Part shown: one piece after another, positions 1 through 64,000 of the stretch
Layout of the letters: every line of letters starts with the position of its first letter
How positions within the stretch are numbered: position 1 is the first letter of the stretch
Origin: Hysterangium stoloniferum
Taxonomy: Eukaryota; Basidiomycota; Agaricomycetes; Hysterangiales; Hysterangiaceae
Assembly: GCA_015178975.1 (NCBI GenBank)
Contig: WHVD01000004.1
Location: forward strand, 992,001-1,056,000
DNA length: 64,000 nucleotides
Reading direction: 5' to 3'
Position numbers and translations under genes: made by a program
The notes under the pieces: model-generated
What the model was told of the DNA's origin: nothing
The model's database searches: none
What the model saw: only the letters and a program-made list of their open reading frames with translations

Positions 1-144
1 TCCGACTGGGTGGTTAAATGTCACGCTAGCGTCCGAATTCAGCGATGAATTCGAAGATAGATCAAAACAAGCATAAAAAAATCATCTTCGCAGCAATTAC
101 ATACAATAGTCATGTCAGGATGGTCACCTAGAGCATACCTCAGA

Positions 145-1189
145 TTAAATATACATGCCCCCCTCACCAATATCACCCCTTCTCGATGCTTTAACATTGA
201 AAGGACGTCCAGGTGAGCGAGTATCCTTCCATGTCGATTGAATTCCCAAAACGGAACAAACGTTTTCATGGAGAGCCGCGAGCGTCGACGGCTCCCATTC
301 ATCTTGTGGTTCTGGTCCGAAGTGACTGACAAACTGTGATGGCGCTGGAGAGGGCATGTGTGCGGAAGGGAGCAGAACAAGAGTCCCTGACATATCAGAG
401 GAGTGTTCGATAATGGAAAGGAAAGATGCGGAAGGGGAGTTTATTATGTTTGGCGGGTAAAAGGGCTCGGCAGCAGGAAAAACGTTCTATGTGCTTGTAA
501 GAGAGGTCTACCAACTTCAAAAATTTTGACATACATCTTGTGAAGTTTTGCTCGTACGAAGGTATCGAATGGGAGGGCGCGATGTAGGCGCTGATGATGA
601 TATGTAAGAGGGGACAGGGTACGAATCAATTAGTGAAATTCTAAAAAATAAATAAAATATTTAATCAACGAAAGTGATAATCGTTACCGACCGAGTCGAT
701 TGAAATGTTGATAAAATTGTAGATGCAACGTCGTGCATCACATATAATGGCAAACGCAGGTGGATACACACAACAATAACGTCTGCCCAGGCTGACGGTG
801 CCCATGCTGAAGCAATCTTTACAAAAAATGATTATATGAGCAAGGGAGAAATTGTCACATCATTCGACGCCATACCTCAACATTGTCTATTGATATTTTC
901 CCTTTCGCTTCTCCGAGCTCTACCCCTTGGGTCCACTGTTCTCCGGCTTTATTCACGGCCACTAATAGCGACTTCCTCCTTTCTTGAGGACCACTCCATT
1001 CTATAAGTATATTGGGATCACAACAAATGGCCTCCCTTCTCACTCGCGAAATGGGGTACGCGTCCTCATCTTCACTCTCGTCTGATTCAATTTGGTACCT
1101 GGGGGGAACCGTATCTTGTAGAGGCTCAACTTCCTATTGATTTTGTTGTTATTATAGATGCATAATCGTAGGTAAAGATGACTCACCAT
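145..1189 (-). CDS. Proteasome assembly chaperone 1 (PAC1)-like protein
   Basis: Five exons on the minus strand: 1189-1187, 1133-876, 816-692, 640-535 and 486-145, summing to 834 nt (277 aa). The first coding exon is only the ATG, followed directly by a GTGAGT donor. The protein opens with the acidic stretch DTVPPRYQIESDESEDED, continues with a beta-rich core (KSLLVAVNKAGEQW, SAWADVIVV), and ends in GEGGMYI. From memory, basidiomycete PAC1-family proteins show the same opening, a core around PPIRYL and a GEGGMYI end, and the length fits (human PAC1 is 288 aa). The family pairs with PAC2 to chaperone alpha-ring formation of the 20S proteasome in the cytosol. All splice sites are GT-AG; the third donor (GTCGGT) is weak. 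Identification is by recalled similarity, so moderate. Confidence 0.62.
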
Positions 1190-1333
1190 ACTTTCGTTGT
1201 GGCGGGTTAGGTGTACTTTATATTAATGGTGGGACGTGATCGCGTAGATAAGTTTGAGATATTTAGAACTCCGCCGCCTTAGCCTTTACTTTGGTGATAG
1301 AACTGGCAGCTAAATACTGTTGCTTTCTTCTTG
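1190..1333. promoter_or_regulatory. Divergent promoter between PAC1-like and CSC1 genes
   Basis: Only 144 bp separate the two start codons, so both promoters and 5' leaders must share this stretch. I see no clear TATA box. The compact head-to-head layout suggests possible co-regulation, which is inference. Confidence 0.45.
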
Positions 1334-4300
1334 ATGTCCACATTCTTCATCTCTAATAGCAGTGGTCCATGGGAAGGGGCTCCTCCGGGGTCACCGCCAA
1401 CTCGTTAGTATACAGGTTTGAAAAGTCATAAGCTTTGCAACTGACTGTCTGCCACAAGGGACGTTCGAGGGTCCATGGTTCACAACACAGCTAACTATAT
1501 CCGGGACACTGGGAATATTCTCTTTTCTAGTGTTCTCATATTGTAGAACAAGATGGCCTGTTTCGTTTGCACCACGAACGAAATTGAAAGGTGAGCAACA
1601 CAGCATCTGCTGCTTTATTTGAATGCTAATGGCGAAGCTTAGATTTCTCGCCACACGAAGCACATGCACATCAGGCCTTTTTCGGCTGGATAATACCAAC
1701 AATTAAAACATCAGAATACACTATTCTGCAGATAGTGGGTTTAGACGCCGCTGTGGTACGTTGGTTCAACTTCTATCCTAAACCCGTATTGACGCGTCTC
1801 AGCTCCTTAACTTCTTCAAAATGTCCTTCAAGTTCTTTAGCATTTGTTCTATTTTAGCGTTTGTTGTTCTGATACCTGTTAATGTTAGAGTAAGTGATCA
1901 TAGTGTGTTTGCGTTTGTGACGCAGTTGACCATGTACAGAATAACATTGGCGCCATTGAAGATCCACCAGACCCAGAAGTTGATCGGTGGAACTTAGCCG
2001 ATCCGTCCCCACCAGCTAATACACCTTCAAAGGATTGGATGGAACTTATTAGCGAAGCCAATTCTTATCTCACCGTCCATTTCTTATTCACCTATTTGTT
2101 CACTATCCTCGCCTTGCAGTTCATTTACAAGAACTACAAAAGGTTTATTCGCGCTCGGCAGCTCTTTTCTTTGGAGCTTGTGCATTCTATCGCTGCACGG
2201 ACGGTTCTCGTTACCGATTTACCACATCATCTTCAAGGAGAGCATGCGCTCGCTGTTTACTTTGAAAACATGGAGCTCGCTGTCGAGAGCGTCAGTCTCG
2301 TGCGTGAACCAGGCACATTGGAACAGCTACTTGATGCACGTACGCGTGCATTGATGAAACTCGAAAATGCATGGGTAGACTACGTTGGAAACCCCAGTTC
2401 CGTAGAAAGCTATGACCCCAGCTTGAATGTACGATCTGACGCGGCAGATGGCGGAGAAGGTCAACGTGAGCGTCTTATCGTCCCTCAAAAGGACAGGCCT
2501 ACCATTCGTCCAACGTGGTTTTCTTTTAAAAAGGTCGATGCTATCGAACATCTCCAGAATGAGTTCCAAGAACTGGATGAAAAAGTGAGGAAGAAGCGCC
2601 GTATGAAGTTCAAGGCCACCAGCTCTGCATTCATCACGTTTGAAAAGATGTCTAGTGCACAGATTGCGGCACAAGCCGTACACGCGCCCACCCATTCTCA
2701 ATGTATCACCCATCTTGCTCCGGAGCCTCGTGACATCATCTGGGCTAACATGGCGCACTCGCCAACGTCGCGTCGTGTACGTGAAGCAGTAGTTTTATCC
2801 ATCATGGCTTTTCTTCTGTTCTTTTGGGTTCTCCCTGTCACGGCGCTTGCGAGTTTGCTCAGTTATCAAGAGATCAAGAAAGTCTTACCCTGGCTTGGTC
2901 GTCTTATTGACTCGAGTGACCAGATCAAGGCCATCGTACAAACTTCCTTACCCAGTGTTGCTTTGATTGCTTTGATGGCCTTGTTACCTTCTATCTTGGA
3001 ATGTTGGTGTTCTCCCTGCTTCCATATTCTTAATAACTGACTAGCTATCAGTTCTCACATATCAGCAAGGTTACCGAGCTCGTAGCTGGATTGAATACTC
3101 TCTACTCCGAAAGTATGTAAGATCATGGCGATAATATCTTGTTGCGTTGCTCATGCCGTCATGTAGATACTTCCTGTTCCTTCTCGTCAACGTCGTTTTT
3201 ATATTTTTGTTAGCTAGTACATATTTGGAGCTTGTTCTCGAACTTGCCAACTCGCCGGCCAAGGTACCGGAAAGACTAGCTGAAGCTCTACAGAGAGGAA
3301 CAGCACGTCATTTCTTTTTGAGGTCAGAGGTTTTTCCTCCATAGTAGTCATCACCACTTAATCGTTTCATAGTTACGTTATATTGCAGGGATTTGGCGTT
3401 ATGCCATTGCAGTTGCTGAATTTGGGTGTGATCATTCCCGCCATATTCTCTCGGACGTTTTTTACGCGAACACCTCGAGGTAAAACCATGATTAGCTCGT
3501 TGATGGCTGCTCACAACTAGTATCGTATAGACTTCGCAGAATTGAACGCACCCCCTATGATCAACTATGGCACTGTTTATCCTCAAGCGATTCTAGTATT
3601 CGTTGTCACCCTACTCTACAGTGTCATCCAACCTCTGATCGTTTTCTTTGGCGCTGCCTATTTTGGAATTGCTTACGTCGTGTACAAATACAAGTTACTC
3701 TTTGGTATGTCTTCTCCCTTCTGAGGCGCGTTTGTTCATGTTTCCTTCTAGTCTTTTACAAACCTTACGAGTCCCAGGGGCAAGCCTGGCCAATTACATG
3801 TCACAGGCTTCTCTGGGGTGTGGTCATCTTTCAAACGCTCATGACGGGCATCTTCACACTGAATCAGGCGTATATCATGGCGACTCTCATGGCACCTCTA
3901 ATTGCGTTTACGCTATATTGGGGTTGGCATATGGATCATGCATTGCAACCGTTAAGTAAGTTTGTGAGCTTGAGCTCCGTATTTGAAGTACAGCGGGGCG
4001 AAGATTCGGATGACTTTTTGAGGTTACGTGCTGGGCATCCGGTGACGCTTTCCCAAAGGTTCGCTTTTGCTGTCAGATCGTTTTAATGCGCTATAACGAG
4101 ACTATCGACAGTAACCTAAGCCGAAGGCGGTACGCCCGAAATGATGAGACGCTCTACGTTGCTCCAGAGGATGACAGAACAGATTATGTGGGCTTGTCAG
4201 TTGTGAACTGTCTGATCTACTCCTAATTTTATATCAGTCGCAACCACCCATGCAGGGATGGTACCCAGGTGTATTGAAGTGCGTTCACTCGTCGTTTGGT

Positions 4301-5037
4301 TAACACACTGCTGACATTCTGTCTGTAGCACTGGCAAGCGACGTTACGGCCATCCAGCATTGACAGGTGTTCTTCCCCAGCCATGGCTACCCATCAAAAG
4401 GGGTCAGTCTTTGGCCAACAACATCGACCGGGGAGGCGCCGCCGCTCGAGGCGATCAAGCTGTTGTCCTGACATTACGGAAACGTTATAGCGTTGTGCGA
4501 CGCGACGTCCGTGACTTGGTCAACAACCCCGCATCCCCAGCTCGAGATCTCTGGGACTTGCCTGCTTCGTCTGCAACTCCTCAAACGCCTAACGGCAATA
4601 GTAAAGCCCGGCAACGTACGACTTCTATCGGCGCAATCTCAACTGGGTCGAATCCATGGCGAGACCGTGATTCTGATCAGGAAAATCAGACCATGGCGAC
4701 TCGCCCTCCTCTGCGACATACCCAGTCCCAGCCTCAGCCAGCTCATCATCGGATGAGCTTCGATCAGGCCACAGGAGTTATTGTGCTCCCGGAGAGTGGT
4801 GAGTGGATATTACAAGACGAGGATAGCGATTCAGAGGAGGGCGGTACGTCACGCGAGGCCACGCAGCATGAGCCTGAACCTGAACCTGGGTCACCTTTAG
4901 CGATGGCCGCGACCACACCACAAGGGACGCCGACGGTGTCGGGGGATGGTGTTAGACATCGTACATATTACCATCATCCAGAAAGACGTAGACTGACGTT
5001 ACCTGGTGGTTTCCCCCATTCGAGCCCCCAGTCATGA
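1334..5037 (+). CDS. CSC1/OSCA-type (DUF221) calcium-permeable osmosensitive channel
   Basis: Thirteen exons: 1334-1403, 1459-1590, 1643-1755, 1803-1889, 1940-3002, 3052-3112, 3167-3322, 3373-3479, 3531-3704, 3752-4058, 4112-4187, 4238-4278 and 4329-5037. They sum to 3096 nt, 1031 aa. Family landmarks run in order: first membrane segment with the LVFSYCRTRWP junction, FSPHEAHAHQAFFGW, IVGLDAAVLLNFFKMS, the long cytosolic domain with the RRM-like pair (AARTVLVTDLP; SSAFITFEKM), then TM segments including YQQGYRARSWIEYSLLRK, NAPPMINYG and WPITCHRLLWGVV. The C-terminal tail is Ser/Pro-rich and acidic. CSC1/RSN1 proteins are plasma-membrane or secretory-pathway channels gated by osmotic or mechanical stress. 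Most splice junctions restore conserved sequence. The start at 1334 is chosen because its exon is in phase through a 55-nt GTTAGT..AAG intron; it is the least certain part. Donor GTGGGC at 4188 is weak. Confidence 0.9.
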
Positions 5038-6391
5038 GGACTGCGTTTATGACCAACATTTGCATTCTTGCTTATATTATGACCACTTGTTCCCCATCTC
5101 GACACTTCTCTTTATTATTCGTCCCATCTTGACACCTTTCTTGCATTCTATAACCACTCATCATCATAAGGATTCTTTTCTTTTGCTTTGTTGTATACCC
5201 TACATCCAATGCATAAATGATGCCACCATTGGCAAAGTACTCTTCGGCCAAATATTTCAAGTGGTTACCTATCAAGTTGCCACCTTCATTCGAGCTTCCC
5301 ACGTTCGGTTTGACGCTTGTCAGTTGGGGAAGGGGTGGGGGAAGCAAAGACATTTACACAACAGATTGTGAGATGAAGCCAAAATACTCTAAATCTCTAA
5401 TTTTGTCTTTGTTTCCGTGTTCATGGCATGTGTAAAATATTGTAAATGGTGCAGTACCCCTCCCGTAGTACTAGTAGGACCAAACACTAAGGAAATTATC
5501 ACTCAAACTGCACGATTAGTAAAATGAGGAATAAAATTATTGTGGGGTTAGAAATAATATCGACGACTGGTCATATTGGAATAAATTGGCAAGATTTCCA
5601 GCATGTTAAGTTGAGACGATCACAACTTCAGGATGCTGCTATCCAATCTCCCCATCGAGCTTGTGCCGCCTTCAAGATTCGATATGTATGGAGAAACCTT
5701 CCTCCGTAAACATACGATCCCTGCGATTAAAGCTACACTGATGCGTTTGCAGCGTGTCCCTTATTGCATTGAGCGCGGCCTAACATCCTTTGCAGGACAG
5801 GTCGCAGTGCGATATGTGTGATGTGGCGATCAACATATTGCAGTGGCATTGTGCATAATGCGAATATCAACGGTGTGAGCTTTCTTTTGAATCAAAAGAT
5901 TCTAGTCTGTTATTTCGTTTCGTGGTTCGTTGATCTATAAAAGTTACGCTCGTGAAGTATGGTATAAACCGCGAGCCCTTCTTCTCCTTAGACTTTTATG
6001 GCGATTTGGCGGGCCTTCGTTGCATTAAGGACCCGACGCTGTCTCCGATGACTCACAGTGAACAAGGTGCATGCACCGAGCACTGCCGCAACAACAAGTG
6101 GCTTCGTGGGCCACCGCTGCACATGGGCAAAAGTCGATTCCTTCCGCAAACATGTGAAACAACACCGCATGCAATCGGGAATTTATAAAAATCCTCCAGA
6201 GTCACCACAAATGTGGCACGCGAGGGCTCACAGTGCTGTGAAGAGGTCACTGAGGATGAGACGTGACGCCACTCTGAACTCTATGTTCTATTAAGGTGGC
6301 AGAGCACGGGGAGCACGCCACAGAACATACTTGCAAGGTGTAGAAGTGTCAGTAAAAATCCGCATTCCTCGGTTCACGGAGCGCTGTGTGG

Positions 6392-6454
6392 AAGCGACTC
6401 CATATCAGAATATGGAGTCGCTTACTTAGTAACTCGGTGGGGAGCATACCGAGT
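6392..6454. repeat. Two adjacent hairpins
   Basis: A perfect 13-nt inverted repeat (6392-6404 with 6411-6423, arm AAGCGACTCCATA, 6-nt loop TCAGAA) is followed 8 nt later by a 7-nt one (6432-6438 with 6448-6454, ACTCGGT/ACCGAGT). Function unknown; no T-run follows. Confidence 0.6.
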
Positions 6455-8623
6455 CGTCCGGGACCAATAGTCGAAGGGTAGTATTTGATTGGTACAAGGA
6501 ACCTGAGCGGGGAGAGAACCATACAACACACGAGTATGGTATGAGTAATCGTATCCTCATGAACCAATATGCAGGTATCGAAGTCAAGTCCCTGGAGGCT
6601 CAGGTTTGCGAGGGCCGAGCAACTTGAGTAACAGGAGAGGATGTAGCCCGTGCATGAGTGGTTCAGGCTCGGGGAGGCGCAGGTGTGGCGGTAGAGTTCT
6701 ACGTTAAATTGGTATAAAATAATGTTCAAATTATTCCAGACGGTACCATTATTCATCAAAAGAATATGTTGACATCAATCAGACGCTCCCTGAAGCTTCG
6801 AGTTTCAAAACGACCCAGAAATTGGATCGGACATTGCCCTTGAATGAAGCTTCCGCCAAAACTAGCCAAAAAAATGATCTCTGTAAGTGTTGTTGTCTTA
6901 ATACTACTTAGCTTGAAATACTGTTTCGTAGCATTTGTTCTTGACTTCAGTTAAGTCATCTATCATGGCTATTTAGGTTAAGATGTTTTTAGAATAAATA
7001 GAACGTGCGCGGATGTTTTCTTCAGATGGAAGAGGTGTGGGAGTGTAGATGATTCCACATCCCTCGCCAATGGGTATCAATTTGAATAAGAGAATGACAT
7101 CCGCGATCTCTGTGCTTGGATGAAGGGGGGGGGCCTAGATTAGAGTCGTCGAGCTTGCTCACACTGCGCCAGGATGCCAAAAGTTCCTATTGAACTCACT
7201 TGAAAAATGCGACAGGATGACGTGCGGCACAAGCCAATGGGCCATGAACCATTGAATTCAAGAAAGTAGTTGCGAACTTTGCGATTGAGAGTCATTCCAA
7301 AAAGAGAAAATAAATTGAAGCAAGGCGTATTGTGCACCTGTTCGCCTGCCAATGACGACTATCATGCGACAGGCTCGGAATCCGCAAAATGTAAACGCTC
7401 GAAAAGGCGACAAAGTATAGATATAGACCAGCCACTAGTCATGGGACTCGCATTGCTCATTGATGAACGCTATCATTATTTAAACCAGAGGTCACCAGAG
7501 AGGGGAGCGGAATTCGCGGCTCTTCATTGTCGCATCGTGTCATACATGGCCGACGTTGGTCGACATCGGCTTCGAATTCGTTCACTGCGTCCAACAGTAA
7601 AAGGCGCCATGACAAGGCTAATGATTGTTTATCTTGACATAGACTGCATCGTGAACCTTATGTGATATTTCTGGTAGCCATCTAGAGATGCAGCATTAGA
7701 TTGAAGTAAGGCCTTTCTGAAGTCGCCTCGTTATATCACTTTCGTTTTCTTGAGGTCAGTAGTCTGCCATGAATAGAACTCACCAACTACCGGCTCTTCA
7801 TCAGGTCGAGACTCACAAACTGGAAAGTCAGTCAAAACTTGACAGATGTTTTCCCTGTATCGACATAATGAATTGCCGTCGAATGAATAGCAAGCTAGTT
7901 TTGTATGTGCTCCAGAGAACGTCTGGTTTTGCCGGCGTGCCGACCACTAGCCCAGGGGTTATTTTGCTTTTTGTTAGAGTCGCGACAGTCGTCGGTAACC
8001 TTGTAAGGATCAGTCTTACTAACTGTTTCAATGCACATTGGGGATCTTTTATTATATGGCCAAGTGAACACCTGACAATGTCAACTTGAACTTTGAAGAG
8101 TCGGTTTTGTCGTAGCTTTTCACTGGCATCTGCCCAATCGGAGGGGGAGGGTCAAAATGCATATTGTAATACATGTCGAGTAAACGATGGTTATTCTTTA
8201 ATATTTGGTTCAGAGCTTAAGCAGTTTGTCTTGTAGATATTTCATCAACGAGATCGGAGGACCACCGTACATTCTAGTGCATAGTCGCCGTCGCCCGATC
8301 CTACGAAACTTTGTTGTCGCCCCCTTAGTAACCCTTCTTTTATAAAATAAAATTTCCCATAGCACCTTCTTTCTCTCCCAAGGTGCCTGTTGCCTCTGAC
8401 GTCGCCAATAAAGTTGACAGTATATTATTACATTGGTGGGCAAACCTACATCTAGCCTTTCCCCCTAGCCTTGTCTCCATTTTTGTCAGCTATATTTCAA
8501 ACACAGATTCCATATCTAAGGTTTATATGGCAATTGAATTATCTCGGACCAACAATGCTGGTTTTTTTAATCAAATATCGTGTGTTACGGCACAACGGAG
8601 CTCTCAGGGTTTTCTCCTTTGTC

Positions 8624-8630
8624 TATAAAA
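8624..8630 (+). promoter_or_regulatory. TATA box of the GH28 gene
   Basis: TATAAAA lies 58 bp before the ATG of the pectinase gene, a usual spacing for a fungal TATA-driven promoter with a short leader. Confidence 0.6.
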
Positions 8631-8687
8631 GTAGACCGTCGATGAGGAGGGAATCCTCATTCCGAGATCATTGGGACCGCTCGCATT

Positions 8688-10683
8688 ATGTTTTTTGTGA
8701 ACAACCTGCTTTCTTTCGTTACGATCACTTACATGATCGGCCACTCTTTCGCCGCCACCTGTAAGGTGGTACCGCGGGGTGACGGCAAAGACGACCACGA
8801 CGGTATCGTCAACGCCATGAAAAATTGTGCCCATGGTGGCGCAGTCGTTCTCCCTGCCGGGAATGTTTATACCCTTGCTTCACCCATTACAGCTGATGAA
8901 GTTAATGCTCTCAATTTGAGGGGTATGACAATTACCATCAATGGTGAGGGATATCCCGAATTCCTAATTCTTTCAATTGTTACTAATCGTCTTTAATACA
9001 GGTGACATCAACTACGTAGGTGCTTCATACTTTTCTTTCTACCCCACCCACTCAAACTATCCATCGATAGGAATACCCCGTCATTGACGACAAGCAGGAC
9101 AGTGTTGTTTATTGGACGATATCTGTGAGAATTCAGATATTTACTTTTGTCTTAACGCTCAATTTTTTATAGGGCAAGAACGTTGACGTTGGTGGCTTTG
9201 GAACGATTAAAGGCCACGGTCAACAGTGGTACAACGCTAATTTTCGTGGCCCAAAGTATGTAACGCCCCGTTTAATAGTTTCTGAATTATCTATATTGGG
9301 ATTTTAAGGCTCATGCAATTGAAAATCAACACTGGCTCGCTTCGGGATCTAACTTTCAATAATGGAGGAGGACACATGATGATCATTGGCGGTACCGATT
9401 TCACTGTGGGCAATGTCACGATTCACTCCGTTAGCAATGATTACACAAATTCCTTCCCCCACAATGTGAGTGATTTTGATGATTTCTTCGAGTATTTTAC
9501 CCTTTTATCTTAATTTCTAGACCGATGGGATCAACATCAATGGACAACAGATCACTGTATGATGCACTTTATTTAAGGGGATAATTTCTACATATAACAT
9601 CTTCTCAGGTGAAAAACACGGATATTATTGGAGGAGACGATTGTAAGTCCCATGTAAAGTGCATTTACCCAGGCACCATATTCTCAACTCGGGTTTTAGG
9701 CATCAGTTTTCTTGATACTGCGGACTCCATTGTGAGTTTGAAGTCGTGAAAGAGAGAAATGTATGCTGATATGTTTCTGGGATATACTAGCATATAAATA
9801 ATGTGTATGGAGCATTTGTATTCGTCCATATTTATTGTTGATTTTATGGTAAATACAGGAGATGCGGAGGCCCGACACACGGGATCAGCGTCGGTACACT
9901 TGGTAGTGAGGATCCGAACGGCGATGATAAGGGATCTGTCACAAATGTTCTAGGTCCGTCTGGATATTCGTGTAGCTCCTATCACTATGTCTTTGACACC
10001 GCTATAGTGGAGAACATCGAATTCTACGATGGAGGCGATGGCTTGGCAAGTTGGCCTGCTTTTCAACGGCCACAGTTTATTGCTCGCATCAAGTGATATT
10101 TCTGTTCTACAACTTGCCTTGAGCATCTCAGTGACTCATGCCATCACTAGAACCTATAATGCCTCCGCGAGTACTGGTACAGTGAGCAACGTGACCTGGA
10201 GGAGCATTACCGCCAATTTGGGGGTGTCTGCAATGGGAAAGAGTCCAATCTATAGTGAGTTGGTTTTTTGGTTTTCCGTACAACCCTTACATTTCTATCT
10301 TTTAGTTACCCAAAATCACAATAATAAAGGACATGAACAGGTTCCTGGAAACTCTGGAATCAACATCAAGGATATTACGTTCTCTGACATTTCGGGTGGC
10401 AAAGTCCTTGATGATGACAGTGGTGTAGTGTCGTAAGTCTTTAGGAATTAACGTGATCTGCTCCATAACTTCCTTGCCTAGAATCACTTGCTCAAACAAC
10501 CACCAATGCCATAACATCGTACTGAAGAATATAGACTTCCAAACCAAGATTGATGATGTGTAAGTTATAACTTCTTTGCAAATTTCCTCTTGATGGCGAA
10601 CTTCTCTGACCTAATGCCCTCTTTTTCGAACCACCAGTTGTACCAATGTCGTGGGGCTCGATAATACATGCGAGCAGAGATAG
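8688..10683 (+). CDS. Secreted glycoside hydrolase family 28 (exopolygalacturonase-like)
   Basis: Fifteen short exons separated by introns of about 48-80 nt; protein of roughly 400 aa. It begins with a signal peptide (hydrophobic FVTITYMIGHSFA, then ATCKV). GH28 landmarks in order: TDGININGQQITVKNTDI across exons 6-7 (the family NTDG box, here HNTDG across a splice), GGDDCISF (two catalytic aspartates), CGGPTHGISVGTLG (catalytic-loop His-Gly), and ARIK (substrate-binding Arg-Lys), then a beta-helix tail ending in a Cys pair (CTNVVGLDNTCEQR). Exons 2 (GTGACATCAACTAC) and 9 (CATATAAATAATGT) are 14-nt micro-exons. The gene would cleave polygalacturonate outside the cell during plant-tissue decay or symbiosis. 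Odd point: about 14 residues between FYDG and ARIK look inserted. PTHG in place of the usual GHG leans to an exo-acting subtype, but that is inference. Confidence 0.85.
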
Positions 10684-13609
10684 ATAATCAATCTTCATAT
10701 TTTCTTGATACGGTTTTCTGGTTTTTGAGTAACTGAAATATTTTTGTGGAGGCTCGATATTATTCAATAATAGTCTTTGTGAAAAATGATTGTACGCATA
10801 TCATAGTTTTAAACAACCGCGGGCCAGTACTAGCTGAAAAGAGTGTCTTCAGGTTTATTCATAACTTCACGCATCAGCAGAGAATAACTGTAAAATATTG
10901 GGGGAAAATAAGTTGCTTTTTATTATGATACATCATACTTTCAAATTAAATGTACTATACAGTGTGTGGGGTGGTCCAACAAGCAAGATCCTAGAGTTCA
11001 GCCTACTGACCCAGACCCGGCCATTGATCAACTCACCTGCCATTTTTCTGAGATAAAGTCCTCCATATTGTACCGATAGTGCGCAACGCGATAATCCTAT
11101 CGCATCACGAATCGGTAGGCCAAGATCAACTATAGCGGCTCTACAACCCGCTAATTGTTGGGAATCACTAAGTCAACGTTGACTTAGTGGTTCTCAACAT
11201 TAATGTTCACCGAGTGACGGTTCTGGCTATAACATCAGGATGGATGCCACGGACTTCATATCTCACTCTTACAGAACGTCCAACTAGATACTATTTCACA
11301 AATTTTGGGATATCGTTTAGCTACAAGCGAACCAAGGGCCCGGCCCGCCTCTTGACATGCCCATTTTTGGCCTTGACCGAACACTCCCTGAATTCCAGGA
11401 TGAAGGATATGACCGGCCTGGCAGTCCTTTTGAACCGATGTGTATTATCTTGGGAATCAAATCCGAAAAGACTTCATGAACGTATGAATTCCTATTGTCA
11501 CGAACCATTGCTTATAGATTGCGCAGGGCTATATAAACCTAAACTTCATGTCGAAACTGGTATTTGACATGGTACGGGAAAATCCGTCTACCCCCTACAT
11601 CGACCAAGTAGTCGCTCGATTTGATATAATAATACGTTGTCTTAAAACATCTCAGCTCCGGTCATGCCTAAAATTCAGCTCTGATGCGACTTACCCTGAC
11701 CAAATGGTCATTAGGCGTGCTGAGTCCACCACTTGCTTCCAATTGAAAGAACTCCTTCCGATACCCATAATTCTTAGCCGGCCGTGTTTTACCCCTTGTT
11801 GTATTTTACTCCAGCCATAAATCAACACATTAAATGTCATAATTTCATGTATATATCCAAAATGGGTGTTCGCTGACGTCGTCACCACGGCTGGCCATTC
11901 GTCCATCAAGAAACCGAGTATTGTTTAGTAAATTAATTTCTTATCACTCATGAGCCAGGACTATGAAGAACAGAGACACAGCAAGATTAAACTATCAGAG
12001 ACAAGTAATAGTGGTATAATGGACGATACTACGGTATTATAGATGACTTCAACGTGATAAAAGAAAGACGCTGGAATGAGCAGCTGGTGTAATCCTGGTC
12101 GCATTACCACATACGCTTACATTGGCCTACAACCATCACTTCATCGATTGCCTCCCCGATCACTCTCCGATCACTCTTATTTTCCATCTCCGTCCTGATC
12201 AAAAAACTATGCTTTCCTTTATTCTTCCATTCTTATTGTTCTATTCCTTATTCTTCGATTCCTTTGTTCCACCCGTAGGTATATATTGGCTTGACTCTTA
12301 CACAAGAAATCATAAAAAGAAAAACACACGCTGTATATTCTATCTTCTATCATCTACAACAGATATACTCTTTTCCTGTCCGTTACTGGCTGAAGTGAGG
12401 TCGATACCAACAGCCTTTCAGCTGGGTGGGTTTGGGGAAGAGGTAGAAAGGAAAGACGGTGGGGCAAGAATAGAGGAGCAATAGAACAGAGCGAGACCTG
12501 GAGCGTGAATAATGGGTCAAGAAAAGCAAAAGGAATGGCCCCGAATAAATAGGATGGAGCCACTCTCGCAATGCGTCAATGTGGCGGATGGAGGGAGGTG
12601 TGACATTCCAACTTCCTGGGATAGAGCCCATCAATGATCCTAACCGATGGCACGGCCCAATCGTTGGATCTTTTTGATTAACGTGCACCCGAAAGGTTAA
12701 GAAAAGACAGGTGACCACCAAATCGCAACTTGATGTGGAGGAAGTCGTCGATGTCCCTGACTAGCTCTCACCAGATGCGAACCGTACTCACGTTATCTGC
12801 AAGCCAGTAAAGCCTTCAATCTCTGCAGCCACATCCATTTGAAAGGCCCAAGTTGAGGCTCAACTGTGGGACGATATTTCCGAGATTTCCGCCTAACTTC
12901 GATATTAACGAGGACTTCAAATACAGGGTAGGGCCCAATATGTTCCTTTCTCGCCTGTTTCGCTCAAGTTGCGTAGATCTTTCCTGCGGAATGGAGTACT
13001 CTAATGAAGTACTTTACTGGAAAGGCTCCCAGGTAATAAAGAAATTGGGACGGCTAATACAGATGGCCACGAGGAAAAGAAAATGGCAGCGAATAAGTGA
13101 CAAGTTCCTTGGTCAATCTCGATTGTCCCTAAATATCAGAAAATGCAGCTTCTGCATATTTCGCTTCTGACTTTAGTGGAACGGATATTCAACGCTTATT
13201 CGTTTGATTCCGTTGTGTTTTTCAATGCGAACTGTTTAGGAGAGAGCACCAATAACAAGAGTTGGCTTCATTGGTAACCTACTACAGCCTAACTATAATT
13301 ATACCTCGATTCAAGGGGCACGATCCAAAAGAAGATAAACTTCAAGGTGAACATGACAGCGTTACATTCAGTCTGTTTATAATAGAAGAAGTGAAAAGAA
13401 CCTGGGGTATAATGAATTATATGTCTCCATGTACGTCCAAGTCCAATAAGAGTCCGGTTTGACCTATGGCATTCGTGGTACACTGGCAGTTGGAGCTGTC
13501 CCGCACAGATGGTCCGAAATATGTCTATAAGACAAACTGCAACTTCCGAGAGAGCAGTAAATAACTAACACCCCCCACGGCCATAAAATAAAACGCGATG
13601 AGCAGCAGC
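10684..13609. other. Intergenic spacer, no gene recognised
   Basis: No domain or credible multi-exon reading frame found. It contains a strong palindrome around 11178 (separate entry). 12120-12560 is rich in pyrimidine tracts, but I cannot assign it a role. Confidence 0.55.
11166..11189. repeat. Perfect 24-bp palindrome
   Basis: CACTAAGTCAAC is followed immediately by its reverse complement GTTGACTTAGTG with no loop. The symmetry continues imperfectly for about 16 more bp on each side (about 11150-11205). Such a centre can mark a fused inverted repeat or a symmetrical protein-binding site. Confidence 0.7.
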
Positions 13610-15420
13610 CTACTTATCGTCCTCGTCACTCTCACTCTCCCCGGCGTCCGCGCCATTCTCACGTGACGCAAAGCCTTCCACCACCAGATTTGCACCCCCT
13701 CTCAACGCATCAATCTCCCCGACTGCTTGACCGACGAGGTACGGGACCTCAGACCGCGGAAACGCAACTACCAATTTGAAATTATGTTGCGGTGAGTACT
13801 CTGCATCGACTTCGCCATCGATGGGCTCCACGTTGTGCAGCAGTGCCCCAACCCACGTGTATATATCGCTCACGGGCTGGCTCTCTCCGAATCGTCTAAT
13901 CGATCGGACGCCACTTGGTAACCTTACACCGACTCTCAGTCCCTTCCCGGCTTCTGGCTCTGGACTTAGCCGTTTTGATGCTTTTCCGAGCCACTCCTTG
14001 TACACTTCGACCATCCTTTGCTTCTCCTTTGCCTCCATGCTCGCCCTGTGGAGCCTGGCCGCCTCCAGCCGCTCGCGCTCCCTTGCTGCTTCCTCCTCAT
14101 GCCTCTTTCTCCGGATCCTGTCACCGTCGGCTTGTTCGGCGGCACGGAATGCCGCGTCTTGCTCATCTCTTAGTCGACGTTCTTCTTCGCGTGCCATTGC
14201 TTGGAGACGGAGAGGGGTGACGCGTGGGATGACGGCGGTGCTGATGTGGGTGGTGAGGGCGGCGACGGTTAGAGGCGCAGGGGAAGTTGATGAAGGATGT
14301 CGGGATATTATTGTGAGAGATGTAGGGGTAGATGTAGATGTAGGTGCGGGGCGGGAACGTGGTGGAAGACGGGGTTGAAGAGCGATGAATGCGACAAAGG
14401 GATAAGTCGTTGCAGATAGCTTCAAGGACGCTGTCGTGACAGCATCGTGAGTTTCATTGCAACTGGAATTTAAGTTATGATTAACGCACTCTGATGGCCT
14501 TCTGGTCCTCTAATATCCCCTGCCCAAACGATAAACTCGCCTTCTGTCAACGCACGTACAAAGTCGACATTTGTCAGTACATCCCTCTTAAAAGCAGGGG
14601 TATCTTCGTGCTCCTCGCTCAACAGTATCACACATAATGGGCGTGCATCACGGCGGATCAATTGTAATGCGGATTCATATGAACCGAGATGGAAATCCGG
14701 AAGAAACTTGCGTGAGGTGTCATCAAAGATGGAGGTGAATGCACGGGATGGCCCAGCTCTGGGGGCTGCTTCGGCCTGGATAGCACAAGCGCGACTGACG
14801 GTCACAGCGCCGGTTTCATCCTCCAAGTCCCGCATCAACCGTTCTGCAGCCAGCACTGCATCTTCTGGTATGCGACCGCCGCCATTTCTGCTCAGCCGCC
14901 CGATGCCACCGCGCGACCAGAGAGAAGACAATGTGAAGGAAAGTGGCGCGCGGGGCACAGGGATGCGGAAGAAGCGGAAAATGTGAGATACGATGTTGAA
15001 TGTCAAGGTTATGGGAAATGCCGCGAGAGAGAGCAGGGATAAGAATATACGTGTTGGGAACGAGTGCGGATTAACCTGGGAAGGAGTGTGTTGTCTTGAA
15101 ATGCGCTGAGCGGAATCATCGACGACGAAGGGCTCGAATGAAGGTTTTGGGCGTGAAGGCGGCAGAGAAGGGGGCGCCGAAAATATGGCGTTTGCTGCAA
15201 GCTGAGTTCATGACCGATTCATCATTAGTACGTTCAGTGCTAGTGGAAGATGATAGCTCACCTCCACATCCCAGCCAACACTTTCTAAAATAGCACGTTC
15301 ATGCTGCATCCGTTCGTCGGCTTGACCATCGTTTCCAACCCCCGAACTGGTGATAGCTCTTAATTGCGCTAAAGCATCTCTTTGCTCGGTCGTTAAAGAA
15401 AGAGAGTCCAAATAGGCCAT
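13610..15420 (-). CDS. UBX-domain protein of FAF2/Ubx2 type (ERAD, Cdc48 adaptor)
   Basis: Three exons, 15420-15262, 15201-14490 and 14430-13610, sum to 1692 nt (563 aa). Residues 1-60 form a UBA-like domain (MAYLDSLSLTTEQRDAL; AILESVGWDVELAANAIF). A hydrophobic hairpin follows (IFLSLLSLAAFPITLTFNIV). Next is a UAS thioredoxin-like domain (SRKFLPDFHLGSYESAL; RPLCVILLSEEHED; FIVWAGDI; ATTYPFVAFIAL), then a long Arg/Glu coiled coil and a C-terminal UBX domain (VRLPSGVRSIRRFGESQPV). This order is that of FAF2/UBXD8 and yeast Ubx2, ER or lipid-droplet anchored proteins that recruit Cdc48/p97 to ubiquitinated substrates. Human FAF2 is 445 aa; the extra length lies in the linker and the acidic tail (ESESDEDDK). 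It is the second proteostasis gene of the window. Confidence 0.9.
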
Positions 15421-17598
15421 TTATAAGGCGAACTTGATAGAAATTATCTGTTGATCCAGAAGAATCGGGCGTAAATGGGTCTTGGTCGTAGGAATTCGGA
15501 AGTTACAGACTCGACTGGAGGATTAGAACAGTGTGCAATTAGTAATAATCACGGTGTATAGTTCCTTAGAAATAGACCTGAGTTGTTTTTGGAAATTTCT
15601 GAATGAGATAGCTGACTGACACTCGAGCGAGCTTGAGGGCTCTGGGCGGCGGCTTACGTAAGGTACCTAGTGCATTCTAAGCGCAAAAAATGCTTTTAGC
15701 ACTTTCAATCTCACATAGATGGACCACTAATTAATGCGGCAAACGAGAGCGAGGATTCGCTCTGGTTGTAACTTGTTGTGAATAAGACTGACCCAATTCT
15801 CGGATGTATAGACAGACATACATGCCTGCGATAAATTACAGACATGTGTAATAATAGGAAGCATCCTGCTTTGCTCAATGGGTGGATTGTGTGGTTTAGG
15901 ATTCAATGCCACATCCCGTCCGCTAACGAAGAGCCGACCAGACACCGTTGACTATACTTGATCAGGAACTGGGGGAAGCGGAGGGGGACTCGGGAGCTGT
16001 CGGAGAGCGTGACTGAGCCGATTGTGAGACCAGTGAAAGTTTTGAGGATGCCCATGGCATGTACAGTTTGCCTTTTGAACTTACCCGTTCCCTTTACCAT
16101 GGGTCCCCTTTGTGCCAAGTGGACCACCCTACCCTCAGTATCTGCTATGTTACGATTGGTCGAGAAAAGTATTTTATATTTGTTTTCTCGTGGTCCAATT
16201 GTCGGACCTGGTCATGGAAATTATCGCCTTGAACAGTGGTGACACCGCACTTGTAAGATAGTCGTGTCGATTGGCCATGCCCTATCTTACTCCTGTAGTA
16301 GGTTTCATGTCGGGACTGTGACTATGCCAATTCCCGTCTGCGATGCTTCTGTCGAGACAACATATGTTGGATAGCGGTGCGCTCTGGATGGTAAATGTTT
16401 CATATCAGCCTGTGAAGAGAATTGTCAGCATGGTTATATACGTATGGTACAGCCAATTTCTCGCTAGAGGTTGGGACACAAGGTTGGCGCGGCCGGATGG
16501 GGGTTCCATTGCACATCTGCCACACCCTTGTGGTATGAAGTGTGGTACCTTCAAGGGAGTCTTTAAGGCAATCACATAGAGACCCAAACGAGCTATCTAG
16601 GGAAATAACTCCATATGAAGGAATAAGGCGAGTGTTCACCTTCCCTACACCTTCTCCTACCCGTCCCTGAATCTTTGTCTAGATAGCTCTGCTAAGACCA
16701 GGCGTGAGCGGTGTAGGAGACCCGCACGACTACATGAGTTGGGCGCCATAGTATGACAAGCTATTCACTTTTTTTATGGCGTATTTGGACTCTAATGAAC
16801 CATTTCGATTGTCAGCTCATGGCCGAACTTTAAGAATGCAAAAAATACTACAGAGCTGTGCCCACAACAAAGTGACTCAATGCACTGCGGTCCTCCTTGA
16901 CTCCGAGCTAATTGTCGGTTAGTCTGGGTTACATGCCCCCACGTCACTCGCGATGGCAAATTCAATCCAGACAGACTTCTGGTTAACAACGTCGTAGCGG
17001 TCCAGAACTTGTCAGATGTTATCTTCTACGGCGCGATGGCATCGGCGTCGAACATTCAATCGCCCCTGTATTCTCTAAGAATATGGGTAAGTATGGTCTG
17101 TCATGGGAACATGATAACAATACGATTGTATCTCTCATGGACAGTATGCTACATTAAGGCGTAATTCCTTGATCCAGCCACGAAAATGAATGAGCCTGTA
17201 GACTTTGAAGATAGAATAAAAACAGGGAGTCAACTGGACCAGCTAGAGAGGCCCTTTTAAACCTGCGAAGACTCACTAAGTCTTTTCAGGTACGGGGTTT
17301 GGGACAACATTCGCTACAGTTAAGCACCGTGACCTGCCACCACCACATGAAAGAAATGTCCACCACCTGCCTCTTGGGTTGGGTCCCCATGCTCGTAGTA
17401 AAAGGACAGAGAGGGGGATGACAGTAAACAGGCTTGGGGAGCCTCTGAATTCACTGCTCTGTCAAAGTCAGCAGCCTTCAGCCGCACACCAGTGTCGCCT
17501 GCAGACCGTCACTGGCACCTCCTAAACCATGACCGCAGCCTGGCAGCGGTCTTTTCTTCCTACCCACCCCTGACTCCAGCATTCACTTATGCACTAGC
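15421..17598. other. Intergenic spacer at the host/transposon border
   Basis: Holds the upstream region of the UBX gene. No coding region, RNA gene or complete repeat recognised. From 17599 onward the sequence is transposon-derived. Confidence 0.5.
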
Positions 17599-17607
17599 AA
17601 TGCATGG

Positions 17608-17880
17608 TGTGCCTGCAGCCATCGTCGACGCCTGTTAGTAGGATCTCGGGTTCTTCCTGGGGCTTCAGCCCAAATGGCATGTGCTGTTCACTGGGCAAGT
17701 TCAGTGCAATCACCTCTCTTTATTCCATCCTGCCAACCACCACTCGCTCCGATGCATCCGGCATGTTTCCTCTTCATTCTCCCATAGATACTATAGTAGC
17801 TATGCTCTATACGATGCTATGGAACCGCTATGTATCTTAGTTATGCGACGCAGTATATAAATGTATTAAAAAAAAAAAGA
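17608..17880 (+). mobile_element. Short non-LTR insertion (SINE-like or truncated LINE) sharing the LINE tail
   Basis: The last 60 bp (ACCGCTATGTATCTTAGTTATG, then a GTATATAAATGTATT stretch and an A-run) match the tail of the LINE ending at 19247, while the rest does not. The 9-bp AATGCATGG just before it (17599-17607) recurs at 22584-22592, on the far side of the LTR element that follows, and fits a split target duplication. GGTTCTTCC near 17650 loosely resembles a tRNA B box. It may be a SINE using the LINE's tail or a truncated relative. Confidence 0.45.
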
Positions 17881-17894
17881 TGTGGTCACATGCC

Positions 17895-19247
17895 CCTCCC
17901 AGCTGGGAGGGCCACCATCCAGGTGGCTACCTCCCCCCTACCCCCCCAAACGGCTCATGCAACCAAACCACCATCATCCACCACCTTGCCTCTATGTCCA
18001 GCCCCAAGACTGAACATATTTTTCCTTATTTTGCCCCCCCCCCCCAGATGCACACCACCCTGTGTGGGGTGACCGCCTTTCAAAGAACATCCTGAGTCCA
18101 CCCTTTAGCCCTGAAGAGTGCACTCACTTCATTGAGCAACTCCACCTCACCATCCACACTGCCAACCAGGACCCTTCTGCCATCATCATCTACACTGATG
18201 GCTCCTGCTGCAAAGCTTGTGGGAACCACCGATGCACAGGTGCCAGCTACTCTATCCACCACCTTGGCACCTCTATCCACCATGGGTGCTTCGGCCTAGG
18301 CAAATGTGCAGGGATTTTTGATGCCAAAATGTTTGCCCTGGCTAGTGCCAGTGCTGTTCTACCGAAAATCATGGCTGATTTTCCTGAAGCTAAGCACCTT
18401 CTCGTCTTCTCTGACAATCAGGCTGCGCTCAGATCCATTGATGACCTCTCAGACCATCCCAGCCAGTGCGCCTCCATCATTTCCCACAAACACATTGACT
18501 CTTTCCTAGTTGACCCATCCCACCATGTCTCCCTCTCCTGGATCCCCGGCCACAAGGGATTCCAAGGCAATGAAGAGGCTGACTTCCTTGCAAAAGAAGC
18601 TGTTACCTGCCCCCCCCATCATCCACTCCACTGTCTCCTGGGCCCTGGAACATGCCAAGTCCCACTTCCTAAAACTTTGGCAACAAGACTGGCTCTGCCT
18701 CCCCCACACCAACCAAGCTGCCATCGCACTCCACAAACCCCCTGCTGTGAAACTCTCAAAGTTCCACAAGGAATATGGTGGTCCCCACCACATCCACACA
18801 CATGTCATCCAGGCAATCTTGGGCCACGGCTTCTTCAGCCCCTACTACCAACATTTCCTCCCTGACCTCCCCACCTCCTGTCCCTGTGGCACAGAAGACA
18901 TCCAGTCCCACCTCCACATCCTTTCCGAGTGCCCCCTTCATGAGGAACACCACCACACCCTCCACACTGCCTCTCAAGACTTATCACTCCCCATTATCCT
19001 TGGCACCTACAAGGGCCTTGAAGCCCTAGCTGAGTTCATCGCCACCTCTGATGCTTTCCAGAAAGCATAACCGGCCACCATCCCTACCCTCCCCCTCCCT
19101 ACATTTGACCCTCTTGCCCATACCAACCAGCTACATAAACATCCTGCCACCCCCACCTACCATTAGGGTACTTTTCTCCCAACCGCTATGTATCTTAGTT
19201 ATGCAATACAGTATATAAATGTATTAAAAAAATAAAAATAAAAAAGG
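17895..19247 (+). mobile_element. LINE fragment with RNase H (Tad1-like), 5'-truncated
   Basis: Only the end of ORF2 is left. An RNase H domain is readable at 18062-18600: YTDGS, FSDNQAAL and SWIPGHKGFQGNEEAD, with FDAKMFAL where the catalytic Glu is usual, so that residue is Lys here. A one-base shift near 18600 moves the reading to the C-terminal Cys/His motif (SCPCGTEDIQSHLHILSECP) that ends at 19070. A 3' UTR ending in an A-rich tail follows. Flanking TGTGGTCACATGCC (17881-17894) and TGTGGTCATGTGCC (19248-19261) are a 14-bp target duplication with two differences, placing the insertion in the left LTR of the gag-only element. The copy is dead. Confidence 0.8.
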
Positions 19248-19377
19248 TGTGGTCATGTGCCAGAACAAAAGGAGTGGAACAAAGGAAACAAGAAACAAAG
19301 GGTGAACACATAACAAAGGAGTGAACATGTAACAGGAACAATGAGTGAAAGTGTAAGACTGGGGCACCAGGCTTACA
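19248..19377 (-). repeat. 130-bp LTR of the outer gag-only element (left, 3')
   Basis: Begins TGTGGTCA and ends GGCTTACA; matches 22454-22583 with only a few differences, mostly transitions. Confidence 0.8.
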
Positions 19378-20223
19378 CCCCTCCCCACACAAAAACCAAT
19401 CCACTACCCCAAATTTCACCCTGTTGGACATCCTTTGTCAATGTGGAGCTTCAGGTGGCGGAGTTTGTAAACCCCGTTCCAATAGTACAACATGTCACAG
19501 TGACAGAAATTTGACACAGCAATTAAAATAAGATTATCTAGAATAAAAATCAATTCACAGTCACATCATCAGTTGGGCTGGTTGGAGGCATCTGAGTCTG
19601 TATCATCATCCCTGTAACAAACGGGAATGGAGTCATCTGGCAGATCTTCACCCTGAGAAAAATACTCTTTAGCATCCAACAGAATGGCCCCCATAGGTTC
19701 TCTCTTGATGGTAGGTGTTTTGGGGGCAGCAAAATCAGGGCCAGGAGTGACACCTCGGGCAGGATCTCCAGGGCAGGTGCGGCCAACATGTGCAGTCCAA
19801 CCCTTATCACTGGGAACCTTTTGGCACCTCCAACACCCTCCAACTGCAGAAAGACGTTTGTGGCCAGCAATACTGAGTGGATTGGGATGAGGGAGTGTGG
19901 TACTGGTGGTGGTTGATGATGTGTGAGCAGGGCCAGGACCAGGGGTGGAATGAGTAGCAGGAATCTCCATGATAAGGCTTTCCCACTGCATGGACATGAG
20001 AGCAACAAGGTTGTCAAAGCTGATGGTCTCAAGGTCAAAGTCTGGAATAGCCATGATGTGAAGGAGGAGCATGGGGTGGGAATGAAAGAGGAGCTGGTAT
20101 TTGTAGATATGGACATTGACAATGGTCAGCCCTAACACATTGTGTGCATCTGTGAGAGTGGCGGCATAATCCAAAAATGAGTGCCGATTTTGAGCACACA
20201 AAAAGAATGCGCAAAGGGCAACC

Positions 20224-20460
20224 TGTTGGAATAATGGATTATGTGAGCATGCACAATGTGCTACACCAGTTAAGCCACCCCATTGTTGTTAGCTTGTCCC
20301 TTTGTTTTATTGTTCTTTTGTTCCACTTTTATGTTGTGTCACAAAAATCTATTGTTCCTTTTAGTTAAATAGAGCAGCTACATGATTGTATCTACATGCG
20401 TTTGCAACAGAGTTGGCAAACTTCTTGCTTACCTGCGATCCCCTGCCTGTAATTCTAACA
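20224..20460 (+). repeat. 5' LTR of the inner gag-only element
   Basis: 237 bp, identical by eye to 21581-21817. Confidence 0.9.
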
Positions 20461-20691
20461 CAAACGCATTAGAACGAAGCCGCTCCGAAGTCTGTTGATC
20501 GTTATCACCATCGTTGTCGCACCCTCGTATCCGTCGTAACCTGCCACTGGGGCCGAAGCCAGCTGTTTCCATTGTTGTACCGTCGTAATCCATTCTCGTC
20601 GTAACCCGCCACTGGGGCCGAAGCCAGTAGACATTTGTTGTCGTGCCGCCCTTTTATCGAACCGCACACTTTTTAATATTGCCACGCATTT

Positions 20692-21540
20692 TTGGATCAC
20701 CCTATTATCGTTTGTCGCACCATCATGCCGGAAAACCTACGTTTTGCGAAGCTCAACGAGAGCAACTATGCCGAATGGTCACTATACATGCGCGCTATAC
20801 TTGTAAAGAAGAGTTTATGGGGAGTAGTTGATGGAACAGAAACCAGGCCTACCGGATCAGCAAATTCCAAGACTATTCGTGCTTATGAAAGATGCCAGAC
20901 TGAAGCCCATGCCGAGATCGTTCTCCACCTCGAACCCTCCCAACTCCCACATGCCCACAATGAAGACTCGAGAGAACTCTGGAACGAACTTCAGCGAATG
21001 CACCGTGCCCAAGGTTTTGCCACTCGCATGACGCTACGTCGAAAATTTAATACCATGACGAAACGTGCTGATCAATCGATGAGCAGCTGGATCGCAAATG
21101 TTCAGCAAGCCGCCTTTCGCCTGAATGAGGTTGGTTACATTGCCACTGATGAAGACAAGATTCTCGTTCTTACTCAAGGTCTCCCACGCTCCTATGATTC
21201 ATTCATTATCTCCCTCGACGCTTCTATTGCTGCTATTACCACCGGAAACGAACTTAAACCCGAACCAGCCATTTCGCTCGAAATTGTGAAAGCTCGCCTC
21301 ATCAATGAGGAAGCTCGCCAACTTGCCGCTAAACCGACTTTGCCCATTCGCAACAATGTTAAACCTGATTCCGAGGAAGCTCTGTTAGTCGAGCCAAAGC
21401 CTCGTACCCCACTTTCGGACATTACCTGTTTCAAGTGTGGTAAAAAAGGCCATTACCAGTCGAATTGCCCAGACAATACCCTTGAAGACAGTGCACAAGT
21501 TGTCACTGAGGATTCCTCCGACGAAGATAGAGCCTTTTGA
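20692..21540 (+). CDS. Copia-type Gag (UBN2/DUF4219 family) with CCHC knuckle
   Basis: 282 aa if begun at 20692. The ATG at 20725 (MPENLRFAKLNESNYAEW) is at least as likely, because family members usually start just before the LN-x-x-NYAEW motif. Residues ~12-200 show the Copia gag fold signature (YAEWSLYMRAILVKKSLWG; SRELWNELQRMH; ILVLTQGLPRSYDSF). A zinc knuckle CFKCGKKGHYQSNC lies near residue 245, followed by an acidic tail (EDSSDEDRAF). The product would form the virus-like particle and bind RNA. Open throughout, unlike neighbouring elements, which suggests selection or youth. Confidence 0.85.
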   Translation: MDHPIIVCRTIMPENLRFAKLNESNYAEWSLYMRAILVKKSLWGVVDGTETRPTGSANSKTIRAYERCQTEAHAEIVLHLEPSQLPHAHNEDSRELWNELQRMHRAQGFATRMTLRRKFNTMTKRADQSMSSWIANVQQAAFRLNEVGYIATDEDKILVLTQGLPRSYDSFIISLDASIAAITTGNELKPEPAISLEIVKARLINEEARQLAAKPTLPIRNNVKPDSEEALLVEPKPRTPLSDITCFKCGKKGHYQSNCPDNTLEDSAQVVTEDSSDEDRAF

Positions 21541-21580
21541 TTGAGGGAGTGTTTAGCACCTTGTTTTGCTCAAGGGAGTG

Positions 21581-21817
21581 TGTTGGAATAATGGATTATG
21601 TGAGCATGCACAATGTGCTACACCAGTTAAGCCACCCCATTGTTGTTAGCTTGTCCCTTTGTTTTATTGTTCTTTTGTTCCACTTTTATGTTGTGTCACA
21701 AAAATCTATTGTTCCTTTTAGTTAAATAGAGCAGCTACATGATTGTATCTACATGCGTTTGCAACAGAGTTGGCAAACTTCTTGCTTACCTGCGATCCCC
21801 TGCCTGTAATTCTAACA
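21581..21817 (+). repeat. 3' LTR of the inner gag-only element
   Basis: 237 bp, TGTTGG...CTAACA, preceded by the purine tract CAAGGGAGTG. Confidence 0.9.
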
Positions 21818-22453
21818 CAACCATCTTGTAGCCCTTGGGCATAAAATGGCTTCGGATCTGCTTCTCGAATGTCTCCCATGATGTGAGCTTCAAGAAATCT
21901 GTGCAGCCAGCATTCCACCAGGCAGTCATTGTTGGTTCTTGCATATTGGCACCTGCAAGTCAGATCTTTGTCTCAATAGAGAGGTCTGGAGCTTTGTCCA
22001 TTTTTGTGGAAGTGTAGATAGCAAATCCATCCTCACACTGGCCAAGTCACACTTCAATAGCAGTTGCTGTGAGAGGGCCAGTGAAGGTGGTGATGATCTT
22101 TGATGCCATCAGCGATGTGTCACTGTCATTGTTGCTGTTGTCTGAATTGGGAATGTATGTGGCAATGGAAGGCGATTTCACATGGAACTGGATAGGGGAG
22201 TGTGAATTGTGAGAGAATGTGAATGAGCAGTGTGGCAAGTGAACCAGGTGCAGTGGAATCGTCCAGAGTGAAAGAAATAGTAGAAGTGGGTGGTGTCAAA
22301 AAAAAGTGGAATCCTATTGTCAATGAGATCACTGGTGGTCACACGAGTTGACAGGACCACAGTGTATTGTCTAGAACTGAGACAGGATACAGGAGGTTAC
22401 AGCATATGGTAAGGAAAGAGAGAGAAAACTACCTAGGCTATATACATGTATGA

Positions 22454-22583
22454 TGTGGTCACATGCCAGAACAAAAGGACTGGAACAAAGGAAACAAGAA
22501 ACAAAGGGTGAACACATAACAAAGGAGTGAACACGTAACAGGAACAATGAGTGAAAGTGTAAGACTGGGGCGCCAGGCTTACA
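22454..22583 (-). repeat. 130-bp LTR of the outer gag-only element (right, 5')
   Basis: Same length and near-identical sequence to 19248-19377; followed by AATGCATGG, which also occurs at 17599. Confidence 0.8.
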
Positions 22584-22592
22584 AATGCATGG

Positions 22593-23547
22593 ATCCGGCG
22601 TTAGTACCTGCTGCTATTTGTCGCAGTGAGAGGGTATTGCTGTTGTTTTGGGAGAAAAACAGCTGGGCTGGGAAGGTAGCAGTAGATGCCACCCACCAAT
22701 ATAGAGAAGAATAGGAACAGCACTAAAACTGTTGGATGTCAATGACGAATGGCAATAATAAAGCTATACAACATACCTAGAAAAAATATCTCCCAGGGTT
22801 CCATCACCACCGTCCCAACAGTACTGCCAATCCAAAGGTTCCATCTCCAGAAAAATCAAGCTACAGCTGCCTTGGGCAGACACATGGTAGCAATTTCTGG
22901 CTGTTGAGACCTACTAGACAGCTTTGGCTGGGGGCAAGCTTGGGACATGGTAGTCAAGGTTGAAGGCTATATATTGCTATAGCATCCTTGAATTCTAACA
23001 TTGCTACTGAGTATATAATGCCATCAATTATTCATTATGGCTGTCGCAAATGAAAAGAGTTGTGTATGCATGCCTTACATAATATGGTCACAATGGTTAC
23101 GAACTGAATTCAACCTATGGTTTACCTTTTATTCCACATTGTGTGCAACCTAACAGCCCTAAGGCTCAAATTATCGATCTCAGAACATCCTATAAAATTT
23201 TATGTATTCTGTAGAATTCTCCATTCATTTTCCAGGGTTGGACTACATATGCACTTTCCACACACAAGGGTCAATTTAGAAAGTGTCTGGGGTTTCTCTA
23301 GAATAAATAAACCTTTCTATGTTTGGACCACAGACCAATGGAAGAACCTTTCTGTGCTCTCATTGTCTTACATCAATGACCCGGGAGAAGGCACATATGT
23401 TCTTAGCTGAGGTCACCACTCATACTATGAGGCTACCTGGAAGATCCATACAATGAATTCATGACTTTTGAATATCGCTTCATTGCTGAGGCACATTGGA
23501 AAGGGATCATGTAACTGCAACAACAAGGACAGCCCAATATTTGACAC
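22593..23547. other. Unassigned spacer among transposons
   Basis: No domain, terminal repeat or RNA gene recognised. A 97-aa frame at 23117-23410 has no recognisable motif. Confidence 0.5.
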
Positions 23548-24880
23548 CTGTCTTTTTGCAGGCCAGGGATCCAGGAGATATGGTGGGATGGGTCAGTGAG
23601 GAAGGAATTGGTGTGTTTGTGGAAAATGCTGGAGGTGGACTTGCCAGGGTGGTCTGAAAGGTCATCAATGGATCAGAGAGCACCCTGGTTGTCAGAGAGG
23701 AAGAGGAGGTGCTTAGCTTTGGGGGAATCAGTGATAATTCTTGGAATGGTGGTGCTGGTGCATGCCAGGGCAAAAATTTCAGTATCAAAAATGCCTGCAT
23801 GTTTGCTAAGGCCAAAATGCCCTCTGTGGATGGAGCCAAGGTGGTGGATGGAGTAGCCAGCACCTGTGCAGTGTTGGTTACCATGTGCTTTGCATTAGGA
23901 GCCATCAGTGTAGATGATGAGGGTGAAGGGGTCCAGATTGGCAGCAAGGATGGTGTAGTGGAGTGAGTTGATGAAGTGGATACAAGCATTAGGGTTGGGG
24001 TTTGTGCTGGGAATGTTCTTAGAAAGGTGGTTGCCCCATGAAGGGTGGGTGCATATGATGGGGCAAAGTAGGGTAAAATTTGTTCAGCCTTAGAGCTAGA
24101 CATGGAGTTGAGGTAGTGGATGATAGTGAGTCACTTGTGTGATCTGCCTGGGGGAGGGGAAGGGGAGGGAGGGAGGTAGCCACTAAGCTGGTGGCTCTCC
24201 CAGTCAAGGGAAGCTCTCGCAAGTACCTGGGAAGAATGTCATGAATGATTATTCTTCAATAAAGTCGAATAATATTCTACTGATCGAACTCGAAAGCCTC
24301 ATTCAATGAAGTATATATTCACCCTGTCGATGAAGTAAGAGGCTATTACCAGTCGTGAGAACTCACGGAAGTATTTGTTGAAGAAGTTACGACAAGTTAG
24401 ATTACTAGTATCACTAATTTACAAATATTTCGACTGACTTCCCTTGCTCCTTTTGTAGCCCTTTTATGCTTTTCTTCATATCGTTATGACTATATTATGA
24501 ACTAATAATGAAATCATTTGTGACGTTGAAATGAGACATGTTGAAAGAGATTTGATGTTGTCGAATAGTGTTCGGGTTTATTGAGTTGAATTCAATGAGT
24601 CGAAGAGTTGTCAAATATTACCTTTGATTGTTTGTGACAATGTTGTGACTTGTGACAGTTGTGACAAAGAAGCAGGAAGGCATCTGAAATGGATTGTGGC
24701 ATTAGCAGAAAACTTGTGAAGTAGATGGGGGATAGGGAGGATAGCACCAATGTGGTACATTTCCACAACAAGAGTTGTGTAGAAAGTACCAAGGATCCAC
24801 CAGAGGGCTTCATTCTGGGCCTTCTCAAGGGGCTCATGTGATGTCATTCCATTCACTGTGGTCCACAACTGTAATGGGGA
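23548..24880 (-). mobile_element. LINE fragment, same family as 17895-19247, interrupted by a solo LTR
   Basis: Read on the minus strand, 24868-24667 encodes the end of the RT region (EKAQNEALWWILGTF; VEMYHIGAI). After the solo LTR, 24236-23548 continues into the segment before and within RNase H, with a sequence parallel to 17895-18560 (pyrimidine-rich CCTCCC tract, then the CATGTCTAGC stretch). The reading frame is broken many times and the 3' end is missing. Confidence 0.7.
24237..24666 (-). repeat. Solo LTR, family V
   Basis: 430 bp with TG...CA ends (TGTCATGAAT...GTTGTGACA). It is flanked by the 5-bp duplication AAGAA (24232-24236, 24667-24671) and is closely similar to 49460-49891. Orientation is not certain. 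Inserted in the LINE fragment. Confidence 0.88.
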
Positions 24881-25208
24881 TATATGATTAAAAACAACAT
24901 ATAATACTTATAGCTAGTTATCATTAGAAAGTGTTAGAATATAGGGCTATGCAAGCATGTGTTAAGAACTAGAAACTGACTAATGTCGGTGGCCGACGGG
25001 GACCGATCGGGAGGACTTGGCTTCAGCTTATGTGCTGCGCCCTCACAAATATCCGTAGGTTGTCCTTAAATTTCGGACAGGTGAAGACTAAATCCTAAGA
25101 AGAACCTTTCGGCGAGATACCGATCAGAACCGAAGGACAAGTCAAGTGTCAGGCCAAGGGATCGGGGCCGAGAGTGGGCGAGCGCACGCGAAGGCGGAAG
25201 GGGGATTC

Positions 25209-25594
25209 TGTTAAGTGCCATGTCGGGAACTTATTCCGGAACTATCGGGAAGTCACCGGGAAGTCGGAAACTCGTGGATAGGGTCAGGACGTCGGCTTCA
25301 GCTTATGTGCTGCGCCTCTACGCAAACGCTCAAAGTCCTTAATTTCGGAAGTGAACTAACGACGGAAGATATGGATATTCAGAGTTCCGAAGAGTTCCGA
25401 ATATCGAGCGTACAGAAAGATGGGAGGAGGAATAAGAAACTAAGTCGATATCAGATCTAAGGTAAAGTACAAATTCGCGGAAACTAATATAAGTCTGCTC
25501 GTTATTGTACTACAAACTAAGACCATAATAAGACGGAAACGGAAGTGGGAGACCGGAAGTCGGATATTGAAACATCCGGGAACGGGTCGTAACA
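25209..25594 (-). repeat. 3' LTR of Gypsy-1
   Basis: 386 bp, TGTTAAGTGC...GGTCGTAACA on the plus strand; contains the shared hairpin motif at about 25286-25318 and the 11-mer ATATCAGATCT near 25450. Confidence 0.9.
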
Positions 25595-25722
25595 GTACCC
25601 CCCTGTTAGGCCGAAATCCCATAGAGGCGATTAGGTACTAAGTGTTTGAAGCGACGGCTGATTGTTATGTGTCGTGAAATTTACGCAAATATGGAGGTGA
25701 GAGTTTCGGCTGTTATTCTGAG

Positions 25723-25729
25723 TATAAAA
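25723..25729 (+). promoter_or_regulatory. TATA box of the antisense gene in Gypsy-1
   Basis: TATAAAA 50 bp before the ATG of the antisense gene, just inside the 3' LTR. A similar box stands at the same place in Gypsy-2. Confidence 0.6.
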
Positions 25730-25778
25730 ACCTCCAAATATTCGAATTAATGTTTTTGTTTCTTTAACCACAACTTGT

Positions 25779-26933
25779 ATGTCGATTCGTCGGCCGTTGT
25801 TCATCACTACCCCGGAAGACTCAGATACCGAAATATCCGTACTTCAAAAGATGTCGAAAGTCACAGAACTTCAACAAAAACGCCAGAAAATGGAGGAGTT
25901 GAAGCGACGACAGGAGGAGGAGGAAAGAGCGTTGATGCAGGAGTTGAAGGATGCAGAGGAGGCGGAAAAGCGGGAATTGGAGCGGGCGAAGGCGGAAAAA
26001 GAAAAAGAGTTGGCGAGGTTGCGGAAAGTGATGGAGGATCGGAGGTTGAAGGAAGAAGAAGTGAAGAAACAACAAGAAGCTGAGGGGGCGGAAAAACGTA
26101 AGGAGGTAAGGGAAGGAAAGGTGAGTCCGATTCCATAGATTTCCGTGGTTCCAACCGATAACTGTTGCGTACAGCGAAAAGCCGTGGAGGTGGACGTAGA
26201 GGGCGAAGCTGGACCTTCGAGTCCTAAAGTGAGTGTATCTGTAACGGAAACAGTAGTCGTTTAACCTCCGAAACAGAAACCAAAGGTCAAAGCTCCGGAA
26301 CGAATGGAAGTCGTCCACGAAACTCCGTGTTATCGATGTTCCATACGGAACATGACGTGTTGGAAACAGAAGGTAAAATGGGGCGGAACTTGCTATCCCT
26401 GCGCGGTTCTCAAACTTCCGTGCACCCTTGCCTCAAAAAGGGTTCCGAAAGGTGAGAAGACTCCGAAAACTAACGATGCGGAAAGTTCAGGAGCGGCCAA
26501 AGCTACGGAAACTGAAATGTCGAAAACGGATAGTACAGGCATTGAGCTTCTCAAGGAAACCGTCGACGCGTTGGTTTTTATCAGGACGGAAGTCATGAAA
26601 ATGTGGGATACAATGGATCGCCATAATGATATCCAGGAGAAAGGTTTCCGTTCGTTGGTCCGGAATTTCCGGAGGCAAAATGATTTCCTGGAGAAGATAA
26701 TGGTTAGCATTGGTGTAATCGCAGTATCCAAGGGGTTTTCCGATAAGGCACGGGAAAAAGCTAATGATCCGTTGGCGGAATGTGTTGAAAAGAGGTGGGT
26801 GTCGGGAAAAGGGCCGGAAGAATCAGAGAGTGAAGATGAAGAGGTACAGGATATGGTGGAAAGTGTGGAAATTGCTGAAGAGCCGGAAGTTGGGACGGAA
26901 GGTGGATTTGGGGTGTCAGAGACTTTAAGATAG
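25779..26933 (+). CDS. Antisense accessory gene in Gypsy-1: coiled coil plus Zn2Cys6-like cluster
   Basis: Lies on the strand opposite gag-pol. A first exon (25779 to about 26119, MSIRRPLFITTPEDSD...) is almost wholly a charged coiled coil (QKMEELKRRQEEEERAL). Two introns with GTGAGT donors and CAG acceptors, each in phase 0, fit between it and the last exon, which is open to 26933. The last exon starts with six cysteines spaced C-x2-C-x6-C-x10-C-x2-C-x6-C (CYRC...C, CYPC...C), the spacing of fungal Zn(II)2Cys6 clusters. It continues with a helical segment (FRSLVRNFRRQNDFLEK) and an acidic tail. Total about 350 aa. The role is unknown; DNA or RNA binding and regulation of the element are possible. 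A related cluster occurs in Gypsy-2, so this is a conserved module, not a chance frame. Confidence 0.6.
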
Positions 26934-29900
26934 ATTTAATAATATTTTTTGACTTGCAAATTCTAAAACGAGTGTGAAAACGGAAGTGTCGGAAACTTGA
27001 ACAGAAAAGAACAGAAAGATTAGAGTGATGATAAAGGTCCGGGTTTGCCTGGATAAGCCGTGTGGAAGTCAGTAACAATTTCCATAGCATGTCCAAGTTC
27101 CGTGGCCAATATCCATGAAGTTTCCTCGTCGGTACCTTCATAACCTGCCCATTTGACTAAATAGAGCAATTTACAAGTACATCGGCGATTGTCGATTTTA
27201 GAATCCAATATTTCGGAAACTTCGAATTCAGGTTCTCCATCAATGATGACCGGAGGGGACGGAGGTTGAATACGTTCCGGGAATGAGTTAGGAACACAAG
27301 GTTCTAGCATGGAAACGTGGAAAACGGGGTGGACTGCTCGCATACTGTCGGGAAGACGGAGAGTCCATGAAAGTGAACCGGCTTGTGCTATAATTTCGAA
27401 AGGTCCTAAGAATTTCTCAGCGAGTTTTTTAGAAGGTCGGGTAGTACGGAAGAATTGAGCTTTTACAAAAACCTGATCACCAATTTTAAAATTAGGAGGC
27501 GGGATCCTGTTTTTGTCCGCAGAATGTTGATAATATTCCTGTGCGGAAGAAATAGCTTTCCGAAGTTCTTGATGTAATTCGTCGAGATCGGTAATAAATT
27601 CTTGAGCACAGACCGAAGCCAAATCTCGTTGGGAATGTACTGTGAGATTCGGATTATAGCCTTTATTGGCGAAGAAGGGAGATATGCTGGTGGTTGCATT
27701 CGGGGAGTTATTGTAGGCGAATTCCGCGATCAGAAGAAGGGATTTCCAGTTGTCCTGTTGGTAATTACAATAGATGCGGAGATATTGTTCCAATGTTTGA
27801 TTAACGCGTTCCGTTTGTCCATCACCTTCCGGGTGATATCCCGAGGTGAAGTGTAGTTTCATGTCGAGGGGCTTTTCCGAGGGCCTGGAAGAAATGGGAG
27901 ACGAACTTGGAGCCTCGATTGGAAGTTACGTGAGATGGAACTCCATGTTTGGAAAATATGTGAATAATGAAAAGTTCCGCTAATTGTAAGGACGTGATTG
28001 TATCATGAGTGGGTATGAAAATGCCTTGTTTCGAGAATCGGTCCACAACAACTAGAATGGATGTAAAGCCTTCGGAAGTCGGGAGTTGTTCGATAAAATC
28101 CATGGAAATTGAATTCCAAGGTTTTTCTGGTATCGGGAGTTGTTTGAGAAGGCCGTACGGCTTATGCCTCTGGGTTTTGGAGCGTAAGCAGGTGGTGCAT
28201 GACTTACAGAACTGAGTTACGAAATCTCGGAGGTTGGGCCAAGTATATTCTCTACGGATTAAACCAAGAGTATTGTTGATGCCGTAATGTCCGGAGATTG
28301 GATGATCGTGTTTATACTGAAGTACGCGGAGTCGGAGATTGTCGGAATCTGGAACGTAGATACGTCCATCGAGACGGATAAAACCTTGAGAGTCTTGTGA
28401 CCATCGGGGTTGGTTGGGATTGTCGGGAACTTCTAAATGTGGCTTGAGGGCCGGGTCGGAAGTGAGTGCGGAAAGGATATCTTGATGTAATTGCTCAATG
28501 TCCATAATCATGACGCTACGCATAATTGGATAGTAAAGGGAAGTTGCTCGGATAGATGTGGAAAGTTGTTGCATTGTAAAAACCGGTTTCAGGTTATGTG
28601 GATTAACAACAGCGTAGTTACTTTCCCCCTCTTTAGGATAGACGTCCCATCGTCGAGTCATGGCATCTGGCTTTCCACCAAGACGTCCGGGTCGGAAACG
28701 GATAATCATGTTGAAAGCGGAAAGAAATTCAGACCAACGGGCCTGCCGGTGGGTTAAAAGTTTAGTGGTAGAAAAATATTCGAGATTTTTGTGATCGGTA
28801 ACGACGTCAACGGGAGTTGCGGAACCTTCGAGATAATGGCGCCAATGTTTGAAAGCTTCAAAAATTGCCAAAAGTTCCTTATCATGAATGTCGTAATTGA
28901 GTTCAGATAGTGAAAGTGTCCGAGAAAGAAATGTGACCGGATGAATTTCACCGTCAGACTCTTGAATGGAAAGAATCGCGGCAATTGCATAATCGGAAGC
29001 ATCGGTTTCCACAATAATCGGAAAATCAGGTTTCCAATGGGAAAGAATCGGGGCAGAAGTGAAAGCATTTTTTAAAGTCTGGAAGGCGGAGCGGCATTTG
29101 TCGTCAAAAATCCATGGTTGAGTTTTACGGGTAAGACGAGTGAGCGGTACTGTAATATCTGAGTAGTTCCGAATAAAACGACGGTAAAAGTTGGCAAAAC
29201 CTAAAAATGATTGAATGTCCTTGACCTTCCGTGGTTCGGGCCAGTCACGGACAACTTGAACCTTGGTTTCGTCCATGCGGAGACCCTCAGGTCCGATAAT
29301 GAAACCTAAGTATTCAATAGAATCCATGTCGAAATAACATTTTTTACCGTTGGCGAAAAGACCGTTTTTACGGAGTCTTTGGAAGACTTCACGGACTTGT
29401 TCATCGTGAAGAGCGGGATCCTCGGAAAATACCAAAATGTCGTCCAAATAGACTATAACACATACGTCAAGCATGTCGGAAAATATATCATTAACAAAAC
29501 GTTGAAAAGCGGAAGGGGCGTTGGTAAGGCCGAATGGCATAACCAACCATTCAAAGGATCCATAGCGAGTCTGAAAAGCAGTTTTCCATTCGTCACCCTC
29601 GGCAATTCGGACCAAATGATAGGCGTGTTTGAGGTCTATTTTGGTGTAAATTCGAGCTTTCCGTGGGGCGTCGAGTAAGTCGGTAACGAGTGGGAGTGGA
29701 TACTTATCTTTCCGTGTGATGGAATTTAACCCTCTGAAATCGACACAGAGTCGAAGAGAGCCGTCCTTCTTTCAGACAAAAAGGACGGGTGCTCCATACG
29801 GAGACTTTGAGGGACGGATAAAACCTATCGACAGATGTTCATCCAGGAACTCCCGAATAGACAAAAGTTCCGATTGGGATAATGGGTAAATAGGTCCTAA

Positions 29901-31954
29901 CGGAGGGTTTGAACCGGGCTCAACATCGATTTTTAAGTCGTAAGGCCTATGTGGTGCAAGCCTGTCAGCTTTTTGCTTACTGAAAATGTCCGCGAAATCA
30001 TGGTATTTTTCGGGAACTCCTTCCAGGTCGGCTTTTAGCTCAGATAATTCTGGAGTCGCAAAACGACCAGATGCTTCATCAACTTTTAAGCTGATCGAAA
30101 AACATTGCGAGCCATCCAGTTTACTCGCCCTAACAAATGCCGAAGCGTTGATGAGAGAGATTTTTGGGGGCTCGGAAGTTTCGATAGAAGCCGGAGATGC
30201 CGTTGATGCCGAAAAGGCGTTGGCCGGAAAAGACGCTGCAGGAGGAACGGAAGTGTCGGGAGTCCGGAAAGTAATACTGCCCAATACCCAGTCAATCAAC
30301 GGATTATATCGGGTGAGCCAGTTGTATCCAAGAACTGCCGAACAGCTAGAGTCCAACTGTGTTATGAAAAATGTAACCGTCTGGGATGTTCCACAAGGGA
30401 ACCGGATAGACATGTCGCAGGCTTGAGTAATTGCCGTATTGCTAGTGCCGTCAAGCAAACGCAAGGAAATTGTGGGAACAGAATGGAGTTTCAGATTATG
30501 TTTCGTGGCAAAGGTGGTATCTACAAAACAGTGTGTAGAGCCGGAATCTATTAGAGCTCGGAACACTAAATTTCCAAGAAAGTCAGAGACGAGTTTTACG
30601 AATAATGAATCGGGATTAGAGAGAGCGGACACGTTGAGACGGATAACCTCGGAAACACGGAGAGAGTCAACGCAACCCTCTGTCCGTGCAGATTCCGGAG
30701 GGTTGCTTACTCTTTTTTTGACTCCGTGGCGGGTTTTTCCTTAGATGTCGTAGTCGTAGTGGAAGTTGCCGCGCGAGCCTTGGAAGAGCTGGATTTAACG
30801 GTACAGTCGGAAACCTTGTGTCCGCCTTTCCCGCAGAAAAGGCAGAGGTCGTTGTCCATACATTGTTGTTTCTCCTTCGGGGTGAGTTTACCGTCGGTAC
30901 CCAACAAATGGGAAATGTCGGGTTTGTCGGAAGTTGACTGTTTTTCCTTGTTGGATTTCTTGTCTTTCTTCCGGTCGGAATTTGATTTGCCAGTATTAGT
31001 GCCAGAGCCGGTATTATTGCCTGAGTTGTTGCCAGAAGACTTGCTAGTTGATGCCTTGTTGTTCTGAGAACGTTCCGTCAGGTTCTCTCGAGAGACCTCA
31101 GCTTTTCATTCCCAATAACAGGCATTGGATGTTTGAGCTTTCATCCGCATGAGTTGGAGAGTTTTTGGCTTCCCATCTTTGCAGATTTCGTCTTTAAGGC
31201 ATGACGGAAGTCCCATATAGAAATGGTGCCTGAGGGCGGAATCGTCCCATCCACATCGTGCGGCGAGGGTATTGAACTTGACGAGATAATCGGAAACTCG
31301 TTGATTGTCCTTCATCTTGAGCGTCATTAGTTCGTTTTCTGCTTCGCCGGATTGGTCAAAAGGTCCGAAATTAGTTTCCAGTTCTTCCACGAAAGCATCC
31401 CAGTCGTCGAGCCATACAGGTGTCTCGTCGGATATTCCGGATAGTCCGGGTTCGAACCAATCCTGAGCGGTATCCTTGAGATATGAGAGTGCAAAATTGA
31501 CTTTTCGACTGTCGGATTTAAAAGCATTGGGTCGATCACGGAAACTGAAACGGCATTGAAGAAGGAAATTCTTCAATTTTTTTGGATCCTTGCCGGTAAA
31601 TGGTTTGGGTTCTTTGACTCCGGTGCAGGATGATTCTTTGCTATCCTCAGCGGATTTCAAATAGTCAGCGAATTTCACAATGGAGTTGATAAACAACATT
31701 TCAGTCGGTTCGTCGGGAGATTTCTTTTTCGATGTCTCCGGCTGATCTTCTGCTTCGTTGTCGGAAGTATGGGGATCATTGGGATCCTTCGTTACCTCGG
31801 TAACCTCCTCGGTAACTTCTTCGATTGAAGCTGATGTTGTCGGCTGAATTGGGGTTTCGGGTTGGGTGGTGTAAAGTTGCAACGGGGATTGAAGTTGGGA
31901 TGGTCCTTCGGCAGCTTTGCGTTTGGGACCCATGATGAGCGAGTCGCAGAGTTG

Positions 31955-31965
31955 AGATCTGATAT
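31955..31965 (-). other. Primer-binding site of Gypsy-1 (self-priming type)
   Basis: Two bases inside the 5' LTR, the sense strand reads ATATCAGATCT. Its exact complement lies inside the LTR at 32207-32217. It does not look like a tRNA 3' end (no TGG). The layout matches the self-priming of Tf1/sushi chromoviruses. Confidence 0.65.
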
Positions 31966-31967
31966 AC

Positions 31968-32572
31968 TGTTAAGTGCCGTGTCGGGAACTTATTCCAGAA
32001 CTATCGGGAAGTCACCGGGAAGTCGGAAACTCGTGGATAGGGTCAGGACGTCGGCTTCAGCTTATGTGCTGCGCCTCTACGCAAACGCTCAAAGTCCTTA
32101 ATTTCGGAAGTGAACTAACGACGGAAGATATGGATATTCAGAGTTCCGAAGAGTTCCGAATATCGAGCGTACAGAAAGACGGGAGGAGGAATAAGAAACT
32201 AAGTCGATATCAGATCTAAGGTAAAGTACAAATTCGCGGAAACTAATATAAGTCTGCTCGTTATTGTACTACAAACTAAGACCATAATAAGACGGAAACG
32301 GAAGTGTTCTTAAAACGGAAATACAATAAGACATATTAGGAAGGCAATATTCCGTAACAGGAATATAACAAACAAACGAGTGAATACTTGTCAACGGACA
32401 AATTACCAAATGTGGAACAAGGGAAGAATGCGGATGATACGGTAACTATGATGTTCCGTAGTCGGAGGTCAAAGTCGGAAGTCGGGGATCGGAAGTCGGG
32501 AGTGGAAGACCGGAAGTCGGAAGTGGGAGACCGGAAGTCGGATATTGAAACATCCGGGAACAGGTCGTAACA
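31968..32572 (-). repeat. 5' LTR of Gypsy-1
   Basis: 605 bp; in the sense direction begins TGTTACGACC and ends CTTAACA. Hairpin motif at 32045-32078. GGAAGTCGG-rich short repeats fill 32440-32545. Confidence 0.9.
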
Positions 32573-33159
32573 GATTCTTCTAGTATGAGACTGCTACAGA
32601 CATATGAGGGTATTCTGAGTCGATATTCTGATTGCCTAGTAACTACAATTACAGCGAGTTCATATACAAGTAACAGGCGTCTAGAAAGTACTAATGGGGA
32701 GGAGGGCGGAAAACGGCATTAACAATAAGCTTGACTAGGAACAGGAAGTTTATGATTAGTTCGGAGGCCGATGATAACCGAGAATGGAAATTACGATAAA
32801 AGGAAAAAGTTTGAGGACTAAAAATATAGATAGACATATGTGGAACATAAGATGAGACGGATCAACATGATGAAAGGGACATATCAAAGCATAACCAGAC
32901 AGAAAGGCGTAGTCGGGTTTGATTGACCGGAGAGCATACATCAGCGTCGGGGGACCGACGGCTTCTGAGATCTTGTATTGTCGAAGACGTATAACGAGGG
33001 TATTCCATCGGGGACCGTCGGCGTGCGAAGGGTTGCGACACAGTCGTAACAGCATGACAAGGTGCTACACTCACACTAGGAAGACCCTGTTGGAATGTGT
33101 ACATCATGAACAACAGATTCCGAGATTGCCATCTATTTTTAGGACATGTGATCCAAGAT

Positions 33160-33905
33160 TGTTAAGAACTGAAAACTGACTATTGTCGGTAGGCCAACAG
33201 GGACCGATCGGAAGGACTTGGCTTCAGCTTATGTGCTGCGCCCTTGCAATTATCCGTCAGGTGTCCTTAAATTTCAGACAGGCGAAGACTAATTCTAACG
33301 AATTCCTCTTGGTGAGTTACTGATTGGGACTGAAGGATAAGTCGAGTGTCGGGCCAAGGGGTCAGAAACTGAGAGTGGGGGAGTGCACACGAAGGCAGAT
33401 AGCGGAGTACTTAGTATGAGACTTCTAGAGGTGTAAGAGGGTATTCTGAGTCGATATTCTGATTGCCTAGTAAGTACAACTACAGCGGGTTCATATACAA
33501 ATATTTGGCATCTAGGAAAATACTAACTAGGAGAAGAGTGGAAAGCGGTATTGACAAATAAGCTTGACTAGGAATGGGAAGGTTACGATTAGTTCGGAGG
33601 CTGTGAAATAACCAAGAGCAGAATTACGAGAAAAGGAAATAGTCTGAGGGTTACAAGTATATATAGACATATGTATGTGAAACATAGAGTAGAATGGATC
33701 ATCATAATAAAAGGGACATATCAGAGTTTAACCAGATAGTAAGAGTATATTTTGACAGGGGCATAAACAGAGTTTGATCACTGTGAAGGCATACATCAGC
33801 ATCGGGAAACTGACAGTTTCCGATGTGAGGACTTGAATGATGACTTGAAATGTCAATAGGTGGTGATAACCTCGGGGACCATCGGGTTGCGACACGGTCA
33901 TAACA
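33160..33905 (-). repeat. Solo LTR, family X copy b
   Basis: 746 bp flanked by AAGAT (33155-33159, 33906-33910). Hairpin motif at 33214-33244. Confidence 0.88.
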
Positions 33906-33927
33906 AAGATACACAAAGGGCGCTTTG

Positions 33928-34758
33928 TGTTAGGATACACACACAGGCCGGGTCTCCGGAGAAACCCGCGGGATATCCGGTAGGACTTGGCTTCAGCTTA
34001 TAGGCTGCGCCCTCACTAGATCGTGTTGTCCAATTTCAAACAGGCGGATGGGGATCCTGGGGAGTCCGGGCAGGGTTTGTGGGTCATAGGTTGTAAGTCA
34101 GGGGTCGTGGGTTGTAAGTCGGAGGTTGTGGGTCGTGAGTCGAGATACTTGAGAGAGATAGATGTGCCGGAGCCCGTGGGTGAGAGTGATGTGAATCAAG
34201 CAAGGTTTTTAGAGCGGAAAATGTTATTAGATTACTGGGGGGAATCTAAGCTAATTTTCTGACTGGATTGTATGTACAACATCTGCCAGTTTATATAGAC
34301 CATGGAGTGAATGACATACCAAATCCAGTAATGACAAAATGAAACTAACAAAACATAAAACGGGAATAGTAAACACCAAATTGGTGTTAGGAATGGGACG
34401 GAATGGAGCAGAGTCCAAATCGTGACAAAGCATAACCCATAATGGGAAATGAAGCGGGAGTGGAGTCCTAAATTGTGACAGGTTATTTGACTAAAACGAG
34501 AATGGGGCTCGATTAGAGTGGTGACGGGATTCTGAGCGGGGTCTGGTGACTGATGCGTGGGACGAAGATGGACATAGACAGAGACGGAGTCCGGGGGAAG
34601 TCCGGTGACTGATATGTGTTGTAATGAGGTCGAATGTAACGAGTCTTGATGTAATGGAGTCCAGGCGGGAAATCCTATAAACAGACAATTGGTGCTTGTA
34701 GTGCGTGGGGGCGTATGGGTTAGTGCCCGGAGTCCGGCGGGATTGTCCGGTCGTAACA
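33928..34758 (-). repeat. Solo LTR, family Y copy 1
   Basis: 831 bp, plus-strand ends TGTTAGGATA...GGTCGTAACA, flanked by CTTTG (33923-33927, 34759-34763). Contains short GGGTCGTGGGTTGTAAGTC-like repeats at 34079-34145 and the hairpin motif at 33983-34014. Confidence 0.88.
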
Positions 34759-34763
34759 CTTTG

Positions 34764-35187
34764 TCCCTTTGCTCTCCCTTTGTTCCACATATGACCATCT
34801 AATCTCAGACATAGGTACCCAGTATCCATAACATGCCATTAGTGGTGCCTAGCAATATATACGGTCAAGTATATAATCTGGAACTACAGTAGTATTACCT
34901 CAGTCTGTTATACAATAATGAGACTGAGGTAAGTAAAGATTATTATGTACTGGTACTTGATGTACAACTAATAAATGTTTATTAGTTACATTTAGGTACA
35001 TAAAATATACTAGTCTGTTATACAATAAATGAGACTGAGTTACATTTAGGGTCTTGATTTTTAACAGACCCCTCTCTCCAAAGGATTTTAGGATCTGTAG
35101 TAGACCTTATCTTATATAAACTTCAATAATATCTATTGGATCCCTATAAGATTTTAAATTGGGAAGGATCCAAAAGGTAGGTGGAGG
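34764..35187. other. AT-rich spacer with repeated hairpins
   Basis: AGTCTGTTATACAATAATGA flanked by ACCTCAGTCT/AGACTGAGGT (34898-34930) forms a 10-bp stem. A second copy of the unit lies at 35010-35038. Between them is the near-palindrome ACTAATAAATGTTTATTAGT. No gene seen. Confidence 0.5.
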
Positions 35188-35192
35188 GTGAT

Positions 35193-35943
35193 TGTTAAGA
35201 ACTGAAAACCGACTAATGTTGGTAGGCTGATGGGGACCAATCAGAAGGACTTGGCTTCAGCTTATGTGCTGCGCCCTCGCAAGTAACCATCAGGTGTCCT
35301 TAAATTTCAGGTGGGCGAAGACTAGTCCTAACAAGTTCCTCACAGTGAGTTACCGATCAGGACTGAAGGATAAGTTGTGTGTCGGGCCGAGGGGTCAGAG
35401 GCTGAAGAGAGGTGAGCGCATGCAGAGGTGGGGAGCAGGATACTTAGTGTAAGGCTTATAGAGATGTATGTGGGTGTTCTGAGTCAATATTCTGATTGTC
35501 TAGTATCTACAACTACAGTGGGTTCATATAAAAATTATTGGTGTCTAGAAAATACTAACTAAGGGAAGAGTGGAAACATTACTGACAAATAAACTTGACT
35601 AGGAACTGGAAAGTTACGATAAGTTCGGAGGCCATGATTTAACTGAGAGCGGAATTACAAGAAAAGGAAATAGTCCACAGGTTACAAGTATATACGGACA
35701 TATGTGAAACATAGTGTAGAATGGATCATCATAATAAAAAGAGACATATTAGAGTATAACCAGATAGTATGAGTATAATTTGATGGGGGTGTAAATGGGG
35801 TTTGATTGCCATGAAAGCATATGTCAGCATTGGGTGACTGATGGTTTCCAATGTGATGACACGATCGATAACTTGAAACATCAATAGGTGGCAATAACCT
35901 CAGGGACTGTCAGGTTGTGACAGGTTGCAACACGGTTGTAACA
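35193..35943 (-). repeat. LTR, family X copy c (3' LTR with remnant of an internal region)
   Basis: 751 bp, preceded by GTGAT (35188-35192). Unlike the solo copies it is followed by GTATCCCCCC and the GGCTGAAATCCC stretch that also adjoins the 3' LTRs of Gypsy-1 and Gypsy-2, so it is a 3' LTR with about 100 bp of element interior left. Hairpin motif at 35247-35278. Confidence 0.75.
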
Positions 35944-36059
35944 GTATCCCCCCATTTGGCTGAAATCCCAAGGAGGCCAAAAATCTAGAGCCCATACATA
36001 TGTTATGTATTTCTAGGTTTTTCCCGATTTTTAACCAATCTCCCCTAACAAATCAATAA

Positions 36060-36577
36060 AAACAAGTTTAAATGTACTTATATTGTGACAGAATTATTGT
36101 ACAATAGTCTCCTGAAATTAACTGAATTATTACAATTTATTTCATATTTTTATCATTTATTTTGGGAGAACTATCGAATTTCTACTGTTTATTCTTTTTT
36201 AACTAAATATCTTCGAAGTCGGCCATCTGGCACTTATTGCGCAAAGCGTGGGAATATTGTCACAAATGACAAACTGTCACAAACAGCTGAATAATGATAA
36301 TGTCACACATATGAAACACTGTGACACATGTGGGAAAATTAAGTAATCAGCACATGTGCATGAAAATTTGTGATGCGTGAGAATATTACATTAGTATATA
36401 TGCTACAATGGAAAGTAGTAGAAACTCCTGGAATATTCCAGCAGATTCCAGGTAAAATAGCTAAAAATAGGTAAAACAAGTAGCTAGAACATTCTCCCAT
36501 GTCTCAGATTTTACTGTATATAAGGAGCTCTGCTCCACCACTGAAATATAACTCATTTTAACCCATTTACTACACCA
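36060..36577. other. AT-rich decayed sequence, LTR-like
   Basis: Several GTCACA/TGTGAC words and a TATATAAGGAGC box near 36518 resemble an LTR promoter. The sequence resumes after the Y2 insertion at 37459. No ends could be fixed. Confidence 0.3.
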
Positions 36578-37458
36578 TGTTACGACCGGAATTCCTGCCA
36601 GACTCCAGGCACTAACTTATACCCACCCACACCCTATACACACCTATTGTCAGTTTACTGGAATTCCCACCGGACTCCATACGTCAGACTTGTCTACGTT
36701 CGTCTTCGTTACGTTGTGTTTCAGTCACCGGAAAACCCACCACTGGACTCCATCCCTGTCTATGTCCAACCTCATCCCACGCATCAGTCACTGGACCCCA
36801 CTCGTAAAACCCGTCATCTCTCTAACAGAGCCCCATTCCCGTTTTAGTCAAATGACCTGTCACAATTCGGACTCCGCTCCCACTCTGTCTCCCATTATGG
36901 TTTATGATTTGTCATGATTCAGACTCCGCTCCGTTCCATCCCGTTCCTAACACCAAATTTGGTGTTTACTATTCCCATTTTATGTTTTGCTAGTTTTGTT
37001 TCATTATTACTGGATTTGGTATGTCATTCATTCCATGGTCTATTTAGTCTGGCAGATGTTGTACATACAATCCAGTCAGAAAATCGGCTTAGATTCCCCC
37101 CAGTAATCATACATTTTCCACTCTAAACCCCTACTTGAATCACACCGCTCATACTAGTCAGAGCCCACAGGCTCCGGCGCATCTATCTCTCTTACCTATC
37201 TCGACCTACATCTCGACTCACGACCTCTCAACCACGACCTCTCGACCCACGACCTCTCGACCCACGACCTCTCGACCCACGATCTCCGATCCACGACCCC
37301 TCGACCCATGAACCCCACCTGGACTCCCCGGGATTCCCATCCACCTATCTGAAATTGGACAACATGATCTTGTGAGGGTGCAGCCTATAAGCTGAAGCCA
37401 AGTCCTACCGGATTACCCACGGGTTTCTCTGGAAACCCACCATGTACGTACCCTAACA
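36578..37458 (+). repeat. Solo LTR, family Y copy 2
   Basis: 881 bp, TGTTACGACC...CCCTAACA, flanked by CACCA (36573-36577, 37459-37463). Opposite orientation to Y1. It contains CGACCCACGACCTCTCGA-type short tandem repeats at 37200-37310 and the hairpin motif at 37374-37406. Confidence 0.88.
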
Positions 37459-37504
37459 CACCACATCTGTGTGTCACTGCAGCAAGCAGCTTAGTCAGGA
37501 TCCC

Positions 37505-37683
37505 TGCCACCTCTAGTTGAGCTTCTGGTACAATCCTACCCCCTTCCCACCTCTAGTTGAGCTTCTGGCACTAACACAAGATCCATTGCCACCTCTTGTT
37601 GAGCTTCTGGTAATAATCTTATACCTTTGTCACCTCTAGTTGAGCTTCTGACAAGGGTTCTGTTCCCCCTTGCCACCTCTTAG
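37505..37683 (+). repeat. Imperfect tandem repeat, about 40 bp unit
   Basis: The word CACCTCTAGTTGAGCTTCTG recurs about four times at roughly 40-bp spacing with variable spacers. A further stray copy lies at 38390-38412. Confidence 0.7.
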
Positions 37684-37689
37684 GAGGAT

Positions 37690-38970
37690 ATCTGAAAACT
37701 ATTAAGTATACCAAATTCTAATATACTCTAAAGGTCATTTAAACATCTGGGATGTGATTCAAACATAATTTGGTTTTTAAAACTTTCAAAAAGTTTTAAA
37801 CTCTCTCATACATTACAAACTAATGAATCTTTCTGGACACGACTAGACAATAAAAAAAATTAGTAGTTTGAAACACTAATACTTTTAAAAAATAGATACC
37901 TTTAAATAGTCCATTCCATGCATATGTATATCATTGGCACCTCTAAATACATATGTATTACTTCGGAATAGATCTGTCAATCTAAACAGATTTCTACTTG
38001 ATTCAACATACCCAGAATATATAGGAGGTTTTACTTAATAAAGACAACTGTGGTATGAAAAATTTCCAATAATATTTTACATATTTTACATGGAAATAAC
38101 TTCATTACAACTTTTAAAAAACAAAATACTAATAAAAGTATTAGTAGGCATCTGTAAAAGGAAGGAAATTATATACAATGGAATTTGTTAAATAACTATG
38201 GGTTGTATAAGATGTAATATGGAGAACTATTTCTGATGGTTGTTTTTTGATGATATAATTGTTTCAGAATAGATATCACTATTTAAAGATGGAGTTTTGT
38301 AAAAATAAGACTTTTATTAGTAAATATTTGAGATTACAGTAATTATAAACACCCTCCTTAATTGAGTAGCTGGCCTTTGTTACTTTTCCACCTCTAGTTG
38401 AGTTGTTGGCTATCAATTAAAGTAATAAATATTTTAGGTTATATTGAGATTAGAAATACATATATTCTAATTTCTACCCAGTGGCATAAATAAATACTGA
38501 GAATATTCTTGCAAGATCCTTAAGACTATATTAAGATCCTGATAAGTTAGTATCACAGTAGACCCTGTAGGTTAGTGTAAATAAAGCATATATTAGCCAA
38601 ATAGTGTTTTATTCTATATCTAATCTTTTGACCTGTTTATAAATATTTTTACTGTTTGATAAATAGTATAAAATATATATAAACTAGCTAGAATTGAAGT
38701 CGAATCTAGTTTCGGAATCAGTGAATTGTTATTCATATTTTAGTAGTTGTTTTCACAGAAAAAGAACAGCTTGCAAAAGCAGCTCTCAAAACCTTCTTTG
38801 CAAAGTAGGGTGCATATATTCAAGTAAACTCTTGACTTCAGGGGTTCTAAGTCTATTCAGGCTGCCACTGATTAATATCAAATACTTAAATTATTTTACC
38901 TTGCAGTGAATTGAGTATTTGCACATTTTGATAGAGCACTGGACTCCTTTTTCAGAAGATAGTATTAAAA
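37690..38970. other. AT-rich spacer without recognised features
   Basis: Strongly A+T-rich with no domain or terminal repeat that I can support. Confidence 0.5.
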
Positions 38971-38974
38971 TAAG

Positions 38975-39535
38975 GCTAATACATCACAGCATTGAACTGG
39001 AGCAAATTCCATCATCTCTTGGGAAACTTTGTGCCAAGTGCATGTCACCTGCAGATTCACATCACATCACACTCTTTGCTGCCACTTCCTAACCATGAAG
39101 AAAGGATACACAGAGGATGCAGCTATGGATTGCCACTGTGAAGTTCACAATGCTGACACTACCCTCCATCATTGGCTCAAAACCCATGAAGAAGTAAAAA
39201 TGATTCTAGTCCTCACCAACAGCCTTGATGACTCATATGACAAGTTCATTATCAGCTTGGATTACATTCTGCCTGAACAACTCACCCTCAAATATGTCAT
39301 CAATTGTCAACTCAACAAGGAGCTGGGCCAGCTTGGCCCTCAAACTTTATCTATACTTAATAATGATTTTGAAACCAGGCCCTTTTCACTGCCCATGGCT
39401 GTACAGTTTAGTGCCCCCCTAAATTTCCAATGTTTTAATTATGTATGGTGGATGAGGTCATGGTGGGACTGACTGCCCCAGCCCTAGGGCCTCCACCAAC
39501 ACAAATGTTGCCGACTCCCATGATATCATTGAAGC
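38975..39535 (+). mobile_element. Copia gag fragment, copy 1
   Basis: Encodes part of a Copia-type Gag (LVLTNSLDDSYDKFI; LPEQLTLKYVINCQLNKE). It is nearly the same as 48770-49376, and both end at GATATCATTG. Old and broken. Confidence 0.75.
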
Positions 39536-40200
39536 AAGCAGCACCGCAGAGTATGCAACGGGTATGTATCACGCGACTACCATTCATATTCTAAGGAGTG
39601 TCATCGACGTCTCGATTAAAGGGGTGTGTTGAAGTTTTAGCCGTTCGGGACATAATGACACTTGTGGGTCTTAGTATATTTCACGCTAAGCTACATGGTT
39701 CTATACAGTACTTTAGTAATATTAACGCTTTTTGTTCGCGTCCACTGTGTACCGACGTATCCCCTCCTCCCCCTCCCCTTCGCGTCAACACCGCTTCCCC
39801 AGTTCAGTTCATTTGTTGCTTCATCCTCACGCATTTTTGCTTCCACCGGCTTCATCTCAGGCCGCACAAGAGAATGGTGATGCAATATAGTTTGCTTGTC
39901 CACACGATGGACAGAGAATGGGGATGAAAAGGGGCGGAGGAGGAATCCAAAATGCCTGAAAAGGTTAGACCGCGGTCACCAGACTATTTTTTATCCGTTC
40001 CATTCCTAGTCCCAATGTGGGCGGGGTCTATTGTACTTCTCGCGCGTATGAAGATCTGACAACTCGGTAGAAACATCGGGAAGCTTTGGAATGCTTTAGG
40101 CATAGTGAAAGCCAGTAGGGATACGTGACACTCAGGGCCCATTGATAAGGAAGAGCCTGCGTGGCGCCCGCTGTCAAGGAAATAATGCAAAGAAGCCCCT
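39536..40200. other. Start of a CpG-rich island between decayed repeats
   Basis: CpG pairs become frequent again here compared with the flanks. A purine run before TGTTGAAG at about 39620 could be a polypurine tract and LTR start of the preceding Copia remnant. No gene recognised. Confidence 0.35.
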
Positions 40201-40204
40201 GATA

Positions 40205-40770
40205 ATTCATTTACATTCATTCACCTGGACCTAAGAGCCTACAAAACCTTGCGTGAACCGCCTTTTCACCACTCCCATCTTTATCCCCTTTATTTTCCTT
40301 CAACCAAATGATCATTCCGCAAGATATAGCGGAGTTATATCACGATGCGTATGCCTTTTTCATCATTCATCGCTCGCACTCTCATTTTTTACCCCAGTAC
40401 TTATATGCCGCGGCCTATTACTCCTCCCCCTCCCCCTCCCCCTCCCCCCCCCCCTCCATCGCCTGAGCTTGCTGCGACCGCGCCGGGGACACCGGCGACC
40501 ACCACCGGCAGCAGCGACGACGACGTTCCTGATGATGGAGCATATTTGAATGAGGAGTATGTATTGAGCTACAAACTAAAACTACTCGTATATTATATTG
40601 ACAAATCCATTACAGATCTGGGACGCGTTGTGCAGTAAGAATGATGGCCGCAAAGGTTGGTCACGGGCAAGGTACAAGTATCATATCCCTAAATATCTAG
40701 CATATTAACTATTTCCAATAGCATCGCCCACCAACGCCCTTAAACAGTAGATCTCATGGGGCCGCTGTGG
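40205..40770 (+). CDS. Small proline-rich gene-like unit, copy A (unidentified)
   Basis: Product unknown. The coding start is probably ATG at about 40408 (MPRPIT, then a run of prolines). An intron (GTATGC...CCAG) precedes it, another (GTATGT...TTACAG) follows the acidic SSDDDVPDDGAYLNE segment, and a third (GTACAA...AATAG) comes before a short last exon ending in TAG near 40750. The paralogous stretch at 42170-42610 keeps the GDD-PDDEAYLND and WD/GR-W positions and the intron borders, which supports a real gene in one copy at least. The reading phase over the second intron is ambiguous, and the proline run is a CCTCCC microsatellite, so coding status is doubtful. Confidence 0.3.
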
Positions 40771-41126
40771 AGCAATGAGCTTCCTATCAGCCCATGAGAA
40801 TGCAAGAGAGTGGTTAGGCGGTATTAATGATCACTGCCTCGTATATGTATCATTTGTACATCTCTTCCTCTCGTCCAGAAACCACCAGCCCGGTCGCTTC
40901 ATCCTTAATAAAAGAGACATCAAAACTACTTTATCCAAATTTGTAAACAAAATATACTGACTTCATATCCACACTGTGGGCTGTGTAGGGTGTGCAGGGC
41001 AAAGGCGGACAGCCAGCACACTTGTATGGATTTGTTTGCGCATGGTGTGTCCCTCGCAAGCACGTGAAATCACTGCTTCGACGACTTCTTGATTTTGCAC
41101 TGGTATTAATTATGTGACACCATCTT

Positions 41127-41145
41127 TTTTTTTTTTTTTTTTTTT
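41127..41145. repeat. Poly(T) run of about 19
   Basis: Simple homopolymer, bordered by two copies of TATGTGACACCATC (41111 and 41168 region), which may mark a decayed short retroposon in minus orientation. Confidence 0.5.
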
Positions 41146-42169
41146 GTTATATTTGTATCCCGCTTCATTATGTGACACCATCGATCACTAATTAAGGATA
41201 TCGCAAGTGACGGTTCAGAAACAGCTGTTTTATCATAGGTGATGCAGATATATCTCATAGGATAATATATTATGTTTTCCGATGGTTGTAGATATGATAT
41301 CACCTAGCACTCAGGATCTAGCGCATACTATCCGGGACTCTGACTTCCCAGGTTCAAGATAAGATGGCAACTAACCTGACCACATGTCAATATTGGCCTC
41401 TAACGTACACCGTCCACAGATGCGAAAATGTTCGATTACAGTTCATTTTCTCCCGGGCCTGCCAAGTACTGCTGTCAGTCTGGATGCAAGAAGCGAATTT
41501 TGAATAATGAGCTCAGACCATTGTTATCTCTTTCCGCATCTTAATGCATGCTTTATGCCTTCTACAAAACTTCAATTTCGTCGGTCATGTCCCTCGATTC
41601 CTTCAGCACTTCGGATTCCTCTTCTCCCGTCAACTTGAAAGGGAAGTGCCATCATGGACATGATAGATCACCACGTCCCCTCCTTGTTATCTCTCCGAAG
41701 CCATGTGGTGCTTACAATATCTTGTTGTCGTACCGGTCTAGCACGAGCCAAGTAGATCCAGGGACGACGTGCCCGCTGAACGGCATCAACCTCGTGAGGA
41801 GACAAGTGAACCGTCAAATACAATATTGCTCTCATGCATCATTACATTTACACTCATAGGGCGCATTTTTTTGTGAGTGGTGTTCAGTGAGTGTTGTGGG
41901 ATGTATCTGATTATTCACTAGGAATAACACGGGATTTGTGCTAACATTTTCAGCCAATATCACTTATATAATATGATTTCGATGACTCCCTAGGTGTCGG
42001 TGTGTCTCGCTGCGAGCATATCCAACCATTTATGGTGCCGTCTTTTGCATTTCTATGTGGATATCCCCTCCCTGCGCTGACCCCCAACGGCACTACCACT
42101 GGCACCGACGATGATGGGTCCCTCGCAGGACAGAGTCCGATGCCTGCCTGCTGTTAAAGGGAAGCCATC

Positions 42170-42610
42170 GATTGCTCATTCGCATCCATTCATCTGTGGG
42201 AGGTAGGGGCTAACAAAAACCTCGGCGATGCCCGTAAAACACACTCAGTGTGTATCTGATACCATAATACAGCATAGAGATATCACAATGCGTGTGGTGT
42301 ATTATTTATAGTCCCTCATGGCTTGCATCCTCATTTCTTTCTCCAGGATTTATGTCTCGGAAGCAGCAGCCGAATACTGCCCGCCTCTCGATGTCTCTGC
42401 CACGACACAGAACACACTAGCGACCACTACTGCCATGGCAGTGGTGGTGATGATTTTCCTGACGATGAGGCGTACTTGAATGACGGGTAGTATGTCCTGA
42501 AGTTAAAGCTATTCATATATTATATTGACAGATCCATTACAGACCTGGGACGTAGTACGAGAGGGCCGGAGCTGGAAGACTTTCTACTTTCGATTAAATC
42601 AGTGTAAGCT
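42170..42610 (+). pseudogene. Copy B of the small proline-rich unit, decayed
   Basis: Similar to 40205-40680 in upstream region (CATTCATC...GGCTAACAAAAACC versus CATTCACC...GCCTACAAAACC), first intron position, acidic block and second intron. It lacks the proline run and has stops in the coding phase that fits copy A. About 2 kb downstream of copy A in the same orientation, so a tandem duplication. Confidence 0.4.
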
Positions 42611-43492
42611 TAGCCAAAAATTAGAGGGTTATCTTGAGGCTGTGACTATAAGCTCCTTGAGTATAAATGAATGACTCACAAAGGAAACTACTAGATAGTT
42701 CTATATTACTATTATTAGATCTTTCAAGTGCTAATAAGTCTCACAAGATTTCACAAATTGATGTACCAGTGCATTCTCCGAAATATATTTCATGCATGAA
42801 TCATGACGCCAGTGTCCGATATGCGGCAACTTGTTGTTCACAGATATTCCATGCTGCACACTATCCAAAAAGAAAAATGGTGAATAAGTTAATATAGTCA
42901 CTGTATAGATTGGGTATGAGTCGTCCGAGATTGACACTAATAGTTCTAGACTCGTTCAGATCCGGCGATGGGTTCGGATCAAGTCTGTGGCCTGAGGTTT
43001 GATCTAATTATGTATGCCAGCTGATCAAGAACAACTATGAACGCAACCTCCACCTCGTAGGCCTTGCCATCTGTAGGTGAACTAGTGCTGAGTATGTCAA
43101 CACCCACATTGGCGTGTCACTTTCCCCATATCCAAAATAGATCCTTTCCACAAAGGGATTACTATCCACATTGCCACTGTTGATGCCACCACATGCACAG
43201 TGAAGGTGTTGTGTTATTTGTTTGTCACTCACCCCCCCCCCCCTGTTCACCAATGCTGATGGATCCCCCTTACACTACTCAGTCTTCCTTTCTTCACTGC
43301 AGGAGCCCTTACTAAAAGCAAGCTACAATCCTGCCTCCTTTGCCACTCCTTCTGGCAAGGTGCTGCCTCCACTGCAGGAGAAGCAGGCTTTTCCACCATG
43401 AGGTTCATGTTGAAACAGCTAGCTCAATATGTAGCTAAAGATCACCCAGAACACTGAGGGATGAGATGAAAGCAAGCTCTAAGGTTGCTTTC
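42611..43492. other. Unassigned sequence
   Basis: No recognisable gene. A run of about eleven C is found at 43231-43241. Confidence 0.45.
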
Positions 43493-44211
43493 TGTCAGAA
43501 TCCTATCATTTCAGAGCCCTGCAACTTGGTTTTACCCTCATAACCCTCCAGCATCCTGCTATCAATATCCCCAACCATGGTGTCACCACCTGTGGCATCC
43601 CAAGACATGTTTCTCTGTAGATTTCCTTTTTTGTCATCCTGTCCTGTCTCTGTCACACCACTCCCCCATTATCTGTGTCTATGTGTATGCTTTATTTGCC
43701 ACCTCACAACCTTTAGAATACTTGTGGTTCATCATATTTAGTCTTAGTTTGATCCTTGATCCATTTCCTGCTTCCCTTGACCCATCACAACTTCTTGCTT
43801 CCTTGATTGGCCTTCTGATCATCCATTATACTTTTGTATAAAAGCCTATCATGTATGCTATAGTTCTTCAGTCCAAATATTGACTTAGATTACCCCCTTT
43901 GTGTTTAAGCCTCTTTGTTTTCTCCAAATGCTCTTGAAGACATCATTGGCCAGCTGTGACACTTAACTCCTTGACCCTTAGCATTTCAGCCTTCCAGTTG
44001 ATTCAGCTAAGTATCATCTCCAGTCCCAAATCATACTACTTGCTCTTCTCAACATACTGCAGCATCCTAATAGTTTGTTTAAGGGTGCAGCACATAGGTT
44101 GAAGCCAAGCTCCACTTGTTTTGTAGAATTGGACCTCCCAGTTAAGTATGAAATACCCATCAACCCTCCAACATCATGTCCCCTCTTGACTTTAGACTTT
44201 AGAGCTTAACA
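43493..44211 (+). repeat. LTR, family Z copy 1
   Basis: About 719 bp, TGTCAGAATC...GCTTAACA, bordered by CTTTC and CTTTA (one mismatch from a duplication). It has a TATA-like TATAAAAG at 43838, an R-start-like block near 43870, and the hairpin motif in sense direction at 44081-44113. CpG-poor, hence old. Confidence 0.6.
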
Positions 44212-45330
44212 CTTTACCACAGTCCCACAGGTGTGATGATGCACTGGGCACTTATCCAAGTGCCCAGGTTCCCAGGAATTTACAATAGTTGCCTACCTAG
44301 ATAATTCACTAACTACTACCAGTGCTAGAGAAAATACTACAAATATTAGAAAGATATAGAGAGTAACATAGAACATCATAAAGCTGTAATATCACACTCT
44401 AACAGTTCAGCTATTGGGGAGATGGTAAAGTGGGGCTTATACAGTAAGCTTTACTGTACATCAACCCTTCACAATCTTTGGGATAAGATACATTCTCTTG
44501 TATATATGCAAACTTTCAAATATAGTTCATATAATTTAAATTTATTTGGTTTAGAAAGTTAACCAGAACTATCTGGCCAACCAATCCATGTTATGGAATT
44601 TATCCCTAAAAGGATAATCTATATAATGTTTGTTTGACTAACTTTTGTCAGATACAAGATGAATATTAATATTTCCTTATTCTCCAGAATGTCATCTGAT
44701 AGACTGAATTTGATTAAATCATAATTCTACAGCAAACAATATAAATATATATACTTTAGTGGATAAATAACTTTTAAAGTTTTGGGTTATCCTCCACTGG
44801 GCTGTGCCCATTCCTTAGCCTCCCAATCCACTGGACCTTCACTTTGTCTACCTGTTGGGAAGGGTAACCTCAATAGGGCCTGTAGACCTCACACAAGGCT
44901 AGTAGAAGGCCACAGTATACTAAGTAGCTACATTATATATATAGGATGAAAAACTACTCACCTAGCAGAGGCATATCTACAGTAAAGAGAAAAGGATAAT
45001 GGGGGGCTTCTGCCAGGTGCTTCATAATATGGGGTGTCTTAAAACAGAATGACAGCTCACCCCAAATGGGCACTAACTATTTACTTTACCTTAGAGATAT
45101 TCCTAGAGGGTGTACTACATAACTATTGGAAAAACATGAGAAAAGTACAGGGAGTAATACTAAAAAAAAGTCTCAAATGGTAAAACCACTCAGAAGAATT
45201 TATGGGAGAGTTAGTGGCCCTAGGAGGGGATTTAAATCTGTAAATAATTGTGAACTTGGTTAAACTTGGTTAAAACATATATAGAAATGATACAGAATTA
45301 AAATGTGCAAGAAATTGAATGTCCAATTAC
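44212..45330. other. AT-rich spacer without recognised features
   Basis: No domain, RNA gene or bounded repeat seen. Confidence 0.45.
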
Positions 45331-45798
45331 TGTTGTGACCGGAAAACCTGCCAGGACCTGGACCCCATCATACATATGTACACCTGACTCTCTATATCTT
45401 ATGAATGATGCACTGGACCCCACCCAGACATTCCAGAATCCCTTGTTCCCAATCTGTCCTTGCCCGTTTGTCATCTGGTTCAGTATTACTTTTGTTCCTG
45501 ATTAGTTTTGACACCTGGTTTATTGTATTATTGTATTCCTGTTATGTCTTTTTGTATGTCTGAATTAGTAGTACAATAAACTACTAGTCTATATAGCTAA
45601 GTAGTTATTTGTACATACAATCCAATCAGAAAATCGACTTAGCATCTACTTGTTCTTTTGCCCATGGATTTCCTGTCCACCCCCATTTGAAATTGGACAA
45701 CATGATCTGTGAAGGTACAGCACATAAGCTGAAGCCGAGTCCATCCTTGGAACTTCCACAGGTTTCCCCAGAGACTCACCCGTGAGCCTTGCACTTGA
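45331..45798 (+). repeat. Decayed LTR, family Y copy 3
   Basis: Starts TGTTGTGACCGGAAAACCTG (compare TGTTACGACCGG of Y2). It keeps ACATACAATCCAATCAGAAAATCGAC and GAAATTGGACAACATGATCT; the hairpin motif is at 45710-45743. Internally shortened, no clear duplication. Confidence 0.6.
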
Positions 45799-46849
45799 CA
45801 GCGGGAACTTCAAGATAGCATTGTTGTACTCAATGAATGGTGTGTTAACTCCAGAGGTACTTAGCTGTTGTAATGGTGAGTGCCATTCTGATGGACCAGG
45901 AGAATTGCTAGTCAACTGTTTTGCTTCAATCTGAGGAGAACTTTCGATAGAAGCTGGCCTTTGAGAAGTCAATGAGGGTTTTCTCATTGTAACATTGCTG
46001 GGCAGTTCAAACCCAGGGGGTCTTCATTGTGGAAGAGAACTGCACAGTGTCATTGATGGCTGCTCCTTACCCATCATCATTTTTGGTTACCTAGAGGTAA
46101 ATCCAAAGGAGTAAAATCTTTCTTCATAGGAAAGGAATTGTCCAGCCCAGATCACCACTGTGAAGAGTTGTAGAAGTTCTGACCACTCAATATACAAATA
46201 ATATCAACCCTCTAGGTACAATAATGTTATATTGACTATTGAAGTACAATATATGTAAGTAGGAAGAGAGGAATAATCATCATAAGCAACTGTAAGGGAG
46301 CTAGAGGTGATTAAGACAATAAGTGGAATTGACCCTTATGGTACAATTCAGATGGAAAGAGTCCAATGAAATGGAATAAAGTAAGAATGGTTTCTGAGAA
46401 AGAAAGAAAGAAAAAAAGAGAAAGGTGCAAAGAGGTGCAAGCAATGATGAGTGATTTCAAGTAGATGGTCCTGGGTTTTGATGGTAAGTATGAAGCTCAG
46501 AGAAAAGGTGAGATGTAGCTTGTAGCTGTTAGAGACAGCTGAGACAATACCCCAATCATGGCTTGCAGGACACTTTAAATGATGTCTTGGGCAAGTTGTG
46601 GTTATATTAAAAACAGTATGAGTTGACTTATTGTAATACACAATCTACAAGTGGGTAATAGACTTGTAATAATAGTACTTGTTTGTCAATCAATGTGTCA
46701 GTTAGTGAATCACCTTCTGACATGATAGGTAGGGTGCTAGTTTAGGTGTACACTGGTTCTGGCATGCATTAACCTCAGAAAACATGGTCCACAATTAGCA
46801 TCCTCCTATGAAAAAGTGAAGAAATGGGTGAACCACCTAGGAAAAGGGT
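45799..46849. other. Unassigned spacer
   Basis: A 113-codon minus frame at 45646-45987 overlaps the decayed Y3 LTR and shows no domain. GAAAGAAAGAAAGAAAAAAA is a simple repeat near 46400. Confidence 0.45.
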
Positions 46850-47040
46850 GAATTAGGAGAAAGCAAAGGGGCTTTAACACAAAGGAGGGTAATCTCAGTT
46901 GATATTAGAACTGAAGAACTATAGCATACATACAAGATAGGGTTTTTATAAAAAAAGTATAATTGATGATCTAAAGGTCAATCAGGGAAGCAAGAAGTCA
47001 TGACAGGTTGTGAGAGGTACCCCTTTCTGGGAAATGTAAT
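46850..47040 (-). repeat. Family Z LTR fragment, inverted
   Basis: The reverse complement parallels 43795-43945 of Z1 (TATAAAA box, TATGCTATAGTTCTTCAG, ATTACCCTCCTTTG). It carries AGTTCTAATAT, the complement of the primer-binding site at 47761-47771. Confidence 0.6.
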
Positions 47041-47269
47041 CATTTCATCATATTATATTTCCTATATTTTTTCCTTATTTTCCCACTATTTTTTGACTAC
47101 ATAATTCTTCAATTACACACATTTACATTAGTTTGAAGATCTATGTATGCCTGTAGGTACATAGACTCTTACGGGCACACATGTGGTATTGTCTTATGTA
47201 CACTAGTGGGCATAACTAGAGAATCAAACCCTTTTTACCCTGTAACCTGGTGGAATTGGTGATGATATC

Positions 47270-47470
47270 TTTAGTACAAGGGAGTGTGGTATCAGAATAA
47301 TTACCAGAAGGTATGGTGGTAACGGCTGAGATGGACTTGGCTTCAGCTTATAGGCTGCACCCTCATACACTCATTTGGGTTTCCATATTTCGAGCTGACA
47401 GAATGCATACAAGGAGATGTAGATTCTGGAGTTCCCGTGGGAGTTCCAGGAATTGAGCATGCTGACAGAC
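47270..47470 (-). repeat. Family Y-like LTR fragment, copy 4
   Basis: Contains the hairpin motif (47333-47364) in the version with TTATAGGCTGCACCCTC, as in Y1. Boundaries are not resolvable. Confidence 0.5.
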
Positions 47471-47540
47471 AAGAAGACTAGAGACTGGATCAGGGGTGTA
47501 ACTTGTTTGAGGGTCAAACTTGTTTGAGATTGAAACTGGT

Positions 47541-48625
47541 TTTTAAGTACATGAATGCCGGAAGATGTCATTGGCCAGCCATGACTCTTATCCTCACATA
47601 AATACTGGAGCATCCTAACAGTTTGTGCAAGGGTGCAACATTTAAGTTGAAGCCAAGGGCCACTTGTTTTGTAGAATCAGACCTCCCAGTTGAGTACAAA
47701 ATACCCATCACCTCTCCAACATCACTTCCCCTTTGTCTTTAGACCTTAGATTTTAACAGTATATTAGAACTCAAGCTCCACAATGTTATTCTCTAGTCAT
47801 GGACAACCAAAACCCTCTTGACTCAAGACAAGAAGCTATCAGAAGGATTACTCTCTATACTACTGATTGACAATATGTAGGATCCCTGCTAATGACACTC
47901 CTAGACTATGTTTCAAATGTGTGAACCCTGGCAAGCCTGCCACAACCTCTCCTGGTTTCCCCAAGTGCTGGTGGTAGTGTTTTCCAATATGTATGTCCCA
48001 TCCCCTCCTCCATCAATTCACACAATCCACAACAGTTCCTATCACAGTAGTCATCCCAGTGGCAGCCCATCTAGCTCGGATCTCTGAGTTCCCATCATAG
48101 GTCCCACTACAGTTCTGATCCTAGCTCTCACCATAGTAGTCATGGTGGTGGACCTCCAAGTTCTCCCCACCATAGCTCACATCACAGTTCTTCTCCTTCT
48201 GGCAATACCTCAGCAGGCACATCTCATAGTTCCACATCAATTCCTGAATGCAGTCTCAGGACAGCACTTGAAGGGCTCACCACCTTCCTTGAAAACAATC
48301 AAGGGAAGTCTGCCTGGCAATGCCAAGGTCAAGGAACCTGATGTTTTTCATGGAACTGACACTTCAAAGTTGTGGCCATTGCATATGCAATGCAACCTCA
48401 ACTTCAATGACTACCCTGACAAATTTTCCACCAACAGAAGCAAGGTTATATTCCCTTTATTGTTTCTTTGGTGCATTGCCATGAATTGAGTCAAGCCTGC
48501 ACTCAACAACCTTGATGATTATCAACCTGGCTGGCATCAACAACTACTCATCCTTCATCACAGAAATTAGACTTTATTTTGGGCCCCATGATGCTGTCAG
48601 CAATGCCAAAGCTGCTTTTGGTGTG
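47541..48625 (+). mobile_element. Gypsy fragment: end of a family Z 5' LTR, primer site and gag part
   Basis: The LTR piece 47541-47758 parallels the end of Z1 (hairpin motif 47629-47662) and ends TTTTAACA. It is followed by GT and ATATTAGAACT (47761-47771), the same layout as Gypsy-1. Downstream a broken Gypsy Gag is readable in pieces (KVKEPDVFHGTDTSKL; CNLNFNDYPDKFSTNRSKVIF). Old, several breaks. Confidence 0.65.
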
Positions 48626-48630
48626 TTTAT

Positions 48631-49376
48631 GTGAGAGCACTTCTCACTCTCAAGGATGTGTGGGACATCGTCAATGGTTTGGAAACTCAACTGCCTGGTT
48701 CACCCTCTTCAAAATTGGTCCATGTGTTCACTAAAAAACAACAACTTGCACATTTGGAACTCATCCTTGGCATTGAACTGGAACAAATCCCTCACCTCTA
48801 TGAAAATGATCCCATCATCTCTTGGGAAAATTTGTGCCCAGTGCATGTCACCTGCAGATTCACACCTCATCTCACTCTTTGCTGCCACTTCCTAACCATA
48901 AAGAAAGATGACACATAGAGGGTGCAGCTATGGATTGCCACTGTGAAGCACACCTCACAATGCCTTAGCCATTGTGACCAGTCCTCTATCAAATGACATG
49001 GACACTACCCTCCATCATTGGCCAAAACCTGTGAAGAAGAAGAAACAATTTTAGTCCTCACCAACAGCCTTGATGATTCATATGACAAGTTCATTGTCAG
49101 CTTGGATTCCATTCTGCCTGAACAACTCACCCTCAAATATGTCATCAATTGTCAACTCAACAAGGAGCTGGGCCAGCTTGGCCCTCAAACTTTATCTATA
49201 CTTAATAATGATTTTGAAACCAGGCCCTTTTCACTGCCTGTGGCTGTACAGTTTAGTGCCCCCCTAAATGTCCAATGTTTTAATTATGTATGGTGGATGA
49301 GGTCATGATGGGACTGACTGCCCCAGCCCTAGGGCCTCCACCAACACAAATGTTGCTGACTCCCATGATATCATTG
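48631..49376 (+). mobile_element. Copia gag fragment, copy 2
   Basis: A longer relative of 38975-39535 (VWDIVNGLETQLPGSP; LVLTNSLDDSYDKFI). It abuts the Gypsy gag fragment on the left and is cut at GATATCATTG by the Gypsy-2 LTR. Copy 1 shows the uncut sequence at that point. Broken. Confidence 0.75.
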
Positions 49377-50571
49377 TGTTAAGAACAGAAAACTGACTGA
49401 TGTCAGTAGGCCAACGGGGACTGATTGGAAGGACTTGGCTTCAGCTTATGTGCTGTGCCTGTCATGAATCGATTATTCTTCAATAAAGTCAAATAATATT
49501 CTACAAATCGAACTCGAAAGCCTCGTTCGACGAAGTATATATTCGCCCTGTCAATGAAGTAAGAGGCTATTACCAGTCGTGAGAACTCACGGAAGTATTT
49601 GTCGAAGAAGTTACGACAAGTTAGAATTACTAGTATCACTAATTTACAGATATTTCAACTGACTTCCCTCACTCCTTCTGTAGCCCTTTTATGCTTTTCG
49701 TCGTATTGTTATGACTATGTTATGAACTAATAATGAAATCATACATGACGTCAAAATGAGACATGTCGAAAGAGATTCGATGGTGTTGAATCATGTTCGG
49801 TTTTGTCAAGTTGAATTCGATAGGTCGAAGAGATGTCAAAAGTTACCTTTGAATGTTTGTGACAATATTGTGACATGTGACGGTTGTGACAGTGCCCTCA
49901 CAAGTTACCATCAGGTGTCCTTAAATTTCAGGTGGGCAAAAACTAGTCCTATTGAATTCCTCACAGTGAGATACCGATCGAAAACTGAAGGATAAGTCAA
50001 GTGTTGGGCTGAGGGGTCAGAGCCCAAGGGTGGGCGAGCGTACGCAGAGGTGGGGAGCGGGATACTTAGAGTGAGACTTATGAGAGATATATGTGGGTGT
50101 TCTGAGTCAATATTCTGATTGCCTAGTAGCTACATACATTACAGTGGGTCTATATATGAGTTATCAGCATCTAGAAACTACTAACTAAAGGAAGAGCGGA
50201 AAATACTATTGACAAATAAACTTGACTAGGAACTGGAAGGTTACAATAATATTGGAAGCCATGATTAGCTGAGAGTGGGATTATGAGAAAAGGAAATAGT
50301 CCAAGGGTTACAAGTATATATGGGCATATGTGAAACATAGAGTAGAACAGATCATCATAATAAAAAAGGGATGTATCAAAGCATAACCAGATAGTACGAG
50401 TATAACTTGACAGGGGCATAAATGGGGTTTGATCACTGTGAAGGTATATGTCAGTGTCAGGTGACCGACAGTTTCCGATACAATGACTTGATCAATAATT
50501 AGGAATGTCAGTAGATGGTAATATCCTTGGGGACTGTCAGGTTGCAACATGGTTGTGACACGGTCATAACA
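49377..50571 (-). repeat. 3' LTR of Gypsy-2 (family X copy d), split by a solo LTR
   Basis: 758 bp without the 432-bp insert and its 5-bp duplication. The hairpin motif begins at 49431 and is cut by the insert at 49459. Confidence 0.85.
49460..49891 (-). repeat. Solo LTR, family V copy 2
   Basis: 432 bp, TGTCATGAAT...GTTGTGACA, flanked by GTGCC (49455-49459, 49892-49896). It is inserted inside the conserved hairpin motif of the X LTR. Confidence 0.9.
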
Positions 50572-50683
50572 GTATCCCATTTGGCTGAAATCCCAAGGAG
50601 GCCGAAATCTAGATCTTGTATGTAAAACTTGTCATGGTACAGGTGGTGTGTCAAAACATCATGTGACCTGGTAAAAATTTACA

Positions 50684-50690
50684 TATAAAA
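50684..50690 (+). promoter_or_regulatory. TATA box of the antisense gene in Gypsy-2
   Basis: TATAAAA about 47 bp before ATG 50737, which opens a short frame with a charged coiled coil (LLEEKKKAHKEEE). Same placement as in Gypsy-1. Confidence 0.5.
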
Positions 50691-51971
50691 ATTCAAGGGG
50701 TGCTGGTGCTTGAATTTTAACTCTTTCCCTTCAACCATGATGACCATGGGTTCAGGGTCAAAGCCCTTCCCATCCAGGCTAACTGTCACCCCCATATCAG
50801 GTCCGAGTGGACCCCCAAACACACAAGAGCATCATCAGCTTCTTGAAGAGAAGAAAAAGGCACACAAGGAGGAGGAGCATAAGGAGAATTTGCATGTCAC
50901 ATCTGATCGTGGATCTGAGTTTGTCTCTCATTTCTTTAGGTCACTCGGAAAAGCACTAGACATGAAATTACACTTCACTTTGGGGGATCACCTGGAAGGC
51001 GATGGTCAAACTGAATGCATGAATCAAACCTTGGAACAGTACATTCACGTCTATTGTAACTATCAACAAGATAATTGGAAACCAGTACTACTGCTAGCCG
51101 AATTCGCATATAACAATGCACCGAACACCACTAATGGCATTTTGCCTTTCTTCACAAACAAAGGCTACAACCCCAATATCACAATCCACCCGGAACATGA
51201 TCTCGCATCCACCCATGCTCAAGACTTCGTTACAAATCTTGATGAGCTACATCAAGAACTTCAAAAAACTATTGCAATGGCCCAAGAACAATACCAACAG
51301 TCTGTGGATAAAAATTGATTTCCGCCTCCTGATATAAAGATTGGAGACCAAGTATTCATTAAAGCTGAGTTTTTCCGAACTACTAGACCCTCTAAGAAGC
51401 TCTCTGAAAAATATTTAGGTCCTTTTGAAGTTATAGCACAAGCCAGCACGCTTTCATGGACACTTCGGCTTCCTGACAACATGCGTGCAGTGCACCCAGT
51501 ATTTCATGTATCTATGTTAGAACCATGTGTTTCTAACAATATACTGGATCACATACAACCACCACCTCCACCCGTGATTATTGATGGAGAACTGAATTTG
51601 AGATATCGGAAATCCTAGACTCCAAAATTGACAATCGCCGATGCTCATGCAAGTTACTTTATTTGGTCAAATGGGCTGGCTATGAAGGTACAGATGAAGA
51701 AAGTTCATGGATCCTAGCTACAGAGCTCAGCAATGTGTCAGAAATTGTCTTAGGCTTTCATCAAGCATATCTGAATAAACCCAGTCCCTTAGGTTCTCTA
51801 TAGTTTCACACAGTATCTGACCTTCTCCGACTATGCCTTATGTTTTCACACTTTGTTTGTTTTGTTTTAAAAAAACCATGATATTTTTACTATCTATAAG
51901 TGTCCTCTATGACATCTCCTTCTTCCCCGGCCTCCAAGCCTTCCCCCTCACCGACAACCACCGACACCTCC

Positions 51972-52376
51972 TTAGACCTTCTCCGATGTCCCAACCCCAG
52001 GCCCAGCCTCATCAGAACTCAACAACTCTAAATATTGTTTGAGTTGTCCTCCGACATACTCTATGATGCTGGTTTGTTTCTCCAGCCCCACACCCAATAG
52101 TCGCAGTTGTTCAGTGATTAGGCCTTGTTGTCGCAGTTGTTTGAACCAGTACTGAGTCATTTCCAAGAAGTAGGTGCACATAAGCTGGTTCTGTTCCTCT
52201 AAGGCATTGGCCTGCTGCTCTTGATAGGACCTGTTCCCATCAGCATCTGGAAACATGCACCTGAGTTTTTGATTTGCGCACTCTTGACAAGTGTGGCCCC
52301 GACCACTGGCCTGTGGATGGCAAATCCGACTGCATTTGGTGCACCAGTTGCATTTCGGGTTATTTTTAGGCCCCAC
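51972..52376 (-). pseudogene. Antisense accessory gene of Gypsy-2: zinc-cluster part
   Basis: A 134-codon open frame with CNWC...C and CQEC...C in the spacing C-x2-C-x6-C-x10-C-x2-C-x6-C, the same as in the Gypsy-1 antisense gene. Helical Gln-rich sequence (MTQYWFKQLRQQG) and an acidic end follow. It lies in the rearranged part of the element together with a coiled-coil stretch near 52.7 kb (EVIEAEEKKLAEEEVACKHW). Outside the Cys positions the two proteins are very different, so they are old relatives. Dead with its element. Confidence 0.55.
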
Positions 52377-53280
52377 CTTGGGGGCCTGTTCTTGTTTCTA
52401 TAATCAAAAACAAAAAAAAAATTAGAAAACTAAAATATTAGGAGTCCGAACTTACCTTTGGGCTCGAAGGCCCTGGCACATCCTCCTTGTCCTCCTGATC
52501 CTCTTCATCATCAGATTCCAAAGGCGTCGCTGCCTTGCACTGTGGAAAATGTCAGCAAGGTCACAAAGATAAGAAAATGCGACTTACTTTACCCTCCCAC
52601 TTCTTCTTCACCTCCTCTTCTTGCACCCAATCAGCCTCCCACTGCTTTTTCTTTGCAAGCACGCAGCCTCCCAGTGCTTGCACGCAACCTCTTCCTCTGC
52701 CAACTTCTTCTCCTCCGCCTCTATCACCTCCAGCTCCTCTGGAATGCTGTGCTTGGAAAATACATGGGTGACAAATAGTTCAGCTAACTGTACAGATGTT
52801 ATTGTGTCATATGTTGGAATGAAAATACTTTGCTTTGTGAGCTGATCCACAACAACTAAGATTGCTGTATGACCTTCGGATGCCAGTAGGTGCTCAATGA
52901 AATCCATAGAAATTGAGTTCCAGGGTTTTTCCAGTATCAGTAATTGTTTGAGTAGGCCATATGGTTTGTGTCACTGTGATTTAGAGTGTAAACATGTTGT
53001 ATAGGATTTGCAATAGTGCTTAATGAAATCTCGGATGCCGGGCCATGTATATGGGCTCCATAAGGAGACTTTGAGGGTCAGATAAAACCTATAGCCAAGT
53101 GTTCATCCAAGAAATCTCGGATAGCCGGTAGTTCGGGCTGTGAGAGAGGATAAACCAGGCCTAAGGGCAGATGTGAACCTTCTTCAATATCAATTTTCAA
53201 ATTGTAGGGCCTGTGAGGGGCAAGTCGATCTTTGTTTATTGAAGACGTCTGCAAATTTGTAATATTTTTCTGGAACACCT

Positions 53281-53866
53281 GTGAAGGGTATGCATATATC
53301 ATGATCGGACTGTTGAATATTAGACATATTATAGTACATTATTATCTACATTTTATTTCCTTTCCTTAATTCTTTATACCTTTTGAGCATACCTTTATTT
53401 CTATTTCTTAGTTCAAAGCTTTGTGTATACCTATGGGTGCACTCAGCACCAAAGAAAGAGACACTTTTACCCAACGGACACCACCTCGTAATGACTCAGA
53501 CTGTCAAATAGTGAGAGGTGTCAAGGGTAACATCTCAGCTACCAATAAGGGTAGCATTTTCTAACTTACTACGAGCTTCTGGACTTGAACCGTGAGGGTT
53601 GAGTCACTCAAATCACTGCACTCATCGACACTACTGTCAATTTGTGTTTTCATCACTCTACCTTAGATATCCATTCTCTCGCAGGCTATCTTTCTTTTAC
53701 CCTTTCTCTACTGTACAGTTGCTCTAGTGACGTGCATCATGTCTCACTACTAGTACTACCTGTCTAGTAAGCTACCATATTGTACAGATCAGTCAATACT
53801 TTCTAGTCGTGCTCGTATAGTCAATATTCTTTGTATATTGAATGGTAGAATCTAGCGACTCTTCAC
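53281..53866. mobile_element. 586-bp non-autonomous DNA transposon (MITE-like)
   Basis: Inserted in Gypsy-2 with a 7-bp direct duplication AACACCT (53274-53280, 53867-53873). The ends are short inverted repeats, GTGAAGGGT at the left and the complement of GTGAAGAGT at the right. No transposase. The superfamily is unclear; a 7-8 bp duplication would be nearest to hAT, but the termini are not typical. Confidence 0.7.
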
Positions 53867-55887
53867 AACACCTTCCAAATCTGTGATCAGTTCAGCCACT
53901 GGGGTTGCGAAGCAACCAGTGGCTTCGTCAACTTTAAGGTTGACTGTAAATGCTCGGGAGCCTTCCAACTTGATGGCTCTCATAAAAGCTGCAGTGTTTA
54001 TTAGAGAGACAGAAGGCGGAGAGCTTGGATTTGCCACAGGGGCCAGAGGTGCCATAGAGGCCATATTTGCCAAAACAGGCAGAAACGGACCAGTCATATC
54101 GGGCACCGACGGGGTTTGGAAATGGATACTGCCCAATACCTAATCAATCAATGGATTGTAGCGGGTGAGCCAGTTATGTCCTAGAACCACAGAGTAGCTC
54201 GAGTCCAACTGTGTTACAAAAAATGTAACTGTCTGAAAGGTTCTACACGGGAACTGAAGTTGGAGTTTGCAGGCTTGCGAGATTATGGAGTTTGAGGTAC
54301 CATTGAAGAGTCGGAGCAGAATCAGATCTATTGCATAGGTTTGTAACTGATTTTTTCGGGAAAAATTTATAAAACAATGGGTTGAACCTGAATCTACGAG
54401 AGCTCAAAAAGTAAGACTCCCAAAGAGTTCCAAAGTGAGATTTATAAACAATGAATTTGGATCATACAGGGTGGATGCATTAAGATGACAATTTTCTGGT
54501 GTGCAGGGAGATTCAATGCAACTCTCCAACTGCATGGAATCCAGAGAGTTGCTTAATCTTTTTTTGACTCAGCAGCCAGCTTAGCTGGTTGTGAAGTGGC
54601 CATATTGGCCGATCGGGCTTTTGTGGCCTTTGGGCATGCAGTGACTCGATGTCCAGGATCTGCACATAACAAACAAAGGTTGTTGTCCATTTGGCGTTGC
54701 TTTTCTTGTGGTAGGAGCTTGCTGTCAGAGCTGAGTTTCCCAGTTAGGTCAGGTTTGTCCTTGTCTTGAGACTTATTTGACTGTTTGCCCTTGCCTTTTT
54801 TGTTGTTAGAACCCTTGTTGTCGGACTTCTTATCGGAGTTCGATTGCTGCTATTGTTGGTGTTTTGATTACCAGACTTGTTGGCATTCTTGTTGTCTGAT
54901 GATTTTTTGTCTGATGGGTTTTCACGACCAATTTCCGAGCATCGTTCCCAGTATCGGGCATCTGCATTTTGGGCCTTTAGACACATGAGGGGGAGAGTCT
55001 TCAGTTTGCTGGTCTCTCCTTTGGAAACTTCATCTTTGAGGCGAGATGGGAGGCTGGAGTAAAACTGGTAACAGAGGGCTGAATCGCCCCAGTTGCAACA
55101 TGTGGTGAGGTTGTTGAACTGGATGATGTAGTCGGTGATACATTGGGTGTCTTTCATTTTGAGATTAGAAAGCGTGGTCTCAGCATTGCCAGTTTGGTCG
55201 TAGGGGCCAAAGTTTGTTTCAAGTTCCTCAACGAAAGCGTCCCAATCATGAAGCCAATCGGGATCTTCGGGAGTGAGGCCAGAGAATGCAGGTTCAAACC
55301 AGGCTGCTGCGGAGTCCTTGAGGTAAGAGAGTGCGAAGTTTACCTTTCGGTGATCTGTTGTGAAAGCAGCCGGTCAGTCCTGAAAATTGAATTGACATTG
55401 CATAAGAAATGTTGGTAATTTCTTCAGGTTTGAGCCAGTAAATGGTTCAGGTTTATTGACTTGGGTTTGCCCAGGTTCTTTTTCCTTGGTATTGTTCTTA
55501 AGAAAATCATTAAGGGATCCTAAGGTATCTGAGAACAATTCCCATGTCTTGTTGGGATTGAAATCCGGTTTTTGTTTCATGGACTTCATACTAGCCTGAG
55601 GTAAGGCCTGGTCACTATCCTCAGGTTCGGGTCCCAGAGCTGACTGATTGTTAACCTCTTCAGGTGCTTCGGGTTCAGTGGCTTCAGTAACTTCTTCAGC
55701 ATCACTGGTAATTTCCACAAAGTGGGATTCTTTGGAGGGTTCTGGATGTGGGGTTTTTGGAGTAGCTCAGGCTGTATACAGAAATGGAGACTTGAGAGTG
55801 GAAGATTCTGCTTTGCCACTTGGCTTGGCATCCTTTTTCCTCGGAGGCATGATTAATGGAAAATGTGAGTGTGAAATCAAAATATAC

Positions 55888-57363
55888 TGTTAAAAACTGA
55901 AAACTGACTAATGTTGGTAGGCTGACGGGGACTGATCGGAAGGACTTGGCTTCAGCTTATGTGCTGTGCCCTTGCAAGTAACTGTCGGGTGTCCTTAAAT
56001 TTCAGGAAGGTGAAGACTAGTCCTAACGAGTTCCTCATGGTGAGTTACCAATCGGGACCAAAGGATAAGTCATGGGTCAGGCCAAGGGGTCAGAGGCCGA
56101 AGAGAGGCGAGTCTACACAGAGACAGGGAGCAGGATACTTAGTGTAAGGCTTTGTTACGACCGTGTCGCAACCCTATCGGTCCCGAGGTTATCGCCACTT
56201 GTCAACAACAAGTCACCCTCTCGGAAACCATCGGCCCCAAAGCTGACGAATGTTTTCGCGAAGATCAAACTCTGTTTACGCCCACGTCAAAACAACTTGT
56301 ATTGTCTGGTCAAACTTTGATACGTCCCCTTTATTATGTTGATCCATTCAATCTTATGTTTCGCATATGTCTATCTATATTTGTAGTCCTTGAACTATTT
56401 CCTTTTATCGTAATCCCGCTCTCGGTTATCATCAGCCTCCAAACTAATCATAAACTTCCCGTTCCTAGTCAAGCTTATTGTTAATACCGTGTTCCGCCCT
56501 TCTCCCCATTAGTATTTTCCAGACGCCTGTTACTTGTATATGAACCCGCTATAGTTGTAGTTACTAGGCAATCAGAATATCGACTCAGAATACCCTCATA
56601 CGCCTGTATCAGTCTCATACTAAGAATCCCCCCATCCACCTTCGCGTGCGCTCGCCCACTCCCGGCCCCGACCCCTTGGCCCGACGCTCGACTTGTCCTT
56701 CGATTCCGATCGGTATCACGCCGAAAGGTACTCACTAGGATTAGTCTTCGCCTGCCCGAAATTTAAGGACATCCTACGGATATTTGCGAGGGCGCAGCAC
56801 ATAAGCTGAAGCCAAGTCCTTCCGATCGGTCCCTGTCAGCCACCGACATTAGTCAGTTTCCAGTTCTTAACAGGCTTATAGAGATGTATGTGGGTGTTCT
56901 GAGTTGATATTCTGATTGTCTAGTATCTACAACTACAGTGGGTTCATATACAAATTATTGGCATCTAGAAAATACTAACTAAGGGAAGAACAGAAACATT
57001 ACTGACAAATAAACTTGACTAGGAACTGGAAAGTTACAATAAGTTCAGAGGCCATGATTTAACTGAGGGCAGAATTACGAGAAAAGGAAATAGTTCACAG
57101 GTTACAAGTATATAGGACATATGTGAAACATAGTGTAGAATGGATCACCATAATAAAAAGGGACATACCAGAGTATAACCAGATAGTATGAGTATAATTT
57201 GATGGGGGAGTAAATGGGGTTTGATCACTGTGAAAGCATATGTCAGCATTGGGCAATCGATGGTCTCCAATGCGATGACACGATTGATAACTTGAAACGT
57301 CGATAGGCAGCAATAACCTCGGGGACTGTCAGGTTGTGACACGGTTGCGACACAGTCGTAACA
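55888..57363 (-). repeat. 5' LTR of Gypsy-2 (family X copy e), split by an inverted X LTR
   Basis: About 751 bp without the insert. Adjoining it inside the element is the primer site at 55875-55885 (sense ATATTTTGATT). Its near-complement in the LTR is at 56907-56917. Hairpin motif at 55942-55973. Confidence 0.85.
56153..56872 (+). repeat. Solo LTR, family X copy f, inverted inside copy e
   Basis: 720 bp, TGTTACGACC...GTTCTTAACA, flanked by GGCTT (56148-56152, 56873-56877). CpG-rich and hence much younger than the LTR of the same family that it entered. Hairpin motif at 56788-56820. Confidence 0.92.
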
Positions 57364-57733
57364 GTGATCAAGTGTACATAGGATCTTTTGAGCATCAACT
57401 ACAGTGACTCACAAAACCTTTCCAATGTTTGGAGTTTGCATATTGGCAGACTGCTACCAGGGGAGAGAAAATAGCAAAACATTTCAAAAATTCACACTGG
57501 ATAGCTAAACATGTATAGAATCATGGTCTAGAGTATTACATATTACATAATATGCATTTTTGGGTATGCTACAAATAGTTTAGTCAGGCCTGCTCATTGG
57601 AAAGGTTTTGTGGCTGATGATTTTGATACAATATATACTATATAAACTGGCCAAATCACATGTCTTTGTTGATTCTATTTAATATGGTCACATGACTTGT
57701 TGATCTATAGTCAATTTTGATATTACTGTTGTT

Positions 57734-57972
57734 TTTTAGTTTAAATACAAAGAGTGCACACGAAGTTTAAGTAGATGAAGTAATGCTTTGGGTTTGTTAG
57801 TTCGTGAGATACAACAACTAAGGTATTTATATACAAATACAGCTCCAAGATGTATGTATGTCATGCTATGTATATGAGATAATTGGAGCGAATGATGAAA
57901 TGAGCATAATTGGTAATACAACCTGTTTAGGTAATCGATTGACGGAATACGTGCAGGCTTGCAATTCCAACA
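57734..57972 (-). repeat. 3' LTR of Copia
   Basis: 239 bp; sense ends TGTTGGAATTG...AAACTAAAA. Four transitions separate it from the other LTR, three of them at CpG. Confidence 0.9.
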
Positions 57973-60900
57973 CTCCCCCTCAAGCTGAGCGTAGTCCGAG
58001 TTCAATGGCAAAATGTTTTACTTTCGGAGATGGTAAAGCTTTTGTTAAAGTGTCTGCAACCATGTCATCTGTTGGGCAAAAAACAAGCCGAATTTTACCT
58101 TGTTCTACGATCCAACGAATGAAATGATATTGAATATCAATGTGTTTCGTTCTTGCATGATATTTGTGGTCTTTAGTGAGTGCGATTGCTGACTGATTGT
58201 CGCAAAATAAGGTTGTAGGAGGGGGTTGATGGTCATGACTGTCACTTGAGGACTGTGTATCGAGCTCAAGGTCTGTGCCAAAAGTGACGCCGAAAAGTTG
58301 GATCAATAGAGATCGAATCCAAAGCGCCTCTTTGGCAGCGTGGGTAGCTGCCACGTACTCGCTTTCTGTTGTCGATAATGACACTATCTCCTGCCATTTG
58401 GACAACCACGAAACCGCTCCCCCATCAATAATGAATGCGAATTCTGAAATTGCATGTCGATCCTCCACCATGCTGCCATCTGCATCCGCATACCCAGATA
58501 ACACCCACACTTCACCACCGTAAGTCAACCACAACTCTTTCGTGCTCTTCAAATAACGATATACTCGTTTCACAGCTTCCCAATGAGCAACACCGGGGTT
58601 ACTGGAAAACTTCGAGAGCACTGTCACTGTGAACGCGATATCCGGGCGTGTTGCCAGCACCGCGTACATCAACGATCCGATGGCCTCACAGTATGGGACA
58701 TCTCGCATGAATGCAAAATCCGCCGTTGAAGCTGGTGCTTGAGATGTTGAGAGATGGACATGGGTGTCCATAGGCGTCGAAATCGGTTTCATGTCCTCTA
58801 AGTTAAATCGATGAAGGATTGCATCGATGTAAGAACGTTGCGAAAGAGATAGGGTACGTGCGCCATGGTCCCTCTTTACTTTGATGCCTAATAACCAGTG
58901 TAGCTCACCGAGATCAGAAATTTCGACGTGCTTTCGAATCTCCCCCTTGAACTCTACCACCAACAACGTTGACGTTGCTGCAATTGTACAATCATCCACA
59001 TGTACCACAACGACCGTCAGCTTTTCCCCCTCTCGTTTGAAGAACACCGCTTGATCGACATTGCACTGGGTGAAACCCATCTCGTCAACCAGAATCTGTA
59101 TCAAATGGTGGTACCAGCGTCGCCCACTCTGCTTCAAACCATATAAGGTTTTCTGAAGCCTGGCAACTAACCTCGAAGATGACAATGACGGTTTGGAATA
59201 ACTGGGAGGTTGACGCATATAGACGACCTCGTCACCGGTAAGTTCTCCATTCAGATACGCACCCTTGATGTCAATCTGATCAAGCTCCATATCATGGCAC
59301 ACAGCTATGGCTAGAACCACACAGATGGATGCCAACTTGGTGACGGGAGTGTAGGTATCGAAGTAGTTGACCCCAGGTACTTGCAAAAATCCCTGTGCAA
59401 CTAGCCGCACCTTGTAATGAACAACATTGCCGGCCGCGTCTTTCTTTGCCTGAAAAACGCACTTCGACCCAATTATATTCGCTCCTACAGGTGCTTCTAC
59501 TAACTCCCAAGTGCCCGCATTTTTCAGCGTTTGTAGCTCCTCCTCAATCGCCTTCTCCCATAATGGCCAATCTGGATGACGTTTCGCCTCCTCAAGCGTT
59601 CTTGGCTCAATTGCCTCCACCTCTCGCATCTCTGCAAGCATACCATACTCCACATCGTCATCTTCATTGTCATCAATGTGAAGACCATGCTCCCCCTCAT
59701 TTTGAGACTCAGGATCCGGCAACTGAACCCCACGGGTAGGTTTCTCATCCACCGCTTTACCAGCATGAATGTCCTTGACACGTTGTGCAGGTTTACGCAC
59801 ACGCTTTGGGCATTCTGCGACAGGTTCTGGTGGAGATTTTTCAGGAAGCGGTGAGTCCTTAGGTTTTGGATCAGGAGTAGATGAATTGTCGACAATTGGA
59901 TTGTCGGCCTGGGCTCTTGGTAACTCGATCTGGAAATCATCCTCCCCCTCGAGTGTATCTGGAGCCCTTACATTCATCTTGTCGAACCATAAATTCCGTT
60001 CGACTGTTACTGACTTTTTCTTTGGCCAGTAAACCCTTTCTCCCTTGCTCCGATCATCAAAACCCATCCACCGACCTTCTTCCACACGACCACCTAGCTT
60101 ATTTCCACCCTCAATGCACACCCATACTGGACATCCCCATTCACGAAGCCCATGAAGATCAGGCCGTTTGCCAGTTGCTGCCTCCCATGGTGTTAAATTA
60201 TCAAGTGCTTTTGTCGATGTCCTATTTTTTAACCAAATGGCGTGTCGAGCTGCCTCACCCCATAGGAATTTAGGTAAACTGCTGGCATGTAGCATTGCCC
60301 GAATTTTCTCCACAACCGTCCTATTTAGCCATTCCGCAACTCCATTGTGCTGAGGTGTATCATGAACGGTAAGTTTCTGCTTCATGCCTCATCTCTCAAG
60401 ATAAACAGTAAACTCCTTTCCTAGGTATTCACCACCTCAATCTGAGTGGAGGATTTTCACCCGTGCACTTTGTTGGGTCTCGCACCATGCGTCAAAGGTT
60501 TTGTAGGCCTCCAGCGCATCACTTTTCTTCTGAAGAAGATAAATGTGAGTGAGTCAAGTTTTGTCATCCGTGAATGTAATATAGTAATGTCGTCCACCCA
60601 AGGTTGCGACTGGCGATGGTCCCCAGAGGTCTGTATGAATTTCCTCTGCAAATTCTTTCACCTGCTCCCCTTCACACTCTTTTGCAACAGGTTTACACGT
60701 TGCTTTGGCATAGGTACAAGCCTCACAAAAGGTAGGCTCATTCAATGAAGTATCCAGCTTCACCCCAGTGACTAACCCTTTCTCCATTAGCTTCCGAGCT
60801 GTTTGGGGTGTGATGTGCCCCATTCGGCGATGTAATTCCATCATGGAAACCTCGTCGTATACAACATTTACGGCATCAGGCTCCTGTACATTTCGGTACA

Positions 60901-62578
60901 GCCCTTTGTTGCCTCTGGAGATTACACCAATCATCTCGCCATCAGGCCCACGAATGATGCATTTTCCTCCCCCAAATGTTGTCTCGTATCCAGCTCATCT
61001 AGTCGGCTAATTGACACCAATGTATAACCGACCTCCGGAGAATACAGGACTTCCGTCAACTGCAATTTTGAGGTATGGAGGCCATTAGGGACCTCAATAA
61101 CCATCTCACCCATTCCTACAGCATTAAACAACTTCTTGTTTGCTGCCGTAAAGGGCTTTGGAGGAATTTCAACAAAATTGTTGAAAGATTCTCGGTAAGG
61201 TGAGATGTGTCTGGTTGTTCTGGAGTCATATAATTCCTTCCTCGGATACTCAGTTGGACGATCCTCGTTAACGTTCACAGTTGTTTCTACAGGTTCTGCG
61301 GCACGGCATTTCCTTAGGACGTGGGTCCAAGATACCTCCTCAACCGAATCGGAGTCAACACCAGTAAGCGATTCTTCACTTTGTCCAGCCTCCAATAAAT
61401 CCTCGGTTTCCCAGCTGCAACCCAACAAGCTGTCATTCTCATCGCCCACTTCCGAGAACCAGTCACTTTCATTATCTCCCTCACCCCCCTCCACTTCAGA
61501 TTCATTCGATGAATCCGAAACACTTTCTAAACTGGGCACGTAATCCTCAGAAGATAATTTGTTGACGTGGAACACCCCATTCGACTCTAAATCAGAATCG
61601 GATGCTGCGTAAGCTTTTTCCTTAGCTTTCCCATCTTTCTTCTGATCCTTGCCCTTCCCAGAGTCATCAGACTCCTTTTTCTTGCTTGGGCACTTTTTCT
61701 TGATATGCCCTTCGCCCCCGCACTTCCAACATATTAGTTTCTTCTTCTTTCCCTTCTCCTTGTCGTCACTCTCACCACCTTTTGCAGCCGTAACCGCCAA
61801 GGCCTCATCGTCCTTGGAAGTTTTCGAACTACCTTCCCCATTACCACGTCCAAGCCACTTAATGCCCATCTGTTCCGATTCTTCAACAAGAACCGAAATC
61901 AACACATCTGGCTCAATGGTTTTCTTAGGGCTCCAAAGCCTTGCAGCGGTTAACTGGGATGATGCGAAGTTGGCAAGATTTTTGGGAAGAGATGATATAA
62001 TAGTCGAGCAGTAATCCTTTTCATCGATCTCAACTCCTACTTGTGATAACTTTTCCTTTTCAGCATGAAGGCTGTCAAGGAATTGTCTAACATTTCCTCC
62101 GACGGGGCACCTAGACTCCAAAAAATGGGTACGAAGGTCTGTCTGTGCATATGCACCCTTCTCCATGTATTCCCGTTTAATCTTGGCCCACATGCCAGCA
62201 ACACTCTCCATGGTATAAATGCGGAGAGCTGTCGAATCGGGAATCTTCTGAATAAGAAAATTCTTCGCACTGCTCTCATCCTTCTTCCATTTGGTAAGCT
62301 CTGCCATAGCTTCAGCTGTTGGAGGTGTTTGAGACTCTGAAGTAACCACAGGCTCAACATTACTTCCGTCGAACTGCTTCCAGAGCCCTTTCGCCTCAAC
62401 GGCTGCCTGAAAACGGAGCTGGAAAATTGCCCAGTTCACCCCATTCATGTCAAGCTTCGGCACGGTCGAAGGAAGATTGTCCGTCGTCACTGGAACAGTA
62501 ACAGTATCCATCATCATTGAGTTGTCGTACGAAAATATGTATTGATTAATTCAATAGGTAGGGTCGGGGCCCATAACC

Positions 62579-62817
62579 TTTTAGTTTAAATACAAAGAGT
62601 GCACACGAAGTTTAAGTAGACGAAGTAATGCTTTGGGTTTGTTAGTTCGTGAAATACAACAACTAAGGTATTTATATACAAATACAGCTCCAAGATGTAT
62701 GTATGTCATGCTATGTATATGAGATAATTGGAGCGAATGACGAAATGAGCATAATTGGTAATACAACCTGTTTAGGTAATCGATTGACGGAATACGCGCA
62801 GGCTTGCAATTCCAACA
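62579..62817 (-). repeat. 5' LTR of Copia
   Basis: 239 bp, adjoining the primer-binding site at about 62561-62578. Confidence 0.9.
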
Positions 62818-62966
62818 TTGTTAGAATATTGCAAGCTGTTGAGAGTGCTCACAGTCTGACTACACTTGGGTATTTAGTACTGTACAGTAGCTTAGTCATC
62901 ACATGTATTTTGGTAGGGACTTTGTCATCCCCTCACCCACATGAAATCCCGTTGCATATTCTTACA

Positions 62967-63269
62967 GGTTATGGGCCCCGCCAGTTGCCTCTAATTTGCT
63001 TATCTACTGCTGCTATATCTAAACTACACCCCTTTGTCATTGTCAACATTGCTGCTCCTATTTCGAAAATTTTTGTCAGCGCAATGAGAGGTGAACTTAC
63101 AAAGTGTGGTATTGGGACTAAAGATACTATGGAGTGGCAGTGGTATACAGAGCATGGTTTATTGGGAATGGACTCACAGATTGTTGTACCTGTTCCAAGT
63201 ACATCTATGGGTTTGATGAAGACAACAACATTCAACTTTGAGTTCTGCGAACTGACCTTTGCAAAGTAG
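62967..63269 (+). other. Open frame inside the TRIM (unidentified)
   Basis: An open stretch from the primer site to 63269 reads FVIVNIAAPISKIFVSAMRG and EWQWYTEHGLLGMDSQIVV. It resembles no Gag or Pol domain I know and has no ATG of its own near its start. It could be captured host sequence or chance. The rest of the interior (63270-63755) has GATGGGTTTTGGATGGGTTT-like repeats. Confidence 0.3.
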
Positions 63270-63755
63270 GCCTGTTGTCCCACGAGTGGCCAGGCTGAAG
63301 TATTCTGTTATTTGTGGGGATTAGGAGTTGTGAGCAGGGCTCTGCAGTCTAGCATGTGAAATCCAGGAGGTTAGGAGGATGTGTACTAGGAATTGTGAGC
63401 CGAAGGTACCATTTGATGCTAACGTAGTGGAGGTGTGGTCTGGGAGGTTGGGGGAATGTGTTCTAGGAGCAAGGGTTGCTCCAAGGTTCGATTTGACGCC
63501 AAAAGTACCAGATGGATTGCATCTAGTGGGTGCAGGCATATTTTTCGATTTCGGATGGATTTTCGGACAGATTTTCGGACGAGTTTTCGGATGGGTTTTG
63601 CATCAAGTCAGCACAGGGTACATTCAAATTTTGGATGGGTTTTGGATGGGTTTTGCATCGAGTGGGTGTATTTTTCTTATATTGAAAAGGGGTTTATATT
63701 CTTGGTGGGTACATATGGATTTCCTACAAGTTCTCAACAACATGCAAAGTGGGCA

Positions 63756-63903
63756 TGTTAGAATATTGCAAGCTGTTGAGAGTGCTCACAGTCTGACTAC
63801 ACTTGGGTAATTAGTACTGTACAGTAGCTTAGTCATCACATGTATTTCGGTAAGGACTTTGTCATCCCCTCACCCACATGAAATCCCGTTGCATATTCTT
63901 ACA
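63756..63903 (+). repeat. 3' LTR of the TRIM
   Basis: 148 bp, TGTTAGAATATTGC...ATTCTTACA, followed by the duplication ACTGT. Confidence 0.88.
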
Positions 63904-63932
63904 ACTGTCTCTTCACATTGCCAGAATCCATC

Positions 63933-64000
63933 ATGCACTCCCTCTCTCCTGCTCAACAACAATATATTATCTCTCTACTTGAAGCTGGCCATTCCACTCC
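63933..64000 (+). CDS. Tc1/mariner transposase, N-terminal start (partial)
   Basis: From ATG 63933 the frame reads MHSLSPAQQQYIISLLEAGH and on to the window edge. This is the first helix-turn-helix of Tc1-type transposases of agaricomycetes, where Q-Q-x-I-x-x-L-L-x-x-G-x-S is typical. Only 22 codons are visible, so catalytic DDE residues cannot be judged. It lies in the right position and orientation for the left end at 57402. Confidence 0.6.
   Translation, partial: MHSLSPAQQQYIISLLEAGHST

Follow-up and report, generated by a model that had tools for sequence, protein, structure and literature searches.

Antisense genes, or aORFs, have been described in plant Gypsy elements, where the examples are gene23 of Grande, the aORF of RIRE2 and TRP28 of Retand (PMC7264820, PMC11963269). 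According to the passages cited, the antisense protein of Grande is nuclear and its gene has its own promoter (PMC7264820, PMC11963269), and the TRP28 proteins of Retand are predicted to bind DNA (PMC11963269). HBZ of HTLV-1 is mentioned in a passage of the same source (PMC11963269). For fungi, passages of three papers describe brtn, an antisense gene of Boty-like Gypsy elements in Botrytis cinerea (PMC7264820, PMC8365987, PMC4227169). A review passage calls the functions of antisense extra genes in LTR retrotransposons unknown (PMC7264820). Two other systems are relevant here, again as described in the passages cited. The VANC protein of Arabidopsis VANDAL elements binds short words in which its own transposon family has become rich, and this leads to a loss of methylation (PMC5735166, PMC10398659), and Zn2Cys6 factors bind CGG triplets (PMC11534201).

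In this report, we analyze a stretch of 64,000 nucleotides from Hysterangium stoloniferum (hereafter, the window), in which a Gypsy element, Gypsy-1, carries an antisense gene. Judged by its structure, the selection acting on it and its homology, the gene is a genuine accessory gene of a fungal Gypsy chromovirus lineage.

Gypsy-1 occupies positions 25205 to 32306 (7.1 kb), with gag-pol on the minus strand. Its 3' LTR relative to gag-pol (25205-25594, minus) pairs with the aligned part of the 5' LTR (31964-32306, minus), and the two are 98.8% identical across 343 nt. The LTR of the window copy is about 190 bp shorter than those of other copies (568-589 nt in five LTRs measured). Gag-pol (27020-31933, minus) is spread over several frames that encode gag, protease, RT-RNaseH-integrase and a chromodomain (27062-27226, minus; a PF00385 match). 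Gypsy-1 is thus a Ty3/Gypsy chromovirus, with all of these components between its LTRs.

The antisense gene lies opposite gag-pol on the plus strand, with the chromodomain on one side and the 3' LTR on the other. This placement, antisense to gag-pol in the interval from pol to the 3' LTR, is that of an aORF-3R. A TATA box (TATAAAA) is located at 25723-25729, and exon 1 (25779-26120) begins with the start codon ATG at 25779 and encodes 114 aa that include a charged coiled-coil region. Intron 1 (26121-26174) separates it from exon 2 (26175-26228), whose 18 aa end in GPSSPK, and intron 2 (26229-26276) separates exon 2 from exon 3 (26277-26933). Both introns are of the GT-AG type and in phase 0, and their lengths are 54 and 48 nt (51-54 and 47-48 nt, respectively, among copies). 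Exon 3 encodes a six-cysteine cluster, a helical region and an acidic C-terminus and ends in a stop codon. The cluster (26328-26423) is Zn2Cys6-like, with the spacing C-x2-C-x6-C-x10-C-x2-C-x6-C. The spliced product, of 350 aa, therefore consists of a coiled coil, a short linker, the six cysteines, a helical part and an acidic tail. The first-pass annotation, made from the sequence of the window, had proposed the TATA box, the ATG, the coiled-coil exon, the two in-phase GT-AG introns and the six cysteines, and all were found as proposed.

Two alternative views of the locus were discarded. An in-frame TAA near 26262 could have been a nonsense mutation, which would have made intron 2 false; this was overturned by the alignment of copies, as intron 2 contains an in-frame stop in 41 of 43, and the intron as first proposed is right. 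We also considered that the antisense protein might substitute for the nucleocapsid, and dropped this idea because Gag already has a CCHC knuckle, present in 15 of 21 oriented Gypsy-1 stretches (the window included; some stretches are truncated) and in L057, a copy of the related family described below.

To place the gene in its genomic context, the host assembly (111 Mb, 554 contigs) was searched exon by exon, which gave 225 matches to the antisense gene from 133 scored candidates. PF00172 and PHM7-like genes mark this genome as fungal. Among the matches listed, the exon-3 places have 69-96% identity and are mostly free of stops. Part of the places listed were aligned as 43 distinct copies, including that of the window. 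The TATA box and the start codon are conserved in all 42 copies that have sequence there. Intron 1 has GT..AG boundaries in 43 of 43 copies and intron 2 in 42 of 43, the exception (L011) having a larger deletion. The length is not divisible by three for intron 1 in 6 copies and for intron 2 in 4, and for an exon in 2 of 42. Spliced frames are intact in 24 of 42 copies and broken in 18, by stop codons (16 copies) or frameshifts (2). Of the 40 copies with a spliced length divisible by three, 39 have the cysteine pattern. Loss of the frame and of the cysteine positions in most related elements, which the first-pass annotation had named, together with dN/dS near 1, as an outcome that would refute its reading, is not what these copies exhibit.

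The same annotation had suggested a comparison of substitution rates. Because the antisense gene does not overlap pol, whose stop is at 27020, selection on it can be measured free of interference. The median dN/dS among the 24 intact copies is 0.29 (276 pairs, of which the 275 with dS above 0.02 were used), a value that is not near 1 and that indicates purifying selection. In the same 12 copies, the ratio is 0.32 for the antisense gene versus 0.28 for RT-integrase, and the lowest pooled ratio, 0.21, is that of the cysteine-bearing stretch. Pairs of copies are not independent, and we therefore rely on the ratio and give no P value. In its number of copies and in being conserved like the other genes of the element, the locus again resembles an aORF-3R, and it is almost certainly a real, spliced, protein-coding gene.

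A homologue exists in a second Gypsy family. The first-pass annotation had attributed a TATA box, a coiled coil and the same cysteine spacing to a distant relative in the window, Gypsy-2. The spacing in antisense exon 3 of this copy (51972-52376, minus) is indeed identical to that of Gypsy-1. Its TATA box, however, was not recovered, as the minus strand has no TATAWA between 51900 and 53100. In the window copy, the coil exon carries a frameshift, and an integrase fragment fused to it takes the place of its 5' end. The window copy is decayed and rearranged: pieces of gag, protease and integrase are on the minus strand, and the integrase C-terminus and chromodomain (50965-51803, plus) are on the strand opposite to antisense exon 3.

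Some other copies of Gypsy-2 are better kept. A TATA box is located 197-199 bp upstream of the coil in 7 of 8 other loci checked, a genome search with the antisense exon gave 150 scored matches, and the cysteine spacing with stop-free flanks was observed in 9 of 10 loci examined. Three better-kept copies (L055, L057 and L058; together, Gypsy-2b) have the antisense gene. In L055, exon 1 ends in KREGK followed by GTGAGT, exon 2 ends in SSPK, similar to its counterpart in Gypsy-1, followed by GTGGGT, and exon 3 begins with K-x-K; the introns are 50 and 49 nt long. Both intron positions and phases are common to the antisense genes of the two families. The Gypsy-1 and Gypsy-2 proteins are matched by blastp with E 4e-6 (38% identity over 99 columns) and by hhalign with 94.8% and a score of 37.2, which none of 100 shuffles that kept the cysteines reached (at most 31.3). 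With purifying selection, splice conservation and this homologue, the accessory protein-coding module suggested by the first-pass annotation is strongly supported. Between Gypsy-1 and Gypsy-2b, antisense exon 3 is 23-25% identical and RT-integrase about 80%; by this measure, the antisense gene changes far faster than RT-integrase.

Two further observations concern Gypsy-2. Many of its copies have TGA stops, which is what CpG to TpG decay would make of CGA codons. Also, the Gypsy-2b stretch L057 contains a perfect 975-bp inverted duplication (1-975 and 5927-6901) that includes the end of gag and puts a gag segment beside the antisense gene.

Zn2Cys6 clusters follow the pattern C-x2-C-x6-C-x5-12-C-x2-C-x6-8-C, and a run of basic residues is usual in their first loop. 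The antisense proteins of Gypsy-1 and Gypsy-2 both have six cysteines with this spacing; the basic run is thin. The host has Zn2Cys6 genes of its own (42 PF00172 matches in its genome), from which a reference set of 11 domains was obtained out of 18 fetched stretches. When compared with this set by hhalign, the cysteine block of Gypsy-2 gave 92.8%, and none of 100 cysteine-kept shuffles reached its score. The block of Gypsy-1 gave 17%, and 25 of 100 such shuffles reached its score; resemblance of the Gypsy-1 block to host Zn2Cys6 domains beyond the cysteines was thus not found. The zinc-cluster reading of the first-pass annotation therefore gains direct support in Gypsy-2, and in Gypsy-1 it holds only through homology to Gypsy-2.

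PF00172 was listed for 2 of 5 antisense proteins tested, and in all 5 it was below the cut-off of 21 bits (best, 11 bits in L055; 8.8 bits in the window copy). When solved structures were searched with a profile built from the two families, nothing significant was obtained; PPR1 (1pyi) was listed with E 2.4 and was aligned over the cluster. AlphaFold, given exon 3 as a single sequence, returned a mean pLDDT of 48.8 and three C-terminal helices, with no confident model of the cluster. Among IMG/VR viral contigs, 147 pattern matches were obtained, none of which was confirmed. Overall, the antisense cluster is likely, though not proven, to be a divergent Zn2Cys6-like cluster, and the product of the gene is probably a zinc-cluster DNA-binding protein.

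CGG is the classic half-site of Zn2Cys6 factors, and a word with this core is abundant in Gypsy-1. CGGAA, counted together with its complement TTCCG, occurs 91 times in the 7.1-kb element versus 81 times in the remaining 56.9 kb of the window (8.9-fold), and it is the most enriched 5-mer of Gypsy-1 among those seen at least 8 times. Per kb, the LTR has 28 occurrences, the antisense gene 20 and gag-pol 9.6, versus 1.8 for the copia element of the window and 1.3 for host sequence (1-13000). The LTR of the window copy has 11 occurrences, where dinucleotide shuffles give 1.5 (0 of 1000 reached the observed count), and five other Gypsy-1 LTRs have 12-17 versus about 2 expected. The antisense genes of other copies contain 9-23. 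The 184 bp separating the LTR from the antisense start contain no such word.

Coding regions were assessed by synonymous shuffles, which preserve the encoded protein. In gag-pol of the window copy, CGGAA ranks first among canonical 5-mers (38 versus 17.6, z 5.5), as it does in the antisense exons of Gypsy-1 (21 versus 8.9, z 5.3). For 4-mers in these exons, GGAA ranks first and CGGA second. In the long ORFs of four other Gypsy-1 copies, for which 5-mers were counted on a single strand, TTCCG has z 2.9-5.1 and CGGAA z 1.0-3.8; TTCCG ranks second in two of these copies, fourth in another and below the top four in the last.

Gypsy-2b favors a different word, with the qualification that word length was picked per family after looking (5 for Gypsy-1, 4 for Gypsy-2b). 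CCGA/TCGG is the first canonical 4-mer under synonymous shuffles in gag-pol of L057 (107 versus 63.1 expected, z 7.4). It is also first in L055, in the antisense exons (22 versus 13.4, z 3.2), where CACCG ranks first among 5-mers. Upstream of the Gypsy-2b antisense gene, TCGG reaches 20-26 per kb, compared with 5-6 per kb in host sequence and in copia. Gypsy-2b shows no excess of CGGAA (z 1.5). An enrichment of CGGAA in another stretch, L056, was rejected as a property of Gypsy-2, as most of it is within a nested Gypsy-1. Each family has thus accumulated its own word (CGGAA versus TCGG), although the words overlap in part: TCGG has 13.8 occurrences per kb in Gypsy-1 (5-6 in host and copia), and CCGA has z 3.0 in Gypsy-1 gag-pol.

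Two elements that lack the antisense gene serve as controls. The first, the copia element (57734-62817), looks intact, with terminal 239-nt direct repeats that are 98% identical and ORFs of 528 and 801 aa; over 1329 codons, none of its 4-mers or 5-mers exceeds z 3.4. The second, family B (L078, 4 kb), is a distant Gypsy with an open pol, whose RT-integrase is 40% identical. In family B, neither the cysteine pattern nor a blast match to the antisense genes was found, and its 135-codon antisense frame is without the cysteine pattern. Over its 695 codons, no CGG word is in excess, and CGG is depleted (z -5.0). A CGG-core word is favored in each of the two families that have the gene and in neither of the two elements that lack it; this association comes from one host genome and from two families and two elements, of which family B contributes only 695 codons. 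In family B, the chromodomain region is also followed by an open frame of 160 codons on the sense strand (L078:2242-2721). Elsewhere in the window, 240-nt direct repeats that are 100% identical and 1357 bp apart, start to start (20224-21820), flank a plus-strand ORF of 282 aa (20692-21540); this appears to be a small LTR element of very recent origin.

In both families, the words are biased about 2:1 towards the antisense strand (CGGAA, 63:28 in Gypsy-1; TCGG, 93:43 in Gypsy-2b), and in Gypsy-1 the bias holds in the LTR as well as in the genes. The C-rich gag-pol strand may explain this bias, and an RNA signal could do so too. Apart from codon periodicity, the words show no preferred dimer spacing.

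Given that CGG-core words are loaded into these elements, self-recognition is plausible. We propose that the antisense protein would be nuclear, would dimerize through its coil and would bind double-stranded DNA by its zinc cluster. It would recognize the CGG-core word accumulated in the LTRs and genes of its own family (CGGAA in Gypsy-1, TCGG in Gypsy-2b) and would bind copies of that family along LTR and body. Such binding might keep these copies open or tune their transcription, by activation or de-silencing, and in this way the element could both tag its own copies and control them. That the protein is a self-recognizing DNA-binding regulator of this general type, VANC-like in its working, built from a fungal zinc cluster and putatively anti-silencing or regulatory, seems to us a matter of even chances. 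The narrower statement that the putative protein recognizes the words loaded into its own family seems a little less likely than that. A code of self-recognition, in which protein and CGG-core word diverge together while the polymerase stays conserved, so that each family would bind, open and express only its own copies, is a more tentative reading. As part of this reading, the word would enter gag-pol dozens of times through synonymous codon choice, along with the LTRs. The contrast noted above between antisense exon 3 and RT-integrase is what is expected if protein and word change together. That the protein would mainly de-silence or activate the element encoding it is possible, and we propose it with low confidence.

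The most serious competitor accepts the gene as real and selected but takes the CGG-core words to be bound by host factors, of the zinc-cluster type or otherwise, that drive the element; the antisense protein would have another task, such as aiding particles or nuclear import. The host does own Zn2Cys6 genes, the words are densest in the LTR, and a cited passage reports that the antisense-encoded protein of plant Grande is nuclear, its role being unknown. Host factors do not readily account for words above synonymous expectation in coding regions on both strands, nor for a favored word that differs between two families in one host, and the two elements without the gene are also without the word. 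We therefore regard this explanation as unlikely.

The words could instead be a by-product of mutation or context bias, such as RT error, codon context or CpG spared from methylation, and have no binding role. Both words contain CpG, the stops of old copies look like CpG decay (the many TGA of Gypsy-2), and the strand bias tracks composition skew. Retention of the word between close copies is also unremarkable: above 95% identity, the retention of CGGAA in the antisense region (0.844) does not exceed that of words lacking an edge CpG (0.875). In RT-integrase, the corresponding values are 0.832 for CGGAA, 0.806 for other CpG words and 0.884 for words without an edge CpG. However, a single CGNNN context is prominent, as CGGAA makes up 10.7% of the CpG words, with the next at 3.7%. 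In the antisense region of copies below 85% identity, CGGAA is better kept (0.574) than other CpG words (0.396) or words with no edge CpG (0.456). Moreover, related families differ within one genome, and copia and family B show nothing similar. A by-product likewise seems unlikely as the explanation.

If the words acted in genomic RNA, as UUCCG and CCGA, they could serve packaging or translation, as a signal to which either the antisense zinc protein or Gag binds. The strand bias in both families is in line with such a signal, but both orientations exceed expectation in Gypsy-1 coding regions and Gag already has its CCHC knuckle, so that we consider this very unlikely. Finally, the view that there is no functional protein, the locus being a chance or fossil antisense ORF or a source of antisense RNA acting via silencing, draws on the 18 of 42 broken frames and is, against dN/dS of 0.29-0.32, splice-aware frame conservation and homology across families, extremely improbable.

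In the open-access literature searched, in which many journals are missing, neither a fungal antisense zinc-cluster gene nor family-specific word loading was among the matches listed, and the word "antisense" is absent from the main texts of PMC3248453 and PMC2864245. The novelty suggested by the first-pass annotation must be narrowed accordingly: as far as the passages cited extend, an antisense gene in a fungal Gypsy element had already been described, as brtn of Boty, and a zinc cluster in such a gene in fungi was not seen described. What the Gypsy antisense protein adds is a DNA-binding-type cluster combined with a concrete predicted target word that differs between two families in one genome, which makes the role of an antisense gene directly testable. 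If our proposal is correct, fungal LTR retrotransposons would have a VANC-like system of self-recognition, and synonymous sites of a transposon would be under selection for protein binding.

Each of the known systems shares part of this arrangement. The brtn gene of Boty, reportedly attributable to Zhao 2011, is likened here by description only, and the passages on it describe no word loading. The plant aORFs agree with the Gypsy-1 gene in position and orientation but, according to the passages cited, have another domain; Retand, moreover, has tandem repeats and belongs to a non-chromovirus lineage, whereas Gypsy-1 is a chromovirus with dispersed CGG words. HBZ of HTLV-1 is likewise a regulatory protein that a retroelement encodes in antisense close to its 3' LTR, but it is a bZIP protein and not a zinc cluster, and the comparison is by description only. 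Among fungal Zn2Cys6 factors, PPR1 (PDB 1pyi) has six cysteines and CGG words, and its site, TCGG-N6-CCGA, contains the Gypsy-2b word. The antisense cluster differs in lying below the Pfam cut-off, its middle loop has 10 residues (the 11 host examples range from 5 to 11), and its coil precedes the cluster, whereas in factors such as PPR1 the coil follows it. The likeness to VANC, as far as the passages describe it, consists in an element-encoded protein and a short word of its own family that differs between related families; in Gypsy-1, binding and anti-silencing are predicted. VANDAL elements are DNA transposons with longer words in noncoding tandem repeats, whereas the short words of the Gypsy elements are dispersed through LTR and coding sequence. 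The Gypsy antisense protein may therefore work like VANC without being a member of that group.
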